Source of the DNA: Pegea sp. RAD2-039
Lineage: Eukaryota > Chordata > Thaliacea > Salpida > Salpidae
Direction: 5' to 3'
Length of the DNA: 64,000 bases
NCBI GenBank assembly: GCA_034620365.1
Contig: JAQGEQ010000131.1
Span: 159,592-223,591 of the forward strand
Under the pieces are notes generated by a model. That model had not been told where the DNA came from, ran no database searches, and saw only the letters and a program-made list of their open reading frames with translations. The first letter of the stretch is position 1. The number at the start of each line of letters is the position of its first letter. Shown here in pieces: positions 1 through 64,000 of this stretch. Both the position numbers and the translations under genes were made by a program.

Positions 1-1930
1 TCAACATTTAAAAATATAATTCAATTTCAATTGATTTTTCATAAGAAGATTTCAATCAATAAAAACGTTACAACTTTTAATTCAAAATAAAGATACAATA
101 TCAAAATAAAATGCTAAATAATGAAGCTGCATTAGTTTTTATAGTAAAATCCAAATTAATTTAATTAATTTTTTTTTATCTATTAACAAAAATTATTAGA
201 TCAGAGTTTTATCAAAATTAAAATCTTATATTTAATTAAGATTGTAACTAACTTAACTTTAAATAAATTATTAAATTTGTTTCACAAATCTCTACCCGAA
301 AAAAGCAACTATCAAATTTGTTGCTTCTAGTCAAACTATAAATTAGTCTATAAACAAAAATTGATTTATAATTATAAATTATAATTATAATTATATAATT
401 CTAATTTTTCAAATTTAAATACCTCTTTAATTTGATATTATTTTTGAAGGAGATAACCAGCAGAAAATGAATTTGGAAAAATTTAGAGAGTTAATTTAAG
501 ATGATAAATTTTTAGTTCCATAATCTTTTGATAAGAATGTTTTTTAAGAAAAATATCTGTTATTTGCACTATATCATTTTTATGTTAAATATTATTGTAA
601 TTATATTACAGTTAGTGAATGAGATAAGAATATTTTTATATATCACTACAAAGTCGAAAGCATTTGTTAGTTTACTCTTACATTCAAATTAAAAAAAAAT
701 ATTCTAAAAAGGCTAAACAATTGTTATCAATAAAGGAATATTGTTTTAACTCCAATTCCACCAAGACTTCTTCACTTTTGTGAATTATAAAACTAACTAT
801 TTAAAGTTACAATAAAGATTGTTTTTCACCTTTAAGTCAAATTTTCTGTGTAAGCAGTGTTTGTCAACAAATAGTATATTATTAAAATTAGAAAAAAATA
901 TCGTATTTTAGCTTGATCCCACAAACTCTAGATGGCAACAACGTTTATAAGTAATGAAAAGTATATCTTTCAAACATTTCTTCATGACAACAAATCTTTT
1001 ACATAATTTTGAGTTGAAATACTTTTCAACGAAACTTCATTCAGTGAATCAGTGGAAAATCATAACTTCTTATTTTCTAAAAAATTGACAAAACACTTGA
1101 TTAGTTTAAAGTTATTTCCTTTTCATGTCGTTTAATTAAAATCATTATATTTCTTTAACAAGCTCCATTTATCAAAAAGTTTAATATCTTCAGTATTCAT
1201 TCTTTACAATAAAATTTGACTTATAAGATGGTATCGTGAGATAACACTTATATTAATATAAAGACATCTTCTGATCAAAATGTTAAGAAAATTAAAATTC
1301 ATTAAGGAACTAATTTTATATTTTTGAAATAAATGGAAGAACATTTTGATTAATTTTGACCGACACGCAGTACTTTTGAAGTAGTTAACAGATTTTTGAT
1401 CTATTTATTATTATAGAGAGATTTAAGAGTTGTTGAAATTATAACTTGCATTTTCAATTTTTCATTTTTGATTCAAAGAAAAGATTTATGATGAAACAGT
1501 CTTTAAAAACGTCAAATTAAGGTTTTAGTTTTTTCTTACTGATCATGAAGAATTTAAAACATATTGTTTGTATTAAAATTGTTTAGATAGGATAAAATAC
1601 TCAATGAAGAAAGTAAGAAATTTAATATGTGATGAATTTTAAAATATTTAAAAGAAATTAAAAAGAAAATTACTAACAGCAAATAGAATTTAGAAACCTT
1701 CGAGCAATTTAGAGAAAACGCTCAATCCTGATGTTGATATGAAAAACAATATTAGTTTGTTCGATAGATTTTGGGCAAAAAAAAACTGTTGTTTGTTAAA
1801 AAATGTTGACTTAAATGCATAACAAAAGATTTACAGAAAATTAGCTTACACTTTCTTAGAAAAAATATGTAAACATCAAACAATATCCAAATACACAAAA
1901 TCTTATTTTATCTTGGAAATAACTTACTTG
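1..1930. other. AT-rich spacer, no gene seen
   Basis: No reading frame here looks coding; stops are dense in all six frames. The only structure I recognise is one copy of the dispersed ~130-bp module at 912-1040, listed separately. The rest is low-complexity A/T sequence with short poly-A and poly-T runs. Confidence 0.7.
912..1040 (-). repeat. dispersed two-ended module (copy 1)
   Basis: One end carries CTTGATCCCACAAACTCTAG and the other TTGGAGTTGAAATACTTTTC or a close variant, with AT-rich filler between. Similar modules lie at 5311-5440, 15621-15750, 23261-23386 and 26911-27040 in this orientation, and at 24371-24497, about 41875-42010, about 49170-49300 and inside each 550-bp tandem unit in the other. 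Two conserved ends with a variable middle suggest a small mobile element or the end region of a larger one. I do not recognise the family. Confidence 0.6.
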
Positions 1931-1934
1931 ATAA

Positions 1935-2135
1935 CCAGATGCAAAACTGCATCTTCCAAATTAGCATATAAAGTTCAAATTACGTGATAAAACGATTTCA
2001 TTTCTCCGTAAGCTTTATGGTTATATATTATTTTCATTTAATCTTATGTTTGTGGTGTCGGTAAATTTTTCGATTGCTGTAATCAATCGATAAAGTTATT
2101 GTTCATATTATTTTTTCAAAGATACTATTAGTTCA
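1935..2135 (+). repeat. isolated partial unit of the 550-bp satellite
   Basis: This stretch matches about 3125-3330 and 3675-3880 of the tandem array downstream. It starts with the hairpin AGATGCA-AAAC-TGCATCT at 1937-1954 and runs through the conserved part around CTTATGTTTGTGG. A spacer of about 0.7 kb separates it from the array, so it is a detached or older unit. Confidence 0.65.
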
Positions 2136-2343
2136 AATTAAATTTAAGTATCATTAAACTGAGCTTCCATCAAAAACAGTTATTTTATTTCTTGGTTCAA
2201 CTAAATAATTAAGTATTTTATAAATTAAAAATTATTAGTTCATTGGTTACTAGGACTATTTAAAATCTTTATTGTTTTAGATAATCTAAACAAATCAGGA
2301 AAAAAAGATAAACATACAAAAAACAAGTCGCCTGTTTTCTTTT

Positions 2344-2364
2344 CCGCTACTTGGCGCTAGACGG
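2344..2364 (+). repeat. CGCTA box (GC-rich conserved 20-mer)
   Basis: CCGCTACTTGGCGCTAGACG stands out in the A/T background. Related sequences occur at 7665-7680 (reverse), 16006-16025, 21034-21050, 22054-22070, 23721-23735 and 31235-31250 (reverse). The pattern CCGCTA..TGGCGC resembles the published CTCF core in animals, but repeat membership explains the conservation equally well. Confidence 0.4.
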
Positions 2365-2829
2365 TTTGTTTTCAAAAAACACTTAAAAATAAACGTCATT
2401 TATTATAATTATAATATTTTTTAGTATTACTTTCAGTTTAAAGAAAATATTATATAACATATTTAGACATATTTGTTTTTTCTTGGAATCTGGAAAAGGT
2501 TAGTAAGTCATATAGTTTCCATCCTTAAAAGTTAATTTTACCTTTTGTAAATAGATATATCAACGGCAAAAAATTACAATTTTTAAAACATTAGAATCAA
2601 AATTATATTGTTTGATATTTTATCTCATGATAGTAAAAAGAACAGCATTGCCAAGCTGATATTTAATGATTTCGATTAAATGATAATAAAAAGCATAATA
2701 CTAGTTTTGTTGAATGAAAAGTTTTCAATTAGTAAAAAATCTGTCATATTACTAATAACATGTTTACAAAAAAATTTTGTGATGAATAATAACTCAAGTT
2801 AATAAATTTATTGATTATTTAAAGTTTCC

Positions 2830-4235
2830 TTGTAAAGTAAAACTTTGAATTTAACTCCAAATTTACAAACTTTGCAATCCTTTACTAAAGATTGAGGTTT
2901 ATTTTACTTTTCATTTCTTATAAACGTTGTTGCAATCTGAAGTGTATGGGATCAAGTTCAAATGAAACTAATTTTATAATTTTATTGATAAGCATTTTGT
3001 TGACAAAAATTGTTCAAATAGAAAGTTTGATTTTCAAGTTGATAAGAAAGTTTATTTTAAGTTTACTATCATACAAACCAAATTAGTTTAAATTTTCTTA
3101 TCCAGTTGTATTTCATTCAAATAATCAAATGCAAAACTGCATCTTCCAAATTAGTATTGTTATCCAGATAAGAAATAAAATGATATTACTTCTTCATAAG
3201 CTTTACGGTTATATATTATCTTCATTCGATCTTATGTTTGTGGTATCGGTAAATTTTTCGATGGCTTTATTCAATCGATAAAGTTATTGTTGATATTAAT
3301 GTTATAAAGATACTGTTATATATAACTTTAATATCGTGTTTTTAACTAATATTAACTATAATTAACTTGTTTATTATTTAAAGTTTAGTTGTAAAGTACT
3401 TTAGCTCCAAATTAAAAAACTTTGCAATCCTTTACGAAAAATTGAGTCTTAATTTACTTTTCATTTCTTATAAACGTTGTTGCAATCTGAAGTGTATGGG
3501 ATCAAGTTCAAATGAAACTAATTTTATAATTTTATTGATAAGCATTTTGTTGACAAAAATTGTTCAAATATAAAGTTTGATTTTCAAGTTGATAAGAAAG
3601 TTTATTTTAAGTTTACTATCATACAAACCAAATTAGTTTAAATTTTCTTATCCAGTTGTATTTCATTCAAATAATCAAATGCAAAACTGCATCTTCCAAA
3701 TTAGTATTGTTATCCAGATAAGAAATAAAATGATATAACTTCTTCGTAAGCTTTACGGTTATATATTATCTTCATTCAATCTTATGTTTGTGGTATCGGT
3801 AAATTTTTCGATGGCTTTATTAAATCGATATAGTTATTGTTGATATTAATGTTATAAAGATGCTGTTATATATAACTTTAATATCGTGTTTTTAACTAAT
3901 ATTAACTATAATTAACTTATTTATTATTTAAAGTTTAGTTGTAAAGTACTTTAGCTCCAAATTAAAAAACTTTGCAATCCTTTACGAAAGATTGAGTTTT
4001 ATTTTACTTTTCATTTCTTATAACCGTTGTTGCAATCTGAAGTGTATGGAATAAGGTTCAAATGAAATTAATTTTATAATTTTATTGATAAGCATTTTGT
4101 TGACAAATATTTTTCAAATAGAAAATTTGATTTAAAGTTGATAAGAAAGTTTTTTATAAGTTTACTATTATACAAACCAAATTAGTTTAATTTTTCTTAT
4201 CAAGTTTTATTTAATTTAGATTTAAAGTTATTTTT
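2830..4235 (+). repeat. 550-bp tandem repeat, about 2.5 units
   Basis: The landmark TTTGCAATCCTTTAC recurs at 2871, 3421 and 3971, giving a period of exactly 550 bp. Each unit contains one two-ended module and the first two full units contain the AxATGCA hairpin. A 64-codon open stretch at 2892 is not a gene: it opens on TTG, is already interrupted in the second unit, and its counterpart near 23.1-23.3 kb is a copy of the same repeat. Confidence 0.85.
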
Positions 4236-6170
4236 ACTTCAATGATTAAAATTAAAAATGATCAATCGTACTGACGATAGAAAAATAAATCAAAGCCATA
4301 TGACTTTTTGTTCTTAATAATGAGAGTACTATAAGACTCAAAAATCATTTTCCTTTGATCTTCAAAATAATTTAAAAATTATACAAATCATATAATGTTA
4401 TCTATCCATAGACTATAACTATCAGATTTAAATTTATTTCTATTTCAATAATTAAGATTAAAATTAACCGTCGTTTTGACAAATTTAAATTAAGTCAAAA
4501 GCCATGTGACTTTTTGTTTTTAAAATAGTAAATTGAGAGTACTATAAGACTTAGAATTTTTTTCGTTTGAACTTCAAAATAATTTTCAAAAAGGTTTAAC
4601 AACATTTTAATCTATCTTTTATGAGTTAAATCCTAATTTTTTGTCAAAGTAAATATTTCTTGAAAATCCTTTTTTTGTTAAAGGATAATAAACTTTATGA
4701 ACCAGGTTACTTTAAAATTAATAATTCCTGCTATATGTTGGGTAAAATTTATTAGCAAAAGTTCAAATTTATGACCTTTTTTACTGCTTTCGTCACCAAA
4801 CGGATACAATAATTTGGCTACAAAAACAAATAAATATACTTTCAACATTCATGGGATAGATTAGTTTAATAATTTGTATATTTGTAGAATAATGTTTATT
4901 TTTTTAACGTTAATTTTCTTGAATTAAGTTTTTTACCATAATTGATTAACTTATGTATTTGGTGAGGTAAAACATCTGTGTTGAAATCATAAAGAAAAAT
5001 ATCTTATATACATTGTGTTTATTTATTAACTATGTAAATATTAAATAATATTGTTTAAATTTTGAAAAAACCAGAAATTTTTATTTACAAATATAAATAA
5101 GCTTTCCAGTCTGTTAGTATTCACAATTTAAAAATAAAACATTCAAATGGCTTTTGACTTAATTTCTAAAAGTCTTCATTTATCAGCGCCACCAAACTTT
5201 TTTAAATTATCAAATATGTTATTAATATACAACAATTTTAATTCAAACTTGAAAAATATGAATTTATTTATAAACATATATTTTCTTTAAAAGTACAAAA
5301 AGTAATTCGTTTAAACTTGACCCCCACAAACTCTAGATTAAAACAAAATTATAAATACTGAGAAATTCTGAAAAGTATCAAGGTTGTGATACTTTCAACA
5401 GATGATATTTTTGGAGTTGAAATACTTTTCAACAAAACTTTAATTAAAAGTTAAATAAATTTAGTTTGTATTTTGTACAAAAAATAAAGTAAAAACAATT
5501 GATGTCAAATTTCTTTTACTTGTTTTGAAAGATGTTACTAATAATGTAAATAAAAGTTTACAAAAAGAAAACTTTTCTTTCAGCAAAAATAGTATTTCTA
5601 CTTAAACTTCAACTTAAAAGGAAATTAAGGAACGGAAATCTTTATTTCTATTTTGTTTTTTAATATTACTAAAATAAGTTAATTGAATATCAATTCGCCA
5701 AATCTACTTTTAATGCTGTAAATACTTTAATGCAGTAGAAAATTATTTGAAAAGATTTTAATTCTTAAAGTTTTAATTTCTTAGTCATCCAAGTAATATT
5801 ACAATAAGATTTTATATGTTAAAAATATTTTTATTCAAATAAGTTTACAATTATAAATACAAGCAAACAAATAGATTTCTATATATACAATTATAAGTTA
5901 TTCAATGAATTATTGAATTAGTTATTTTATTAATTAAATTTACAGTTTAAAAATTACCAGAAAAAAAGTAACCAACAGAAAAATTTAATCTATTATTGTA
6001 GAGAATCTTTTTTATTGCAAATTTGGAATTTAATTTTTCTAATGAAATTTCAAGTAGTAAATAAATTAAAAAGCTTAAGTTTAGATTCTTTACAAATAAT
6101 AATAGAATTAATTTTGGTCAAAAGTTTTTCTCATAGTTCTAAACATGTCACTGATAATGTGAGCAAATTT
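4236..6170. other. spacer with short inverted-repeat modules
   Basis: No gene is seen. Two related blocks at about 4230-4330 and 4440-4560 share AAAGCCAT.TGACTTTTTG and GAGAGTACTATAAGACT; the first also carries ATCGTACTGACGAT, a short hairpin-forming palindrome. Reverse copies of the block occur at about 20220-20280 and 22980-23080. A two-ended module copy lies at 5311-5440. Confidence 0.55.
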
Positions 6171-6671
6171 AGTTGTGTGAGTTTAAATAAAAATTATATA
6201 AATATTAAAAAAATAATGTTTTGTAAGTTCAAACATTTTGACCTATTTATCTAACAAATGTATGGTTACAACATTTGAAATTTTATAAAATATGAAAATA
6301 ATACTATAATAGGAATTTTTTGTTGTTGGAAAACAAATATTAAAATGCTAAATTCTAGATTTTTTTGTATTTTACAATCTACTAAAATAAATTCCAATAA
6401 AAGTCAGACAAACTGCAAATAATTTGTTGAATTCTGTTTTTCTCTGACTGCTAATAAATTTACATCGTAGAAAATGTTGGAAAACTATTCTCTTTATTCT
6501 TACTAATGTTATTCTAAACTTATTTAAGTATTGTACAAAAACCAGTTTATTAAAATTAATCTCATAGTTATTATATATAAATGCAAATATATTGAAAAAA
6601 TTACTGTATTTTATTTTACAATATTGCTGTGAATCATAGCTTACGATCATTGGTTACGTGAGGCATAATGT

Positions 6672-6869
6672 TTGTTTGATTATGAAACACATAACGTTTT
6701 CAAACATAGAATTTGTTGTAATGATATTATGAAACTTGATCAAGCTTCGAATTTTAGTAATGGAGAACTGTCTTTAAGTATAAATAAAGAAATCAAAATA
6801 TTTTTATCACGGAGACTATCAGTTGAAACAAAAGAATTCAGTTTAAAATCACTTAAATATAACCATTAG
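6672..6869 (+). pseudogene. 65-codon open stretch of unknown origin (copy A)
   Basis: The frame opens on TTG, has no upstream ATG, and ends at 6869. The parallel position in copy B (30243-30440) is also open with the same length and stop, while the older copy at 29263-29460 has stops. Aligned by eye, A and B differ at about 12 codons by replacement and only about two silently, so nothing indicates selection on a protein. It may be an exon relic. No domain is recognised. Confidence 0.2.
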
Positions 6870-9362
6870 AAGAACTTGTAATATTGAAACAAAACAGAAA
6901 TTTTTTACGTTCAATGATTTGAAAAGTTGTTTAGTTATTTTTTCTAACAAATTGTTTATGTTTACTTAAGGACTCTTTTGGTCTTATAGACTTGATTACA
7001 AGGCTTTATAATTTTTTTCCTAACCATTCACATAGTTAAGAAACTAATCTGAAAACAAATTATTCATTTTTAAAGGTTTTTTAATTCAGTAAAAAACATT
7101 ATCCGCTAATTTTGATCAGTTTAAATTGTTTATCAGAACTGAAATAACTAAGCAGTGCAAATATCAAAGATACTATTGATGTAATATTTATTAAATAACT
7201 TTTATTTCTTTAAACATATTAGATATAAATCTCATCTTAATACTTTCATTCTGAATTTAGTGAATCACTGTGAAATACTATTGCTATTTTATACCTATAG
7301 TTATTTCTTAGCAAGTACAAGTTTAAATAATGAATATTACATATTAATTAACTATTAATGTGTAGTGGTTTACTATTTTAGAAAACAAGTTTCAAAAGAA
7401 ATACCAGTTTTTTACATGAATCTTTTCGGTCAATATTCAAAAAAATAAGTTTGCAATTATATTATTGATACTTGGTATTCATAAACTTCTTTAAAAGATT
7501 TTTATTTTTGATTCATTTTTATTTTTAAATAAAAAATGTGTAATTGCTTTTTACATTTTAAACAAAACATCGCAAAGAAAGTTATTACATGAAAATTGTT
7601 CTTAGAAATTTTATTATGAAATTTTTTGAAATTGCAGAAAATTTCTAATTTTAAAAATACTTTAAGCGCCAGTTAGCGAAACTAAAAAACAACCTTACAA
7701 TTTATTGGTCTTTTATGAAATTTATTCGCATAAATTTTATATTATAGAGAAATAGAATTACTTATAAATAAATATATCTCTTAAAAAAGTATTGCAGAAA
7801 TTGTATTTACAACACATCTGTTATAATTCTAAAATGAAATAAATAAAAGATATTACTAACAACCTTATTTTCACACAAAATTACTTTACCAATTATTAAA
7901 TATAAACAATTTTATATTGATATAATTTTTACTAAAACAAAATTATTGATATTATTTCTGCTTTTAAAAAAATTTGAAATTAAAAGGTCAAACTAATTAT
8001 AAGCATCTTTAATACTATAAAAATCAAATACAATCACTAAATCACTATTTTACATTTGTAATCAAAAACCATTTATTATTTAAGACATGCATATATCCGT
8101 TTCAAACAATTTAAACATATTAAACAGTTTTCAAAATAACTTCTTCTCGCTACACACTACTTTAGTGGGCTCATAAATGTCAAACTTTATACTGAAGAAA
8201 TAAGATATAGTCTATAAAAATTGAAAAATTATATTTTAAAGTATACATGCAATAGAAAATGTTAAAAAATGTTGTTTGTGTATCTTCATGGTAAACACAA
8301 GAAACTTCAGTTTTGTAACAACAATTGCAATCAAACGATTATATTAAGCAGTTTACTATTGACGTATTCATACAGATAAACAATATTAACATAAAAACTA
8401 ATTTGAAAATTTGGTTTGGAAATAATTTGGAATCAATAGTTTGTATCACCTTATGCAAATTTATAAAACTTATTTCTAATAAGGTATTTCTAGATATATT
8501 CCACTTTAAATTGTGAATTAGATTTACTTTCGTTTATTAAATTTGTCTCTTTGTTTTCCAGATTATTTTTTGCTGACAGTAGTACCTTACAGCTTTATGT
8601 ATATTTGCTGCAGTCAATCTAAGATAAATAATACTTTTCGGAAGAAAAATATATTTTGATTTTTAAAGCCAAGTTAAAAAAAAACTTATTTTCCCAAAAT
8701 TATGATTTATATTCCTGAAAATTGGTTTCTGGTAGAACAATCTAAAATTATATTTTAATTTTCTTTCCAAAAAAAGTTAAACACCAAACTTCAACTGATC
8801 AATTTAAAAACACTGCTTAGTAATTATAAAAGTGTATTTGCTTATTTTTTTATTTATATATCTGCTTATATATAATATATTTTTCAGGTAAACATTTATT
8901 TCAAATCATCAAAATTCGAAGAAAAGAGCAGAAAATTCAGCGTTAAGAGATGTTAAAAAACGTTAAATAGAAAATCTAAAGATAACGTTGAATGCTAAAG
9001 ACTTTTTGTGAAATGTTGTCAATTAGAAAGCTTTTGTCAGGCCATTTTGAATTGATTACTTTCATTAAATTTTTGTTGTAGTATTGAATATGGCAATAAA
9101 CCACTTTAAAATTTACTTAAGATATTTTCTTGTAAAATAAATATTTATATTTTAAGAAACTGTGAATAATTGTTTTTGGTTCAATTTTAATTCTTTTTTT
9201 AAATAAACTATAATTTTATTTTGCATAGAAATTAACAAAAAGTTAATTCAGATTACAATCGAATTGATTTGTATATAATATATTGATTTTTTTAACTTTT
9301 TATTACACTAAAAACTAAAACGTTTTGTTTACATGTAGCTCAACAAGTTGAAACTGAATTTA

Positions 9363-10145
9363 ATGGACGACAAAGAATCTGATTGCATGCGAAAATTGTT
9401 ACCAAACGAAATTAACATCAGAGGTGAAACACCTAACAAGAAAAATGATAATGAATGTGTTAGTGAATTTGATAGCTGGCACGGAATTAACTTTGATGAA
9501 GTCAGTTTAAACAATGAAATAGAAAATACAACAACTAAGAAAAGCGTTTCTACCAAAATTAGTGCTTCAGCAGAAAATAGTGGAAAAGAAGAAAACAAAC
9601 TTTTGTTTAAGAAAATTTCAAATGGCGAGGACAAATATGAATGTTTGATTTCTTGCAGACGCTTTAGTTGCAGATCTCAGTTTATTGTTCACGAAAGAAT
9701 TCATAGAGGTGAGAAACCATTTGAATGTATTGTTTGTGGAAAAAAGTTTAGTAAAAAATCAAATCTTTTATCACATGAAAGAACACATACTGGTGAGAAA
9801 CCATTTGAATGTATTGTTTGTGGAAAAAAGTTTAGTCAAAATTCAGATATCATTAAACATAAAAGAACTCATACTGGTGAAAAACCATATGAATGTATTG
9901 TTTGTGGAAAAACGTTTAGTCAAAATTCAAACCTCTTAAGACATGAAAGAACTCATACTGGTGAGAAACCATTTGAATGTATTGTTTGTGGAAAAAAGTT
10001 TAGTCAAAATTCAATCCTCTTAACACACGAAAGAACACATACTGGTGAGAAACCATTTGAATGTATTGTTTGTGGAAAAAAGTTTAGTCGAAATGACCTT
10101 CTTTCACAACATAAGAGAACTCATACTGGTGAAAAACCAATTTAA
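9363..10145 (+). CDS. C2H2 zinc-finger protein, six fingers (copy A)
   Basis: A 260-residue protein starting at the first ATG of the frame; the open frame continues five codons upstream from a TTG but has no earlier ATG. Residues 1-91 are polar and acidic with no KRAB, BTB or ZAD domain visible. Residues 92-259 hold six 28-residue fingers joined by TGEKP linkers, the pattern of nuclear sequence-specific DNA-binding proteins. Finger 1 is altered: the second cysteine of the C-x2-C pair is serine (CLISC), and the next residue is a cysteine that might substitute. Fingers 2-6 keep all zinc ligands. Helix positions -1/2/3/6 read K-S-N-S, Q-S-D-K, Q-S-N-R, Q-S-I-T and R-D-L-Q for fingers 2-6. It lies in duplicated segment A. 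Replacement changes relative to copy B are many and silent ones few, so it may be a young gene or already released from constraint. No introns are needed. Confidence 0.75.
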
Positions 10146-10223
10146 TGAATTGTGTGTGGAAAGCAATTTGGCCATCATGCAATTCTTTCATACCATCAAA
10201 CAACTTACATTATTTAGATTCAA
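10146..10223 (+). pseudogene. truncated seventh zinc finger after the stop
   Basis: In frame beyond the TAA the sequence still reads as a finger: IVCGKQF followed by a HHAILSYHQTT tail. Two adjacent codons are now stops, the expected Glu codon as TAA and the first Cys codon as TGA, and the last His codon reads Tyr. The same two stops occur in copies B and C, so the loss predates the duplications. Confidence 0.65.
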
Positions 10224-11873
10224 AGTAATCAGAAAAAAGATCAGATAAAGATCAATTTTGACTCATCCTAGTTTTTAGTATTTCATGTTTTTCTTCTATT
10301 ATTTTCTAACAACATTTTAAAGTTTCGTTGGTTTTAAGTATTTCTGATTTTTTCTTGTAATTTCAGCAAAAAACGTTTATGTTTATTTAAACGGTTATTT
10401 ATGGTTATAGTAACTCTTTTGTGTTATTGACTATATACTTGAAAGCTATTATCTCTTAATTTTTTAACTTTTAATTTGCAAACGGTTAATTGGTGTAAAT
10501 CAATTTTCTATCTTTTTAATAGATAAACAAAATTTGGTTAAATAATGAACATACAGTGCATAATTTAGATATAAGAAATGTGAAAAAGTGTTAAATATTA
10601 CAATGAAGCAATGTTATTCTTTTTAAGAAAAGGAATTCTGCAAGTTTTGCTTATAATAAATTAAAATTGAAAAAAGCAAATAAGCGAGTATTTTGATGTA
10701 AGTGAGAGCAATAAACATTATTTTAAAACAAAATTACTAAACTTGTATTTTCTATCACAATTTTAAGAAACGTAACAAATTTTTACGTAGTGAACAAGTC
10801 GAAAAAAGATCTTAGGTTTAATTAATTGATAATTTATTAATTTAAATTTATTAATTTAGGTTTATTTGTCATTTATATCTCATAGAATTTTGAGTTGCTT
10901 GATTTTGAACTAAAATGCATAAAATATAAGAGCTTATGTAATCCTTTTAGTAAGATAACTAACATTCAAACCAAAAAGCAAACGAACAATATTTGGTAGT
11001 TGTGGAAGCACAAAGAATATCATCAAAAAAATTAATGAAATTTATGTGATACAGCTTAACCTCTAAAGATCTCAATTATGAGAATAAGAAAATTTAAATT
11101 AACTTCATACTGTTTGGAAAAATAAACTTTCAAATAAAATAAAAGAATAGTATTTTTAATCACACTATAGTTAAATAAATATGTTTAAATAAATAAACCT
11201 AAATAAATTCTGGTATTATACAACATGTAAACGCGTTGATAACATTTTATTTGAGTCTTATTATGAGAAAATGAAAAGTTTTTTTTGAAAAATTGAAAAA
11301 TTATTCGATATTTTTTAACAACTCGTTTGATAAAAACTTGTTTCAGATTTTATTATAAGCACCATAAACATAATGAATTGTGATTTAACTTATAACTTAA
11401 ATTAGATTTCACTATAGATTACTAGTTTACTGCTAACTAGCGTAGGTTTAATTTCTTGTATAAAATTTTTGTTATACATTTTGCTGTAAACGAAATAAAT
11501 AATTTATATGTTTGGTTATTGTGTTGTTTTTTTTAAATGTATAATATTGTTTTTAAGGTAAAAATTATTTCAGGAAAAAAAATCTAAGTTTATTTTTGCC
11601 GAACAGTTAAGATTAAATAATATAAAAAAAATAACATCAATTTAAAATTTTTCTTCAATCAACTATATTAGAAAATTTTTTAAAACGAAAAGAATATATA
11701 ATTTGTAAAAGGTTAACATTCACTAATATTATCACTAACTTCCTTTCTTACTTTTACTGCAATTTTATTTTAAAGTTGATTAATTCAGTTATAAAACAAA
11801 TTTTTTTTCATAATTTTAATAATCTAGGCTAATAAGTTAGGCTAACTAAGATCGATATAGTTTTCGGATGTTT

Positions 11874-12665
11874 TTAAGTGGAATAGAAAAATTTTTGACT
11901 TTTAAACCATTTATAGAGATTTGAGGTTAATACTGGGAACGAGAAAACATTCTTCAAACGACATATTTTCTTTACTTTGAAAAAACTATTTTCTTTAACA
12001 CTTTCTTCCAATTTATAAACATAATCACTAAGCTGTAAGTTCTTATAGATACTTTTGTTTAAATATAAACCAGTTCTAATGATTATATTAAACTCGATAG
12101 TCTTGATACTTGCATACTTACAAGAGCAACCCAACTCAATTAACCAATCAAAACAAACTAAAGATGACGTTAGTGTGGTAAATAATGACTAGTCAGTCTG
12201 AAATACATGCTCGCTAATCTCCGTTTTGCATAATTTGTGTATCTCTTTTGAGCAAACAATTTGTCTAAAAACATGCAATTTATTTGCATTTGAATACTAA
12301 ACAAATAATTGCAAATCACAAGATATTACAAGTTCTCTAAGAAACCTGATTGCTGTTACATAAGCTAGGGAGTGATAAAGATGGTATTGAGAAAATCAAA
12401 CAATGTTTCAAAAGTTCCAAGCAATTTGATCTTTCATTGATTTAATTTTTTATAAGGAATATGCAACTCCAAAGTGAAAAAAATCTTCACTAAAACCATT
12501 TCATATGAAATGTTACTTACATTGAAATCTGTAAGCTTATTGACCTTAACAAAATTATCATCTTGAGATATCCAATAAACACATCCAGGTAAATCAATTC
12601 TGTCTCTCAGAAAAGAATCAAATTTGCAATCAAATTTATGTCTTTTTAAATCATCAGGTTTTTAC
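11874..12665 (-). pseudogene. decayed 3' part of gene X (copy A)
   Basis: Read on the minus strand from 12665 down, this matches the forward gene at 35.75-36.7 kb. It opens with a stretch containing LPGCVYWISQDDNF, then a one-base deletion near 12480 breaks the frame. About 260 nt of the homologous gene are missing, and the remainder, including LYLNKSIYKNLQLSDYVYKL, continues in pieces. It carries about 20 codons 5' of LPGCVYW that the forward copy lacks, so it preserves part of the ancestral upstream exon. Function unknown; non-functional as it stands. Confidence 0.7.
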
Positions 12666-12669
12666 TGTT

Positions 12670-15600
12670 TTTCAAACTGTAATTTATTTCTAAATATTTT
12701 ATTTGCGAAAATGTATTGAAACATTGTATTTTGCAAAATGTAGAACTTGTTTTCTTTTATCTTGCACTTTTTTACAAATTTAGAAAACTTTGATTACTTA
12801 TTAAAATATTTGTAAGTTAGAAAATGTGTTATAATTGTTTAATAATCATTTTTGATTTTATTTTATTTATTCATTTTTTAATTAGTTTAAAAATATTGAA
12901 CTGGTTAGATTTTTAGCACCACAGACAACAGAATTTAACCATTTTTACATTATTTTGTTATAAATAATAACCTTTAACTTTTGTATTACTTTTTAACGCT
13001 GAAAAAAGTTTTTAAATACCATTTTACTTAGAAAAGAAATGTTATTTGTTTAAAAGTAAAATATATATTAAGATAGAAAAGAATAAATTGAAACAACTTT
13101 CGAAAAGTCAAATTTGATCTGCACTCAAGTGGAACATTTCAACAAAGAGTTTTTACAGTCTACCCCGATTTATTTTAATTATAAATAAATAAAATTTTGA
13201 ATACATTTTTTAGTCTGGATAATTAAAAAACTATTTATTTGGATAGTTTAGCAGAAATAAGTTTTAAAAAAAGATTACTATTTATTTAATTCTATTTTAT
13301 TTATTTTAAGAAACTTTGTTTTTGAACGAACTTTAAGTTTTTATTTTCGAGTATCTTTTTTCTGAAAATATATTTTTAGTTGAGCTATTATTAATAATTA
13401 TTACATTACTACTGTATCTTTGATAAATTTATTCTTAATATTTTTGATTTTAATTAGATTCAATAATTAAATAAATTTCATTGAGTTTTAAGATTACAAA
13501 AACAAACTTTTTGATTATTTTTATATTTACCAGCTTATTAGTTCTAAAACTGTTGTTTGTTTTTTAAACAATGTGGATATTTGTACGAGTTTTTGACAAA
13601 ACTAATATAAAATTTGAAACTTTGTAGTTTGGGATAATCTTTAGAAATACAATACATAGAGAATAAGTTTTTTATTTTTTTCTTAACCTGATTAAAATAA
13701 GTTTAAATCCTGGTTCAGTGCTTTTCTCCTTACAGTGATAAATCAGTGTTTCACCCACAAACACTAGAACAAAAATACTTTTTATTAAGCAATTTCTTCA
13801 ACAGTATTTCGAACTTTCTTGTATTCATAAGATTCTAAAGAACTTAATTTGAAGTCGACTACGTGTCGATTATAATTTTCAAATATTCAAGTATTTAAAA
13901 ACATGGTAGTCTGTAAATCGTAAAGTAACTTTTGCTAGAATCTGTTTCATTTATTAATAATCTTTAACTTTAGTTATTTGAAAGTGTAATCTTATCAAGC
14001 TAAAACTTCATTATTATTCACAACAACAGTCTTTGATTTCATTAATTACTTGTATCTGTGAATGACAGAAAAAAATCAAAATTCAGAATTGTTTTAGAAA
14101 GAACAGAACTACTCTAAAAATAAAATAAAATCAATTCTAAATCAAATCAAATTTTATAAAACAAACTAGAATAAGAAGATGAGCAAAGTGAATTTAGAAG
14201 TTTAATTTTCAAAATTATCAAAATTACGTTGCTAAGAATAAATATAAAATGGAAATCTTTATTTTTTAATTAATAATCTTAAAATTTTCTTATTAGCTCT
14301 TAACAATGAAAAAAATTTTAAAAATATTATTTTTAATTAGAAAATAATTTTAACACAAACTAATAAAGATTTTTTAATTTTTATTCCTTTTTTAATCTAC
14401 AGTAGAAAAACAAATTTAATTAAGCTTTTTTAAGTTACAATATTTATTTTAAATGTTATGATATAAACTTTTTCCAAAATTTATTATCTTGCACAAAATA
14501 TATAAAACTATTATTTAAAAAAATGAAAAACATCATCCAAATTATATTTAAAGGTGTTTTATTTTTAAGGAAATAGTATTTATTGTTTATCATTGCTATA
14601 AAAAACCCATTTTAGAATGTAAATTAAGAACTATTTCTAGAACGATTGTAGATGAAGATTTATAAAGCAAAAATACAAACATATGAACATTTAAAAATTG
14701 TTACTAACAGAACAATAAACATTGAATAAAACAAAAAAGTAGTAAAATTTTGTTGTGTAATAGAAAGTTCAACATTTTACTAAAACTAAAAATAGATGAA
14801 ACTGCATATGAAACAGCTTGTAGTGATACCCTTAAAAATTGTATGTAATTATTTGAAAACTAAAAAACTTTTTCAAATCTCTTTCATCATTGACATGTTT
14901 ACAAAAATGAAATAAACTTTTGACCTAAACTATTTTTATCGTATTATCTGTACATAATAGAAATTCACTGTATTTAAAGTATACACTAATTGTACTTTTG
15001 AAAATTATATTTCAACTCCAAATTATAACTTCAAGCAAATTATAACCCAAGATCATTAACTGATCATAAGATTGAAATATGCATCCTGTAAATCACATAT
15101 ACTTATTATCAGAAATAATTTCAGAGATGAATGCTTGCTTTATCGTCATCTACAAGGTTATAAAACTTCTACTTATTATCTTATGTTTATTGTATCGTTA
15201 AGTTTTGCGTGTGAATGTTTTTTTTCATGAAAATTAAAATGATTGTTAGAATTTATTGTGGTATCTTTAAGTTTTACGGGTGCTTTAATCAATTGAAAAC
15301 GTTTTTAAAAATATTATTGTTATAAAGATAAAATTGACTCAATTTAAAATCTAGTATCAGTAAAATAGTTACTTTGCTTTTTGTAGTTTTGAAAAAGATT
15401 AAAACTTTTTCATGGGATTACTTAATAAAATCACGATTAGAAGATATTGAATCTTAGATCTAAAATATTACCTTTTTAGTCAACTCAAACTCACATTAAA
15501 GGTTTAAACTAAATAAACTAATAGATAATACAATATATATATTATTATGTTTTTCATTACTTTGTCAAAAAAGGTTTAGCATAAAAAATACAGAATAAAA

Positions 15601-18600
15601 ATTACAGATACTTATTTGTTTAAACTTGATCCCAAAAACTGTAGATTGTAACAAAGTTGTTATAAACGAAAAGTTTTGAGAAGTTCTCAGATGATTGTAA
15701 ACAATACATTAGAAACCCAATTTGAAGTAGAAATACTTTCAACAAAAATCGATTAAGTAAATAGCAAGACTACCTTGAATTTCAATTCTCTGCAAGTAGC
15801 AACATAAAATTGATTTACGTTGAAAATTTCATTTATTGATGTAAACAAATAACTGATAAATTGACAGAATGTTTACAACTAGAAAAAAAAGTTTTAGCGA
15901 AATTAGTATTTTTAAAATCGAATTTTTAAATACATTTTTCAGTCTAAACAATTAAATGAGTTCTAAGAATAACTTTACAAAACAACAATTCAAAACTTTC
16001 ATTTTCCGCTACTGGGCGCTAGATGAGATCTTTCATTAAACAGTTAAGCAAACAATTAAAAGGTTGTTTCTTTTATTATAATTTTTGCATCTTTCTAGAA
16101 AAATGTTAGTTCAAACAAGATATTCTTTATTAAAATCAAAGTAGTTTTGTTGACCCGATGTTTAATGATTTCGATTGAATGATATTAAAAAGTAATAAAG
16201 AAATAGAAATGTTGCTTCTTAATTATTTCATCTGAAATATAAGTAGAAATACTAATTGTGTTAGATAAAAGTTTTTATATTTAAAAACATTCTTTTATAT
16301 TATTATTCTGTTATTTGTTAGATGAAATTTTAAAAGATTGTTCTTAAGACTAATTTTGAAAATAGTTTAACGACATAAGTTTATTTTTTGTGAATTAAGT
16401 TCCATTTCTGGTCTTTTTAAAAAAGGAGATATTAGTATGAAAACGCTTTTTCTAACTAAAACATATACATATTAATGAAAACAAGACAAACAAATTACTA
16501 CAAGTAAAATATTTCAATTTTTCAAACAAATGCATAACTACCGACACCACAAACGTAAGATTGTATGCAGATAATATATAACCATATGGATTCCGAAAAG
16601 AGCAAGTTATCAACGTTCGTTATTTTTTCAAGGGAAATTATTTTTGAAGATGTACTTTTACATCTAATTACCAGCATAACTGTCTTCTTTAAAGGAACAG
16701 AGTTTTGTGTTTTCTTGTGATTGCTTGGTATTTACGACTTTGGTGTAATGGCATAAAGCTATTAAAAATTTGTTTTTAAATTTTAAACGTTGTTTTATCC
16801 TATTCAAAACAACAAATTTATACAAAAAACACTTTTTTTTACGTAAAACCTATCCAACCATAAAGAATGATTGTTTTTCACATGGCCTCGCCCAGTTTTA
16901 CAAAATATATACAAAAAGATTTCTGTAAATTCTTCAGTAAAAAAACCTAAAACTTTAATTTGACATTGTTAAAATCTGTTTTGGAATAAAAATTTTTATG
17001 GAGTTTGAAACGTAAACAATTGCAGAAAATATGATTATTTGTTTTATATTAATTCTAGCAAATTGTATAAGAACTTTGTTTTAATCGTTAAAGCTAAAAA
17101 TTGAATTTTATCCCTATGTTCATTAATATAACGTTTTTAAAAAGTTGAATATTATAGTGAAGTCTGAGTTGGTTAAAAGATATTTTAGTAAATACCAGAA
17201 AGAAAATACTACTTTTAAAAAATAGAAATTAAATTTTTACTATTTTGTCTTGTTTGCTTTTGTCTATAGAAATTTAAAAGAATCACTTAATCCCAAACAT
17301 TTACTTTTGAACTTATATATTTAAAAAATTTAAATTACTTTACATTTAATGAAATTAGTTTGCAAAGTGCAATGTTTGATATATAATTAGATTATTGTTG
17401 CAAAGCAGTAGAAAAGTAGTTTTGAATGCATAATAAAGTAATACGTTTTAAAGAAACTTCATTTAGTAAATAATTTCTCTGCAAGAAATAATATAAGAAA
17501 AATTTCGGTTAAAAATTTATTTCTATGTTATAGAGATGATACTGATAATGTGACAGAATATTTACAAATAGAAAACCCTATTTTCAGTAAAATTAGTATT
17601 TCTACTTTAAAACTACCTTTAAAAGTAGTTTAAAATTGAAACCAATTATCTTCTTCTGATTATTATAGAAAACCCTTCTTCTTTTCTATATATGGTATTT
17701 TTAATGATTATTAGTTAAAAACTAAAAAAACTGCTAGAAAACTTTTACTTTATCTTTTTTTCCTATAAAAATCATAAATATGATATTTTATGTCAACATT
17801 AATAGTAAAGCTTGTGAGTATTATTGTGAGTATTATTATGTTGATTTTTTCTATAACTTGTCCAATCTACACAATTTAATTTCAGTATTCATTCTCTCAC
17901 ATCAAAAATAAAATATTAAAGTTACATCACCTGAAAATCAAGTAAAGCATAATTTCATTACTTTTTATTATTTTTATATTTAATTAAGAATTTAACTTTT
18001 AAAATTGAGAAAGTATTACAAAGAAAAGTTTAAGCTAAAAAATTGTTTATAAAGTATAGGGTTAAAACCATTTTAAAACAAAGTTTTTACAAAGCTGTAT
18101 TTATTCTTATAATGTTTAAATTACCTTTAAGTTTTTTTCACAAAATATTACTTATTATATAAGAAATTTTTATAAGTGATTCGAGATTATCATTGTTTTA
18201 TCATGATCAAAAATTTGTAGAAAATTAAAGTTGCTATTCTCTCCCCAATACAAATTTCCTTTTTCAAATTATACTATTGAAGTTATTAAAATCTAATTTA
18301 GTTGTTTTCAATAATTTAAGTTAGAAAAATATTTTACAGTCGTAAACTATAAAAACTTTACTATTTATCTGACAAGAAAATGTAATGAATATTAACACAA
18401 AAAAACTATTTTGCATGCAAAAAATTTCTGTTGAATATTTGAAAATGATGATTGAAATTTAATAGGAAAAATTAACTAGAAAATTTAAACTGAATTTGTA
18501 AAAGTCAAGCAATCTCAACAAAACGCAAGACCTGATTGCTTTTAGAAATATACTTGTTTTGGTAAACCAAAACAAACATGCATTTTCAAAAGTAATGTAT

Positions 18601-21600
18601 ATACCTAGGAATGGTGGACAAAGCAATGTACTTTTCCATAAAATACAGGGTTTTTTAATATATGTTTACATTCTTATTTTTGTGATATAGTCTAAACTTG
18701 TTTATGCTTTATAAACTTTTCTGTTTACTGGTATTGACAACAGTATGATACTTTGAAATTAGTTTAAAAGTTTTACATTCTTTTTATTATTATGCTAGAT
18801 AATAAATTCAAAAGATATGAAATCCTTACAGAAAACGAGAACTTTTAAAAAATGTTAATTAGTATTTTCTTAGATTGATCGTTAACAAAAGTTTTTAAAC
18901 TATCTCGAAAACATTGAAGTCAAAATGTTTATCTTCTATTAAAAATAATTTATGAAATTTAATTATTTATTTTAACCTTTTCTAACTGTTTATTATATAT
19001 TTGATTTTAAAAACAAAAAGGAAGACTAACGGCCTTCTTAGCTTATAGATTTTTGTAGATTATAAGAAAATTTGGAATGTTTTTGATTTATGGTTATTGT
19101 TTTAAGCAAATCACGATTTTTATTGTTAAGTATTTCCTAAATTTAGAAAGTTTCTTTTACGACTTTATACATTAAAACTTACTGCAAATTCAAACTTGCA
19201 ATAATAATTATAAAAATCTAATAAAAGTGAAGAAAACAAAAACAAAATTTCATTAATAGTTTAATAGAAAACATTACAAGTTGTAAACGTTTATTTCAAA
19301 GGTTAGGAAATTTAAAAAAAATTACAGAAAATTCAAAAGTTTTCCATACGTTATCACTTAGTAAGAAAATAATTTCCTTTAAAATTTGAAAATTAACTTA
19401 TAATATTCAAATTCTATAAAAATTATTCCAAAAAAATAAAATATTTGAAAATATAATAAAATTAGTGAAAAGAGAATAAAAATGACTTTTAAAAAATTGA
19501 AAAAAATTTAAAGAGTGATTCTGTTTTTTAAGATTTAAAAAAAAATATTCTAAAATTTGTTTTTTAATCTCAAATTTTTCATTTTTTTTTAGGAAAAAAA
19601 CATTTTGATTTAATAGGTGTATAAACACATCTTTTGAACTATGAAGCTGTATTTGGTGAAATGTATATCTATGGCTACAAATAAGCTATAAAAACCACTG
19701 TGCTTTCATCAACTATTGCGCAAGTTTCAAAGTTAAAAGTTATTAAAATTATATTTAGTCTAAAAATAATTAATAAACTAAAAAATCAATTAAATAGTTG
19801 AACGCTTTTTCCACGTCAACAATATTTATCAACTTTTTCTTTGTTTGATTTAGAGCTAATTAGATATTCTCAAAAAGCTATAAGAAAATTTCCGGTTATG
19901 TCCCTTGGTTGAAGAATTGGATTATTTAAATTGTAGTAATCTGTTTCTCTTACTATCAATAATTGTTATTTACTTTACAAACAATTAATTTAAATATTTT
20001 GTGGCAAGGTCTTTTTCTGCTCTGTCAGATAAACAAGTTTCTACAAAATATTTTTGCTTTACTAAAAGATTCAACATTTTAGAGGTTGTATCAAACAAGT
20101 CGTTTATTGAAGATTTTAAAGCTATTTTAAAATATTTAAACATACGAAAAAGTTACTACGAAAAACTTGCATTTTAAGACTAATGTAAATAAACTGTTTA
20201 TAAATGTTTAACGTTCTACGGCTTTTGATTTAATTTTTGATCGTCAGTACGACTGATCATTTATTATTATATCGATATAGATCATTCATTTATTATTTCT
20301 TTTATTAGTTTTATTAAAAGTTTTAAATTATACCTTACTACGAATAAAAATCAATTTTAAATAAAATTTAAAAAGTCTACAGATATTTTAAAAATACCTT
20401 TATTTTCATTCAAAAGAATATTATATGATTGTAACGAGATAATAAGAAAAGTGTTTCAAAAATTCTATTACGTCAGTTTTAAAATTACTTTTAATTTGAT
20501 GTTAAACAAGAAACTGGATTTTTTAGCTTTTGATAAAGATGTTGATAAATTAGATAATATGGTGATATGAGTTTTTGTTTTAAAATTATGAAAAATAAAA
20601 GACTAACAAATAAAATCTAATGTTCAATTGATATTCACAAAACCTACGATAGTATTTTGACATACAGATTTTTAAATCTACTAAATATTTCTGTGTTTTG
20701 AACTGTATACACTATGTCCATATGATTTCACTTAAGTTGTTTACTTTTTTTGACATTAAAACACAACTATATCAGTTTGTTGAAGTTTTCTTTAGTATCT
20801 TGTATTTTGTAAAGTTAGACTTTATAGTTTACAGTTAAGCGATGTTCTACATTTTTCTGAAAAGTTTACAATAAAGATTTTAACTTTTTGATAACTTTGT
20901 AGGATATTTTAAAATAATTCAAATCTGTTCTGCATTAATTAAAAAACTGTTGTTAAACTTCAATAGTAAGATTCTCTTAAGACACTAAATAAAATTTTGT
21001 TGAAATCTCATTTTATCTTTGTAGCTTTTACTTCCGCTAGAATGCGCTATCAAATATAAAAATGAAACGATGTTTATTTCAAAACTTCAAACTGTTTGAC
21101 TTATTTGTGAATGTTTACCTAACAAGTATTTTTCATTAGAGGAAATAAGGTTTTGCGTTTTCTTGAGATTGCTTGATGTTTACAAATTCCTTGTAAAGGT
21201 AAATCTTCCCACTTAATTTGATGTTAATCTTTAATCATCATTTCAAATATTTAATACAAATTTGTTGCATGCAAAATATTTTTTTTGTTGAAATCCATCT
21301 CATATTCTTGTCACAAAAATAGTAAACTTTTAAAAATTCTTAGATTTTTAATGATAATCAGATTTAGAATTGAACGAAGAAATAAATAACAACAATAATA
21401 TTATCAATTAATTGAAGTATTCATGATATTTAGTAAAACTGCAAACATAGCTGTTTTTACAACTTATTTATATAGCAAAATATTTATATGATCGAATATA
21501 TGAATTATAGAAATTAGCAACATATAAAAAACGCTTACATACAAAAAATCATGGTATTCATTTTTCTAAATAATGTTGCAAAAAGGTTTTATCCTCACAC

Positions 21601-22980
21601 TTTATATACAATATGATATATGATGTTTATATTTAAAGTAGTTAAAACAATTATTGTTTGAAATTACATTTTATTAAAAAATTTTACAAAAGTAGATGAA
21701 TTAAAATTTTAAATTTTGAAAAAAGGTAATTTGGAATCGACTAAATGTCGATGACACCTGTCACTAATCTTTAAATTTCTAAAAATGAATGTATCTCACG
21801 TCTACGAGACAACAGATTCGATATGTTTTCTAAAATAAATAATTTGTTTCTTACTTTGGTATGGTATGTTATTTAACAAAATTATTTATTTTATTGCATG
21901 TACAAAAACTGTTTTTACTTTTTAGTGACATTTTTGAATTCATATACCCAAAACCAAAGTTGCATCAAAATAAGTAAGCTTTGGTAGTTACCAAAAAATC
22001 TTTATAATCAATTACCTATTCCAAAAATTATAATTCTCTCTTTTTGGTTGTTTTCGCTACCTAGCAGTTATCGTATTTTGGTTACAACAACAAACATCTG
22101 AAACTTAATTAGTATTATATTGAACCACTTTAATGAATTGCACAAATTGTAGATTGGTGCATGTTTTGTGCAACAAAGCAAATTATTGTTTTTTTTATTT
22201 TTATCGTTAAAAAAGAATTGTTTAAATTTTTTTAGTAAACATTTTATCAACTCTTTTAAAAATATATTTGTTATTCTTTTCTTGTATTTCATTTTAAATG
22301 ATTAAATTATACATAATGTTCGATGAAGCCACAAACTTAAGGTCTTAAGCAGTTTATATATAACATTTACAAATCCTTTTTCACTGAAATACCAAATCCA
22401 GTATTTATAAATGCAATATTTGGAAGATGCACTTTTGCATCTGTTTATCAACTAAGTATTTTTCATAAGTAACAACCACAGAGATTGTATTTTCTTTAAA
22501 ATAAAAATTTAGTTAAATCTCATCATCAAATAATCTACATTTATTTTCACCATTAAATATCTTGAAGTTTGTTAAAATAGCAAATTAACTCTGAGGAATA
22601 CAAAAGTTCCTAGTTCAGTGTAAACGATTAATCGTAATTAAATAAATCGTAATAAAGCAACTATAAACACAAATTTAACAATTATAAATTGTATATATAA
22701 TGTTCGAGCAAATATTTACTAAAATAAATTGTAACTGTTAATGAATATATTTTTCAAAAGTTAAAACTAAATGTAATTTTGATAATATGAATAGCGAAAA
22801 CAAGTTAAATTAAATTTTTAAAATAGTTAAAAACCCATTAATTATAACTTTTTGCTTTTATCGTTTGCATTCTCTAGCAAATAGAATATTTTGGGTAATA
22901 ACAATTATCTAATATTTTAATAGTCTCTGAAATTATTTTGAAAATTAAACGAAGTTAATTAAAAATCTTATTATTAAAAA
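12670..22980. other. 10-kb AT-rich spacer with scattered repeat modules
   Basis: I see no convincing gene; the few open frames (for example 19407-19628 minus, 22068-22292 minus) are poly-Lys/Phe/Asn reading of A/T runs. Recognisable pieces are a divergent satellite-like unit at about 15000-15320, a two-ended module at 15621-15750, a reversed satellite piece with its hairpin at 16530-16720 (hairpin 16648-16665), CGCTA boxes at 16006, 21034 and 22054, short TCGAC...GTCGA inverted pairs near 13855 and 21735, and another reversed satellite end with hairpin at 22425-22442. Confidence 0.6.
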
Positions 22981-23480
22981 GAGTCGTATAGTGCTCCCAT
23001 TTTAAAAACAAAAAGTCACATAGTTTTTGATTTAATTTCTTATCGTCAGTACGATTGATCATTTTTAATTTTAGTCATCGAAGTAGAAATAGATTTAAAT
23101 CTAAATTAAATAAAACTTGATAAGAAAAATTAAACTAATTTGGTTTGTAAAATAGTAAACTTATAATAAATTTTCTTATCAACTTGAAAATCAAATTTTC
23201 TATTATAACAATGTTAGTCAACAAAATGCTTATCAATAAAATTAAAAAAATAATTTCATTTGAACTTGATCCCATACACTTCAGATTGCAACAACGTATA
23301 TAAGAAATGAAAAATAAAATAAAGCTCAATCTTTCGTAAAGGATTGCAAATTTTTAAATTTGGAGTTAAAGTACTTTACAACAAAACTTTAAATGATAAA
23401 TAAGTTTAATAACTTGAGTTATTATTCATCACAAAATATGTTTGTAAACATGTTATTGGTAATATCACAGATTTTTTACT
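22980..23480 (-). repeat. inverted copy of one 550-bp satellite unit plus flank
   Basis: Read on the minus strand this reproduces the unit at about 2830-3110 and 4065-4310, including the two-ended module (23261-23386) and the ATCGTCAGTACGAT block at about 23041. It is separated from the main array by about 19 kb, so units of this satellite also occur singly and inverted. Confidence 0.75.
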
Positions 23481-26400
23481 GATTGAAAAATTTTCATTCA
23501 ACAAATCACAAACATAGATTTTATTATCATTTAATCGAAATCATGAAATATCACCTCGGCAATTCTGATTATTTTCTATCATTAGATGAAATATCAGAAA
23601 TTACTGTTTTGCTTCTACAGTTTTAAAAGTTCTAATTTCATATAGTTTAGAATAAATTTAGTTTTTATTGTTTGATTCTTTACAATAATGCAAAAATTAT
23701 AATTTTTTGTTTTCACTCTTTGCGCCATCTAGCGGATAGATTAAGTTTGCTACAATAATAAATATCTGAAACTTAAATATTCTTTTTAGTCGATTGCTTT
23801 AAACTATCTTGAGGATTAAAAATAGACCTATTTCTTAGTAAATAATCTTCAAAAAGTAGGTTAATCACCAGAATGATTCATTAACTGAAATTAAGAAAAA
23901 GTTTTTAAGTAAATATTTTACATACGAGTTGTTTACAGTAGATGTAAAAAATATTTCGCAACGCTAACAATTAGGATAAATCTAATATAAAAAACTTACT
24001 TTCAGAACTGGTGTAATTTTATTGAAAATTGATAATTCAAAATTCAAAATTGATAATTGATTGAAAATTAGGTAGTTTGGCGGATGATAAATATATGAAT
24101 ATTTTGCTGATGATGAAGAAATTATTAAAAGGCTTTAAACTTCAAATATATTATTAAGAATTAATTGACGATTATTTTTTAAATTTAATTTTAAACTTGA
24201 AATGTAGAATAAAATTCTTTAGAATTCGTTAACTGAAGGTTAACTTATTGAAAATTTTGTAACATTATCAGTTATATCTGTACAAAAATGTCAGGAAGTT
24301 GTTTTTATGTCATTTTTTCTGCATAATAGAAACTCAAATTAATTAATCTCTTTACTAAATGAATTTTCGTTGAACAATGTTTCAACTCCAAATTAGGTTT
24401 TTAACAACCGTTGATTTTTCGAGAAAAGTTTTTGTGATTTTTCATTCTTTATCATTTTGTCGTAATCTAAAGTTTGTGGGGTCAAGTTTAAACAAATTTA
24501 TTTTTACAATTTTAATATAAATTTGTTGTTGATAAACAATGTATTCTTGTAAAGGTTTAAATAAAACATTTTGTATCAAAAATTTGTTTACTCATTAAAT
24601 AACTTACAAGTTAAAAACTTTTTAAACAAACTTCTCTTTCATTTTAATTTAATTATCTATCTTTTAATTAGTTTACAATTTTCTATCTCGTTTACATTTC
24701 TAAGACAACAACCAACAGACTTTATCGTTCTTGCTTAATTCTGTTTTTGTTTAAATGAAAACTAATTTACAATTAAAGGACAATCAATCCAAATTTGTAA
24801 AATATTACACTTGAAACCTTTGTTAGTTTAAACTAACTTCTTTATAAAAATTTGTAATTTTCTTTTAGTTGTAAACTTCAGTAAAACAAGTTTTAAGAAA
24901 TTTTATTCTAGGGTATAAAAGAAATTGTTGAAAAATTCTTTCTTAATGTTAGTCAGCAATCAAATACTATAAAAGCTTTCTTAAACATTTTATAAATCAA
25001 TTTTTGTTTACAGACCTCTTTATTTATATTAGCTTAGTTGCTTTGTGTTTTGATTCTAATGAAAATATTATATTTTCATTTAAAATAAAAAAAATAAAAA
25101 TTGCTATTTCAGATTTAGAATAACATCATAACAACAATTTTTTCAATAACAATATCAGTAAAGTATACATAATGTTTGAACAAATTGCAAAAAAAAACAA
25201 GTTTTAAAAGTTTTTTTTATGGTGGAGATTTGTGAAAAAAAATTAATGGTTTGTTTAAATTTAAGTTGGTTACAATCTTAATAAAATATCAGATCTTAAT
25301 TTTGGTAAAACGTTGATGTAACAACTTTTGTAAAGAGATAAAATTTAAATTTCATTTGGAATTTACTATACAAACTAATGCAGGTTCATTATTTAGTATC
25401 TTATATTGATATTGAATCTTTATTTGAATTAAAAGTTGTAAAGTTTTTATTGACAGAAACTTTTTAAAGCAAAGTCAATTGAAATTGAATTATAATTTTA
25501 AATGTTGCCTTTTTAAAAAGTAGTGTCCAGTACCCAAAAATACTTTTGAATAGTTGTATTTAAATTTTATATTGTAGTGTTAAACTTAATTACTTTTACC
25601 TATACTACCATCTCATTTTAGAGTGACAAATGTTTTTTTACGTTAAAATTAGTGAAATATAAGTAATTAAGTTATAGTAATATAATATAGAAATAATATA
25701 GTAAATTAGTAAATGAAATTTAGTTCTGGATTACTAAAAACTGTTTCTTCAATTGTTTCATCTGCAGTTTAATTGCAGATAAATGCAGAGAAAAAGCATA
25801 TTTAGTAAGATAATTTAACAAAATATAAATTAAAAGTGGCTGAATCTGGCTTTTCACTATCTAAATAAGACGATTTTCTAAAAATTTTTAATATTCCAAT
25901 TAATTTTTTTTTAATTATAAAAACTAAACATCAAATTAATTTACAAACAATAAAATTAAATACTCTTTTTCATAAGCTATTACTATATTTGTATATACAT
26001 TTAATTTTTCATAATAAAATTTTTTAAAATTATAAAATGTGCTTCAAATTTCTTAGAATCACTACTTATCACAGTACTACAAGATTTTATCCTGCAAAAT
26101 TGTAACTTTATAAAATTATTTGAAATAAAAGGAGAAGTTCAATCATTCCTGAATACATTTGGAGCGAACGAATCAATTGTTTTTGTTTGAACATTGACAT
26201 TTAAGTCATAAACATTTTATTTGCATTTATCACTTTAGTTATATAGCATTTTTCTTTATTAATCTCAATTCTATTTATATTTACATTTGAAACTAAACAC
26301 AAGATAAATTTTATTTTTGTTTAATTTAAATATTAGATATAACTTTTATTTTAAATAAAAGTCGAATGAATTTACTGAAAAATTGTAGTATCGAGTTTTT

Positions 26401-26700
26401 GTAAAAATAAAAAATTGTATATTTTGTTAGATGTGTTTTTGCAAAAATAAAATGATTAATCTAGAATTAAATATAAATTTTTAAACATTTATTAAATTTT
26501 AGATATATAGCCAATTCAATCTGAAATATTCTATTTAAATATAATATATAAATATCGTATTGCAGATTCTTCAAAACTATTAAAAACAAAATACATGCAA
26601 TTGAAGAGATTATAGCAAAATTTCTATAAATCACTAGATTAAATTGTGCGTTAATCTAAATTAATTAATCTAAATTAATGTATTTAATAAATCAGTTAAA
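23481..26700. other. AT-rich spacer
   Basis: No gene is seen. A plus-strand two-ended module lies at 24371-24497, with TTCAACTCCAAATTA at its left and AATCTAAAGTTTGTGGGGTC at its right. The rest is A/T-rich with no open frame of note. Confidence 0.6.
23721..23735 (-). promoter_or_regulatory. CGCTA box, closest match to a CTCF-type core
   Basis: On the minus strand the sequence reads CCGCTAGATGGCGC, which fits the known animal CTCF core well. It lies in the same sequence context (an upstream AAAAATTATAATT tract and a downstream AATATCTGAAACTTAA tract) as the weaker box at 22054. Binding is inferred from the motif only. Confidence 0.3.
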
Positions 26701-26729
26701 TTGTATAAAAAAAGTTATTTTTCATAATA

Positions 26730-27300
26730 AATAGGCTAGGTCAAAGTGCTTCGGATAGATCTATTTTTCTTAAATAATGAAGCCTCTTAAATACTTATTA
26801 ACTAAAATTTTTTTGCGTCAAACCAAAATCAAAACTAATTTGTTTTGATTTTTTTTCATTGATAAAAAATGCCGGGCATATTGCCATATGTTTGTAATTT
26901 AAATTTATTCTCTACGCCACAAACTTTATACTGATACAACTTTACAAATACTTTTTAAAGCAGTGAACATTTACTTTTTATCAGATATAATATTTCAAGG
27001 AATAAACAACATTTTGGAGTTGAATAAATTTCAACAAATAATAAAATACTAATAATGTTGACGTGGGCAGTTGTGACATTCAATTTTGTCATCAATTTAA
27101 ATGTTCTATTCCGAAGCTACTTGTATTTTATTATTGATATTAACATTTTTGTGGCTTAAAAGTGGAAAGCAGCTTAGAAATTTTATTTTAAATTATAATG
27201 TTTTCAAACACATCAGAAATTTCTCTATCTGTTGATGTCAAAGATTTAGAAAACTCAAGTTTTTAAACTGACACAACAGATTGATTTTAAATGCTTAATT
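26730..27300 (-). repeat. dispersed repeat family B, inverted copy
   Basis: Its reverse complement matches 48930-49500 and, more loosely, 41780-42190. Shared landmarks are a GC-rich GCCGGGCAT or GGCCGGCAT block, a conserved TTTTGGTTTGACGC stretch and a two-ended module at its core. It is a medium-length dispersed repeat; no coding frame survives in all copies. Confidence 0.7.
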
Positions 27301-28340
27301 TTCATAAATATCAATTTCATTAATTTTTTTTACTAAAGTATATTCCTATAGTTAACTGCATTTTAACAAACTAAATTAACAATGATTACGTTTTTAACTA
27401 GCTTGAGAGCAAAAAAAATTCTACATTTTTTTCTGGTGAAATTGTTGAAAGATCGTTGAAATGTTTATTGGTGTAATTCAATAACTAGTAATCAAGTAAA
27501 ACTCATACCGCACAATTAGTACATCAAACCAGTTGCAACTTGGAGTCAATCCTGTTGCTTAAAAAGAAGTTGAACCGTTATAATGTTGCCAACATTGTCA
27601 TTTCTAAACTGTGACTTTTTTCTTTAAATGTTTTAAATCTGAATTACAAAAGTTTGTCATTTGAAACACTAAATATTCACTTGGTTCCTAAATACAAGAT
27701 CATGATTAAGTGTTTTAACTAGATCATAAGAAACTGTTTTCATAATTGCAGCTATTTATTCATTTTTTATAGTTTTCCTGAATGATGAATTCCTTATCTC
27801 AACTTTTCAATAATATCATTCTACTAAAAGGTTTAACAATTCAAAATGACTTTTAATCGATAATAAAATTTATAATTTTTTCAACATTATCTTATTTGGT
27901 CCTTTAAGTTTTTTGTGTTTTGATATTGGTTGTTAATAAACCTAATTTAAAAAAAATCAATATTAGTTTGCTTAACAATAAAAACAAACTAAAATCATAA
28001 ACTTTGACAAATATTGTACAAAACAATTGTACATTGTTACAAATTACAAAATTACAAATGGTAAATTTTTATTGTAAAAGCTCGGCCGAAAACGGTGATT
28101 TGGATTTGCTATGAGTGATAATAATAAAGATAAAGTAAGAAAAAGTGAGACGCAAAGAAACTAATCGAGCAACACACAATGAAATGCAAAATAAAAAACA
28201 GTTAAAATTTCTCTTTTTTTTGAAGCTAGTTTTTTTCTTTTTCAGTTTATTTGGAAAAGTAACCACCGTGTAGAACAAGAAAATATGATATATTTTATCT
28301 ATTATCTATCAATAACAGGTTGTGTTATTGAATATATTTT
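27301..28340. other. spacer with exon-like islands
   Basis: At 27500-27620 a plus-strand frame of about 40 codons with unusually varied codons (contains SCNLESILLLKKKLNRYNVA) ends at a TGA; its upstream limit could be an AG acceptor near 27490. At about 27645-27700 a short block matches 38745-38795 in reverse. A GC-richer stretch at 28080-28180 has no long frame. These could be remnants of one gene, but I cannot connect them. Confidence 0.35.
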
Positions 28341-28343
28341 CAA

Positions 28344-28634
28344 ATGTTAATATTAATGACAAGAGTTGAAAATAAGATATTTGCAGAACGTCAATTTTTT
28401 GATAAAGTTTATCGACAGATTGTCGATTCCAAAAATAATAAATGCTGCTGTGGAGGCTCACTAACAGAAGAAAATAGTGACAAATTCGAACAATTAGTTC
28501 TCTGTCTTATCAAATGCTTTCGATCTAGTATTTGTCAGGAGGAAAGTATTTTTTCAAACTTTTATTTTTCTCTATTAGTTTCATTTTCTAAAAACTGTGA
28601 GACATTTTTTATTTCTTTGACATCAATCTTATAG
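28344..28634 (+). CDS. unknown 96-residue open frame, possible exon
   Basis: It starts at ATG and ends at TAG, with mixed codon use that contrasts with the A/T spacer. It has a cysteine-rich patch, KCCCGG, near residue 33, an acidic middle and a hydrophobic C-terminal third. No domain is recognised. An AG acceptor with a pyrimidine-poor tract lies just upstream at about 28318, so it may be an internal or first coding exon. It sits immediately left of the duplicated segment's partial copy; it is not repeated elsewhere in the window. Confidence 0.35.
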   Translation: MLILMTRVENKIFAERQFFDKVYRQIVDSKNNKCCCGGSLTEENSDKFEQLVLCLIKCFRSSICQEESIFSNFYFSLLVSFSKNCETFFISLTSIL

Positions 28635-28684
28635 AAGATTATTTCTTACTTCTAGGTGTGAAATACATTTTAGTTTCAATTTTT

Positions 28685-29696
28685 CAAGTATTTCTTTAAT
28701 GTTAAACAAATGAAAATACTTTTTATGTAAAGCTAGTTGTATGAGTTAGAATAAAAACTTTACAATTATTTAAAAATAATGTTTTATAAGTTCAAAATCT
28801 TTGAGCAAGACTATTTATCTAACAGATATAAGGATAAGACATTTACAACTTTACAAAATATGAAAATAAAACTATTATGGGGACATCTTGTGGCTGGGAA
28901 ATAAATTTTAAAATGCAATATTATTCTGAAAAATTTTATAATTTACAGTCTAATAAATTAAATTACAATAAAAGTGAGACAGACTGCAAATAATTTGTTG
29001 ATTATTTTAATTGATTTGATTGAAGTAATTTTTTTTCTGACTTTAAATAAATTGTCATGGTAGAAGTTGTTATAACATTGTTCTATTTAATCTGACTAAT
29101 GTTATTCTAACCTTATTTAGTTATTGTTTGAAAGCAGTTGATTAAAATTAGTTTTTTTATTTAGTATATGATATAATATTTATATATTAGATTATTTTTA
29201 TATAGTTATATACTATTAGTGAATTATAGTTTGCATTATTTGGTTATTTTGGAGAATAATGTTTGTTTGATTACGTCACACATAACGTTTTTGAACACAA
29301 TATTTTTTGCAATGATTTTTTGAAACTTAATCAAAATTCATAGTTTAGTAATTGAGAATTGTCTTTAACTATAAATAAAGAAATCAAAAGATTTTTATCT
29401 TCGAAGCTATAAGTTGAAACAAAAGAATTCAGTTTAAAATCACTTAAATGTATTCATTATGAGAACATGCAATACTGAAACAATCATAAAAATTTTTATC
29501 TTTAATGACTTGAAAAGTTGTTTATAAATTTTAAAAACAAATATTGTTTATGTTTACAAAATGACTTTATTAATGTTTTAGCACTGATTAAAAACTTTTT
29601 TTTTTTTCAATCCTTACACTTAGTTAAGAAAAATATTTTGAAACCAATTTTTTTCATTTTTCTGAAGTTTATATAATTCAGTAAAAAATTGTAATT
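28685..29696 (+). repeat. older partial copy of the segment's left end
   Basis: This ~1-kb stretch aligns with 6175-7100 and with 29697-30670 that follows directly, so the left end of the segment is tandemly doubled here. It is more diverged than the neighbour and closest to the left end of copy C, sharing GAGCAAGACTATTTATCT-like and CTTCGAAGCTATAAG-like variants with it. Confidence 0.7.
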
Positions 29697-30242
29697 CTTT
29701 AATGTTAAACATATTAAAAATACTTTTTATATAAAGCTAGTTGTGTGAGTTTGAATAAAAATTTTATAAATATTAAAAAAATAATGTTTTGTAAGTTCAA
29801 ACATTTTGACCTATTTATCTAACAGATGTATGGTTACAACATTTGAAATTTAATAAAATATGAAAATAATACTATTATAAGAACATTTTGTTGCTAGAAA
29901 TAAATATCAATATGCAATTAAATTCTAAAATTTTTTGTAGTTTAGTGTCTACTAAAATAAATTCCAATAAAAGTGAGAAAAACTGCAAATAATTTGTTGA
30001 ATTCAGTTTTTCTCTGACTTTTCATAAATTTACATGGTAGAAAATGTTGGAAAACCTTTTTTCTTTATTCTTACTAATGTTATTCTAAACTTATTTAAGT
30101 ATTAAACAAAAACCAGTTTATTCAAATTAATCTCATAGTTATTATATATAAATGCAAATATATTGAAAAAATTACTGTATTTTATTTTACAATATTGCTG
30201 TGAATCATAGCTTACGTTCTTTGGTTACTTGAGGCAAAACGT

Positions 30243-30440
30243 TTGTTTGATTATGAAACACATAACGCTTTAAAATATAGAATTTGTTGTAATGATTTTA
30301 TGAAACATGATCAAGCTTCAAATTTTAGTTATAGAGAACTGTCTTTAAGTATAAATAAAGAAATCAAATTATTTTTATCACAGAGACTATCAGTTGAAAC
30401 AAAAGAATTCAGTTTAAAATCACCTCAATATAATCATTAG
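30243..30440 (+). pseudogene. 65-codon open stretch of unknown origin (copy B)
   Basis: Counterpart of 6672-6869 with identical length and stop position but about a dozen replacement differences. It opens on TTG. The preserved frame most simply reflects recent duplication. No domain is recognised. Confidence 0.2.
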
Positions 30441-32933
30441 AAGAACATGTAATATTGAAACAATAAAGACAATTTTTACGTTCAATGATTTGAATTGTTG
30501 TTTAAATATTTTTTCTAACATATTGTTTATGTTTACTTAAGGACTCTTTTGGTCTTATAGACTTGCTTAGAAGGTTTTATAATTTTTTTCTAAACTATTT
30601 ACATAGTTCAACAACTAATCTGAAAACAAATTATTCATTTTTAAAGGTTTTTTAATTCAGTGAAAAACATTATCCGCTAATTTTGATCAGTTTCAATTGT
30701 TTATCAGAACAGAAATAACTAAACATTGCAAATATCAAAGATACTATTGATGTAATATTTATTAAATAACTTTTAGTTCTTTAAACATCTTAGATATAAA
30801 TCTCATCTTAATACTTTCATTCTGAATTTAGTGAATCACTGTGAAATACTATTGCTATTTTATACCCGTAGTTATTTCTTAGCAAGTACAAGTTTAGATA
30901 ATGAATATTACAATTTAATTAACTATTAATGTGTAGTGGTTTACTAATTTAGAAAACAAGTTTCAAAAGAAATAATAGTTTTTTACATGAATCTTTTCGG
31001 TCAATATTCAAATAAATAAGTTTGCAATTATATTATTGATACTTGGTATTCATAAACTTCTTTATAAAATTTTTATTTTTGATTGCTTTTTATTTTTAAA
31101 TAAAAAATGTATAATTGCTTTGTACATTTTAAACAAAACTTTGCAAAGAAAGTTATTACATGAAAATTGTTCTTAGAAATTTTATAATGAAATTTTTTGA
31201 AATTGCAGAAAATTTCAAATTTTAAAAATACTTCAAGCGCCAGTTAGCGAAACTAAAAAACAATCTTACATTTTATTGGTTTTTATGAAATTTATTTGCA
31301 TAAATTTTATATTATAGAGAAATAGAATTACTTATAAATAAATATATCTCTTAAAAAAGTATTGCAGAAATTGTATTTACAACACATTTGTTATAATTCT
31401 AAAATGAAATAAAAAGAAGATATTACTAACAACCTTATTTTCACACAAAAATGCTTTACCAATTATTAAATATAAACAATTTTATATTGATGTAATTTTT
31501 ACTAAAACAAAATTATTGATATTATTTCTGCTTTTAAAAAAATTTGAAATTTTAAGGTCAAACTAATTATAAGCATCTTTAATACTATAAAAATCAAATA
31601 CAATTACTAAATCAAGATTTTACATTTGTAATCAAAAACCATTTATTATTTAAGACATGCATATATCCGTTTCAAACAATTTAAACATATTAAACAGTTT
31701 TCAAAATAACTTCTTCTCGCTACACACTACTTTAGTGGGTTTATAAATGTCAAACTTTATACTGAAGAAATAAGATATAGTCTATAAAAATTGAAAACTT
31801 GTATTTTAAAGTATACAATAGAAAATGTTAGAAAATGTTGTTTGTGTAACTCCATAGTAAACACAAGAAACTTCAGTTTTGTAACTACAATTGCAATCAA
31901 ACGATTATGTTAAGCAGTTTACTATTGACATAGTCATACAGATAAACAATATTAACATAAAAACTAATTTGAAAATTTGGTTTCGATATAATTTGGAATA
32001 ATTAGTTTGTATCACTTTATGCAAATTTATAAAATATATTTCTGGTAACTAATAAGGTATTTCTAGATATATTCCACTTAAAATTGTGAATTAGATTTAC
32101 TTTCGTTTATCAAATTTGTCTCTTTGTTTTCCAGAATATTTTTTGCTGACAGTAGTACCTTACAGCTTTATGTATATTTGCTGCAGTCAATCTAAGATAA
32201 ATAATAGTTTTTGGAAGAAAAATATATTTTGATTTTTAAAGCCAAGTTAAAAAAAAACTTATTTTCCCAAAATTATGATTTATATTCCTAAAAATTGGCT
32301 TCTGGTAGAACGATCTAAAAATATATTTTAACTTTCTTTCCAAAAAAAGTTAAACACCAAACTTCAACTGATCAATTTAAAAACAATGCTTAGTAATTAT
32401 AAAAGTGTATTTGCTTATTTTTTTATTTACATATCTGCTTATATATAACATATTTTTCAGGTAAACATTTATTTCAAATCATCAAAAATTCGAAGAAAAG
32501 AGCAGAAAACTCAGCATTAAGAGATGTTACAAAACGTTTAATAGAAATATCTAAAGATAACGTTGAATGCTAAAGACTTTTTGTCAAATGTTGTCAATTA
32601 GAAAGCTTTTGTCAGGCTATTTTGAATTGTTTACTTAAATTTCTGTTGTAGTATTGAATATGGCAATAAACCACTTTAAAATTTACTTAAGATATTTTCT
32701 TGTAAAATATATATTTATTCTGTAAGAAACTGTGAATAATTGTTTTTGGGTCAATTTTAATTCTTTTTGAAAATAAACTATAATTTTATTTTGCATAGAA
32801 ATCAACAAAAAGTTAATTCAGATTACAATCGAATTGATTTGTATATAATATATTGTTTTTTTTTAACTTTTTATTACACTAAAAGCTAAAACGTTTTGTT
32901 TACATGTAGCTCAACAAGTTGAAACTGAATTTA

Positions 32934-33716
32934 ATGGACGACAAAGAATTTGATTGCATGCGAAAGTTGTTACCAAACGAAAGTAACATCAGAGGTGAAA
33001 CACCTAACAAGAAAAATGATAATGAATGTGTTAGGGAATTTGATAGCTGGCACGGAATTAACTTTGATGAAGTCAGTTTAAACAATGAAATAGAAAATAA
33101 AATAACTAAGAAAAGCGTTTCTACCAAAATTAGTGCTTCAGCAGAAAATAGTGGAAAAGAAGAAAACAAAATTTTGTTTAAGAAAATTTCAAATGGCAAA
33201 GACAAATATGAATGTTTGATTTGTTGTAGACGCTTTAGTTACAGATCTCAGTTTATTGTTCACGAAAGAATTCATACTGGAGAGAAACCATATGAATGTA
33301 TTGTTTGTAGAAAAAAGTTTAGTAAAAAATCACATCGCTTATCACATGAAAGAATACATACTGGTGAGAAACCATTTGAATGTATTGTTTGTGGAAAACA
33401 TTTTAGTCAAAATTCAAACCTCTTAGCACACGAAAGAACTCATACTGGTGAGAAACCATATGAATGTATTGTTTGTGGAAAAAAGTTTAGTCAAAGTTCA
33501 ATCCTCTTAAGACACGAAAGAACACATACTGATGAGAAACCATTTGAATGTATTGTTTGTGGAAAAAATTTTAGTCAAAATTCAAACCTCTTATCACATG
33601 AAAGAACTCATACTGGTGAGAAACCATATGAATGCTTTGTTTGTGGTAAAAAGTTTAGTCGAAATGACCTTCTTTCACAACATAAAATAAGTCATACTGG
33701 TGAAAAACTAATTTAA
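32934..33716 (+). CDS. C2H2 zinc-finger protein, six fingers (copy B)
   Basis: A 260-residue paralogue of the protein at 9363, same start, length and stop. The N-terminal 91 residues are polar and lack a known effector domain. Six 28-residue C2H2 fingers follow from residue 92; here finger 1 keeps the canonical CLIC pair, so all six have full zinc ligands. Linker 4 is TDEKP instead of TGEKP. Helix positions -1/2/3/6 of fingers 2-6 are K-S-H-S, Q-S-N-A, Q-S-I-R, Q-S-N-S and R-D-L-Q. Compared with copy A the changes fall on contact positions 3 and 6 of fingers 2-5 while finger 6 is unchanged. By family knowledge it should be a nuclear DNA-binding regulator; the target is unknown. In the N-terminal part seven of eight changed codons are replacements, which argues against strong purifying selection. 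Confidence 0.75.
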   Translation: MDDKEFDCMRKLLPNESNIRGETPNKKNDNECVREFDSWHGINFDEVSLNNEIENKITKKSVSTKISASAENSGKEENKILFKKISNGKDKYECLICCRRFSYRSQFIVHERIHTGEKPYECIVCRKKFSKKSHRLSHERIHTGEKPFECIVCGKHFSQNSNLLAHERTHTGEKPYECIVCGKKFSQSSILLRHERTHTDEKPFECIVCGKNFSQNSNLLSHERTHTGEKPYECFVCGKKFSRNDLLSQHKISHTGEKLI

Positions 33717-33791
33717 TGAATTGTTTGTGGAAATCAATTTCGCCATCATGCAAGTCTTTCGTACCATCAAACAACTTCCATTAATTAGATT
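33717..33791 (+). pseudogene. truncated seventh zinc finger after the stop (copy B)
   Basis: Same remnant as downstream of copy A: after TAA-TGA the frame reads IVCGNQF and a YHQTT tail. The shared nonsense codons show that the six-finger form is ancestral to the copies. Confidence 0.6.
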
Positions 33792-35429
33792 CAAAGTAAT
33801 CAGAAAAAAGATCATATAAAGATCAATTTTGTGTCATCCTAGTTTTTAGTATTTCTTGTTTTATTTTTATTATTTTTCTAACAACATTTTAGAGTTTCGT
33901 TGGTTTTAAGTATTTCTGATTTTTCCTTGTAATTTCAGCAAAAAACGTTTATGTTTATTTAAACGGTTATTTATGGTTATAGTAACTCTTTAGTGTTATT
34001 GACTATATACTTGAAAGCTTTTATCTCTTATTTTTGTAACTTTTAATTTGCAAACGGTTAATTGGTGTAAATCAATTTTCAATCTCTTAAATAGATAAAC
34101 AAAAGTTGGTTAAATAATGAACTTACAGAGCAGAATTTAGATAAATGTGAAAGTGTTAAATATTACAATGTAGCAATGTTACTCTTTTTAAGAAAAGGAA
34201 TTTTGCAAGTTTTGCTTATAATAAAATAAAATTAAAATAGCAAATAATCGAGTATTTTGATGTAAGTGGCAACAATAAACATTATTTTAAAACAAAATTA
34301 CTAAACTTATATTTTCTATCACAATTTTAAGAAATGTAACAAATTTTTACGTAGTGAACGAGTCGAGAAAAGATCTTAGGTTTAAATAATTGATATTTTA
34401 TTAATCATTTATATCTCATAAAATTTTGAGATGCTTGATTTTGAATTAGAATGCATAAAATAAAAGAGTTCATATGCAACCTTTTAGTAAGGTAACTAAC
34501 ATTCAAACCAAGAAGCAAACGAACAATATTTAGTAGTTGTGGAAGCACAAGGAATATCTTCAAAAAAATTAATGAAATTTATGTGATACAGCTTAACCTC
34601 TAAAGATCTCAATTATGAGAATAAGAAAATTTAAAATAAATTCATACTGTTTGGAAAAATAGATTTTCAAATAGAAAAAAGAATAGTATTTTTAATCACA
34701 CTATAGTTAAATAAATGTGTTTAATTAAATAAACCTAAATAGATACTGGTATTATATAGCATGTAAACGCGATGATAACATTTTATTTGAGTCTTATTAT
34801 GAGAAAATGAAAAGTTTTTTTGAAAAATTAAAAGATTATTCGATATTTTTTAACAAATCGTTTGATAAAAATTTGTTTCAGATTTTATTATAAGTACCAT
34901 AAACATAATGAATTGTGATTTAACTTATAACTTAAATTAGATTTCACTATAGATTGCTAGTTTACTGCTAACTAGCGGAGGTTTAATTTCTTGTATAAAA
35001 TTTTTGTTATACACTTTGCTGTAAACGAAATAAATAATTTATATGTTTGGTTATTGTGTTGTTTTTTTTAAATATATAATATTGTTTTTAAGGTAAGAAT
35101 TATTTCAGGAAAAAAAAATCTAAGTTTATTTTTTTCCTGAAATTTTTCTTTGAAATATTTTTGCCGAACAATTAAGATTAAATAATATTAAAAAAATAAA
35201 AACAATTTAAAATTCATCTTCAGTCAACTATATTAGAGAATATTTCAAAATCTTAAAACGAAAAGAATATATAATTTGTAAAAGGTTATCATTCACTAAT
35301 ATTATCACTAACTTCCTTTCTTAATTTTACTGCAATTTTATTTTAAAGTTGTTTAATTCAGTTATAAAACAAAATTTTTTTCATAATTTTAATAATCTAG
35401 GCTAATAAGTTAGGCTAACTAAGATCGAT

Positions 35430-35745
35430 ATAATTTTCGGATGTTTTTAAGTGGAATAGAAAAATTTTTGACTTTTGAAGCATTTATAGAGATTTGAGGT
35501 TAATACTGGGAACAAGAAAACAATCTTCAAACAACATATTATCTTTACTTTGAAAAACTATTTTCTTTAACACTTTCTTCCAATGTATAAACATAATCAC
35601 TAAGCTGTAAGCTCTTATAGATACTTTTGTTTAAATATAAACCAGTTATAATAATTATATTAAACTCGATAGTCTTGATACTTGCATAATTGCAAGAACA
35701 AACCAACTCAATTAACCAATCAAAACAAACTAAAGTTGACTTAAG
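35430..35745 (-). pseudogene. inverted fragment of gene X (copy B)
   Basis: On the minus strand it corresponds to about 36450-36710 of the forward gene, containing LYLNKSIYKSLQLSDYVYTL-like sequence. It is the direct equivalent of the right end of copy A but is cut off at about 35745. From there a forward copy begins after about 10 bases, giving a head-to-head inverted arrangement. Confidence 0.65.
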
Positions 35746-35754
35746 TGTGCAAAA

Positions 35755-37854
35755 ATTGCTTTACCTAGATGCGTTTATTGGATATCTCAAGATGATAATT
35801 TTAAGGTATATAAGCTAAAAGATTTTAATGTAAGTAACTTTTCATATGAAATGGTTTTAGTAAAAATATTTTTTCACTTTGGAGTTGCATATTCTTCAAA
35901 GAAAAATAAATCAGTGAAAGATCATTTTGTTTGTTTGCAACTTTTGAAACATTGTTTGATAAATGCTGAAAGTTTGGATTCATCTAAAACTTTGCTGAAC
36001 TTTAGGACAATTTCTTTCTTGTCACAAATTCTAAAGGTGTTTATAACAACTTCAAAAACAAACTTTAAGCAAAATAACAAAAGATTTGCTGAGTTTGTAA
36101 AATACTTTTCTTTCTCTTCATCCCCGACAAATACGTCACACTCTCAATATGGTTTAAATAAACTACAAACGTAACTGTCATTATTAGATGGGTATGCTAC
36201 CAAAACCATATATTTTCAACAGTGCCAACTTTGTTACTCTTCAGCTTATGAGAAAACAGCAACATTTATTAGAGAACTTGTAATGTATTGTGACTTGCTT
36301 CTATTTGTCCAATTATCAAATGCAAATCAAATATATGTTCTTAGACAAATTTTTTGCTCAAAAGAGATTCACAAATTATGCGAAACTGAATTTACCAAGC
36401 ATGTAATTGAGACTGAGAAATCATTGATTATTACGCTTTCGTCAGCTTTAGTTTGTTTTGATTGGTTAATACAGTTGGTTTGTTCTTACAAATTTCCAGG
36501 CTTTAAATCTAATGAATTGAAGAAGATTGCAAACGGTTTATATGTAAACAAAAGTATCTATAAGAGATTAGAGTTCAGTCATTATGAGTACAAACTGGGA
36601 GAAAGTCTTGGAGGAAAACAAAAACATGTTTTTCTTAGCAATGAAGGTATAATTTCTCTTATGAATGATGTTTTTTGTTTTCAGTATCAAACTCAACGAT
36701 TTTAAAATGCTTGAGAGATCAAAACACATACCGGTCTATTTCTAAATGTTTGAGGATGATATTGTTGTTAGTTACTCTTGCTTTTGCTCTAAAGAAACAA
36801 CTGAATATTTGTTTAGTCAAACTGCTGATTAATATTGATAGGAAAATGTCGCAAGATTGCTTTTTAAACAAAAAAAATACGAAGGAATACTCAAGTGGTG
36901 AAAAATGTCAATTTTTAGATAAAATGTTTTATACAGTTATTGATAAAACAAAGAAATATGACAATTTGTTTGTAAAATACGTGATGCTTAAAACGTTTTT
37001 TGATTGTTTATTGCATCAATTGCTTTTATCACCATATAAAACTACACTAGATTTATTTGCTTTTGTTGAGTTTCCGTTTGAATACACAATTTTCCAAATT
37101 GAAAAACCAGATTCATCACAAAACTATTTAGACCTTTTTTTATACTTTGATAAAGAAAGACATCGTTTTATTGGTCTTACCAGTTCTATCTTACAGGATG
37201 ATTTCTTAAGATTGCCTGTAAATTTTATTGCCACAGAATCAAAAAAGATAAATGATTTCAAAAAGGATATAATCCTGAAATTTCACCAGCATTCACAAAT
37301 TCCGAAGGAAGAAATTGAGCCGATTTTTAAATCAATATTTTTACTAAAACGAAAAGTTTGGTTGTTTACTTTGCTAGCTGCTAAGTTCATCGATTATACA
37401 AAAGAACATAAGAGACATGTAATAATAAAGTTAAAATTTTTTCTTACGGGAACGAGTTTCCATTATTGTATTGGATGGAATAATTTAAGTATGATAAATT
37501 TTGAAGGATGGCTGATAATGATAAGAAGTTTGATGATAAATAATTCAAATTCTGCTAAATTAATAGTAGAAATTTTACAAAATTTCTTCTTATTTGAAGA
37601 GTTTGCCTAGCTTGTTGGATGATAGAATTACTCCATCTAATGAAGAATGTTTTTTTAAACTAATTACCTGCATTCTAGTAACTGTTGAAGAAGTATGCAA
37701 CAGTTTTAATGAAAGCTCTGCTTTTAATTTACAGACCAATTTGTTGAATGAATACTTATCAGTTTTAGAAGATATCTCTAAAATAAATAGAAAACAATTT
37801 ACCTTTAAAAATATTTTAAGCAAACTTAACGATCTACCTACAACGCCATCTTGA
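35755..37854 (+). CDS. gene X: multi-exon gene of unknown function, 5' end disrupted
   Basis: One reading path is open across three very short GT-AG introns: exons 35851-36151, 36188-36646, 36685-37565 and 37600-37854, with introns of 36, 38 and 34 nt. From the ATG at 35851 the joined exons total 1896 nt, a 631-residue product. An in-frame TAA at 36172 and an apparent frameshift near 37600 both fall away on splicing, which supports the introns. The frame is open upstream to 35740 and includes CVYWISQDDNF, also present in the copy-A pseudogene, where about 20 more codons precede it. The true N-terminus is therefore probably cut off at the inversion point. The product looks mostly alpha-helical with scattered cysteines, no signal peptide and no motif I recognise; the last 85 residues loosely recall helical-repeat proteins, too weakly to name. 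Either a working gene with an internal start or a 5'-truncated relic. Confidence 0.5.
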
Positions 37855-38809
37855 ATTGTCTTTAATTGAATTGTGTCTCTTTTAATGTTTATCAATATTT
37901 AACCATGTTGTCTATTTCTTGTATAGTGTTTTAGTAGTATGTGCTTATAGCTTAACATAAATTATAACATGTACTTTTCCAACGTTTGATTATTTTGTGT
38001 TTCAGTTTTAGTTTTCTGTAAGTGACCTGCCATTTGCCACAAATTAAAAAAATGTACGGAAAAATAAAAGAACATATTATTGCTAACTTGAAGTAGTTAT
38101 AAAACTTTGTTGAAGTCAGCAGGAAAAAGGTTAAAATTTTGTTTTAATGAAGATCAAAGTGATAATAGAAAGGTGTTGAGTACAACACTTTAAAATCAAT
38201 GTATAAATATTTTGAACATTATAGAGGCATAGTTTAAATATAAACAATCGATAAAAATAAAATATTATAAAGTAAAGGAAAAATATAAAAAAACTAAAAT
38301 AATGTTTTCTTTCATATTCAGTTACTTAACATTTCCAGAGGTTGTCATAAAAGTCTTAATATCATTTAAAATAATAAATAAATAAAATTTCTAATAATAA
38401 ATGTTTAGAATGATGATCACAGTAGTTAGTTTGGAGAAATTAGATCATTTGAAAGTTGATTGCGTATTGAGGACCGAATTAAGAGTTTATCACTCTGATT
38501 GTAAGTCTTTCGAAAAATTTGATTTTTAATTTTTAAGTCTTTTTAATAAGTATAAAATAAATCAACCAGTAACTGGTGTGCTTGTGAAATGTTTGATCCG
38601 AAAATAAAACAAAATAATAGAAAAATAATTGAACAAAAATAAAAACAAACTTTTGATCGGAAAGGATATGAAAAAATAATAAGCATCTACATAATGCTAG
38701 AATAAGAATTATTCAATAGAATTTCAAAAAAAACAGAATTGTAATTCTGTATAGAGGAACCAAGTGAATGTTTATGGTTTCAAATGACAAATCCCACGAA
38801 GAAAGGTAG
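37855..38809. other. spacer with a possible short exon
   Basis: After gene X comes A/T-rich DNA with several AATAAA-like hexamers. A 42-codon ATG frame at 38401-38529 is listed separately. At 38745-38795 a block matches 27645-27700 in reverse. Confidence 0.5.
38401..38529 (+). CDS. short open frame with a splice donor, possible first exon
   Basis: ATG at 38401 opens 33 codons of varied composition (contains VVSLEKLDHLKVDCVL) before a consensus donor GTAAGT at 38501; read through, the frame ends at TAA 38529. This could be a first coding exon, but I see no matching downstream exon within a few kb. No domain is recognised. Confidence 0.25.
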   Translation: MFRMMITVVSLEKLDHLKVDCVLRTELRVYHSDCKSFEKFDF

Positions 38810-39265
38810 GTTATTACTATGACGTCACATGATTGTTGTTTTCTGAAAAAGTCATACATGGAGATGAAATCTTTTGATCTCGTTTTATGGTTACTTGTAG
38901 TGACGTCATCAAGTAGAAGTTTGGGAAGCTACAGCAGGCAAAAAATTTAAAAAGATCTTAAGATTATTTTGTGAACAAATTTGACGTCATCAACTTTGAT
39001 AAAAAAGAAGTAAAATTAAATTTTGAATCAACAACTGATAAACTGATAAACGGGTAGGATTGATTGACGTCATCATCATCAATGTGATGATAAAATTGAT
39101 TAAGACATTATGATAGTTTATCTTCATATGATATTTGAAGTGGTGATAGCACTGATGATGTCATTAATAACTAGTCATAAGTGTGTGAGTTTACTTTGAA
39201 AACTATTCGAATTAGTCTACGTCATCATAATCCAATCTGATGGCGTCATTAGTTTGAACAGTTTA
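38810..39265 (+). repeat. TGACGTCA-rich dispersed element, copy 1
   Basis: It aligns along its length with 55785-56215. It carries four exact TGACGTCA palindromes (38820, 38901, 38983, 39065) and several near-matches such as TGATGTCA and TGGCGTCA. TGACGTCA is the cAMP-response-element consensus bound by bZIP factors of the CREB/ATF class. In DNA this poor in G+C the density cannot be chance. The sites are followed in most cases by TCA or TCATCA, giving TGACGTCATCA. Confidence 0.75.
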
Positions 39266-39477
39266 ATGCAAATGGAACAATAAATTGATAAAATTAAATT
39301 AGAAAATATGTATTAAGAAATTTGCTTTTACAAAGTACATTAAAATAATTGCATAAAAACTAAAATGGAATAATAATGAATAATAAAATGAAAAAAGAAT
39401 GAAATTGAGTTAATTATATTAATATCAAAATTTTCTTTTTTAAAGTGTTATGTTTCTAATTATTGACAAAAAGATCT
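39266..39477. other. short AT-rich spacer 3' of tRNA-Leu
   Basis: No gene. A run of five A at 39468-39472 is a T5 run on the minus strand and would end Pol III transcription of the tRNA gene next to it. Confidence 0.5.
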
Positions 39478-39478
39478 A

Positions 39479-39559
39479 GGCAGCAGAGAGATTCGAACCC
39501 ACGCCATCGAAATGACTAGTGCCTTAAACTACCGCCTTAGACCGTTCGGCCACGCCACC
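39479..39559 (-). tRNA. tRNA-Leu (AAG), possibly decaying
   Basis: The minus strand folds as a class II tRNA with a 7-bp acceptor stem containing G-T pairs, the D arm, anticodon loop TTAAGGC (anticodon AAG, Leu codon CTT), a long variable arm and T loop TTCGAAT. Compared with the sister gene at 43163 it has mismatches at the 27-43 pair of the anticodon stem and in the T stem, and the base after the acceptor is T. A T5 terminator follows. It may be a weak or dying gene. Confidence 0.75.
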
Positions 39560-40194
39560 GTTGTGAAATTTAAAAATTAGCTCTATTTAAAGAATGAACT
39601 AACAAATTAATTTTGTTTAAGAGCATTTCATACTTCTAAGGAACAGCAATCTTAATCAGAAAAGATGCTGAAGACTCAAACAAGGGGAAAGTCCAACTCC
39701 TCACAGACAAATCGACCAGGAGCAAAGCTGTGCATGGTTTCGATGAAAAACAATTGCATTTGGTAATTATCCATCATTCAGTTGCCATGTCAACAAAATT
39801 GTGAATCCATTCCTTTATGTCCAGGGGGTCTTCTTCATCCGATATTCGATGTACATTAGCTGCAGTGCAACAAATAAATAATTTTTATCTATAATTTATA
39901 TTTACTTATGTTTCTACAGTGTACTTATTTGTCTGTGTTAAGTTTCGTAAACTGGGATACTTTGTATCTTTTTATTATATTTCTTGAGTCATGTTGCTTC
40001 TTTCTCGTCATAAGAGATGAATAATTTTCTATCTGCAGACATGCGTTAAATACAATAAACAAAAACAAATAAAACAAATAAAAAAATTATTCTAAACAGT
40101 GTCACTTTATATCAATAATCATTTATTTAAATTTCAGTATTTGTAAACTTATTTAATAGGAAATATATTAACAGAATAAGATTTTATCAATCAA
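39560..40194. other. spacer with a GC-richer coding-like island
   Basis: Between about 39640 and 39880 the base composition is far less A/T-rich than its surroundings and open frames exist on both strands. The minus-strand exon candidate at 39774-39859 is listed separately. The remainder to 40194 is A/T spacer. Confidence 0.4.
39774..39859 (-). CDS. candidate terminal exon of an unknown gene
   Basis: On the minus strand a good acceptor (TTTGTTGCACTGCAG) is followed by 28 codons ending in TGA, with the acidic stretch ISDEEDPLDIKEWIHNF. The exon would start in phase 1. Past the stop the same frame stays open for about 45 more codons, ending near 39640. It could thus be a last exon with a 3'UTR or a gene relic interrupted by one stop. 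The plus strand is also open here (contains KGKVQLLTDKSTRSKAVHGF). I do not recognise the family. Confidence 0.3.
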
Positions 40195-40461
40195 ATGAGA
40201 AAGTATATTTTTTGCTTCGAACACCTTACCAAAGTTTATGGTTTTCCTGAAAAACTTTTTTTTTTAATAAATTATAAACATATTTTTACTTCTAGTACAA
40301 TTTTTAAAACGTACCATAAGCGTTTTGTAATTGAAAAATGTTTGAAATTTATCGTGAAAGTAATTTCTTACAAAAGTTTACAAAATACAAACGAACTTCT
40401 CGTAGCGCGAGGTAATTTTTTAGGTATTTTCTTTTGTGTTTATTCTGTTAAAATCAACTAA
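40195..40461 (+). CDS. hypothetical 88-residue protein
   Basis: ATG to TAA open frame between two tRNA loci. The product is basic and rich in Phe, Lys and Tyr with no clear membrane segment or motif. Codon use is somewhat more varied than random spacer, for example the GCG CGA GGT stretch near the end. There is no neighbour or repeat copy that supports it, so it may be chance. Confidence 0.2.
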   Translation: MRKYIFCFEHLTKVYGFPEKLFFLINYKHIFTSSTIFKTYHKRFVIEKCLKFIVKVISYKSLQNTNELLVARGNFLGIFFCVYSVKIN

Positions 40462-40666
40462 TTATTTTAATTTAAATTGATTTTATTTGAAGGGAGTAAA
40501 AACGTTTCTAAATAATCCAAGAGGTTGAATCCTGGTTACAGCATAATTCGTTTTAGTTTTAGTTTTAAAAAAAGATAGATTTAAGTTTTGATGGATATAA
40601 ACAGACTGTAGTAGAAGATACAAAGAAAAAGTAAGGAGAAAAGATACACTAAAAATAAAAAAATTA

Positions 40667-40738
40667 TGCTGTAACCAGGATTCGAACCTGGGTTGTCACG
40701 GCCACAACGTGAAGTACTAACCACTATACGATTACAGC
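40667..40738 (-). tRNA. tRNA-His (GTG)
   Basis: The minus strand gives a complete cloverleaf: 7-bp acceptor GCTGTAA/TTACAGC, D arm with TAGTGGTTAG, perfect 5-bp anticodon stem TCACG/CGTGA around TTGTGGC (anticodon GTG), and T stem CCAGG/CCTGG with loop TTCGAAT. It closely resembles the conserved metazoan tRNA-His. A T7 run at 40657-40663 on the + strand complement provides the terminator. It starts 5 nt after the initiator tRNA gene. Confidence 0.95.
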
Positions 40739-40743
40739 GCATA

Positions 40744-40815
40744 TAGCAGAGGATGGTTTTGATCCATCGACCTCTGGGTTATGAGCCCAGCACGCTTCCG
40801 CTGCGCCACTCTGCT
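40744..40815 (-). tRNA. initiator tRNA-Met (CAT)
   Basis: The minus strand reads AGCAGAGTGGCGCAGCGGAA at its start and has anticodon stem CTGGG/CCCAG around CTCATAA. The GGG:CCC pairs of the anticodon stem, the A at the start of the T loop and the A1:T72 acceptor pair are hallmarks of eukaryotic initiator tRNA. No T-run separates it from the tRNA-His gene downstream, so both are probably made as one precursor. Confidence 0.95.
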
Positions 40816-41650
40816 GAGAGCAAGCGTCCTATTAGCTAAACATAACCTTAAATTTTTAATTATAATTTAATTAAATTAATATCTTCATAAAAAACTCAAT
40901 TATTAATTTCTCCAGCGCCAATTTATTGAGATTTCATAGTACTTTAAATACTTTCAAAAATTTTTTTTTATTTGTATTGACTAAATTAATAACCAGTATT
41001 TCAATTTTTTTAATTCCAGTTACTTTTGTTAACTTATTGGGTTTAAACACACTCCATCTTTTAAATGCTCAAAACTTCATAAGAATTTTTCACTCGCTTA
41101 CAAACAGTTTGTTTATTGATATCTGTAAAGTTGATTTTCATCTAGGAAAATTCAGGGTAAATTATTTCTAATGTTTTATAAGTAGCCGACTTATTTGCTT
41201 TTTTCGCCAAATAGAAGTTAGTATTAGCAAATTATTTCCAGCTGTCAATAAATAAACTGAGAATATTAATCAAACATCATCTGAATTTTATCTAAACAAA
41301 TGAAATTTCTTGATACCGGTCATCAAAGACATCTTTATCTTTCACAATTTAAAAGAGGTTCACCGAAAAAAATTACTTGTTCAGAATTATTCATTTACTT
41401 TAAACTAATTTCTCAACTATTTTAAGATCAGACGTTATCAAGACACTGTTTAAAATTATCAGTGAACACATCGGTCCCAAATATTCAGATGATGAATTCT
41501 CACATAGAACACGATACTTTAATTAATGTTTTTATATTATAATATAAATTAATAATAAATATAAAATCATCAGACTCTAAAAAAGTTTTAACAACTTGTT
41601 TTGTTTGTTCAAAACTTGAATGAATAATTTTATTAAGTAATAACATTACG
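40816..41650. other. AT-rich spacer upstream of the tRNA pair
   Basis: No gene supported. An open frame at 40926-41171 begins with TTG and is hydrophobic A/T-driven sequence; I do not accept it. A weak CGCTA-type sequence (CCAGCGCCAA) lies at 40914. Confidence 0.45.
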
Positions 41651-42700
41651 AAATATTGAAGCTCAAAAATTTATAGATGTCAAACACTTTTGTGTTGAAT
41701 ATATAACCTGTCATTAAAAATTAAAACAAAATTTGAAAAATGTATTCCAGTTTAAGGCTACAAAATTATGGATTTCATTAGTAAAATACAAGTAGCTTCA
41801 AAATAAGAGTTATAAATTGACGACAGAATTGAATGTCGAAACTGCTGACGTCAACATTAAAATTATTTGTTAAAATTTATTCAACTCAAAATTTGCTTTT
41901 TTCTGTAGGTTTTACAGATGCAGAAGTACAAATTTTTAATGGTCTCATCAGTATTTATAAAGTTGTTTCAATCTAAAGTTTGTGGCAAACAGAATAAGTT
42001 CAAGTTACAAACGTATGCCACAATGCCCGGCATTTTTTCATTACTGAAAAAAAATTCAAAACAAAATAGTTTTGTTTTTGGTTTGACACATAAAACTGTT
42101 TAGTAAAGATTTAATTAGGATGCTTCATTAGTTTGAGAAAAGTAGATCTACCTGAAGCACTTTGACTGAGCCTAGTTATTATGAAATACTTTTTTATACA
42201 CTTTACCTAATTGTTGAACTTTTATTTATTTTTTTATCAAATATACATTTAAGCTATTTTTAAATAAGTTAGAATTTGTTTGTATCAAATTTTAAACTTT
42301 TGTTTTCTTAAAGAAATTTATTGCAAAACCATTAAAACAACAAGAAATGATTGGTTTTTTAACATGTAATTTTTATCTATCAAGATTATGAGAATCATAA
42401 AAGTTTAATCAAAATGTCAAAAGTAAACGATAGTATTTACCTGAATAAATAAAAATCTAGTATAATATTTTCTAAGAAGAAAGATACTAAACTTTTTTAC
42501 TAAAAAAGAGATTCTAAAAATATTAGCAAAATGCTTAGAACAAGTTTTGAAACTTAATTGCAAACATTAATTGCGCTAAGCTAGCATCGCAGAAATTACC
42601 AAGGTGACACTGAGTACAGTCATAAACTGCCTACGGGGCTCCAACTCTGGCTTCAGCTCAGAGTTTTGCATCTTCTAATCTCGTAATAAATTTTCTTTAA
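41650..42700 (+). repeat. dispersed repeat family B, copy 2
   Basis: It aligns with about 49020-50310 in the same orientation and in its first half with 26730-27180 in reverse. It contains a GC-rich core (GCCCGGCAT), a two-ended module at about 41875-42010 and a right end at 42590-42690 that is notably GC-rich and ends near TTTTGCATCTTCTAATCTCG. No frame is shared open between copies. Confidence 0.7.
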
Positions 42701-43150
42701 ATTTCTTAAAGAAGTTATTTCATTTAAAAGTAATTCTTTTTTCTATATTCTAAATTGGTTTATGCAAATAAATTCTAAAAAAAATTAAAGTTGATTGTTT
42801 TTATTCTTGCTTACTGGTGCTAAAAGTATATTTAAAATTGAAAATTTTGTTCAATTACATAATATTTTGTAAAAAAATTTCAAAGAACAATTTTCGTATA
42901 ATAAACTTTCTTTCATATCTTTATTTGAATAATGAAAAGTATTTGAAAACTAAACTTTTTAACAACAAATTTATGAATATCATTTTACTTAACTTTCGAT
43001 AATAGTTGCTAAAAATAAAACATTAGCTGTTAAAATTTAACTTTAGATTAAAAATATTGAATAAAATTTTGGGTAAAATTAATTTCGTTTTCTTAAAGTT
43101 TTTTTTATTTTTTCTTATACTTTCCATTTATGTTTCTAACTAGTGATTGG
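42701..43150. other. AT-rich spacer
   Basis: No gene seen. The open frame at 42817-43002 starts with GTG and is Asn/Lys/Phe/Leu-rich noise. A T6 run on the minus strand at 43152-43157 serves as terminator for the next tRNA gene. Confidence 0.5.
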
Positions 43151-43162
43151 GAAAAAATTTTG

Positions 43163-43243
43163 GGCAGCAGTGGGATTCGAACCCACGCCATCGAAATGAC
43201 TAGTGCCTTAAACCAGCGCCTTAGACCGCTCGGCCACGCTACC
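43163..43243 (-). tRNA. tRNA-Leu (AAG)
   Basis: Class II cloverleaf with acceptor GGTAGCG/TGCTGCC, D arm GCCGAGCGGTCTAAGGC, anticodon stem CTGGT/ACTAG around TTAAGGC (AAG), a long variable arm and perfect T stem GTGGG/CCCAC around TTCGAAT. A T6 terminator follows. It is the intact sister of the gene at 39479; similar flanks (TGTTTCTAA...) point to duplication with some flanking DNA. Confidence 0.92.
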
Positions 43244-43354
43244 GATGACAACTTTTGAAAGTTAGAAAAAAATTATTCAAACAAAAAATTAATATTTTAA
43301 ACAATAAAACAAAAATTAAACAAAAAAAACGAAAAAGCTTTGTATATCATAAAA

Positions 43355-45200
43355 GTTATTATGGTAGCGTTAAGTGAAAACAAAAAGGATTACTTCTTTA
43401 TACTACTAGTAGCATGATGGCATCAATACAACGAAAAAAGAAACAATTTGTAAATATTTAAAATCTCAATCTACATATTCGCTTACTTACGACAGAATCA
43501 TTCAGAGTTTAACAAGCAAAAGAAAGACACAAAATATGAAAGAAATATACAAGTCCAGAGCATTCTTCATATCGTTATATATCGGTGATCTTTTCGTTAA
43601 ATGCAACTGACAGTATCAGTTTTCAAATTTAAAGTAAAATTAAAAGCTATACAAGCAACAGTTTGTTAATCTGTTATAAAATTGAATGCCTTATATGACA
43701 ACTTATTTTCTTTTTGTTTGTGAGCTCATTTCAAACACTTTTATAATACTTTTCACACAAGTGTTAAACTATAAACATGTGTAAGACATCTTAATAAAAG
43801 ATTATTTCTTGTTTGAAATTAATTGTTTACTTTATATATTTAAATTAGAACTTTGAAAAGAGTAAAAACAAACTTCTTGAAACAATTTACTTTATTTAAA
43901 CTACATTTAATGTTGATTTTGCTTCAGAATAAATTCTGCTGTTGGCAGGTTATCTATGAAGGCCAACTACAAATACTCAAATGAAATGATTTCAAATCTT
44001 CTGAATATTATGCTGAGCTAAATTTGTTATTGATTACTATAAGTCTAATTAATAAAGATGACGTCATCAGCATCTCATAGATTAACATGTTTTTTTGAAT
44101 TTTACAAGAAATTGTTTACACCGTGTCAGCTTTACTGAGAACCAAATCAAGAATGTTGGATTAATATTAAATCAAGAGAGTTTAATAATATCTGTACTAA
44201 CATCTATAAGTGAAGAATAATTTATATCATTGATATATAGTAGCGTTAGCTGATTAAGACTAACTTCAGATATTTAACAAAAGTAAAATGACGACAATCA
44301 CACAACAGACCATTAGATTTATGAAAAAGAAGTATGTTAGTTATGATTTATTCATACCAGCGTCGCTTAAAAGTGATAAGCAACTAAATAATGAAGCCAA
44401 TAAACTTGGATAACATAAAATGTTGTTATTATACATTGCAAATGGTTTGTAGTTCATCAGTGTTAATACAATTATTCAAAATATATTATGATATTATATA
44501 AATTAGTTGTTTTTCTATATAAAGATAATGACATCAACATAACAAAAGCACAAAAGTTTAGAATTTGCAAATGATTCAATGAAAATTAAGATTATAGATG
44601 CTTGCTTACTTTTGGTATTGTCTTTTAAAATTAAACAAATTTAAATGAAAAATTCTAGAAAAAATTTTATGACATTGGTACGTTCTATTTAATAAAAGAT
44701 AGTTTTAGGATTAAACGCAACTGACAATATCAGTTTTCAAATTTTCATGTTGTCTTTTTTTTTTAATGATTCGATAAAATTTTAAAATCAGGATTTGAAT
44801 TATATCATTAGTACTATATTAATCACTTGTCTAATTTGTACTAAAACATTTGAAAATATCCATGTTTTCTATAGACGAAAACAAATTAAGGTTAGTTTTT
44901 TTGATCTCACAGAAACGATTTTTACAAGTGAATTTTTATCTTAGTTTATTGCTGTTTTTAAATTACTTATCAAATTGTTTGCTGAAGTAGTTATTTTCTA
45001 TATTTAAGAACAGTAGTTTTGTTTTCTATTGAAAGTATTTAGTTATACTTCAATGGTCTATTAGTTTTGCCAAGCAGTGATGATAACTGCCTAGCAAGCA
45101 AGGGGTCGTTGTTGCGGTTGCAAATAAACACATATTACTTACTAAGAAAACTCAAAATATACAAACAGGTAAAGGGCTATTGATTCCTGCAAAATGACAA
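43355..45200 (+). repeat. dispersed repeat family D with interrupted right half
   Basis: The parts 43355-43985 and about 44880-45200 align with 60650-61290 and 61310-61590. About 0.9 kb between them is absent from that copy; it holds one TGACGTCA (44059) and a further partial family-D piece at about 44690-44745. The left part contains the hairpin AACTGACAGTATCAGTT at 43605-43621. The right part contains the tRNA-like stretch at about 45061-45135. Confidence 0.7.
45061..45135 (+). repeat. tRNA-like, SINE-like stretch (copy 1)
   Basis: It has a box-A-like TTGCCAAGCAGTGATGATAA, a partly conserved anticodon-type arm and a box-B-like GCGGTTGCAAAT, spaced as in a tRNA. The better-preserved sister at 61450-61520 keeps a perfect anticodon-arm stem. 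The shared sequence continues about 80 nt past the tRNA-like part, as in a tRNA-derived SINE. Confidence 0.4.
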
Positions 45201-45519
45201 AATTCCTACGTTATATGTTTGTAGAGAGATTTGGTGGAAGGGTCTACTTTAGTTTGTTTACATAGGAGACTTTTTAAATGTCGTTAATTCTTCAAATATT
45301 TGGGCAAATGCAGTTTTTTGTTGACTTTATAAAAAGATATGAAATTTTTGATTAGTTCTGTAAATGATAATAAACCTTGACTAAATAGTATCGATGTCTT
45401 CGAAGAGTTGAAAACAGAAAACCAGTCAAAACCTGATAGAAACTTGTTTATACCATTATAATTTTCACAGTAACAACTCCCTTTGCTTAAAGCTTTAAAA
45501 CTTTTTTGATAAAAATCTT

Positions 45520-45970
45520 TGCTAAGTCAAATAAGATTAAGTACTTCTTTAAAGTAGTATGATGGCATCAACACAACTAAAACAGAAAAAATTATGGAAA
45601 TTTTTTAATGAATCATTCTACATATTTGTTTACTGAAGACAGTGTCAGTTAGAGTTATTAACAAAAGAATGACACAACATATGACAGAAAAGATCAAGAT
45701 CACCGCATTCTTTTATATCATTGAATACAATAAATCTTGTTGTTAAATGCAACTGACAGTATCAGTTTTCAAAATTCTCATTTATTTCCCACTAATTTAG
45801 TTATAGAATTATAAGATCGTTATAAATTAGATGCTGTATATAACAACGTGTTTGCCTTGTGTTTGTGAGCTCATTTTATATAATTTGTTTTATGGTTCTA
45901 ACGCAAATCTTAAATTATAAATATGTTTAAGACCTTTTTCACTCAAACTTGATGCTTTGAAAGTAAATAC
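45520..45970 (+). repeat. dispersed repeat family D, copy
   Basis: It matches 43370-43800, 48430-48905 and 60690-61100. Shared blocks are TAGTATGATGGCATCAACAC, the hairpin AACTGACAGTATCAGTT (45751-45767) and TGTTTGTGAGCTCATTT. All recognisable family-D copies have the same orientation. Confidence 0.75.
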
Positions 45971-46029
45971 AAGGTTTCATGGATTTATGTTTTACTGTTT
46001 CTTTTGTTTTTTTTTCAGATTTATTTTGT

Positions 46030-47060
46030 TTTTGTTTCAAAAATAGATTTATGTTTCTGAATGTAAGTTTTTTTCGTTTCAAAAGTTTAATAGTTTTGAA
46101 TCAGAGATTTTTAACTGATTGATTTTCTCACTTTTGTTAAATATCCATGATATAACATCTTAACTTTATTTTTCAAAGCATTTTTAAAATTTTGAAACTT
46201 AACTGATTTCAATTCTTAAAAAATTTATTATATTTAAAGTGATAAAATTAAAAACTTTAAAATGCTTAGAGATTTAGAAAAATCTTTAACTAAATATCTA
46301 GGTACCATAACCAATAGAATTGTTTTTCTCTGATTTTAATTTATTTTTATGAATTTTGTTTTTAACTTTATCATAAACAAGTTATTAAAATAATTTTTCA
46401 TTGGGAATATTTTAATTTAAATTGTTAAATTTAATAAAATTGTTTGATAGAATACAAAAACGATATTTGAAAATTTTTTAATTATCGTTATATTTAGTCG
46501 TACTTTAAAATTACACTTATTTATGGATAACAATATAATGGTTCTATTTCGTATCAATAAAATAACCAGAAATTTTCTTTTAATTATTAGAAGTAATTTT
46601 TTTTGAAAATCTAGTAAAATTAATTAATTTTATGTGAATGACAGATAACTCGACGTAATTGAAAATAAATGCTTAAAATTGTTTAACCCTAATTTAAATT
46701 TTTGTTTAAAATTAAAAAGCACAAGATGAGTAGTTGGTTCTATAAAGTAACATTGTTGAACTAACGAGCCTGCTAGCTATCATTTTATTTTTGAAACTGA
46801 CAGAATCAGTTGATATAACCCAGTAGAATGCATTCATTTTTTATAAAGTTGATATTCAACAAAATGTAACAATATGATTATTTGGATTTCTTACATAAAT
46901 TTCAAGGAAACCATTTTTTTATACCAACTTCACTCATTCAACAGTTCTTTCCGTACATCTGTATTAACTTTATAACATTATTACTTTTTTCCACTTTTTT
47001 AAAGTGTTTTAAAAAGTGTAACAAAAATACTAGTTTTTTTTAAAATAGGTACATAATAAA
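46030..47060 (+). repeat. dispersed repeats shared with 61.7-63.7 kb
   Basis: 46030-46470 aligns with 63310-63720, and 46600-47060 aligns with 61700-62150. The order of the two blocks is reversed at the second locus, so they are separate units that moved or were rearranged. No coding frame. Confidence 0.6.
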
Positions 47061-48420
47061 TCTTGATACAAATCAAACATTACCTGCTCGTGCGTAAAAA
47101 TTTCTAACAAATTCATTGAAATTATTTTGTTTGTTTATTAAAAATTATTACAAAATTAACATTAAATTTTAATTTTAATTTTTTAAATACGAAATAATTA
47201 AAAAATGTTTGTAGATTGAATGATTTGACCGGAAAAATAAGAGATTGATTTCAAATTAAATAAATTAAATTTATTGAATTTTTTGTTTTCAATTTTAATT
47301 TTTAAATTCAAAGTTAATACAAAAGAACAAACACAATAATTCTTTAAAGATAATAAATAAAGCAATTATTAAAATGAAAAACAGAAATAAATAAGTACAA
47401 ACTTAAGCTTAAATTTTACTTCTTGTATGACTATAATAAACTAATTATTCAAGTAGTTTTAAATACTTATAATAGTAACTAGTTTTTAATTGTTTCATTT
47501 TTCTAATAAATTTAAAACTATTTTAAACAGTTATTTTATTATAACTTAATTTGTTTGTTTAATTGTCATCTAATTTCAAATAATTTCACAACTATTAATC
47601 AACATAAAAATAAAAGAAACTTCAAACACAAATAAATCACTGGTTGACGTAAAAAGGAAATTTTGTTTCTTGTTTAAATTTTGATTATTTTTATTTATAA
47701 AATAAATCTTTTCGTAAATTTTTTAATTTTATTTTGATTTATTTCTCAGTAAAATTGTTTAACTAAAAAAATGTAAAATATTTTTTATAGATCTTCACCA
47801 AATTATTTTTAGAAATATATAAGCAAAGAGCAAATTTGTTAATACAATAAACTTTGGTTTTCTTGTTTTGTATAAATGAAGTTGTCTTATATAATTATTG
47901 AATAATATAAAAATATTCATATTATATCAGTGTTTATATGTGAATACTAATGCATAACCATCAACATTTTTATTGTTTTAAATGGCTGCAATCACATAAA
48001 AAGTATAATAACAATAACAGAATGTACTATCAAATAACAAACATAACTATATTATAATTAAAAAATTGAAAATATAAAATAATAGTTTCATATTATCTCT
48101 TTTTTATAAATAATTTTTTTCAAATAGTTTTATGCCTAAAAGATCATCACAGTCTCATGTGAAAAAATAAAATTGTTTAATGAAATTCTATGCAGAAGAT
48201 CTTGTGCATCTGATATATTGTAAATTGTAAACAATAATTTCAAATAATAAAATAAGTTTGTACTATAAGTACTAAAAGTAATAAGACAGGATTGACTGAA
48301 AAATAGATCTTAACTGTTTTGTGTTTTCTTGATTTTGTAATTTATCGTCTAAAACTAAACTTTTCAAAAAAAATTGAATTTATTTTTAACATATTTGTAT
48401 AAATGGATTTTTTATCATAA
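47061..48420. other. very AT-rich spacer
   Basis: Extreme A/T composition, no gene or clear repeat. A degenerate hairpin-type element GAAGATCTTGTGCATCT at about 48195 (inside the spacer that precedes the next repeat) recalls the satellite hairpin. Confidence 0.5.
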
Positions 48421-48424
48421 ATTT

Positions 48425-48905
48425 CGTCATGTTAGCGTTAAGTGAAAAAAATAAGATTACGTGCTTCTTTAAAATATTATAATGACATCAACACAACGAA
48501 AACTGAAAAAAAAATAATATGTAAATGAATCATTCTACATATTTTTTACTGTGAAGACAACAGTGTCACTTAGAGTTTAATAAACAACCGAATGACAAAC
48601 CATATAGAAGAAAAGAACAAGTTTACCGCTTCCTTTTGTACTATTGAATAACGGAGATCTTTTTGTTAAATCCAACTGAAAGTATCAGTTTTCAAATTTC
48701 CCAAGATAACCACTTCAAAATGAAGAGTTGATAAGATCGTAATAAAATAGATGCTTTATATAACAACATGTTTACCTTATGTTTGTGAGCCCACTTAAGA
48801 CAATTTTATAGTGCATTTAACGAAAATGTTAAACCATAAATATGTTTAAAACCATGTTCACTCCAACTTGATGCTTTGAAAGTAAATGTAATGTTCCATG
48901 GATTT
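48425..48905 (+). repeat. dispersed repeat family D, copy
   Basis: It starts near TGTTAGCGTTAAGTGAAAA, as at 43355, and contains the hairpin as AACTGAAAGTATCAGTT (48674-48690; the one change lies in the loop). It runs directly into a family-B copy. Confidence 0.7.
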
Positions 48906-48929
48906 ATGTTTTACTGTTTTAAAATCATT

Positions 48930-50320
48930 TAAAATCAATCTGTTGTGTCAGTTTAAAATATTGAGTTTTCTAGATCTTTGACATCAACAGATAAAGAAAT
49001 TTTTGATGTTTTTGAAAACATAATAATTTAAAATATAATTTCTAGCCACAAAAATGTTAATATCAATAGAAAAAAAAACAGCTAAGCTTTGGAATAGGAC
49101 ATTTAAATTGATGACAAAATTGAATGTCAAAACTGCCCACGTCAACATTAATATTATTTTATTATTTGTTGAAATTTATTCAACTCCAAAAAGTATTCTA
49201 TTTTTGCAGATTTTATTTGTATCGAAAAGCAAATGCTCATTGGTTTAATCAGTATTTGTAAAGTAATTTCAGTATAAAGTTTAAGGCGTACAGATTAACT
49301 TTAAATTACAAACATATGACAATATGGCCGGCATTTTTTTATTAATAAAAAAGAAATCAAAACAAATTAGTTTTGTTTTTGGTTTGACGCAAAAAAATTT
49401 TTAGTTAAGAATTATTTAAGAGGCTTCATTAGTTAAAGAAAAATAGATTTACCCGAAACATTTTGACCTAACCTATTTATAATAAAATACATTTTTTTAC
49501 ACAGTTTACCTGAAAGCTAAATTTTCTATTAATGTTTAGTTTGTGAAAGATTCAGGCAAAAAATGTAAAGAGTTAAAAATATTTAGTCTGCTGACTAGTT
49601 GTATAATTTTCTTTCTTATTCATCTAATATTATTTGTGAGAATGTGTGTTGGTAGAAGGTGCTTACTCTGGCACCTTACTTCAAAATTATTGAAACAATT
49701 AAAAAGAAAAGATTCAAACTATTTCGAAAATGTAAATTCTATATCTTCATTTTATCATTGAAGGGAATTTATTAAAAATTAAGAATAAAGAATTTTTGTA
49801 ATAAGAATAAATAAAAATGTCAATTCAAGCCACTGACGAACCAAATTGAAAATATGTTTAAACTATTTTTAAATTAGTTAGAATTTGTTTAAACCAAATT
49901 TTAAACTTTTGGTTTCTTTAACAACTTCGTTACAAAACCATCAAAGCAACAAAAAATGAGTGCTTTCCTAACAAATAATTTTTATCTAAATATATTATGA
50001 GAATCATAAGAAGTTAATGAAAACGCAAAAAGTAAACGATGGTATTTACCAGAATTAAACGAAATCTTGTATAATATTTTCTAAGAAGAAAAATTACTGA
50101 ATTTTTGTATTATGAGAGAGATTATAAAAATATTAGCAAAATGTTTCGAAACAAGTTTTCGACTTTCTAATCAAAGATTAATTGCTCTAATCTAACATTG
50201 CAGAATCTACCAGAATGACACTGAATAGAATGATGAACAGCCTACTCCGGCACCAACTCCCTCTTCAAATTAGGAATTTTGCATCTACAAATCTCGTATT
50301 AAAATGTCATTTTTGAGAAT
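48930..50320 (+). repeat. dispersed repeat family B, copy 3
   Basis: The longest copy of the family. Its first 570 bp match 26730-27300 in reverse and it matches 41780-42690 directly. It includes a two-ended module at about 49170-49300 and the GGCCGGCAT core. About 300 bp at 49520-49820 are not in copy 2 and hold the perfect stem-loop AAGGTGC...GCACCTT at 49656-49677. The 72-codon frame at 49543 starts with GTG and I do not accept it as a gene. Confidence 0.7.
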
Positions 50321-51080
50321 GTAGTTTAACGAGAGGTGCTCTCTGCACCCTCCTTTGCGTTTATTGCAATAAGTAAATAAATAAATATAATTCAGCCATT
50401 AGTTAACTTGTGCAATAAAAAATAATAATAACAATAAACTTTCTACCTCTTTTTTGTTATTTTTTCTTATGCATTTTTTCTGCATGTTTTGTTAACTAAA
50501 TTTATTTCAAAAATCAATTCTTAACCATGATTTTGATGCTACTAAATAGGGCATTTTTGTCTTTATTGTTTTAAAGACATAATTACTTATACACCTGAAC
50601 AAAATATTTCCTATCTTGTTAAGCTTTCCATCTGTTTCACAGTAATACTTCTTAAACATCTTTAATTTTTCTTTATCCCTTAGTTATGCATATTTCTATT
50701 GAAAAGGTTTTTTAGGTCCTAACACAGCAAATGAAAAAAATTTCATAAGCTGACGACAAACTCTTCCTATTTATAGCATCTGTTTTATTTCCAAATTAAA
50801 CAATTTGAAAAGACTTTTTTTTCCTCATTTACACAAACGTTTATTTTGTTAATATGAATTAAATTTTTTAGTTCATGTTCAGCTAATCTACAATATTCAT
50901 TGTAATGTACTACTTAAGCTACAAACAAACCTTTAAGCTTGTTGATAAATAATATTAATATTGTATAAATATTTCTCAAAAATTCTAAAAAATAAATATT
51001 TATATAAACCTTTCTCTAGTAAAATTGAACTTATAAGAAAATTCATTTGAATATAAATACAATTTTCAATAAAAAAACTT
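50321..51080. other. hairpin, AAAT-type tail and spacer
   Basis: A second hairpin GGTGC-TCTCT-GCACC lies at 50335-50349, with the same preceding GAGAATGT as the one at 49656. It is followed by TGCAATAAGTAAATAAATAA, the kind of simple tail seen at the 3' end of some retroelements. From 50400 to 51080 there is AT-rich spacer without a gene. Confidence 0.4.
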
Positions 51081-51081
51081 A

Positions 51082-51087
51082 TTTATT
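51082..51087 (-). terminator. poly(A) signal AATAAA of the HP1-like gene
   Basis: AATAAA on the minus strand lies about 60 nt after the stop codon of the chromo shadow domain gene, a usual distance for a 3' end signal. Confidence 0.45.
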
Positions 51088-51147
51088 CACAATTTTTACA
51101 GAAAGTTCCATTTTGATGTTTAACAATAAAAGTTACAGTCAAAAGCT

Positions 51148-51972
51148 CTAACCAAAACAAAGTCTTTCTTCATAATATTTGATGACTAAATCAGGAAAAA
51201 ACAACTTTGCTTCTTTGAATGGAACTATATACAAACCATTTGATTCATTGCTGAAGATTATGTAAAAAAATTAAATTTAAAATTTGTAAAAACAATAACA
51301 AACCAAGAAAATAGCATATCAGTGACTGTATTCTTATCCCCAACCATAGATTCAATCTGCTTAGCTGAAAGATTTTCAGGAAAAACTCTCCCATTTTCAC
51401 CTGGTTCATAAACTATAAACTCAGCTTCATCAAGGACAGATTTTAGAGATCTGTAACAAGTTTAGTAAATATGATTTCATTTTATAAAAAGAACAATGGT
51501 AGATCCATCATTTAAAATCTAGAATATATTAATTATTTATAATATATTCTCAATTTTTACTTTTTATTTATCTTTTTTGTTTTTTCAGAAAGTTTGCCTG
51601 AATTAGATTCTGAGAATTTTTCTTTTTTAGCTTTTTTCAACTTCTTAGATGAATGTTCTTTTTTTGAAGTGTTAGCTGCAAACTAAATTTAATATATTTA
51701 AATAATAACAATTATATACAAAGTAATATAAAAAACTATTAAAATTAAATATTGAAAAATATAATTCTAAAACTTATGATTTGTGAATATTTTATAATCT
51801 ATTAAAATGAATCAAATATTATTGTTCATCTTAAAAATTAGTAGACTAGAAAAATTAAAAAACTAAATTAAAATAAAATATACCTTCAAAAATAAAGTCC
51901 TTGGCCTTAAGTTTCTCATAATAAATAGTTAAATTTGTAGAAAGTAACCAAACAATAAAAGATTCATGAAAA
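51148..51972 (-). CDS. HP1-like chromatin protein with chromo shadow domain
   Basis: Four exons in phase on the minus strand: 51972-51884, 51675-51561, 51450-51304 and 51250-51148; introns of 208, 110 and 53 nt with donors GTATAT, GTAAAA, GTTTGT and AG acceptors. The last two exons encode a chromo shadow domain: LSAKQIESM at its start, then KEAKLFFPDLVIKYYEERL, which matches the HP1 KEA...P.IVI.FYEERL core. The dimer-interface isoleucine is present, while the tryptophan after EERL that grips PxVxL peptides is Phe, and the protein stops three residues after EERL. The second exon is a lysine-rich hinge (SSKKLKKAKKEKF). The first listed exon has W..STNL in the place of the chromodomain WEPEENL, so the chromodomain looks degenerate or partly missed. 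HP1 proteins bind methylated H3K9 via the chromodomain and dimerise via the shadow domain in heterochromatin. The 5' end is not settled; see 52945-53058. Confidence 0.8.
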
Positions 51973-52079
51973 CTGTATAGAACACTAGTTGTGACATAAA
52001 TATTAAATAAACTTAACCAACTAATACTATTTGTACAAATATGGCCTTTTATTATCAAAACAAAATGCATAAAAAAGGT

Positions 52080-52940
52080 TTTTTACAAGTTTAAATTATA
52101 TATTTATGAATGTTTATATAAACATATCAAATTTTCACTTTACTATTTTTTTGCAAATAAAAATACTTAATTGTTAATATAGAAAAAAACTAATCGAATG
52201 TCAAAATTCAGAATATTTCTTCTCTTTAAACTTTTTAAACAAAACTTTAACTTTTTATTAAGGTAACGACTGAATAATCTTTATTCTTAAATTACAAAAA
52301 TATATTTTTAGGACAATTTTGTTCTGCTGAATTCAGTATTTTCACTGCCATTCACAACATCATGATTAAATTAACCAGTAAGCCTGAAACATCTTCTTCT
52401 TATTTCATTAAAAGATCTTTCTCTTCTATGATAAATCCTGTTTTGCAAATCATTAAATCCACATTATCTTCTAGTTACATGTCTTCAGTTATCCCTCAGA
52501 TACATACTTTTTTGTTTTTAGCTAATTGGAATTACTAATAATGATTATAATTATTTTATAATTATCTAATATATTGCTATAATGCCATGACTGAAAATGG
52601 TATGTACCTTGACAATAATTTTTTTTAGTCTTAATTTTCTCATGGCTGAATTTAATTAAGTAAAAATTAACTAAGCAAGAAGATAATAACGTTCCACTGT
52701 AAATCTATTTCAGAACTAAATTTGAAAATCTAAATCAAAGAAATTTATATAATACAATAATTTTATAAATAATTAACACAATGTTTAAATAGTAAGTAAT
52801 AAAACATTATTTCAGTAAAACAATTTATTATTTAATAATAGTTTTTTTATCCCAAAAAAAACTTTCTTTTCAAAATAAAAAAGAGATTAATAATTCTATT
52901 CGATATTTTATATGAAAAAATTAATTATGTAATCTTTTTA
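52080..52940. other. probable intron or upstream region with an open island
   Basis: If the exon at 52945-53058 is real this is an intron of the HP1-like gene. At 52318-52538 the composition is less A/T-rich and the plus strand is open for about 70 codons (contains KPETSSSYFIKRSFSSM); the minus strand is open in pieces. A small acceptor-donor pair around 52625-52655 on the minus strand could bound a micro-exon. I cannot decide between these. Confidence 0.3.
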
Positions 52941-52944
52941 TTAT

Positions 52945-53058
52945 TTAAGGTTTTAAGAAATAAACAACTTTCTGTTTATTTTCCTTTTCAGTGTTCAAAA
53001 CATCCCCTAAACCAAAATCTTCATAAGTTTTCAACATTCTTGGTTTTCTTACTTTCAT
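52945..53058 (-). CDS. possible first exon of the HP1-like gene
   Basis: ATG at 53058 opens 37 codons beginning MKVRKPRMLKTYEDFGLGDV. The later part, VLNTEKENKQKVVYFLK, lines up with the start of an HP1 chromodomain (VEKVLD...VEYLLK). No donor site fits in the right phase with the next recognised exon, so an exon is missing or the likeness is accidental. Confidence 0.3.
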   Translation of the reverse strand: MKVRKPRMLKTYEDFGLGDVLNTEKENKQKVVYFLKP

Positions 53059-53825
53059 GTTATAATTTATCTTATAGAAAATTCTTTATTTTGATAAGTA
53101 AAGATTTTAATGTAAAAAAAGTTTTTACAAGATTTTTTTTATAAAATGAGGACTTTAAAAAATAAAATTTTATATATAAATGTATTTAACAATTTTTTCA
53201 TATTTTTCTTTATATTCAAATTGTTTTAGTCATTTTTATTTCAGAAATAAATTTTTGTAAACTTTAAATTATCATTTAGATGATTTAAAAATATTAAAAA
53301 AGATATTGTATTTTTATTATTTTTGAACTAGAATCTATCACAAAATAATTTCTATCCTAAATTGTTTATGAATTTTTTTTTATTCCATCAAAGAATGTTT
53401 TGGATTTCAATGTAAAACCAATTAATTATAAAAAGAAAACTTTAAAAAGCTATTTATGATATAATAATTCCGAAATATATTAAATCATAGCAAAATTTTC
53501 ATACAACTACTTATAATGAATACAAATCCATTTTTAAGAAGTTTATTAAAGATCTCTTTTTCAGAAAACTTTGATTTGTAACTTTATTCTAAATGTTTTG
53601 ATAAAGTAAGTCTTATATTCTTGAAAATTTTCATTTTTATAAGAATTGCTCTTAGGTTAAAAAAAATTCTGTTTATTTTTTGTTTCATTAGAAACAACTT
53701 TTTAACATATCAACAATTACATTGTTATAAACAAAATCATCTGATATAGCTCTCACCAATATTTGGCCTAACTAGTTAGATTGGAATAAAAACATCTCGT
53801 TTAAAAAAATGATTGTTTTATTTGG
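53059..53825. other. AT-rich spacer
   Basis: No gene or recognised repeat. Confidence 0.5.
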
Positions 53826-53960
53826 GGAAAATTAGTCGTAGTTTTAGTCTATTTGAAAGAAATCATACTGGTGAGAAGACATATGAATGTACTATGTGGA
53901 AGAAAATTCACTAATAATTCCAATCTTTTAACTCATGAATGAACATATACAGACGATAAT
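53826..53960 (+). pseudogene. degenerate C2H2 zinc-finger fragment
   Basis: The plus strand reads ERNHTGEKTYECT, then a two-base deletion, then in the next frame GRKFTNNSNLLTHE followed by TGA where Arg is expected. It is a relic of a finger pair from a gene distinct from the A/B/C family, as linker and helix differ. Lysine-rich sequence with many stops follows to about 54350. Confidence 0.65.
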
Positions 53961-54385
53961 TAGGCATAATTAAAAAAGGTTATTACAAAAGAGATTAAGG
54001 GCTGAATATCAAAAGAAGGTTGATTAAGAAAAGATGGAAAAACTAATAAAGCTAATAAGATGGCTATAACCTATAAAGTAAGACAAAATATGCATCATGA
54101 AAAGAAAAACAAATATAAAAAATTTGGAAAAAAATTAATTAGGTAATGGCAAATTTCGAGTGATTGAAGGAAAAAAAATTTGAAAAGAAAAGAAAGTACG
54201 AAACATAAACGAGATCACAAGAAACAATTAACCGAGCTACTAAAGAAGTAAACTTAAAATAGCTGAAAATAAAGTCAGAAATATATAAGGTATAATTAAA
54301 GATGGTTAATCGAGGAAAGATAAACAAAAATAAGCTCAGCAGATCGTTAAAATGATATTTAATAATAGTAATACTTTATTTGATG

Positions 54386-54438
54386 GTGCAAACGGAGCCA
54401 CTATGACCTTGGCACTGGCTGCAGTAGCTACCTTGCAC
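54386..54438. other. GC-rich island able to fold as a branched RNA
   Basis: Roughly half G+C in a setting of about 80% A/T. GTGCAA (54386-54391) pairs with TTGCAC (54433-54438). Inside, GCCA pairs with TGGC and TGGCT pairs with AGCTA around loop GCAGT, giving a two-armed closed structure. Alternatively it is part of an exon: the minus strand is open for about 45 codons (contains KVATAASAKVIVAPFAPSNK). I cannot assign it to a known RNA or protein family. Confidence 0.35.
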
Positions 54439-54479
54439 AGTTTCTTTAGGTTATCGGGGGGCTTATATGGGTTATGTTA

Positions 54480-55410
54480 AATTTTGAATTTGCGGTTTAC
54501 TCAACAAATTTTTTAAAAACAAATAAATTTATTTTAATAATAAAAGTATTCACCATTATTTTCTTTACATTTTTTGTTATCAGTTTATTTTTAGACTTTG
54601 TTTTCTAAAGTTATAATTTACTAAACAAACTATTTCAATGAAATTCTTAAATAGGTATAAATTTTGATCATTTTTCGTTTGAAAAGTTTAATAAACGTTA
54701 AAGAAAAAAGCAAAATTTAGTAAGGAAACTTACGGATGCATTATTAAAGTACTAAATGATTGTTGTTTCTTTTGAAAATATCATTGGCTGGAACAGCTGT
54801 AGAAAAGGATTAAAACAATTATTTTCTGGATTTTAAAGAATAAAAGGTTTTTTTAGCTTGAAAACCTAAACTTTTATCAATATAGTAGCTAACATTATCT
54901 GTCTAAGCTTTTGTTTCATAATAATTTCTGCATACTCTTATACTGCTTTTTATTTAATAATGTTTGAAAAAAACATAAAAATTGTTTTTTACTTTAATTG
55001 TAGTTTTTCAACTAAACTTGTAATATATTTTATTCCTGTTGTAAGCTTTTGAATCTGTCATTTTTACTTCAGCATTTTTTTTCAATATCTAAGATAATAA
55101 ATTCTTACTTCTTCAAAAGTGTTATAATTTTTTATGGTGCTCTTATGCAGGAAATTCTGCAGATCTTTTTAATCTGCTAAAGTTTAACAGATAATAGACA
55201 ATTTATCAAATTCTGTGGAAAAATTGATCTGTGTGACTACTTGTGTCATTACAGAATGCGTTTTTGCATCAGATGATCAGATTATGTAACATAACAATAT
55301 TTTATTTGATTAAGTACTTATACTTTGAGATAAAGTTATTTCTAGTAAGTGATTTCTATATTATATATTTATTATATATTGTGGTTGGTGAAAGTAAAAA
55401 TCCTCTACAA
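54480..55410. other. AT-rich spacer
   Basis: No gene or recognised repeat. Confidence 0.5.
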
Positions 55411-55414
55411 AACT

Positions 55415-55675
55415 ATGGTGGATCCACATAAAACTACCAAGAACTTACAATCGAATATAAAGAAAAATTCTGACAAACAAACTTCATCAAAGCAAGACTG
55501 CAATGGCAGTTGCCAATCTTGCAATAAGATTTTCTCTGGTGAAGATCCGGTAATAGAATACTCTAAATATATCTCCTGCTTTCATCTCAACTTTCCTGCT
55601 TTGACCCTTAAATTGTTTGTAATTTGGTGTTGTCACAAAACCACTGGTTGCATCATCATCAATATAAAATCATAA
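55415..55675 (+). CDS. small ORF with an eroded PHD-like zinc motif
   Basis: ATG to TAA, 86 residues. After a polar, Lys/Ser/Gln-rich N-terminus comes CNGSCQSCNKIFSGEDPVIE, followed by SKYISCFHLNF. This has the layout of a PHD finger (C-x2-C, an ECDSC-like turn, then FHL.C), but several positions expected to be Cys are Tyr or Phe (EYSKY, LNF), each one base from a Cys codon. PHD fingers occur in chromatin readers and in some LINE retroelement proteins. This is probably a dead fragment or short exon; it lies directly upstream of the TGACGTCA element. Confidence 0.35.
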   Translation: MVDPHKTTKNLQSNIKKNSDKQTSSKQDCNGSCQSCNKIFSGEDPVIEYSKYISCFHLNFPALTLKLFVIWCCHKTTGCIIINIKS

Positions 55676-55689
55676 ACGTCCAACTCACA

Positions 55690-56215
55690 AACTTATCATG
55701 ACGTCATCAGCATCATGTAGTTAAACAACTTTGAAAGCAATAATGAAGTCGCCAGTGGAAGAGTTGATGACGTCACTAAATTTGATTATACTATGACGTC
55801 ATATGATCGTTGTTTTCTGAGAAAGTCATTTATGGTAGTGAAGTCTTTTGATCTGGTGGTATTGTTACTTGTAGTGACGTCATCAATTAGTAGTTTAGAG
55901 AAGCTAAAGAAAGAAAAATATTAAACGATTTTAGGATTATAAATAATGTTGTTAACAAATTTTACGTCGTCAGCTTTGATAGAAAAGAAGTAAAAACCAA
56001 TTTTGAATCAACAACTGATACACTGATAAACGGGTAGGATTGAGTGACGTCATCATTATCTATGTGATGATAAAGTTGATTAGGACATTCAGATAATGAT
56101 AATGACGTCATCAGTTTATCTTCATATAACATTTGAAGTGATGATAGCAACGATGACGTCATTAATAACTAGTCATAAGTGAGTGAGTTCACTTTGAAAA
56201 CTACTGGAATAAGTC
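55690..56215 (+). repeat. TGACGTCA-rich dispersed element, copy 2
   Basis: Seven exact TGACGTCA palindromes start at 55699, 55768, 55794, 55875, 56045, 56103 and 56154, most within TGACGTCATCA. The sequence is closely similar to 38810-39265 in the same orientation but has about 20 extra bases around the 56103 site. A 66-codon frame on the minus strand (56162-55962) corresponds to a broken frame in copy 1 and is probably incidental to the repeat. Confidence 0.8.
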
Positions 56216-56362
56216 TTAGTGAATTCTAATTTTCGTTATCAGTTAAACCACAACTTATTATATTTATTCTGCTTATAATAGAAACTGAAACTTTTTTATT
56301 TTAAACTAGTTCTAAAAAAACATCGAATAAGTTTTTTAATTTTTCATAAAAATCTTTTCATT

Positions 56363-56380
56363 TCCTGCCACCAGGCAGGA
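56363..56380. repeat. perfect GC-rich hairpin at a duplication breakpoint
   Basis: TCCTGCC-ACCA-GGCAGGA forms a perfect 7-bp stem with a 4-nt loop. It lies 9 bp outside the place where homology to copies A and B ends (56389). No other stem this GC-rich is visible nearby. Confidence 0.55.
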
Positions 56381-56388
56381 CAATTCCG

Positions 56389-59300
56389 TCATAATAAGAC
56401 TTAAATAAAATGTTATCATCTGGCTTAAATGTTGTATAATACTAGTATCTATTTAGATTTATTTAAACACATTTATCTAACTATAGTGTGATTAAAAATA
56501 CTGTTCTGTTATGTTATTTGAAAATTTATATTTATAAACAGTATGAAGTTATTTTAAATTTTCTTATTCTCACAATTGAGATCTTTAGAGGTTAAGCTGA
56601 ATCAGATGAATCTCATTAATTTTTGGATGATATTTCTTGTGCTTCCACAACTACTAAAAATTGTTCGTTTGCTTCTTGGTTTGAATGTTAGTTATCTTAT
56701 TAAAAGGTTGCATATGAACTCTTATATTTTATGCATTCTTGTTCATAATCAAGCAACTCAAAATTTTATGAGATATAAATGATAAATAAATTATCAATTA
56801 ATTAAACCTAAGATCTTTTCTTGACTCGTTCAGTACGTAAAATTTTGTTACATTTCTTAAAATGTGATAGAAAATACAAGTTTAGTAATTTTGTTTTAAA
56901 ATAATGTTTACTGCTGCCACTTACATCAAAATACTCGCTTATTTGGTTTTTTAATTTTATTTTAATATAAGCCAAACTTGCAGAATTCCTTTTCTTAAAA
57001 AGAAAAACATTGCTTCATTGTAATATTTAACACTTTTTCACATTTATCTAAATTCTGCTCTGTAAGTTCATTATTTAACCAAACTTTGTCTATCTATTAA
57101 AGAGATTGAAAATTGATTTACACCAATTAACTGTTTGCAAATTAAAAGTTAAAAAATTAAGAGATAAAAGCATTCAAGTATATAGTCAATAACACAAAAG
57201 AGTTACTATAACCATAAATAACCGTTTAAATAAACATAAACGTTTTTTGCTGAAATTACAAGAAAAAATCAGAAATATTTAAAACAAACGAAACTCTAAA
57301 ATGTTGTTAGAAAAATAATAAAAATAAAACAAGAAATACTAAAAACTAGGATGAGACAAAATTGATCTTTATATGATCTTTTTTCTGATTACTTTGAATC
57401 TAATTAATGTAAGTGGTTTGATGGTATGAAAGACTTGCATGATGGCGAAATTGATTTCCACACACAATTCATTAAATTTGTTTTTCACCAGTATGACTTA
57501 TTTTATGTTGTGAAAGAAGGTCATTTCGACTAAACTTTTTACCACAAACAAAGCATTCATATGGTTTCTCACCAGTATGAGTTCTTTCATGTCTTATGAG
57601 ATCTGAATTTTGACTAAACTTTTTTCCACAAACAATACATTCAAATGGTCTCCCACCAGTAGGAGTTCTTTCAAGTGATAAGAGGTTTGAATTTTGACTA
57701 AACTTCTTTCAACAAACAGAACATTTAAATGGTTTCTCACCAGTATGTGATCTTTCATGTGATAAGAGGTTTGAATTTTGACTAAACTTCTTTCCACAAA
57801 CAATACATTCAAATGGTTTCTCTCCAGTATGAATTCTTTCGTGAACAATAAACTGAGATCTGCAACTAAAGCGTCTGCAACAAATCAAACATTCATATTT
57901 GTCTTTGCCATTTGAAATTTTCTTAAACAAAAGTTTGTTTTCTTCTTTTCCATTATTTTCTGCTGAAGCACTAATTTTGGTAGAAACGCTTTCCTTAGCT
58001 GTTGTATTTTCTATTTCATTGTTTGAACTGACTTCATCAAAGTTAATTCCGTGCCATCTATCAAATTCACTAACACATTTATTTTCATTTTTCTTGTTTG
58101 ATTTTTCACCTCTGATGTTACTTTCGTTTGATAACAACTTTCGCCTACAATCAGATTCTTTGTCATCCATTAAATTCAGTTTCAACTTGTTGAGCTACAT
58201 GTAAACAAAACGTTTTAGTTTTTAGTGTGATAATAATTAAAAAAAAATAATATATTTTATAAAAATCAATTAGTTTGTAATCTGAATTAACTTTTTGTTA
58301 ATTTCTATGCAAAATAAAATGATAGTTTATTCAAAAAAGAATTAAGATTGAATCAAAAACAGTTATTCACAGTTTCTTAAAAAATAAATATATATTCTAC
58401 AAGAGAATATCTTAAATACAATTTAAAGTGGTTTATTGCCATAGTCAATACTGCAACAGAAAATTAATGAAAGCAAACAATTCAAAATAGCCTGACAAAA
58501 GCTTTCTAATTGACAACATTTCACAAAAAGTCTTTAGCATTTAACGTTATCTTTAGATTTTTCTATTAAACGTTTTTTAATATCTCTTAATGTTGAGTTT
58601 TCTTCAAATTTTTCAAATTTTTGATGATTTGAAATAAATGTTTACCTGAAAAATATGTTATATATAAGCAAATATATAAATAAAAAAATAAGCAAATACA
58701 CTTTTATAATTACTAAGCAGTGTTTTTAAATTGATCGATGGAAGTTTGGTGTTCAACTTTTTTTGGAAAGAAAATTAAAATATATTTTTAGATCGTTCTA
58801 CCAGAGACCATTTTTCAGGAATAAAAATCATAATTTTAAGAAAATAAGTTTTTTTTTAACTTGGCTTTAAAAATCAAAATATTTTTTTTCTTTCGAAAAA
58901 TATTATTTATCTTTGATTGACTTCAGCAAATATACATAGAGCTGTAAGCCACTGTCAGCAAAAAATAATCTGGAAAACAAATAGACTAATTTGATAAACG
59001 AAAGTAAATCTAATTCACAATTTTAAGTGGAATATATCTAGAGAAACTGATTTAGTTACCAGAAATATATTTTATAAATTTGTATAAAGTGATACAAACT
59101 ATTGATTCCAAATTATTTCCAAACCAAATTTTCAAATTAGTTTTTATGTTAATATTGTTTATCTGCATGACTACGTCAATAGTAAACTGCTTAACATAAT
59201 CGTTTGATTGCAATTGTAGTTACAAAACTGAAGTTTCTTGTGTTTACCATGAAGTTACACAAACAACAATTTCTGACATTTTCTATTGTATACTTTAAAA

Positions 59301-60617
59301 TATAATTTTCAATTTTTATAGACTTTATCTTATTTCTTCAGTATAAAGTTATAAGCCCACTAAAGTAGTGTGTAGCGAGAACAAATTATTTTGAAAGCAG
59401 TTTAATATGTTTAAACAATTTTAATTGTAATAAATAATAATGTAATAATTGTATTAAATTGTAATATTCATTATTTAAACTTGTACTTGCTAAGAAATAA
59501 CTACAGGTATAAAATAGCAATAGTATTTCACAGTGATTCACTAAATTCAGAATGAAAGTATTAAGATGAGATCTGTATCTAAGATGTTTAAAGAATTAAA
59601 AGTTCTTTAATAGATGTTACAACATCAGTATCTTTGATGTTTTAACTGCTTACATATTTCAGTTCTGATAAACAATTTAAACCGATCAGAATTAGCGGAT
59701 AATGTTTCTTACTGAATTAATAAACCTTTAAAAATAGATACTTTGTTTTCAGATTAGTTTCTTAACTATGTGAATAGTTTGGAAAAAAATTATAAAACCT
59801 TCTAAGCAAGTCTATAAGACCAAAAGAGTCCTCAAGTAAACATAAACAATATGTTAGAGAAAATAACTAAACAACTTTTCAAGTCATTGAACGTAAAAAT
59901 TTTCTTTATTGTTTCAATATTGCATGTTCTCAAAATAAATGCATTTATGTGATTTTAATCTGAATTCTTTTGTTTCAACTTATAGCTTCGAAGATAAAAA
60001 TCTTTTGATTTCTTTATTTATGGTTAAAGACAATTCTCAATTACTAAACTATGAAGGTTGATTAAATTTCAAAAAATCATTACAAAAAATACTGTGTTCG
60101 AAAACGTTATGTGTGACGTAATCAAACAAACATTATTCTCTAAAATAACCAAATAATGCCAACTATAATTCACTAATAGTATATAAATATATAAAAATTA
60201 TCTAACAGATAAATATATAATATCATATACTAAATAAAAACTAATTTTAGCCAACTGTTTTCATACAATACCTAAATAAGGTTAGAATAACATTAGTCAG
60301 ATTAAATAGAACAATGTTATAACAATTTCTACCATGACAATTTATTAGGTGTCAGAAAAAAACTGACCTCAACAAATTATTTCCAGTCTGTCTCACCTTT
60401 ATTGTAATTTATTTTATTAGACTGTAAATTATAAAATTTTTCAGAATAATATTGCATTTTAAAATTTATTTTCCAGCCACAGGATGTCCCCATAATAGTT
60501 TTATTTTCATATTTTGTAAAGTTGTAAATGTCTTATCCTTAGATCTGTTAGATAAATAGTCTAGCTCAAAGACTTTGAACTTATCAAACATCATTTTTAA
60601 ATATTTGTAAAGTTTAC
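56389..60617 (-). repeat. large segmental duplication, copy C (inverted)
   Basis: Read on the minus strand it runs in the same order as copies A and B, from the left non-coding part near 60617 to the position corresponding to 11230 in copy A. It lacks about 0.75 kb present in A (around 7340-8080, including the CGCTA box) and the gene X fragment. It is more diverged than A is from B, and its left end resembles the partial copy at 28685-29696. Confidence 0.85.
57472..58170 (-). pseudogene. dead C2H2 zinc-finger gene (copy C), five fingers
   Basis: The ATG at 58170 corresponds to the starts of copies A and B. The length to the equivalent stop is 699 nt, exactly 84 nt (one finger) shorter than 783. 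Finger 1 is canonical. A TGA at 57709-57711 replaces the Gly codon after the second Cys of finger 3, and in the same finger both zinc-binding His are lost (SLERTPTGG in place of SHERTHTGE). The later fingers are intact, so the decay began in finger 3. A protein ending at the stop would keep two fingers. Confidence 0.85.
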
Positions 60618-60649
60618 AAAACTAATGAATTTATTTTTACTAATACTGT

Positions 60650-61600
60650 TAAAAAAGATTGTTTATCGTAAATATCATTATGATATAGCTAAACGAAAAC
60701 AAATAAGTCTACGTACTTCTTTAATGTAGTATAAAAACACAAAAAAACAGAAAAAATGAGAAATATGTAAATGAATCATTCTACATAATTGTTTACTGAA
60801 GTCAGTGTCACTTAGAGTTTAATAAACGAAAGAATGACACAACATATGAAAGAAATACACAAGTCTACAGCGTTCTTTATAACGTTGAATGAGCGAGATG
60901 TTTTTGTTAAATGCAACTGACAGTATCAGTTTTCAAAATTAAACACCTAGACTTTTATTGATATAAAATATGGTTATCTGGTAACAAGTTAAATGCCTTA
61001 TATGACAATATACTTTCCTTGTGTTTGTGAGCGCATTTCAAACAACTTTTTTATAGATTTTCATATAAGTGTAAACTTATAAACATGTTTATGACATCTT
61101 AATAGAAAAGTATTCCTTGTTTGAAATTAACTATTTACGTTATATGTTTAAATAAAAATTTTGCACAGAGTGAAAACCATTTATTAATAATAACATATAT
61201 TAACTTTTTAGTTTATTTATACTACATTTAATCTTGATCTTGCTTTAAAATAAAACTCGCTATTGGTAGATTATCTATGGATGCCAACTAATAATTGGTT
61301 TAATTAGCTGGAGGTTGGTTTTTTGAGCTCATAGAAATAATTTTTACAAGTGAATTTTTATATTATTTCTCAAATTGCTTCCTGCAGTAATTAGTTTCTA
61401 TAATTAAGAGCAGTAGTTTAATTTTAACTTATACTTAAATTGTTCATTAGTTTTGTCAAGCAGTTATGATACCTGCCTACCAAGCAGGGGGCCTTGTTTC
61501 GGTTGCAAATGAACACATTTTACTTACAAAGAAAATTCAAAATATACAAACAGGTAAAGTGCTATTGAGTCCTGTAAAATGACAACACTCATAAGAGATG
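60650..61600 (+). repeat. dispersed repeat family D, copy with tRNA-like part
   Basis: Matches 43355-43985 and 44880-45200 joined without the intervening 0.9 kb, so it probably shows the uninterrupted form. The hairpin AACTGACAGTATCAGTT is at 60915-60931. The end near 61590-61625 matches 50265-50300 in reverse. Confidence 0.7.
61450..61520 (+). repeat. tRNA-like, SINE-like stretch (copy 2)
   Basis: It has a box-A-like TTTGTCAAGCAGTTATGATA, a perfect anticodon-type arm CCTGC-CTACCAA-GCAGG (central triplet ACC, Gly-type) and a box-B-like TTTCGGTTGCAAAT. No acceptor stem pairs, so it is a derived element and not a working tRNA gene. The sister is at 45061. Confidence 0.5.
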
Positions 61601-61699
61601 CAAAACTAGGAATTTGAAGACAAATTTCATCAAATCAGATCAAATAAACAATCAAAAATGCTTTAATTATTTTTATGCTGCGAAATTTTCTTTTAATTT

Positions 61700-62150
61700 T
61701 TAGAAGTACTTACGATGTTGGTGAAAATCTAATAAAAAAAGTTAATTTTATATGAATGTTAGAAAACTCGACGTATGTTCAAATAAAACTTTAAAACAGT
61801 TTTTGCCCCACAAACACAAGATGACTAGTTGGTTTTATAAAGCAACATTTGTTTGGAGAACCGTGAAAAGTTGTATTTATAAATATCTATTTTTAAAGCT
61901 GGTAGATTCAGTTGATATAATCATGTAAAACGTAATCTTTTTTTCAAGTAAGGGTTCAATATAGCGGAATAATATGATTTTTTTGGATATTCTATATAAA
62001 TTTCAACGAAAACATTTTTTTTCGATATCAACTTCAGTCATTCAACAGTTCTTTCTTGTACATATTTATTTATTGTATAATATTGTTGGTTTTTTCGACT
62101 TTTTTAAACTGTTCTAAAAGTCAAAAAAAAAACCATAGTTTTTTTTAAAT
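61700..62150 (+). repeat. dispersed repeat matching 46600-47060
   Basis: Shared landmarks are AACTCGACGTA, CACAAGATGA.TAGTTGGTT and CATTCAACAGTTCTTTC. No coding frame. Confidence 0.6.
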
Positions 62151-63300
62151 CACACTGCTTAGTAAGCAGAACAAACTTAGGTGACTACTGTGATAAAAAT
62201 TAATTGTGAAAAAAAACATTGTTTTTATTTATTTCGGTAAATGAAAAGTTGAAAAAAATAGTATAAAAGCTTATTATGAACGGTTTTGGAGAACTTAATA
62301 AATATTTGATGAAATGAATTATATCATATTTTAGTAAAACAAAATATTTAATGTATTCATGAATGATTGAAGTTCTTCTTTTAGTATTAAGTATCAAATA
62401 ATTTTATAAGGTTACAATTTATAAAGTTGATAGCCTGTGGTACTATTCTAAGTAGTATTTAGAAGTTTTTATCATTAAAAATTCAAATAAAGTGTTTTAG
62501 TTGTAAAGTGAAAAAAGGAACATTCCATTTAAATATTGTTACAAAAAGAATTTATTCGATTCTAATATTTGACAAGCGTAACAAATTTACGTATTTTTTA
62601 AAAGGGTACACATTAAAACTTGATATAAACAAAACAATAGCTATTCTTGCGTAAATATTTCTATTTACTATTTATTATATATAAAGAAAATATTTCAGAT
62701 TGAATTGGGTATATTTCTAACATTAAATTTATATTTAAAAAATATATATTTATTTCTAGAATAATCATTTTTTTATTTGCAAAGACACCTTTAACTAAAT
62801 ATACAATTTTTCATTTGTACAATAACTCAATACTCAAATTTACAGTAAAAAGTCATGATTAGTATGATGATTCTGTTCGACCTCCCACAACAGAAATACC
62901 GCCGAAAGGCATTTACAATTTGGACTGTTGAAAATTTCTCAACATGCTGTTTGCATTAGCAAAATTTTTTTTGAAATCAACTAATACTTTAGAGCAGTTG
63001 GTATGCTTTTCAATTTTTTTTTGAATTGCATTCATTAGTAGCACTAGATTAAATAATTGTATTTGCAAAAAATCGTTTTTAAAATTTTACAAATCTTTTG
63101 GAAACAAAAACATTAAAAAATTTAAGTGAACTAAAACTAATTCTAATTAAAATATTAGCAATTTCGAATGCTTGAATGAAAAACTAAAAATAACTGAGCT
63201 ATAATTGAAATTATTACAGAAAAATACTACATTATTTAAAATTTTAAATATGACTAAATTATTTACAATTGAAATGTCAACGTTCAAAAAAAAGACAATT
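62151..63300. other. AT-rich spacer with one small GC island
   Basis: No gene accepted; the minus frame at 62200-62397 is A/T-driven. A ~40-nt island near 62878-62915 (contains CCTCCCACAACAG and CCGCCGAAAGG) is strikingly GC-rich and preceded by ATGATGA; its nature is unknown. Confidence 0.4.
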
Positions 63301-63309
63301 TACTTTATT

Positions 63310-63720
63310 TTTATTTATTATTTAGTTTCTGAATGTCAGTTATTTTTTATCGTTTCAAAAGTTCAATGGTTTTGAATCAGTGATTTTTAAGTGTTTGATA
63401 TTTTAACTTTTTACTAAATATTCATAATAAAAAATTTTATTTTTCATTTTTAAAACTTGTTTAAATTTTAAACTAATTCAATTTTTTATATATAAACAAA
63501 TAAAATTAAAAACTATAAAATGATTGCAGATTAAATAAAACTGCATTTAAATGTTAAGATACCATAAAAATTAAAGGTTTTTTTCTAATTTCTTTTTATT
63601 TTTATCAAGTTTCGTTTTAACTATAAATATAATAATATAATATAATGTTAATATAATAATTTTTCATTAGGAATATTTTAGTTTAAATTGTTAAACAATA
63701 AAATTGTTTGATAGAATACA
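63310..63720 (+). repeat. dispersed repeat matching 46030-46470
   Basis: Shared blocks include TTTTGAATCAG.GATTTTTAA and AAAATTGTTTGATAGAATAC. The match ends near 63720 where a coding-like stretch on the minus strand begins. Confidence 0.6.
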
Positions 63721-63774
63721 GAATTTAGATTAAGCAGATGCAAACAAACATTCTTTTTGTTTTTAGCTTTTCCT

Positions 63775-63897
63775 CTACATGACAAATAGTTTCTTTTTTT
63801 TGGCATTTCCTTGAGCTGGTTGGGAGATAGTATAAAAGTACTCATATCCAGCAACTTCAGTTTCATAAAATATACATTGATGACTGTTTGGTACTCG
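63775..63897 (-). pseudogene. coding-like fragment, faintly FLYWCH-like
   Basis: On the minus strand an acceptor TTTTTTCTCAG precedes 40 open codons containing HQCIFYETEVAGYEYFYTIS, ending at TAG 63775-63777. Near the end lies a run of eight A; removing one A would continue the frame as KKRNYLSCRGKAK. A GY.Y...Y..C pattern recalls FLYWCH zinc-binding domains of some DNA transposons, but the likeness is slight. A 62-codon ATG frame on the same strand (63866-63678) overlaps it in another frame and looks less coding-like at its 3' end. It may be an exon running off the window or a relic. Confidence 0.3.
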
Positions 63898-64000
63898 CTG
63901 AGAAAAAATAGTTGAAGTGTAACTACCTATGTGCTAATAGACAACTTAAAATCTTATTGTAGAGAAAGTGTTGAACATCTCGGTTACTAAAAGTGTTTAT

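What the first reader, a model, noticed from the sequence alone, without database searches (positions are those of the whole stretch)
55699..56161. Array of seven perfect TGACGTCA palindromes in a dispersed repeat
Seen: seven exact sites within 463 bp here, four more in a homologous element at 38820-39072, and a single site at 44059. Assuming about 20% G+C, fewer than one is expected in the whole window. Known: TGACGTCA is the CRE bound by CREB/ATF bZIP dimers. Inference: the repeat carries a bZIP-responsive control region that moves with it; TGACGTCATCA suggests a slightly extended site.
Basis: partly seen in the sequence, partly recalled or inferred. Interest (0 to 1): 0.7.

Follow-up and report, generated by a model that had tools for sequence, protein, structure and literature searches.

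The report
Genome-wide CRE palindrome arrays in tunicate
An 8-letter palindrome that gene-control proteins of the CREB/ATF kind bind in other animals is repeated many thousands of times through the genome of what looks like a sea-squirt relative, inside protein-coding exons and tiny introns as well as elsewhere, and its sharpness and spacing suggest that something keeps the copies exact.

Summary
It lies in a dispersed repeat with at least 52 matches in the genome. The repeat is not the cause. TGACGTCATCA occurs 16,229 times in this 105.7-Mb genome (reversed control 79), and the full palindrome TGATGACGTCATCA at 1,972 places (control 0). In a 298-kb sample the octamer is 100 times over-represented, its one-mismatch forms 2 times, two-mismatch forms not at all. 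Flanks are unrelated; a 1.7-kb stretch with 18 sites is single-copy. Sites sit in exons (BTB, RFC1, kinesin genes) and in ~50-bp introns, without strand bias. Neighbouring sites favour 20-21 bp spacing, two helical turns (882 pairs against 378 at 25-26 bp). Best reading: selected or conversion-driven binding sites of CRE-class bZIP dimers, in islands in gene bodies. The genome looks tunicate. Binding and function are untested.

The parts
55610..56216 (+). copy of the dispersed repeat that carries the seven-site array (query positions 11-617, the stretch shared by the more distant copies)
   Evidence: 52 genomic matches, several of them 79-82% identical over about query 11-617; 20 copies fetched and aligned
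55699..55706 (.). TGACGTCA site 1, read as TGACGTCATCA
55768..55775 (.). TGACGTCA site 2, read as TGATGACGTCA
55794..55801 (.). TGACGTCA site 3, present in both window copies
55875..55882 (.). TGACGTCA site 4, exact in all 22 aligned copies
56045..56052 (.). TGACGTCA site 5, read as TGACGTCATCA
56103..56110 (.). TGACGTCA site 6, read as TGACGTCATCA
56154..56161 (.). TGACGTCA site 7
38815..39218 (+). second, shorter copy of the same repeat with four sites (38820, 38901, 38982, 39065)
   Evidence: match C275:198406-198809, 82% identity
41846..41853 (.).
44059..44066 (.). isolated TGACGTCA site
55415..55549 (+). possible first coding exon (ATG to a GT donor) just upstream, which would place the array in an intron
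   Evidence: read by eye; inference, no homology test

Best explanation
TGACGTCA, the core of the 14-bp palindrome TGATGACGTCATCA, is a genome-wide iterated DNA signal of this (probably tunicate) genome; the array in the window is one local instance, carried along in a repeat. Shown: the sites are far in excess, mostly exact rather than one base off, without strand bias, embedded in unrelated sequence including coding exons and ~50-bp introns, clustered in islands, and often 20-21 bp apart. Inferred: dimers of CRE-class bZIP proteins (ATF/CREB/JUN type) bind the sites, with neighbouring dimers on the same face of the helix, and keep island chromatin open; new sites arise by point mutation from near-matches and are kept by weak per-site selection (stationary estimate of the scaled advantage of an exact over a one-mismatch site about ln(100/2), or 4) or by biased gene conversion. 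What the occupied islands do for the gene (intragenic enhancer is my first guess) is the least certain step.
For: Genome-wide 16,229 TGACGTCATCA against 79 for the reversed word, 1,972 full palindromes against 0. Highest z-score of all 8-mers in the sample (a minisatellite word, GGGGACCC, has a higher ratio). Mismatch ladder 100x, 2.06x, 1.01x; in 82.9 kb of island-bearing stretches 142 exact against 1.1 expected, 60 one-mismatch against 28.5. Only four one-mismatch classes are raised: TTACGTCA, CGACGTCA, TGGCGTCA, TGATGTCA. Unrelated flanks; L015:1000-2700, 18 sites, has one match in the genome, itself. Exons: BTB domain, RFC1 BRCT and AAA parts, KIFC3-like kinesin; 17 sites in 6.9 kb of chosen coding DNA, in both frames that avoid the TGA stop (one of the 17, in L011, is of uncertain coding status). 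Tiny introns in RFC1 and RABGAP1, where the coding sequence resumes across the intron. Strand symmetry 47:41 in sense orientation. Pair spacing 20-21 bp 882, 25-26 bp 378, all 27 spacings 5,212. Twelve bZIP_1 matches in the genome. A Ciona enhancer of 1.8 kb with 10 TRTGACGTCA is in print (PMC11001920, passage seen).
Against: No binding, accessibility or expression data. The bZIP count (12) gives no sign of an unusual reader; I made no comparison with other animals. Part of the G+C and CpG rise around sites is what any word of that composition shows (0.376 and 1.14 around the core, 0.346 and 0.93 around 155 control words). Some 20-21- and 25-bp pairs lie in tandem arrays. A steep ladder is not unique: a C. 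elegans word of unknown function shows about 79x, 2.3x, 1.6x in a published table. In Ciona the motif lies outside the minimal active element in all but one of the enhancers discussed, and Ciona CREs have no bias towards start sites (PMC1796609). No orthologous genome was available, so gain and loss were not polarised. Much of the sample was picked in dense places.
Confidence: 0.5

Rival explanations
1. Recombination-hotspot or gene-conversion signal: like the fission-yeast ade6-M26 site, bZIP-bound CREs open chromatin for meiotic breaks, and islands carry the mark of GC-biased conversion; exact sites accumulate because conversion or linked benefits favour them.
For: Islands are G+C-rich and CpG-full: twelve site-bearing pieces read as coding have CpG o/e 0.72-1.43, six site-free genes 0.24-0.69, CROT and PTPN-FERM with one site each 0.93 and 0.70; the rise falls off within about 250 bp. 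M26 is a CRE-like ATGACGT in a coding frame bound by Atf1 (PMC9775316, passages seen).
Against: A site that attracts breaks is normally converted away (recalled), which predicts loss, not a 100-fold excess. The same review says not all CREs are hot. Part of the composition effect is a selection effect. No recombination map here.
Confidence: 0.2
2. Molecular drive of a short word as such, an animal counterpart of bacterial uptake sequences or the cyanobacterial HIP1 palindrome, through a repair, methylation or conversion bias unrelated to transcription.
For: Same look: a short exact palindrome, genes included, steep mismatch ladder. Published ladders as observed/expected: HIP1 about 1,130 then 11; A. 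pleuropneumoniae uptake word about 146 then 11; a C. elegans word of unknown function about 79 then 2.3 (PMC1939737 section 10).
Against: Here the second rung is 2x and the raised one-off forms are CRE-like, which fits a protein reader. Sites are strongly clustered (66 of the first 100 listed lie in 258 kb of 2.47 Mb) rather than spread evenly.
Confidence: 0.12
3. Inherited repeat sequence only: copies of mobile elements and minisatellites brought the sites in and they are decaying.
For: True for the window array and for some tandem arrays; 36 of 180 sites have similar DNA in the sample, and the sample is only 0.3% of the genome.
Against: 144 of 180 without similar DNA in the sample, single-copy island, site-bearing exons aligned without gaps at the sites to solved proteins, and few one-mismatch copies: a human word tied to Alu-like repeats shows 11x there, this one 2x.
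Confidence: 0.06
4. RNA-level signal: copies of the palindrome pair with each other in the transcript, or help splicing of tiny introns.
For: Any two copies can pair; several ~50-bp introns carry one to three sites just behind the donor: 12 donor hexamers start 6 to 15 bases before a core where about 1.6 are expected.
Against: No strand bias: wobble-compatible TGATGTCA 4, incompatible TGACATCA 6 in sense strands; TGACGTCATCA 47, TGATGACGTCA 41. Raised variants TTACGTCA and CGACGTCA do not keep RNA pairing.
Confidence: 0.05

Closest known systems
CRE (TGACGTCA), site of CREB/ATF bZIP dimers
   Same: Exact octamer; raised one-off forms include TGATGTCA and TGACGTCG, listed as CRE motifs in PMC1796609.
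   Different: Vertebrate CREs gather within 150 bp upstream of the start site (PMC1796609); here they lie also in exons, tiny introns and repeats, up to 32 in one 10-kb stretch. Binding untested.
Homotypic TRTGACGTCA cluster in the Ciona Spalt-like notochord enhancer (PMC11001920)
   Same: Ten copies in 1.8 kb in a tunicate (passage seen).
   Different: Reported as an enhancer motif of a few genes, not, in the passages seen, as a genome-wide or exonic signal; function there called variable.
HIP1 of cyanobacteria and bacterial DNA uptake sequences
   Same: Short word in great excess with a steep fall at one mismatch (abstract, 87).
   Different: Eukaryote; clustered in islands; no uptake or methyltransferase system implied.
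ade6-M26 recombination hotspot of fission yeast
   Same: CRE-like site inside a coding frame, bZIP-bound.
   Different: Single sites; no genome-wide excess known to me; recombination not measured here.

Membership tests
CRE / bZIP binding site | TGACGTCA palindrome | tested here: met
CRE / bZIP binding site | accompanied by known CRE variants and not by other single changes | tested here: met
   4 of 12 one-change classes raised 3.7-7.5x (counts 19, 15, 5, 4), the other eight 0-1.8x. TGATGTCA and TGACGTCG are CRE motifs in PMC1796609; TGACGCCA and TTACGTCA appear there as orthologous forms. The full list of 46 CRE variants of that paper was not seen
CRE / bZIP binding site | bound by a CREB/ATF-class protein in the cell | not testable with these tools
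Dispersed repeat (window array) | several homologous copies at separate places | tested here: met
   52 matches
Dispersed repeat (genome-wide sites) | sites share flanking sequence | tested here: not met
   (144 of 180 without similar DNA in the sample)
Vertebrate-type promoter CRE | position within 150 bp upstream of a start site | tested here: inconclusive
   several sites lie inside exons of the genes examined, but start sites were not mapped
HIP-like iterated palindrome | large excess in coding and non-coding DNA with a steep mismatch ladder | tested here: met
HIP-like iterated palindrome | even spread through the genome | tested here: not met
   66 of the first 100 listed places in 258 kb of 2.47 Mb; 3 of 12 stretches fetched without regard to the motif (L025-L036) hold any core
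M26-type recombination hotspot | raised meiotic recombination | not testable with these tools
   only an indirect G+C and CpG rise

The most novel reading that the evidence does not exclude
An animal genome carries a palindromic protein-binding word that is driven or selected at the DNA level so widely that it is written into the exons of conserved genes by base substitution and partly dictates their amino acids (runs such as DDVI, MTSS, VTSS): an animal counterpart of HIP1 or uptake sequences, read by bZIP dimers and organised in helically phased islands.
Probability: 0.35. Interest if true: 0.88.

Novelty: new variant of a known kind. Interest (0 to 1): 0.7.

Why it matters
Animal regulatory sites are usually degenerate and largely outside exons. 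Here one exact site is kept in some 20,000-30,000 copies (an estimate, see the report), exons included, which would make a transcription-factor (or recombination) code readable from sequence alone and would show selection or conversion on DNA motifs overriding protein sequence. It makes a concrete test possible: compare sister tunicates for site gain and loss, map bZIP occupancy and map crossovers, to learn whether per-site selection or conversion drive keeps the sites.

Tried and rejected
Chance and composition: rejected by dinucleotide shuffles and control words. Repeat copies as the general cause: rejected. Protein-level cause (amino-acid runs): rejected, both open frames are used and the sites also lie in introns and non-coding DNA. 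RNA-level cause: disfavoured by strand symmetry. A raised set of words GCTATGGC/ATAGCAAC first looked like an X-box; it probably comes from the 15-bp minisatellite in L019 (inference). An SL1 RNA search found nothing, and nothing rang in the control genomes either, so it decides nothing. COX1 was not found, so no mitochondrial typing. Composition of islands: partly a selection effect of picking a CpG word, so not a main argument. RABGAP1 sites that I first took for exonic lie in GT-AG stretches that look like tiny introns and are counted as intronic in the argument. Literature: TGACGTCATCA and longer forms, TGACGTCA with over-representation words, tunicate plus TGACGTCA, Oikopleura motif words, Ciona plus CRE words, GATGACGTCATC with bZIP names, and a last mixed search gave, in their listings, no paper that reports a genome-wide excess; each listing showed only the best 2 to 20 papers, the library holds open-licence papers only, and only six papers were opened, five for passages, an outline or one section and none in full (PMC13370393, PMC1796609, PMC9775316, PMC11001920: passages; PMC1939737: outline and section 10; PMC4390886: outline with abstract). 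That the flanking GATGACGTCATC is the in-vitro optimum of JDP2/ATF7-type dimers is recalled and not found in the listing.

Full report
Observation. The two arrays are homologous. A genome search with window 55600-56300 gave 52 matches, the window's own two included.

The repeat is not the cause. The window is G000:C275:159592-223591 of a 105.7-Mb assembly in 387 contigs. In that genome TGACGTCATCA occurs 8,239 + 7,990 times; the same word read backwards occurs 34 + 45 times. The 14-bp palindrome TGATGACGTCATCA occurs at 1,972 places, its reversed word at none. The octamer itself was not counted genome-wide. Two rough estimates: 14,257 places with an extension on at least one side (16,229 minus 1,972) divided by the sampled fraction of cores with such an extension (102 of 163) gives about 23,000; 20 cores in the 76 kb of L025-L036, the 12 stretches fetched without regard to the motif, would give about 28,000, but 19 of the 20 lie in two stretches. 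Four further stretches (L021-L024) were picked as a site-poor contrast and hold one core. (The figure of 16 unselected stretches printed by my script wrongly includes these four.)

Sharpness. The 298 kb held locally are the window plus loci, many of them chosen because they hold the motif or lie in a dense domain, so densities are inflated, while the ratio between exact and near forms is less affected. There TGACGTCA has the highest z-score of all octamers over dinucleotide expectation; by plain ratio a minisatellite word (GGGGACCC) and the rare CGCGCGCG stand higher. Against five shuffles that keep composition in 500-bp blocks: exact 180 against 1.8, one mismatch 137 against 66.4, two mismatches 873 against 868. 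In 82.9 kb of island-bearing stretches (20 shuffles, 400-bp blocks): 142 against 1.1, 60 against 28.5, 318 against 302. Exact sites thus outnumber all one-mismatch forms together. In a published table, made with another kind of expectation, the exact word and one-mismatch forms are in excess about 146 and 11 times for an uptake sequence of Actinobacillus pleuropneumoniae, about 1,130 and 11 times for HIP1 in Synechocystis, about 147 and 11 times for a human word tied to Alu-like repeats, and about 79 and 2.3 times for a C. elegans word of unknown function (PMC1939737, section 10 seen). A word left by copying and decay should show the high second rung; this one does not, and in this it resembles the C. 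elegans word. If the state is stationary, the ratio implies a scaled advantage of exact over near sites of about ln(100/2), near 4 (inference).

Which near forms are raised. Of twelve one-change classes four are raised in the island stretches: TTACGTCA 6.8x, CGACGTCA 7.5x, TGGCGTCA 6.0x, TGATGTCA 3.7x; the other eight are 0-1.8x (counts 15, 5, 4 and 19, so small; the same four in the whole sample). TGATGTCA and TGACGTCG are CRE motifs in Table 1 of PMC1796609; TGACGCCA and TTACGTCA stand in its Table 2 as orthologous forms. TGATGTCA is also the product of CpG decay, but TTACGTCA is a transversion and TAACGTCA, a plain transition, is not raised (0.45x). This fits a protein reader of CRE class better than decay.

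Unrelated surroundings. Base composition around 180 cores is at background beyond the seventh base from the centre. With cores masked, 36 of 180 sites have similar DNA elsewhere in the sample and 144 do not; 12 of the 36 are the window's own and 10 are in one locus, L028. The sample is 0.3% of the genome, so this test is weak by itself; but L015:1000-2700, with 18 sites and part of a 2.7-kb stretch with 30, has a single match in the genome, itself. Tandem arrays with the core exist.

Exons and tiny introns. The site-rich stretch of L015 includes a frame with BTB matches and nine sites in 194 codons. Other site-bearing exons: an RFC1 BRCT part, where GKVTGNVSKKT of a solved RFC1 (2ebu) aligns without a gap to GRMTSAVSGKT; an RFC1 AAA part, where SLKAIVAESLN (6vvo) aligns without a gap to SLRDDVMEYLN; a KIFC3-like kinesin where the site encodes GDVI, also present in KIFC3 (5wde). 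The CROT and FERM-phosphatase frames carry one site each inside their Pfam matches. So sites can arise by substitution, sometimes using what the protein already has and sometimes changing it. In 6.9 kb of chosen coding DNA, 17 sites fall in the two frames that avoid the TGA stop, 11 and 6 (pieces were chosen partly because they hold sites, and the one in L011 is of uncertain coding status). In RABGAP1 and RFC1 the coding alignment breaks at a 50-51-bp stretch that starts GTGAGT, ends in CAG or TAG, carries two sites, and is followed by coding sequence again (translation of the restart by eye). Donor hexamers GTRAGT start 6 to 15 bases before a core 12 times where about 1.6 are expected. Tankyrase and RhoGAP genes are nearby hosts too, but there the aligned part did not cover the sites, and for the RhoGAP piece the top listed match was a repeat protein (BURRH), RhoGAP proteins coming next.

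Strand and spacing. In nine gene stretches read in what I take as the sense direction TGACGTCATCA occurs 47 times and TGATGACGTCA 41 times; TGATGTCA 4, TGACATCA 6. That speaks for double-stranded DNA as the substrate. Genome-wide, 5,212 pairs lie with a gap of 4-30 bp. Spacings of 20-21 bp account for 882, spacings of 25-26 bp for 378; an even share of two in 27 would be 386. Among the 55 pairs listed, all on C1, 10 have spacing 20 and 4 have 21. Some of both groups are tandem arrays (four short chains among the listed 20-21 pairs, one 25-bp chain of at least nine pairs). Two helical turns suit two dimers on one face of the DNA (inference). The 30-31-bp spacing was not counted genome-wide.

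Islands. G+C 8-30 bp from a core centre is 0.38 and CpG observed/expected 1.07, against 0.30 and 0.61 at 250-500 bp. Part of this is a selection effect: around 155 control words of the same composition the values are 0.346 and 0.93, around the core 0.376 and 1.14. Twelve site-bearing pieces read as coding have GC3 0.24-0.54 and CpG o/e 0.72-1.43 (some may include tiny introns); two pieces in the same neighbourhoods without a site have 0.91 and 1.13; six site-free frames (two SEFIR frames, PIG-S, TBCD, two zinc-finger genes) have GC3 0.18-0.26 and CpG o/e 0.24-0.69; CROT and PTPN-FERM, one site each, 0.93 and 0.70. Names come; RCBTB, GLA, PH/BCR and the tankyrase PARP piece are my reading. The E-box palindrome TCACGTGA is also raised, 17 against 2.0. 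On C1, 66 of the first 100 listed TGACGTCATCA places lie in 258 kb of 2.47 Mb (counted from the list).

In 18 of 22 aligned copies (near-identical rows dropped) nine sites have mean column diversity 0.100; random 8-column windows 0.137, P = 0.064; base-matched columns 0.159, P = 0.002-0.003. One site is exact in all 22 copies; three, two of them at the 5' end, have higher diversity than the background mean (0.159, 0.198, 0.226). Shared ancestry and choice of sites by exact matches weaken these P values. I read this as mild support for constraint in the repeat too.

What organism. A glycosyltransferase-2 match at C14:72156 (61.5 bits) and a GH6 match at C14:74494 (27.5 bits against a cut-off of 27) lie on one strand 1.8 kb apart; a cellulose synthase joined to GH6 is recalled as a tunicate hallmark. 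The GH6 locus has GT-AG introns, some of about 50 bp (read by eye). I therefore call the genome tunicate, with moderate confidence; species unknown.

Mechanism. Shown: excess, exactness, symmetry, independence of context in most sampled sites, clustering, phasing. Inferred: bZIP dimers of ATF/CREB/JUN class as readers (12 bZIP_1 matches; class not read), co-facial binding, islands of open chromatin, weak selection per site in a large population or conversion bias. In Ciona a statistically significant TRTGACGTCA motif, 10 copies in a 1.8-kb enhancer, is in print, with function described as variable and mostly outside minimal elements (PMC11001920, passage seen), and Ciona CREs have no start-site bias (PMC1796609). 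Both fit a tunicate-wide habit, which I could not test.

Novelty. Homotypic CRE clusters and iterated palindromes are each known; an animal genome with an exact bZIP-type palindrome at this density, in exons and tiny introns, was not found in the search listings named under Tried and rejected. I file it as a new variant of a known kind.

Noticed in passing
window 6400-12200, 28900-36500, 56600-60600: A block with a C2H2 zinc-finger gene (84-bp finger repeats) is duplicated about 23.6 kb apart and again in inverted orientation near the window's end.
   Followed up: partly
L001, L011 and other islands: The E-box palindrome TCACGTGA is about 8-fold over-represented and enriched in the same islands; one lies in a RABGAP1 intron beside two cores.
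   Followed up: partly
L018, L021, L024, L016: Several long conserved genes (CROT, PIG-S, TBCD, a FERM-PTP) are single open frames of 550-1,198 codons with none or one site, while some site-rich genes are split by tiny introns.
   Followed up: partly
G000:C14:72156-74718: Glycosyltransferase-2 and GH6 matches side by side on one strand, as recalled for tunicate cellulose synthase.
   Followed up: partly
L030 (end of C1): A piece of 28S rRNA gene that breaks off into AT-rich DNA, followed by a second partial copy.
   Followed up: no
L011 4762-6781: A 20-bp minisatellite (word GGGGACCC 59 times) in the RABGAP1-like locus.
   Followed up: no
PMC13370393, DNA FISH methods: A Caenorhabditis satellite probe (Ca_SR8) contains TTTTGACGTCATCAGTTCAA; probably coincidence, but a second animal with the motif in a satellite.
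   Followed up: no
window 35740-37610: Three adjacent open frames of 144, 176 and 313 codons without a Pfam match at E 0.1.
   Followed up: no
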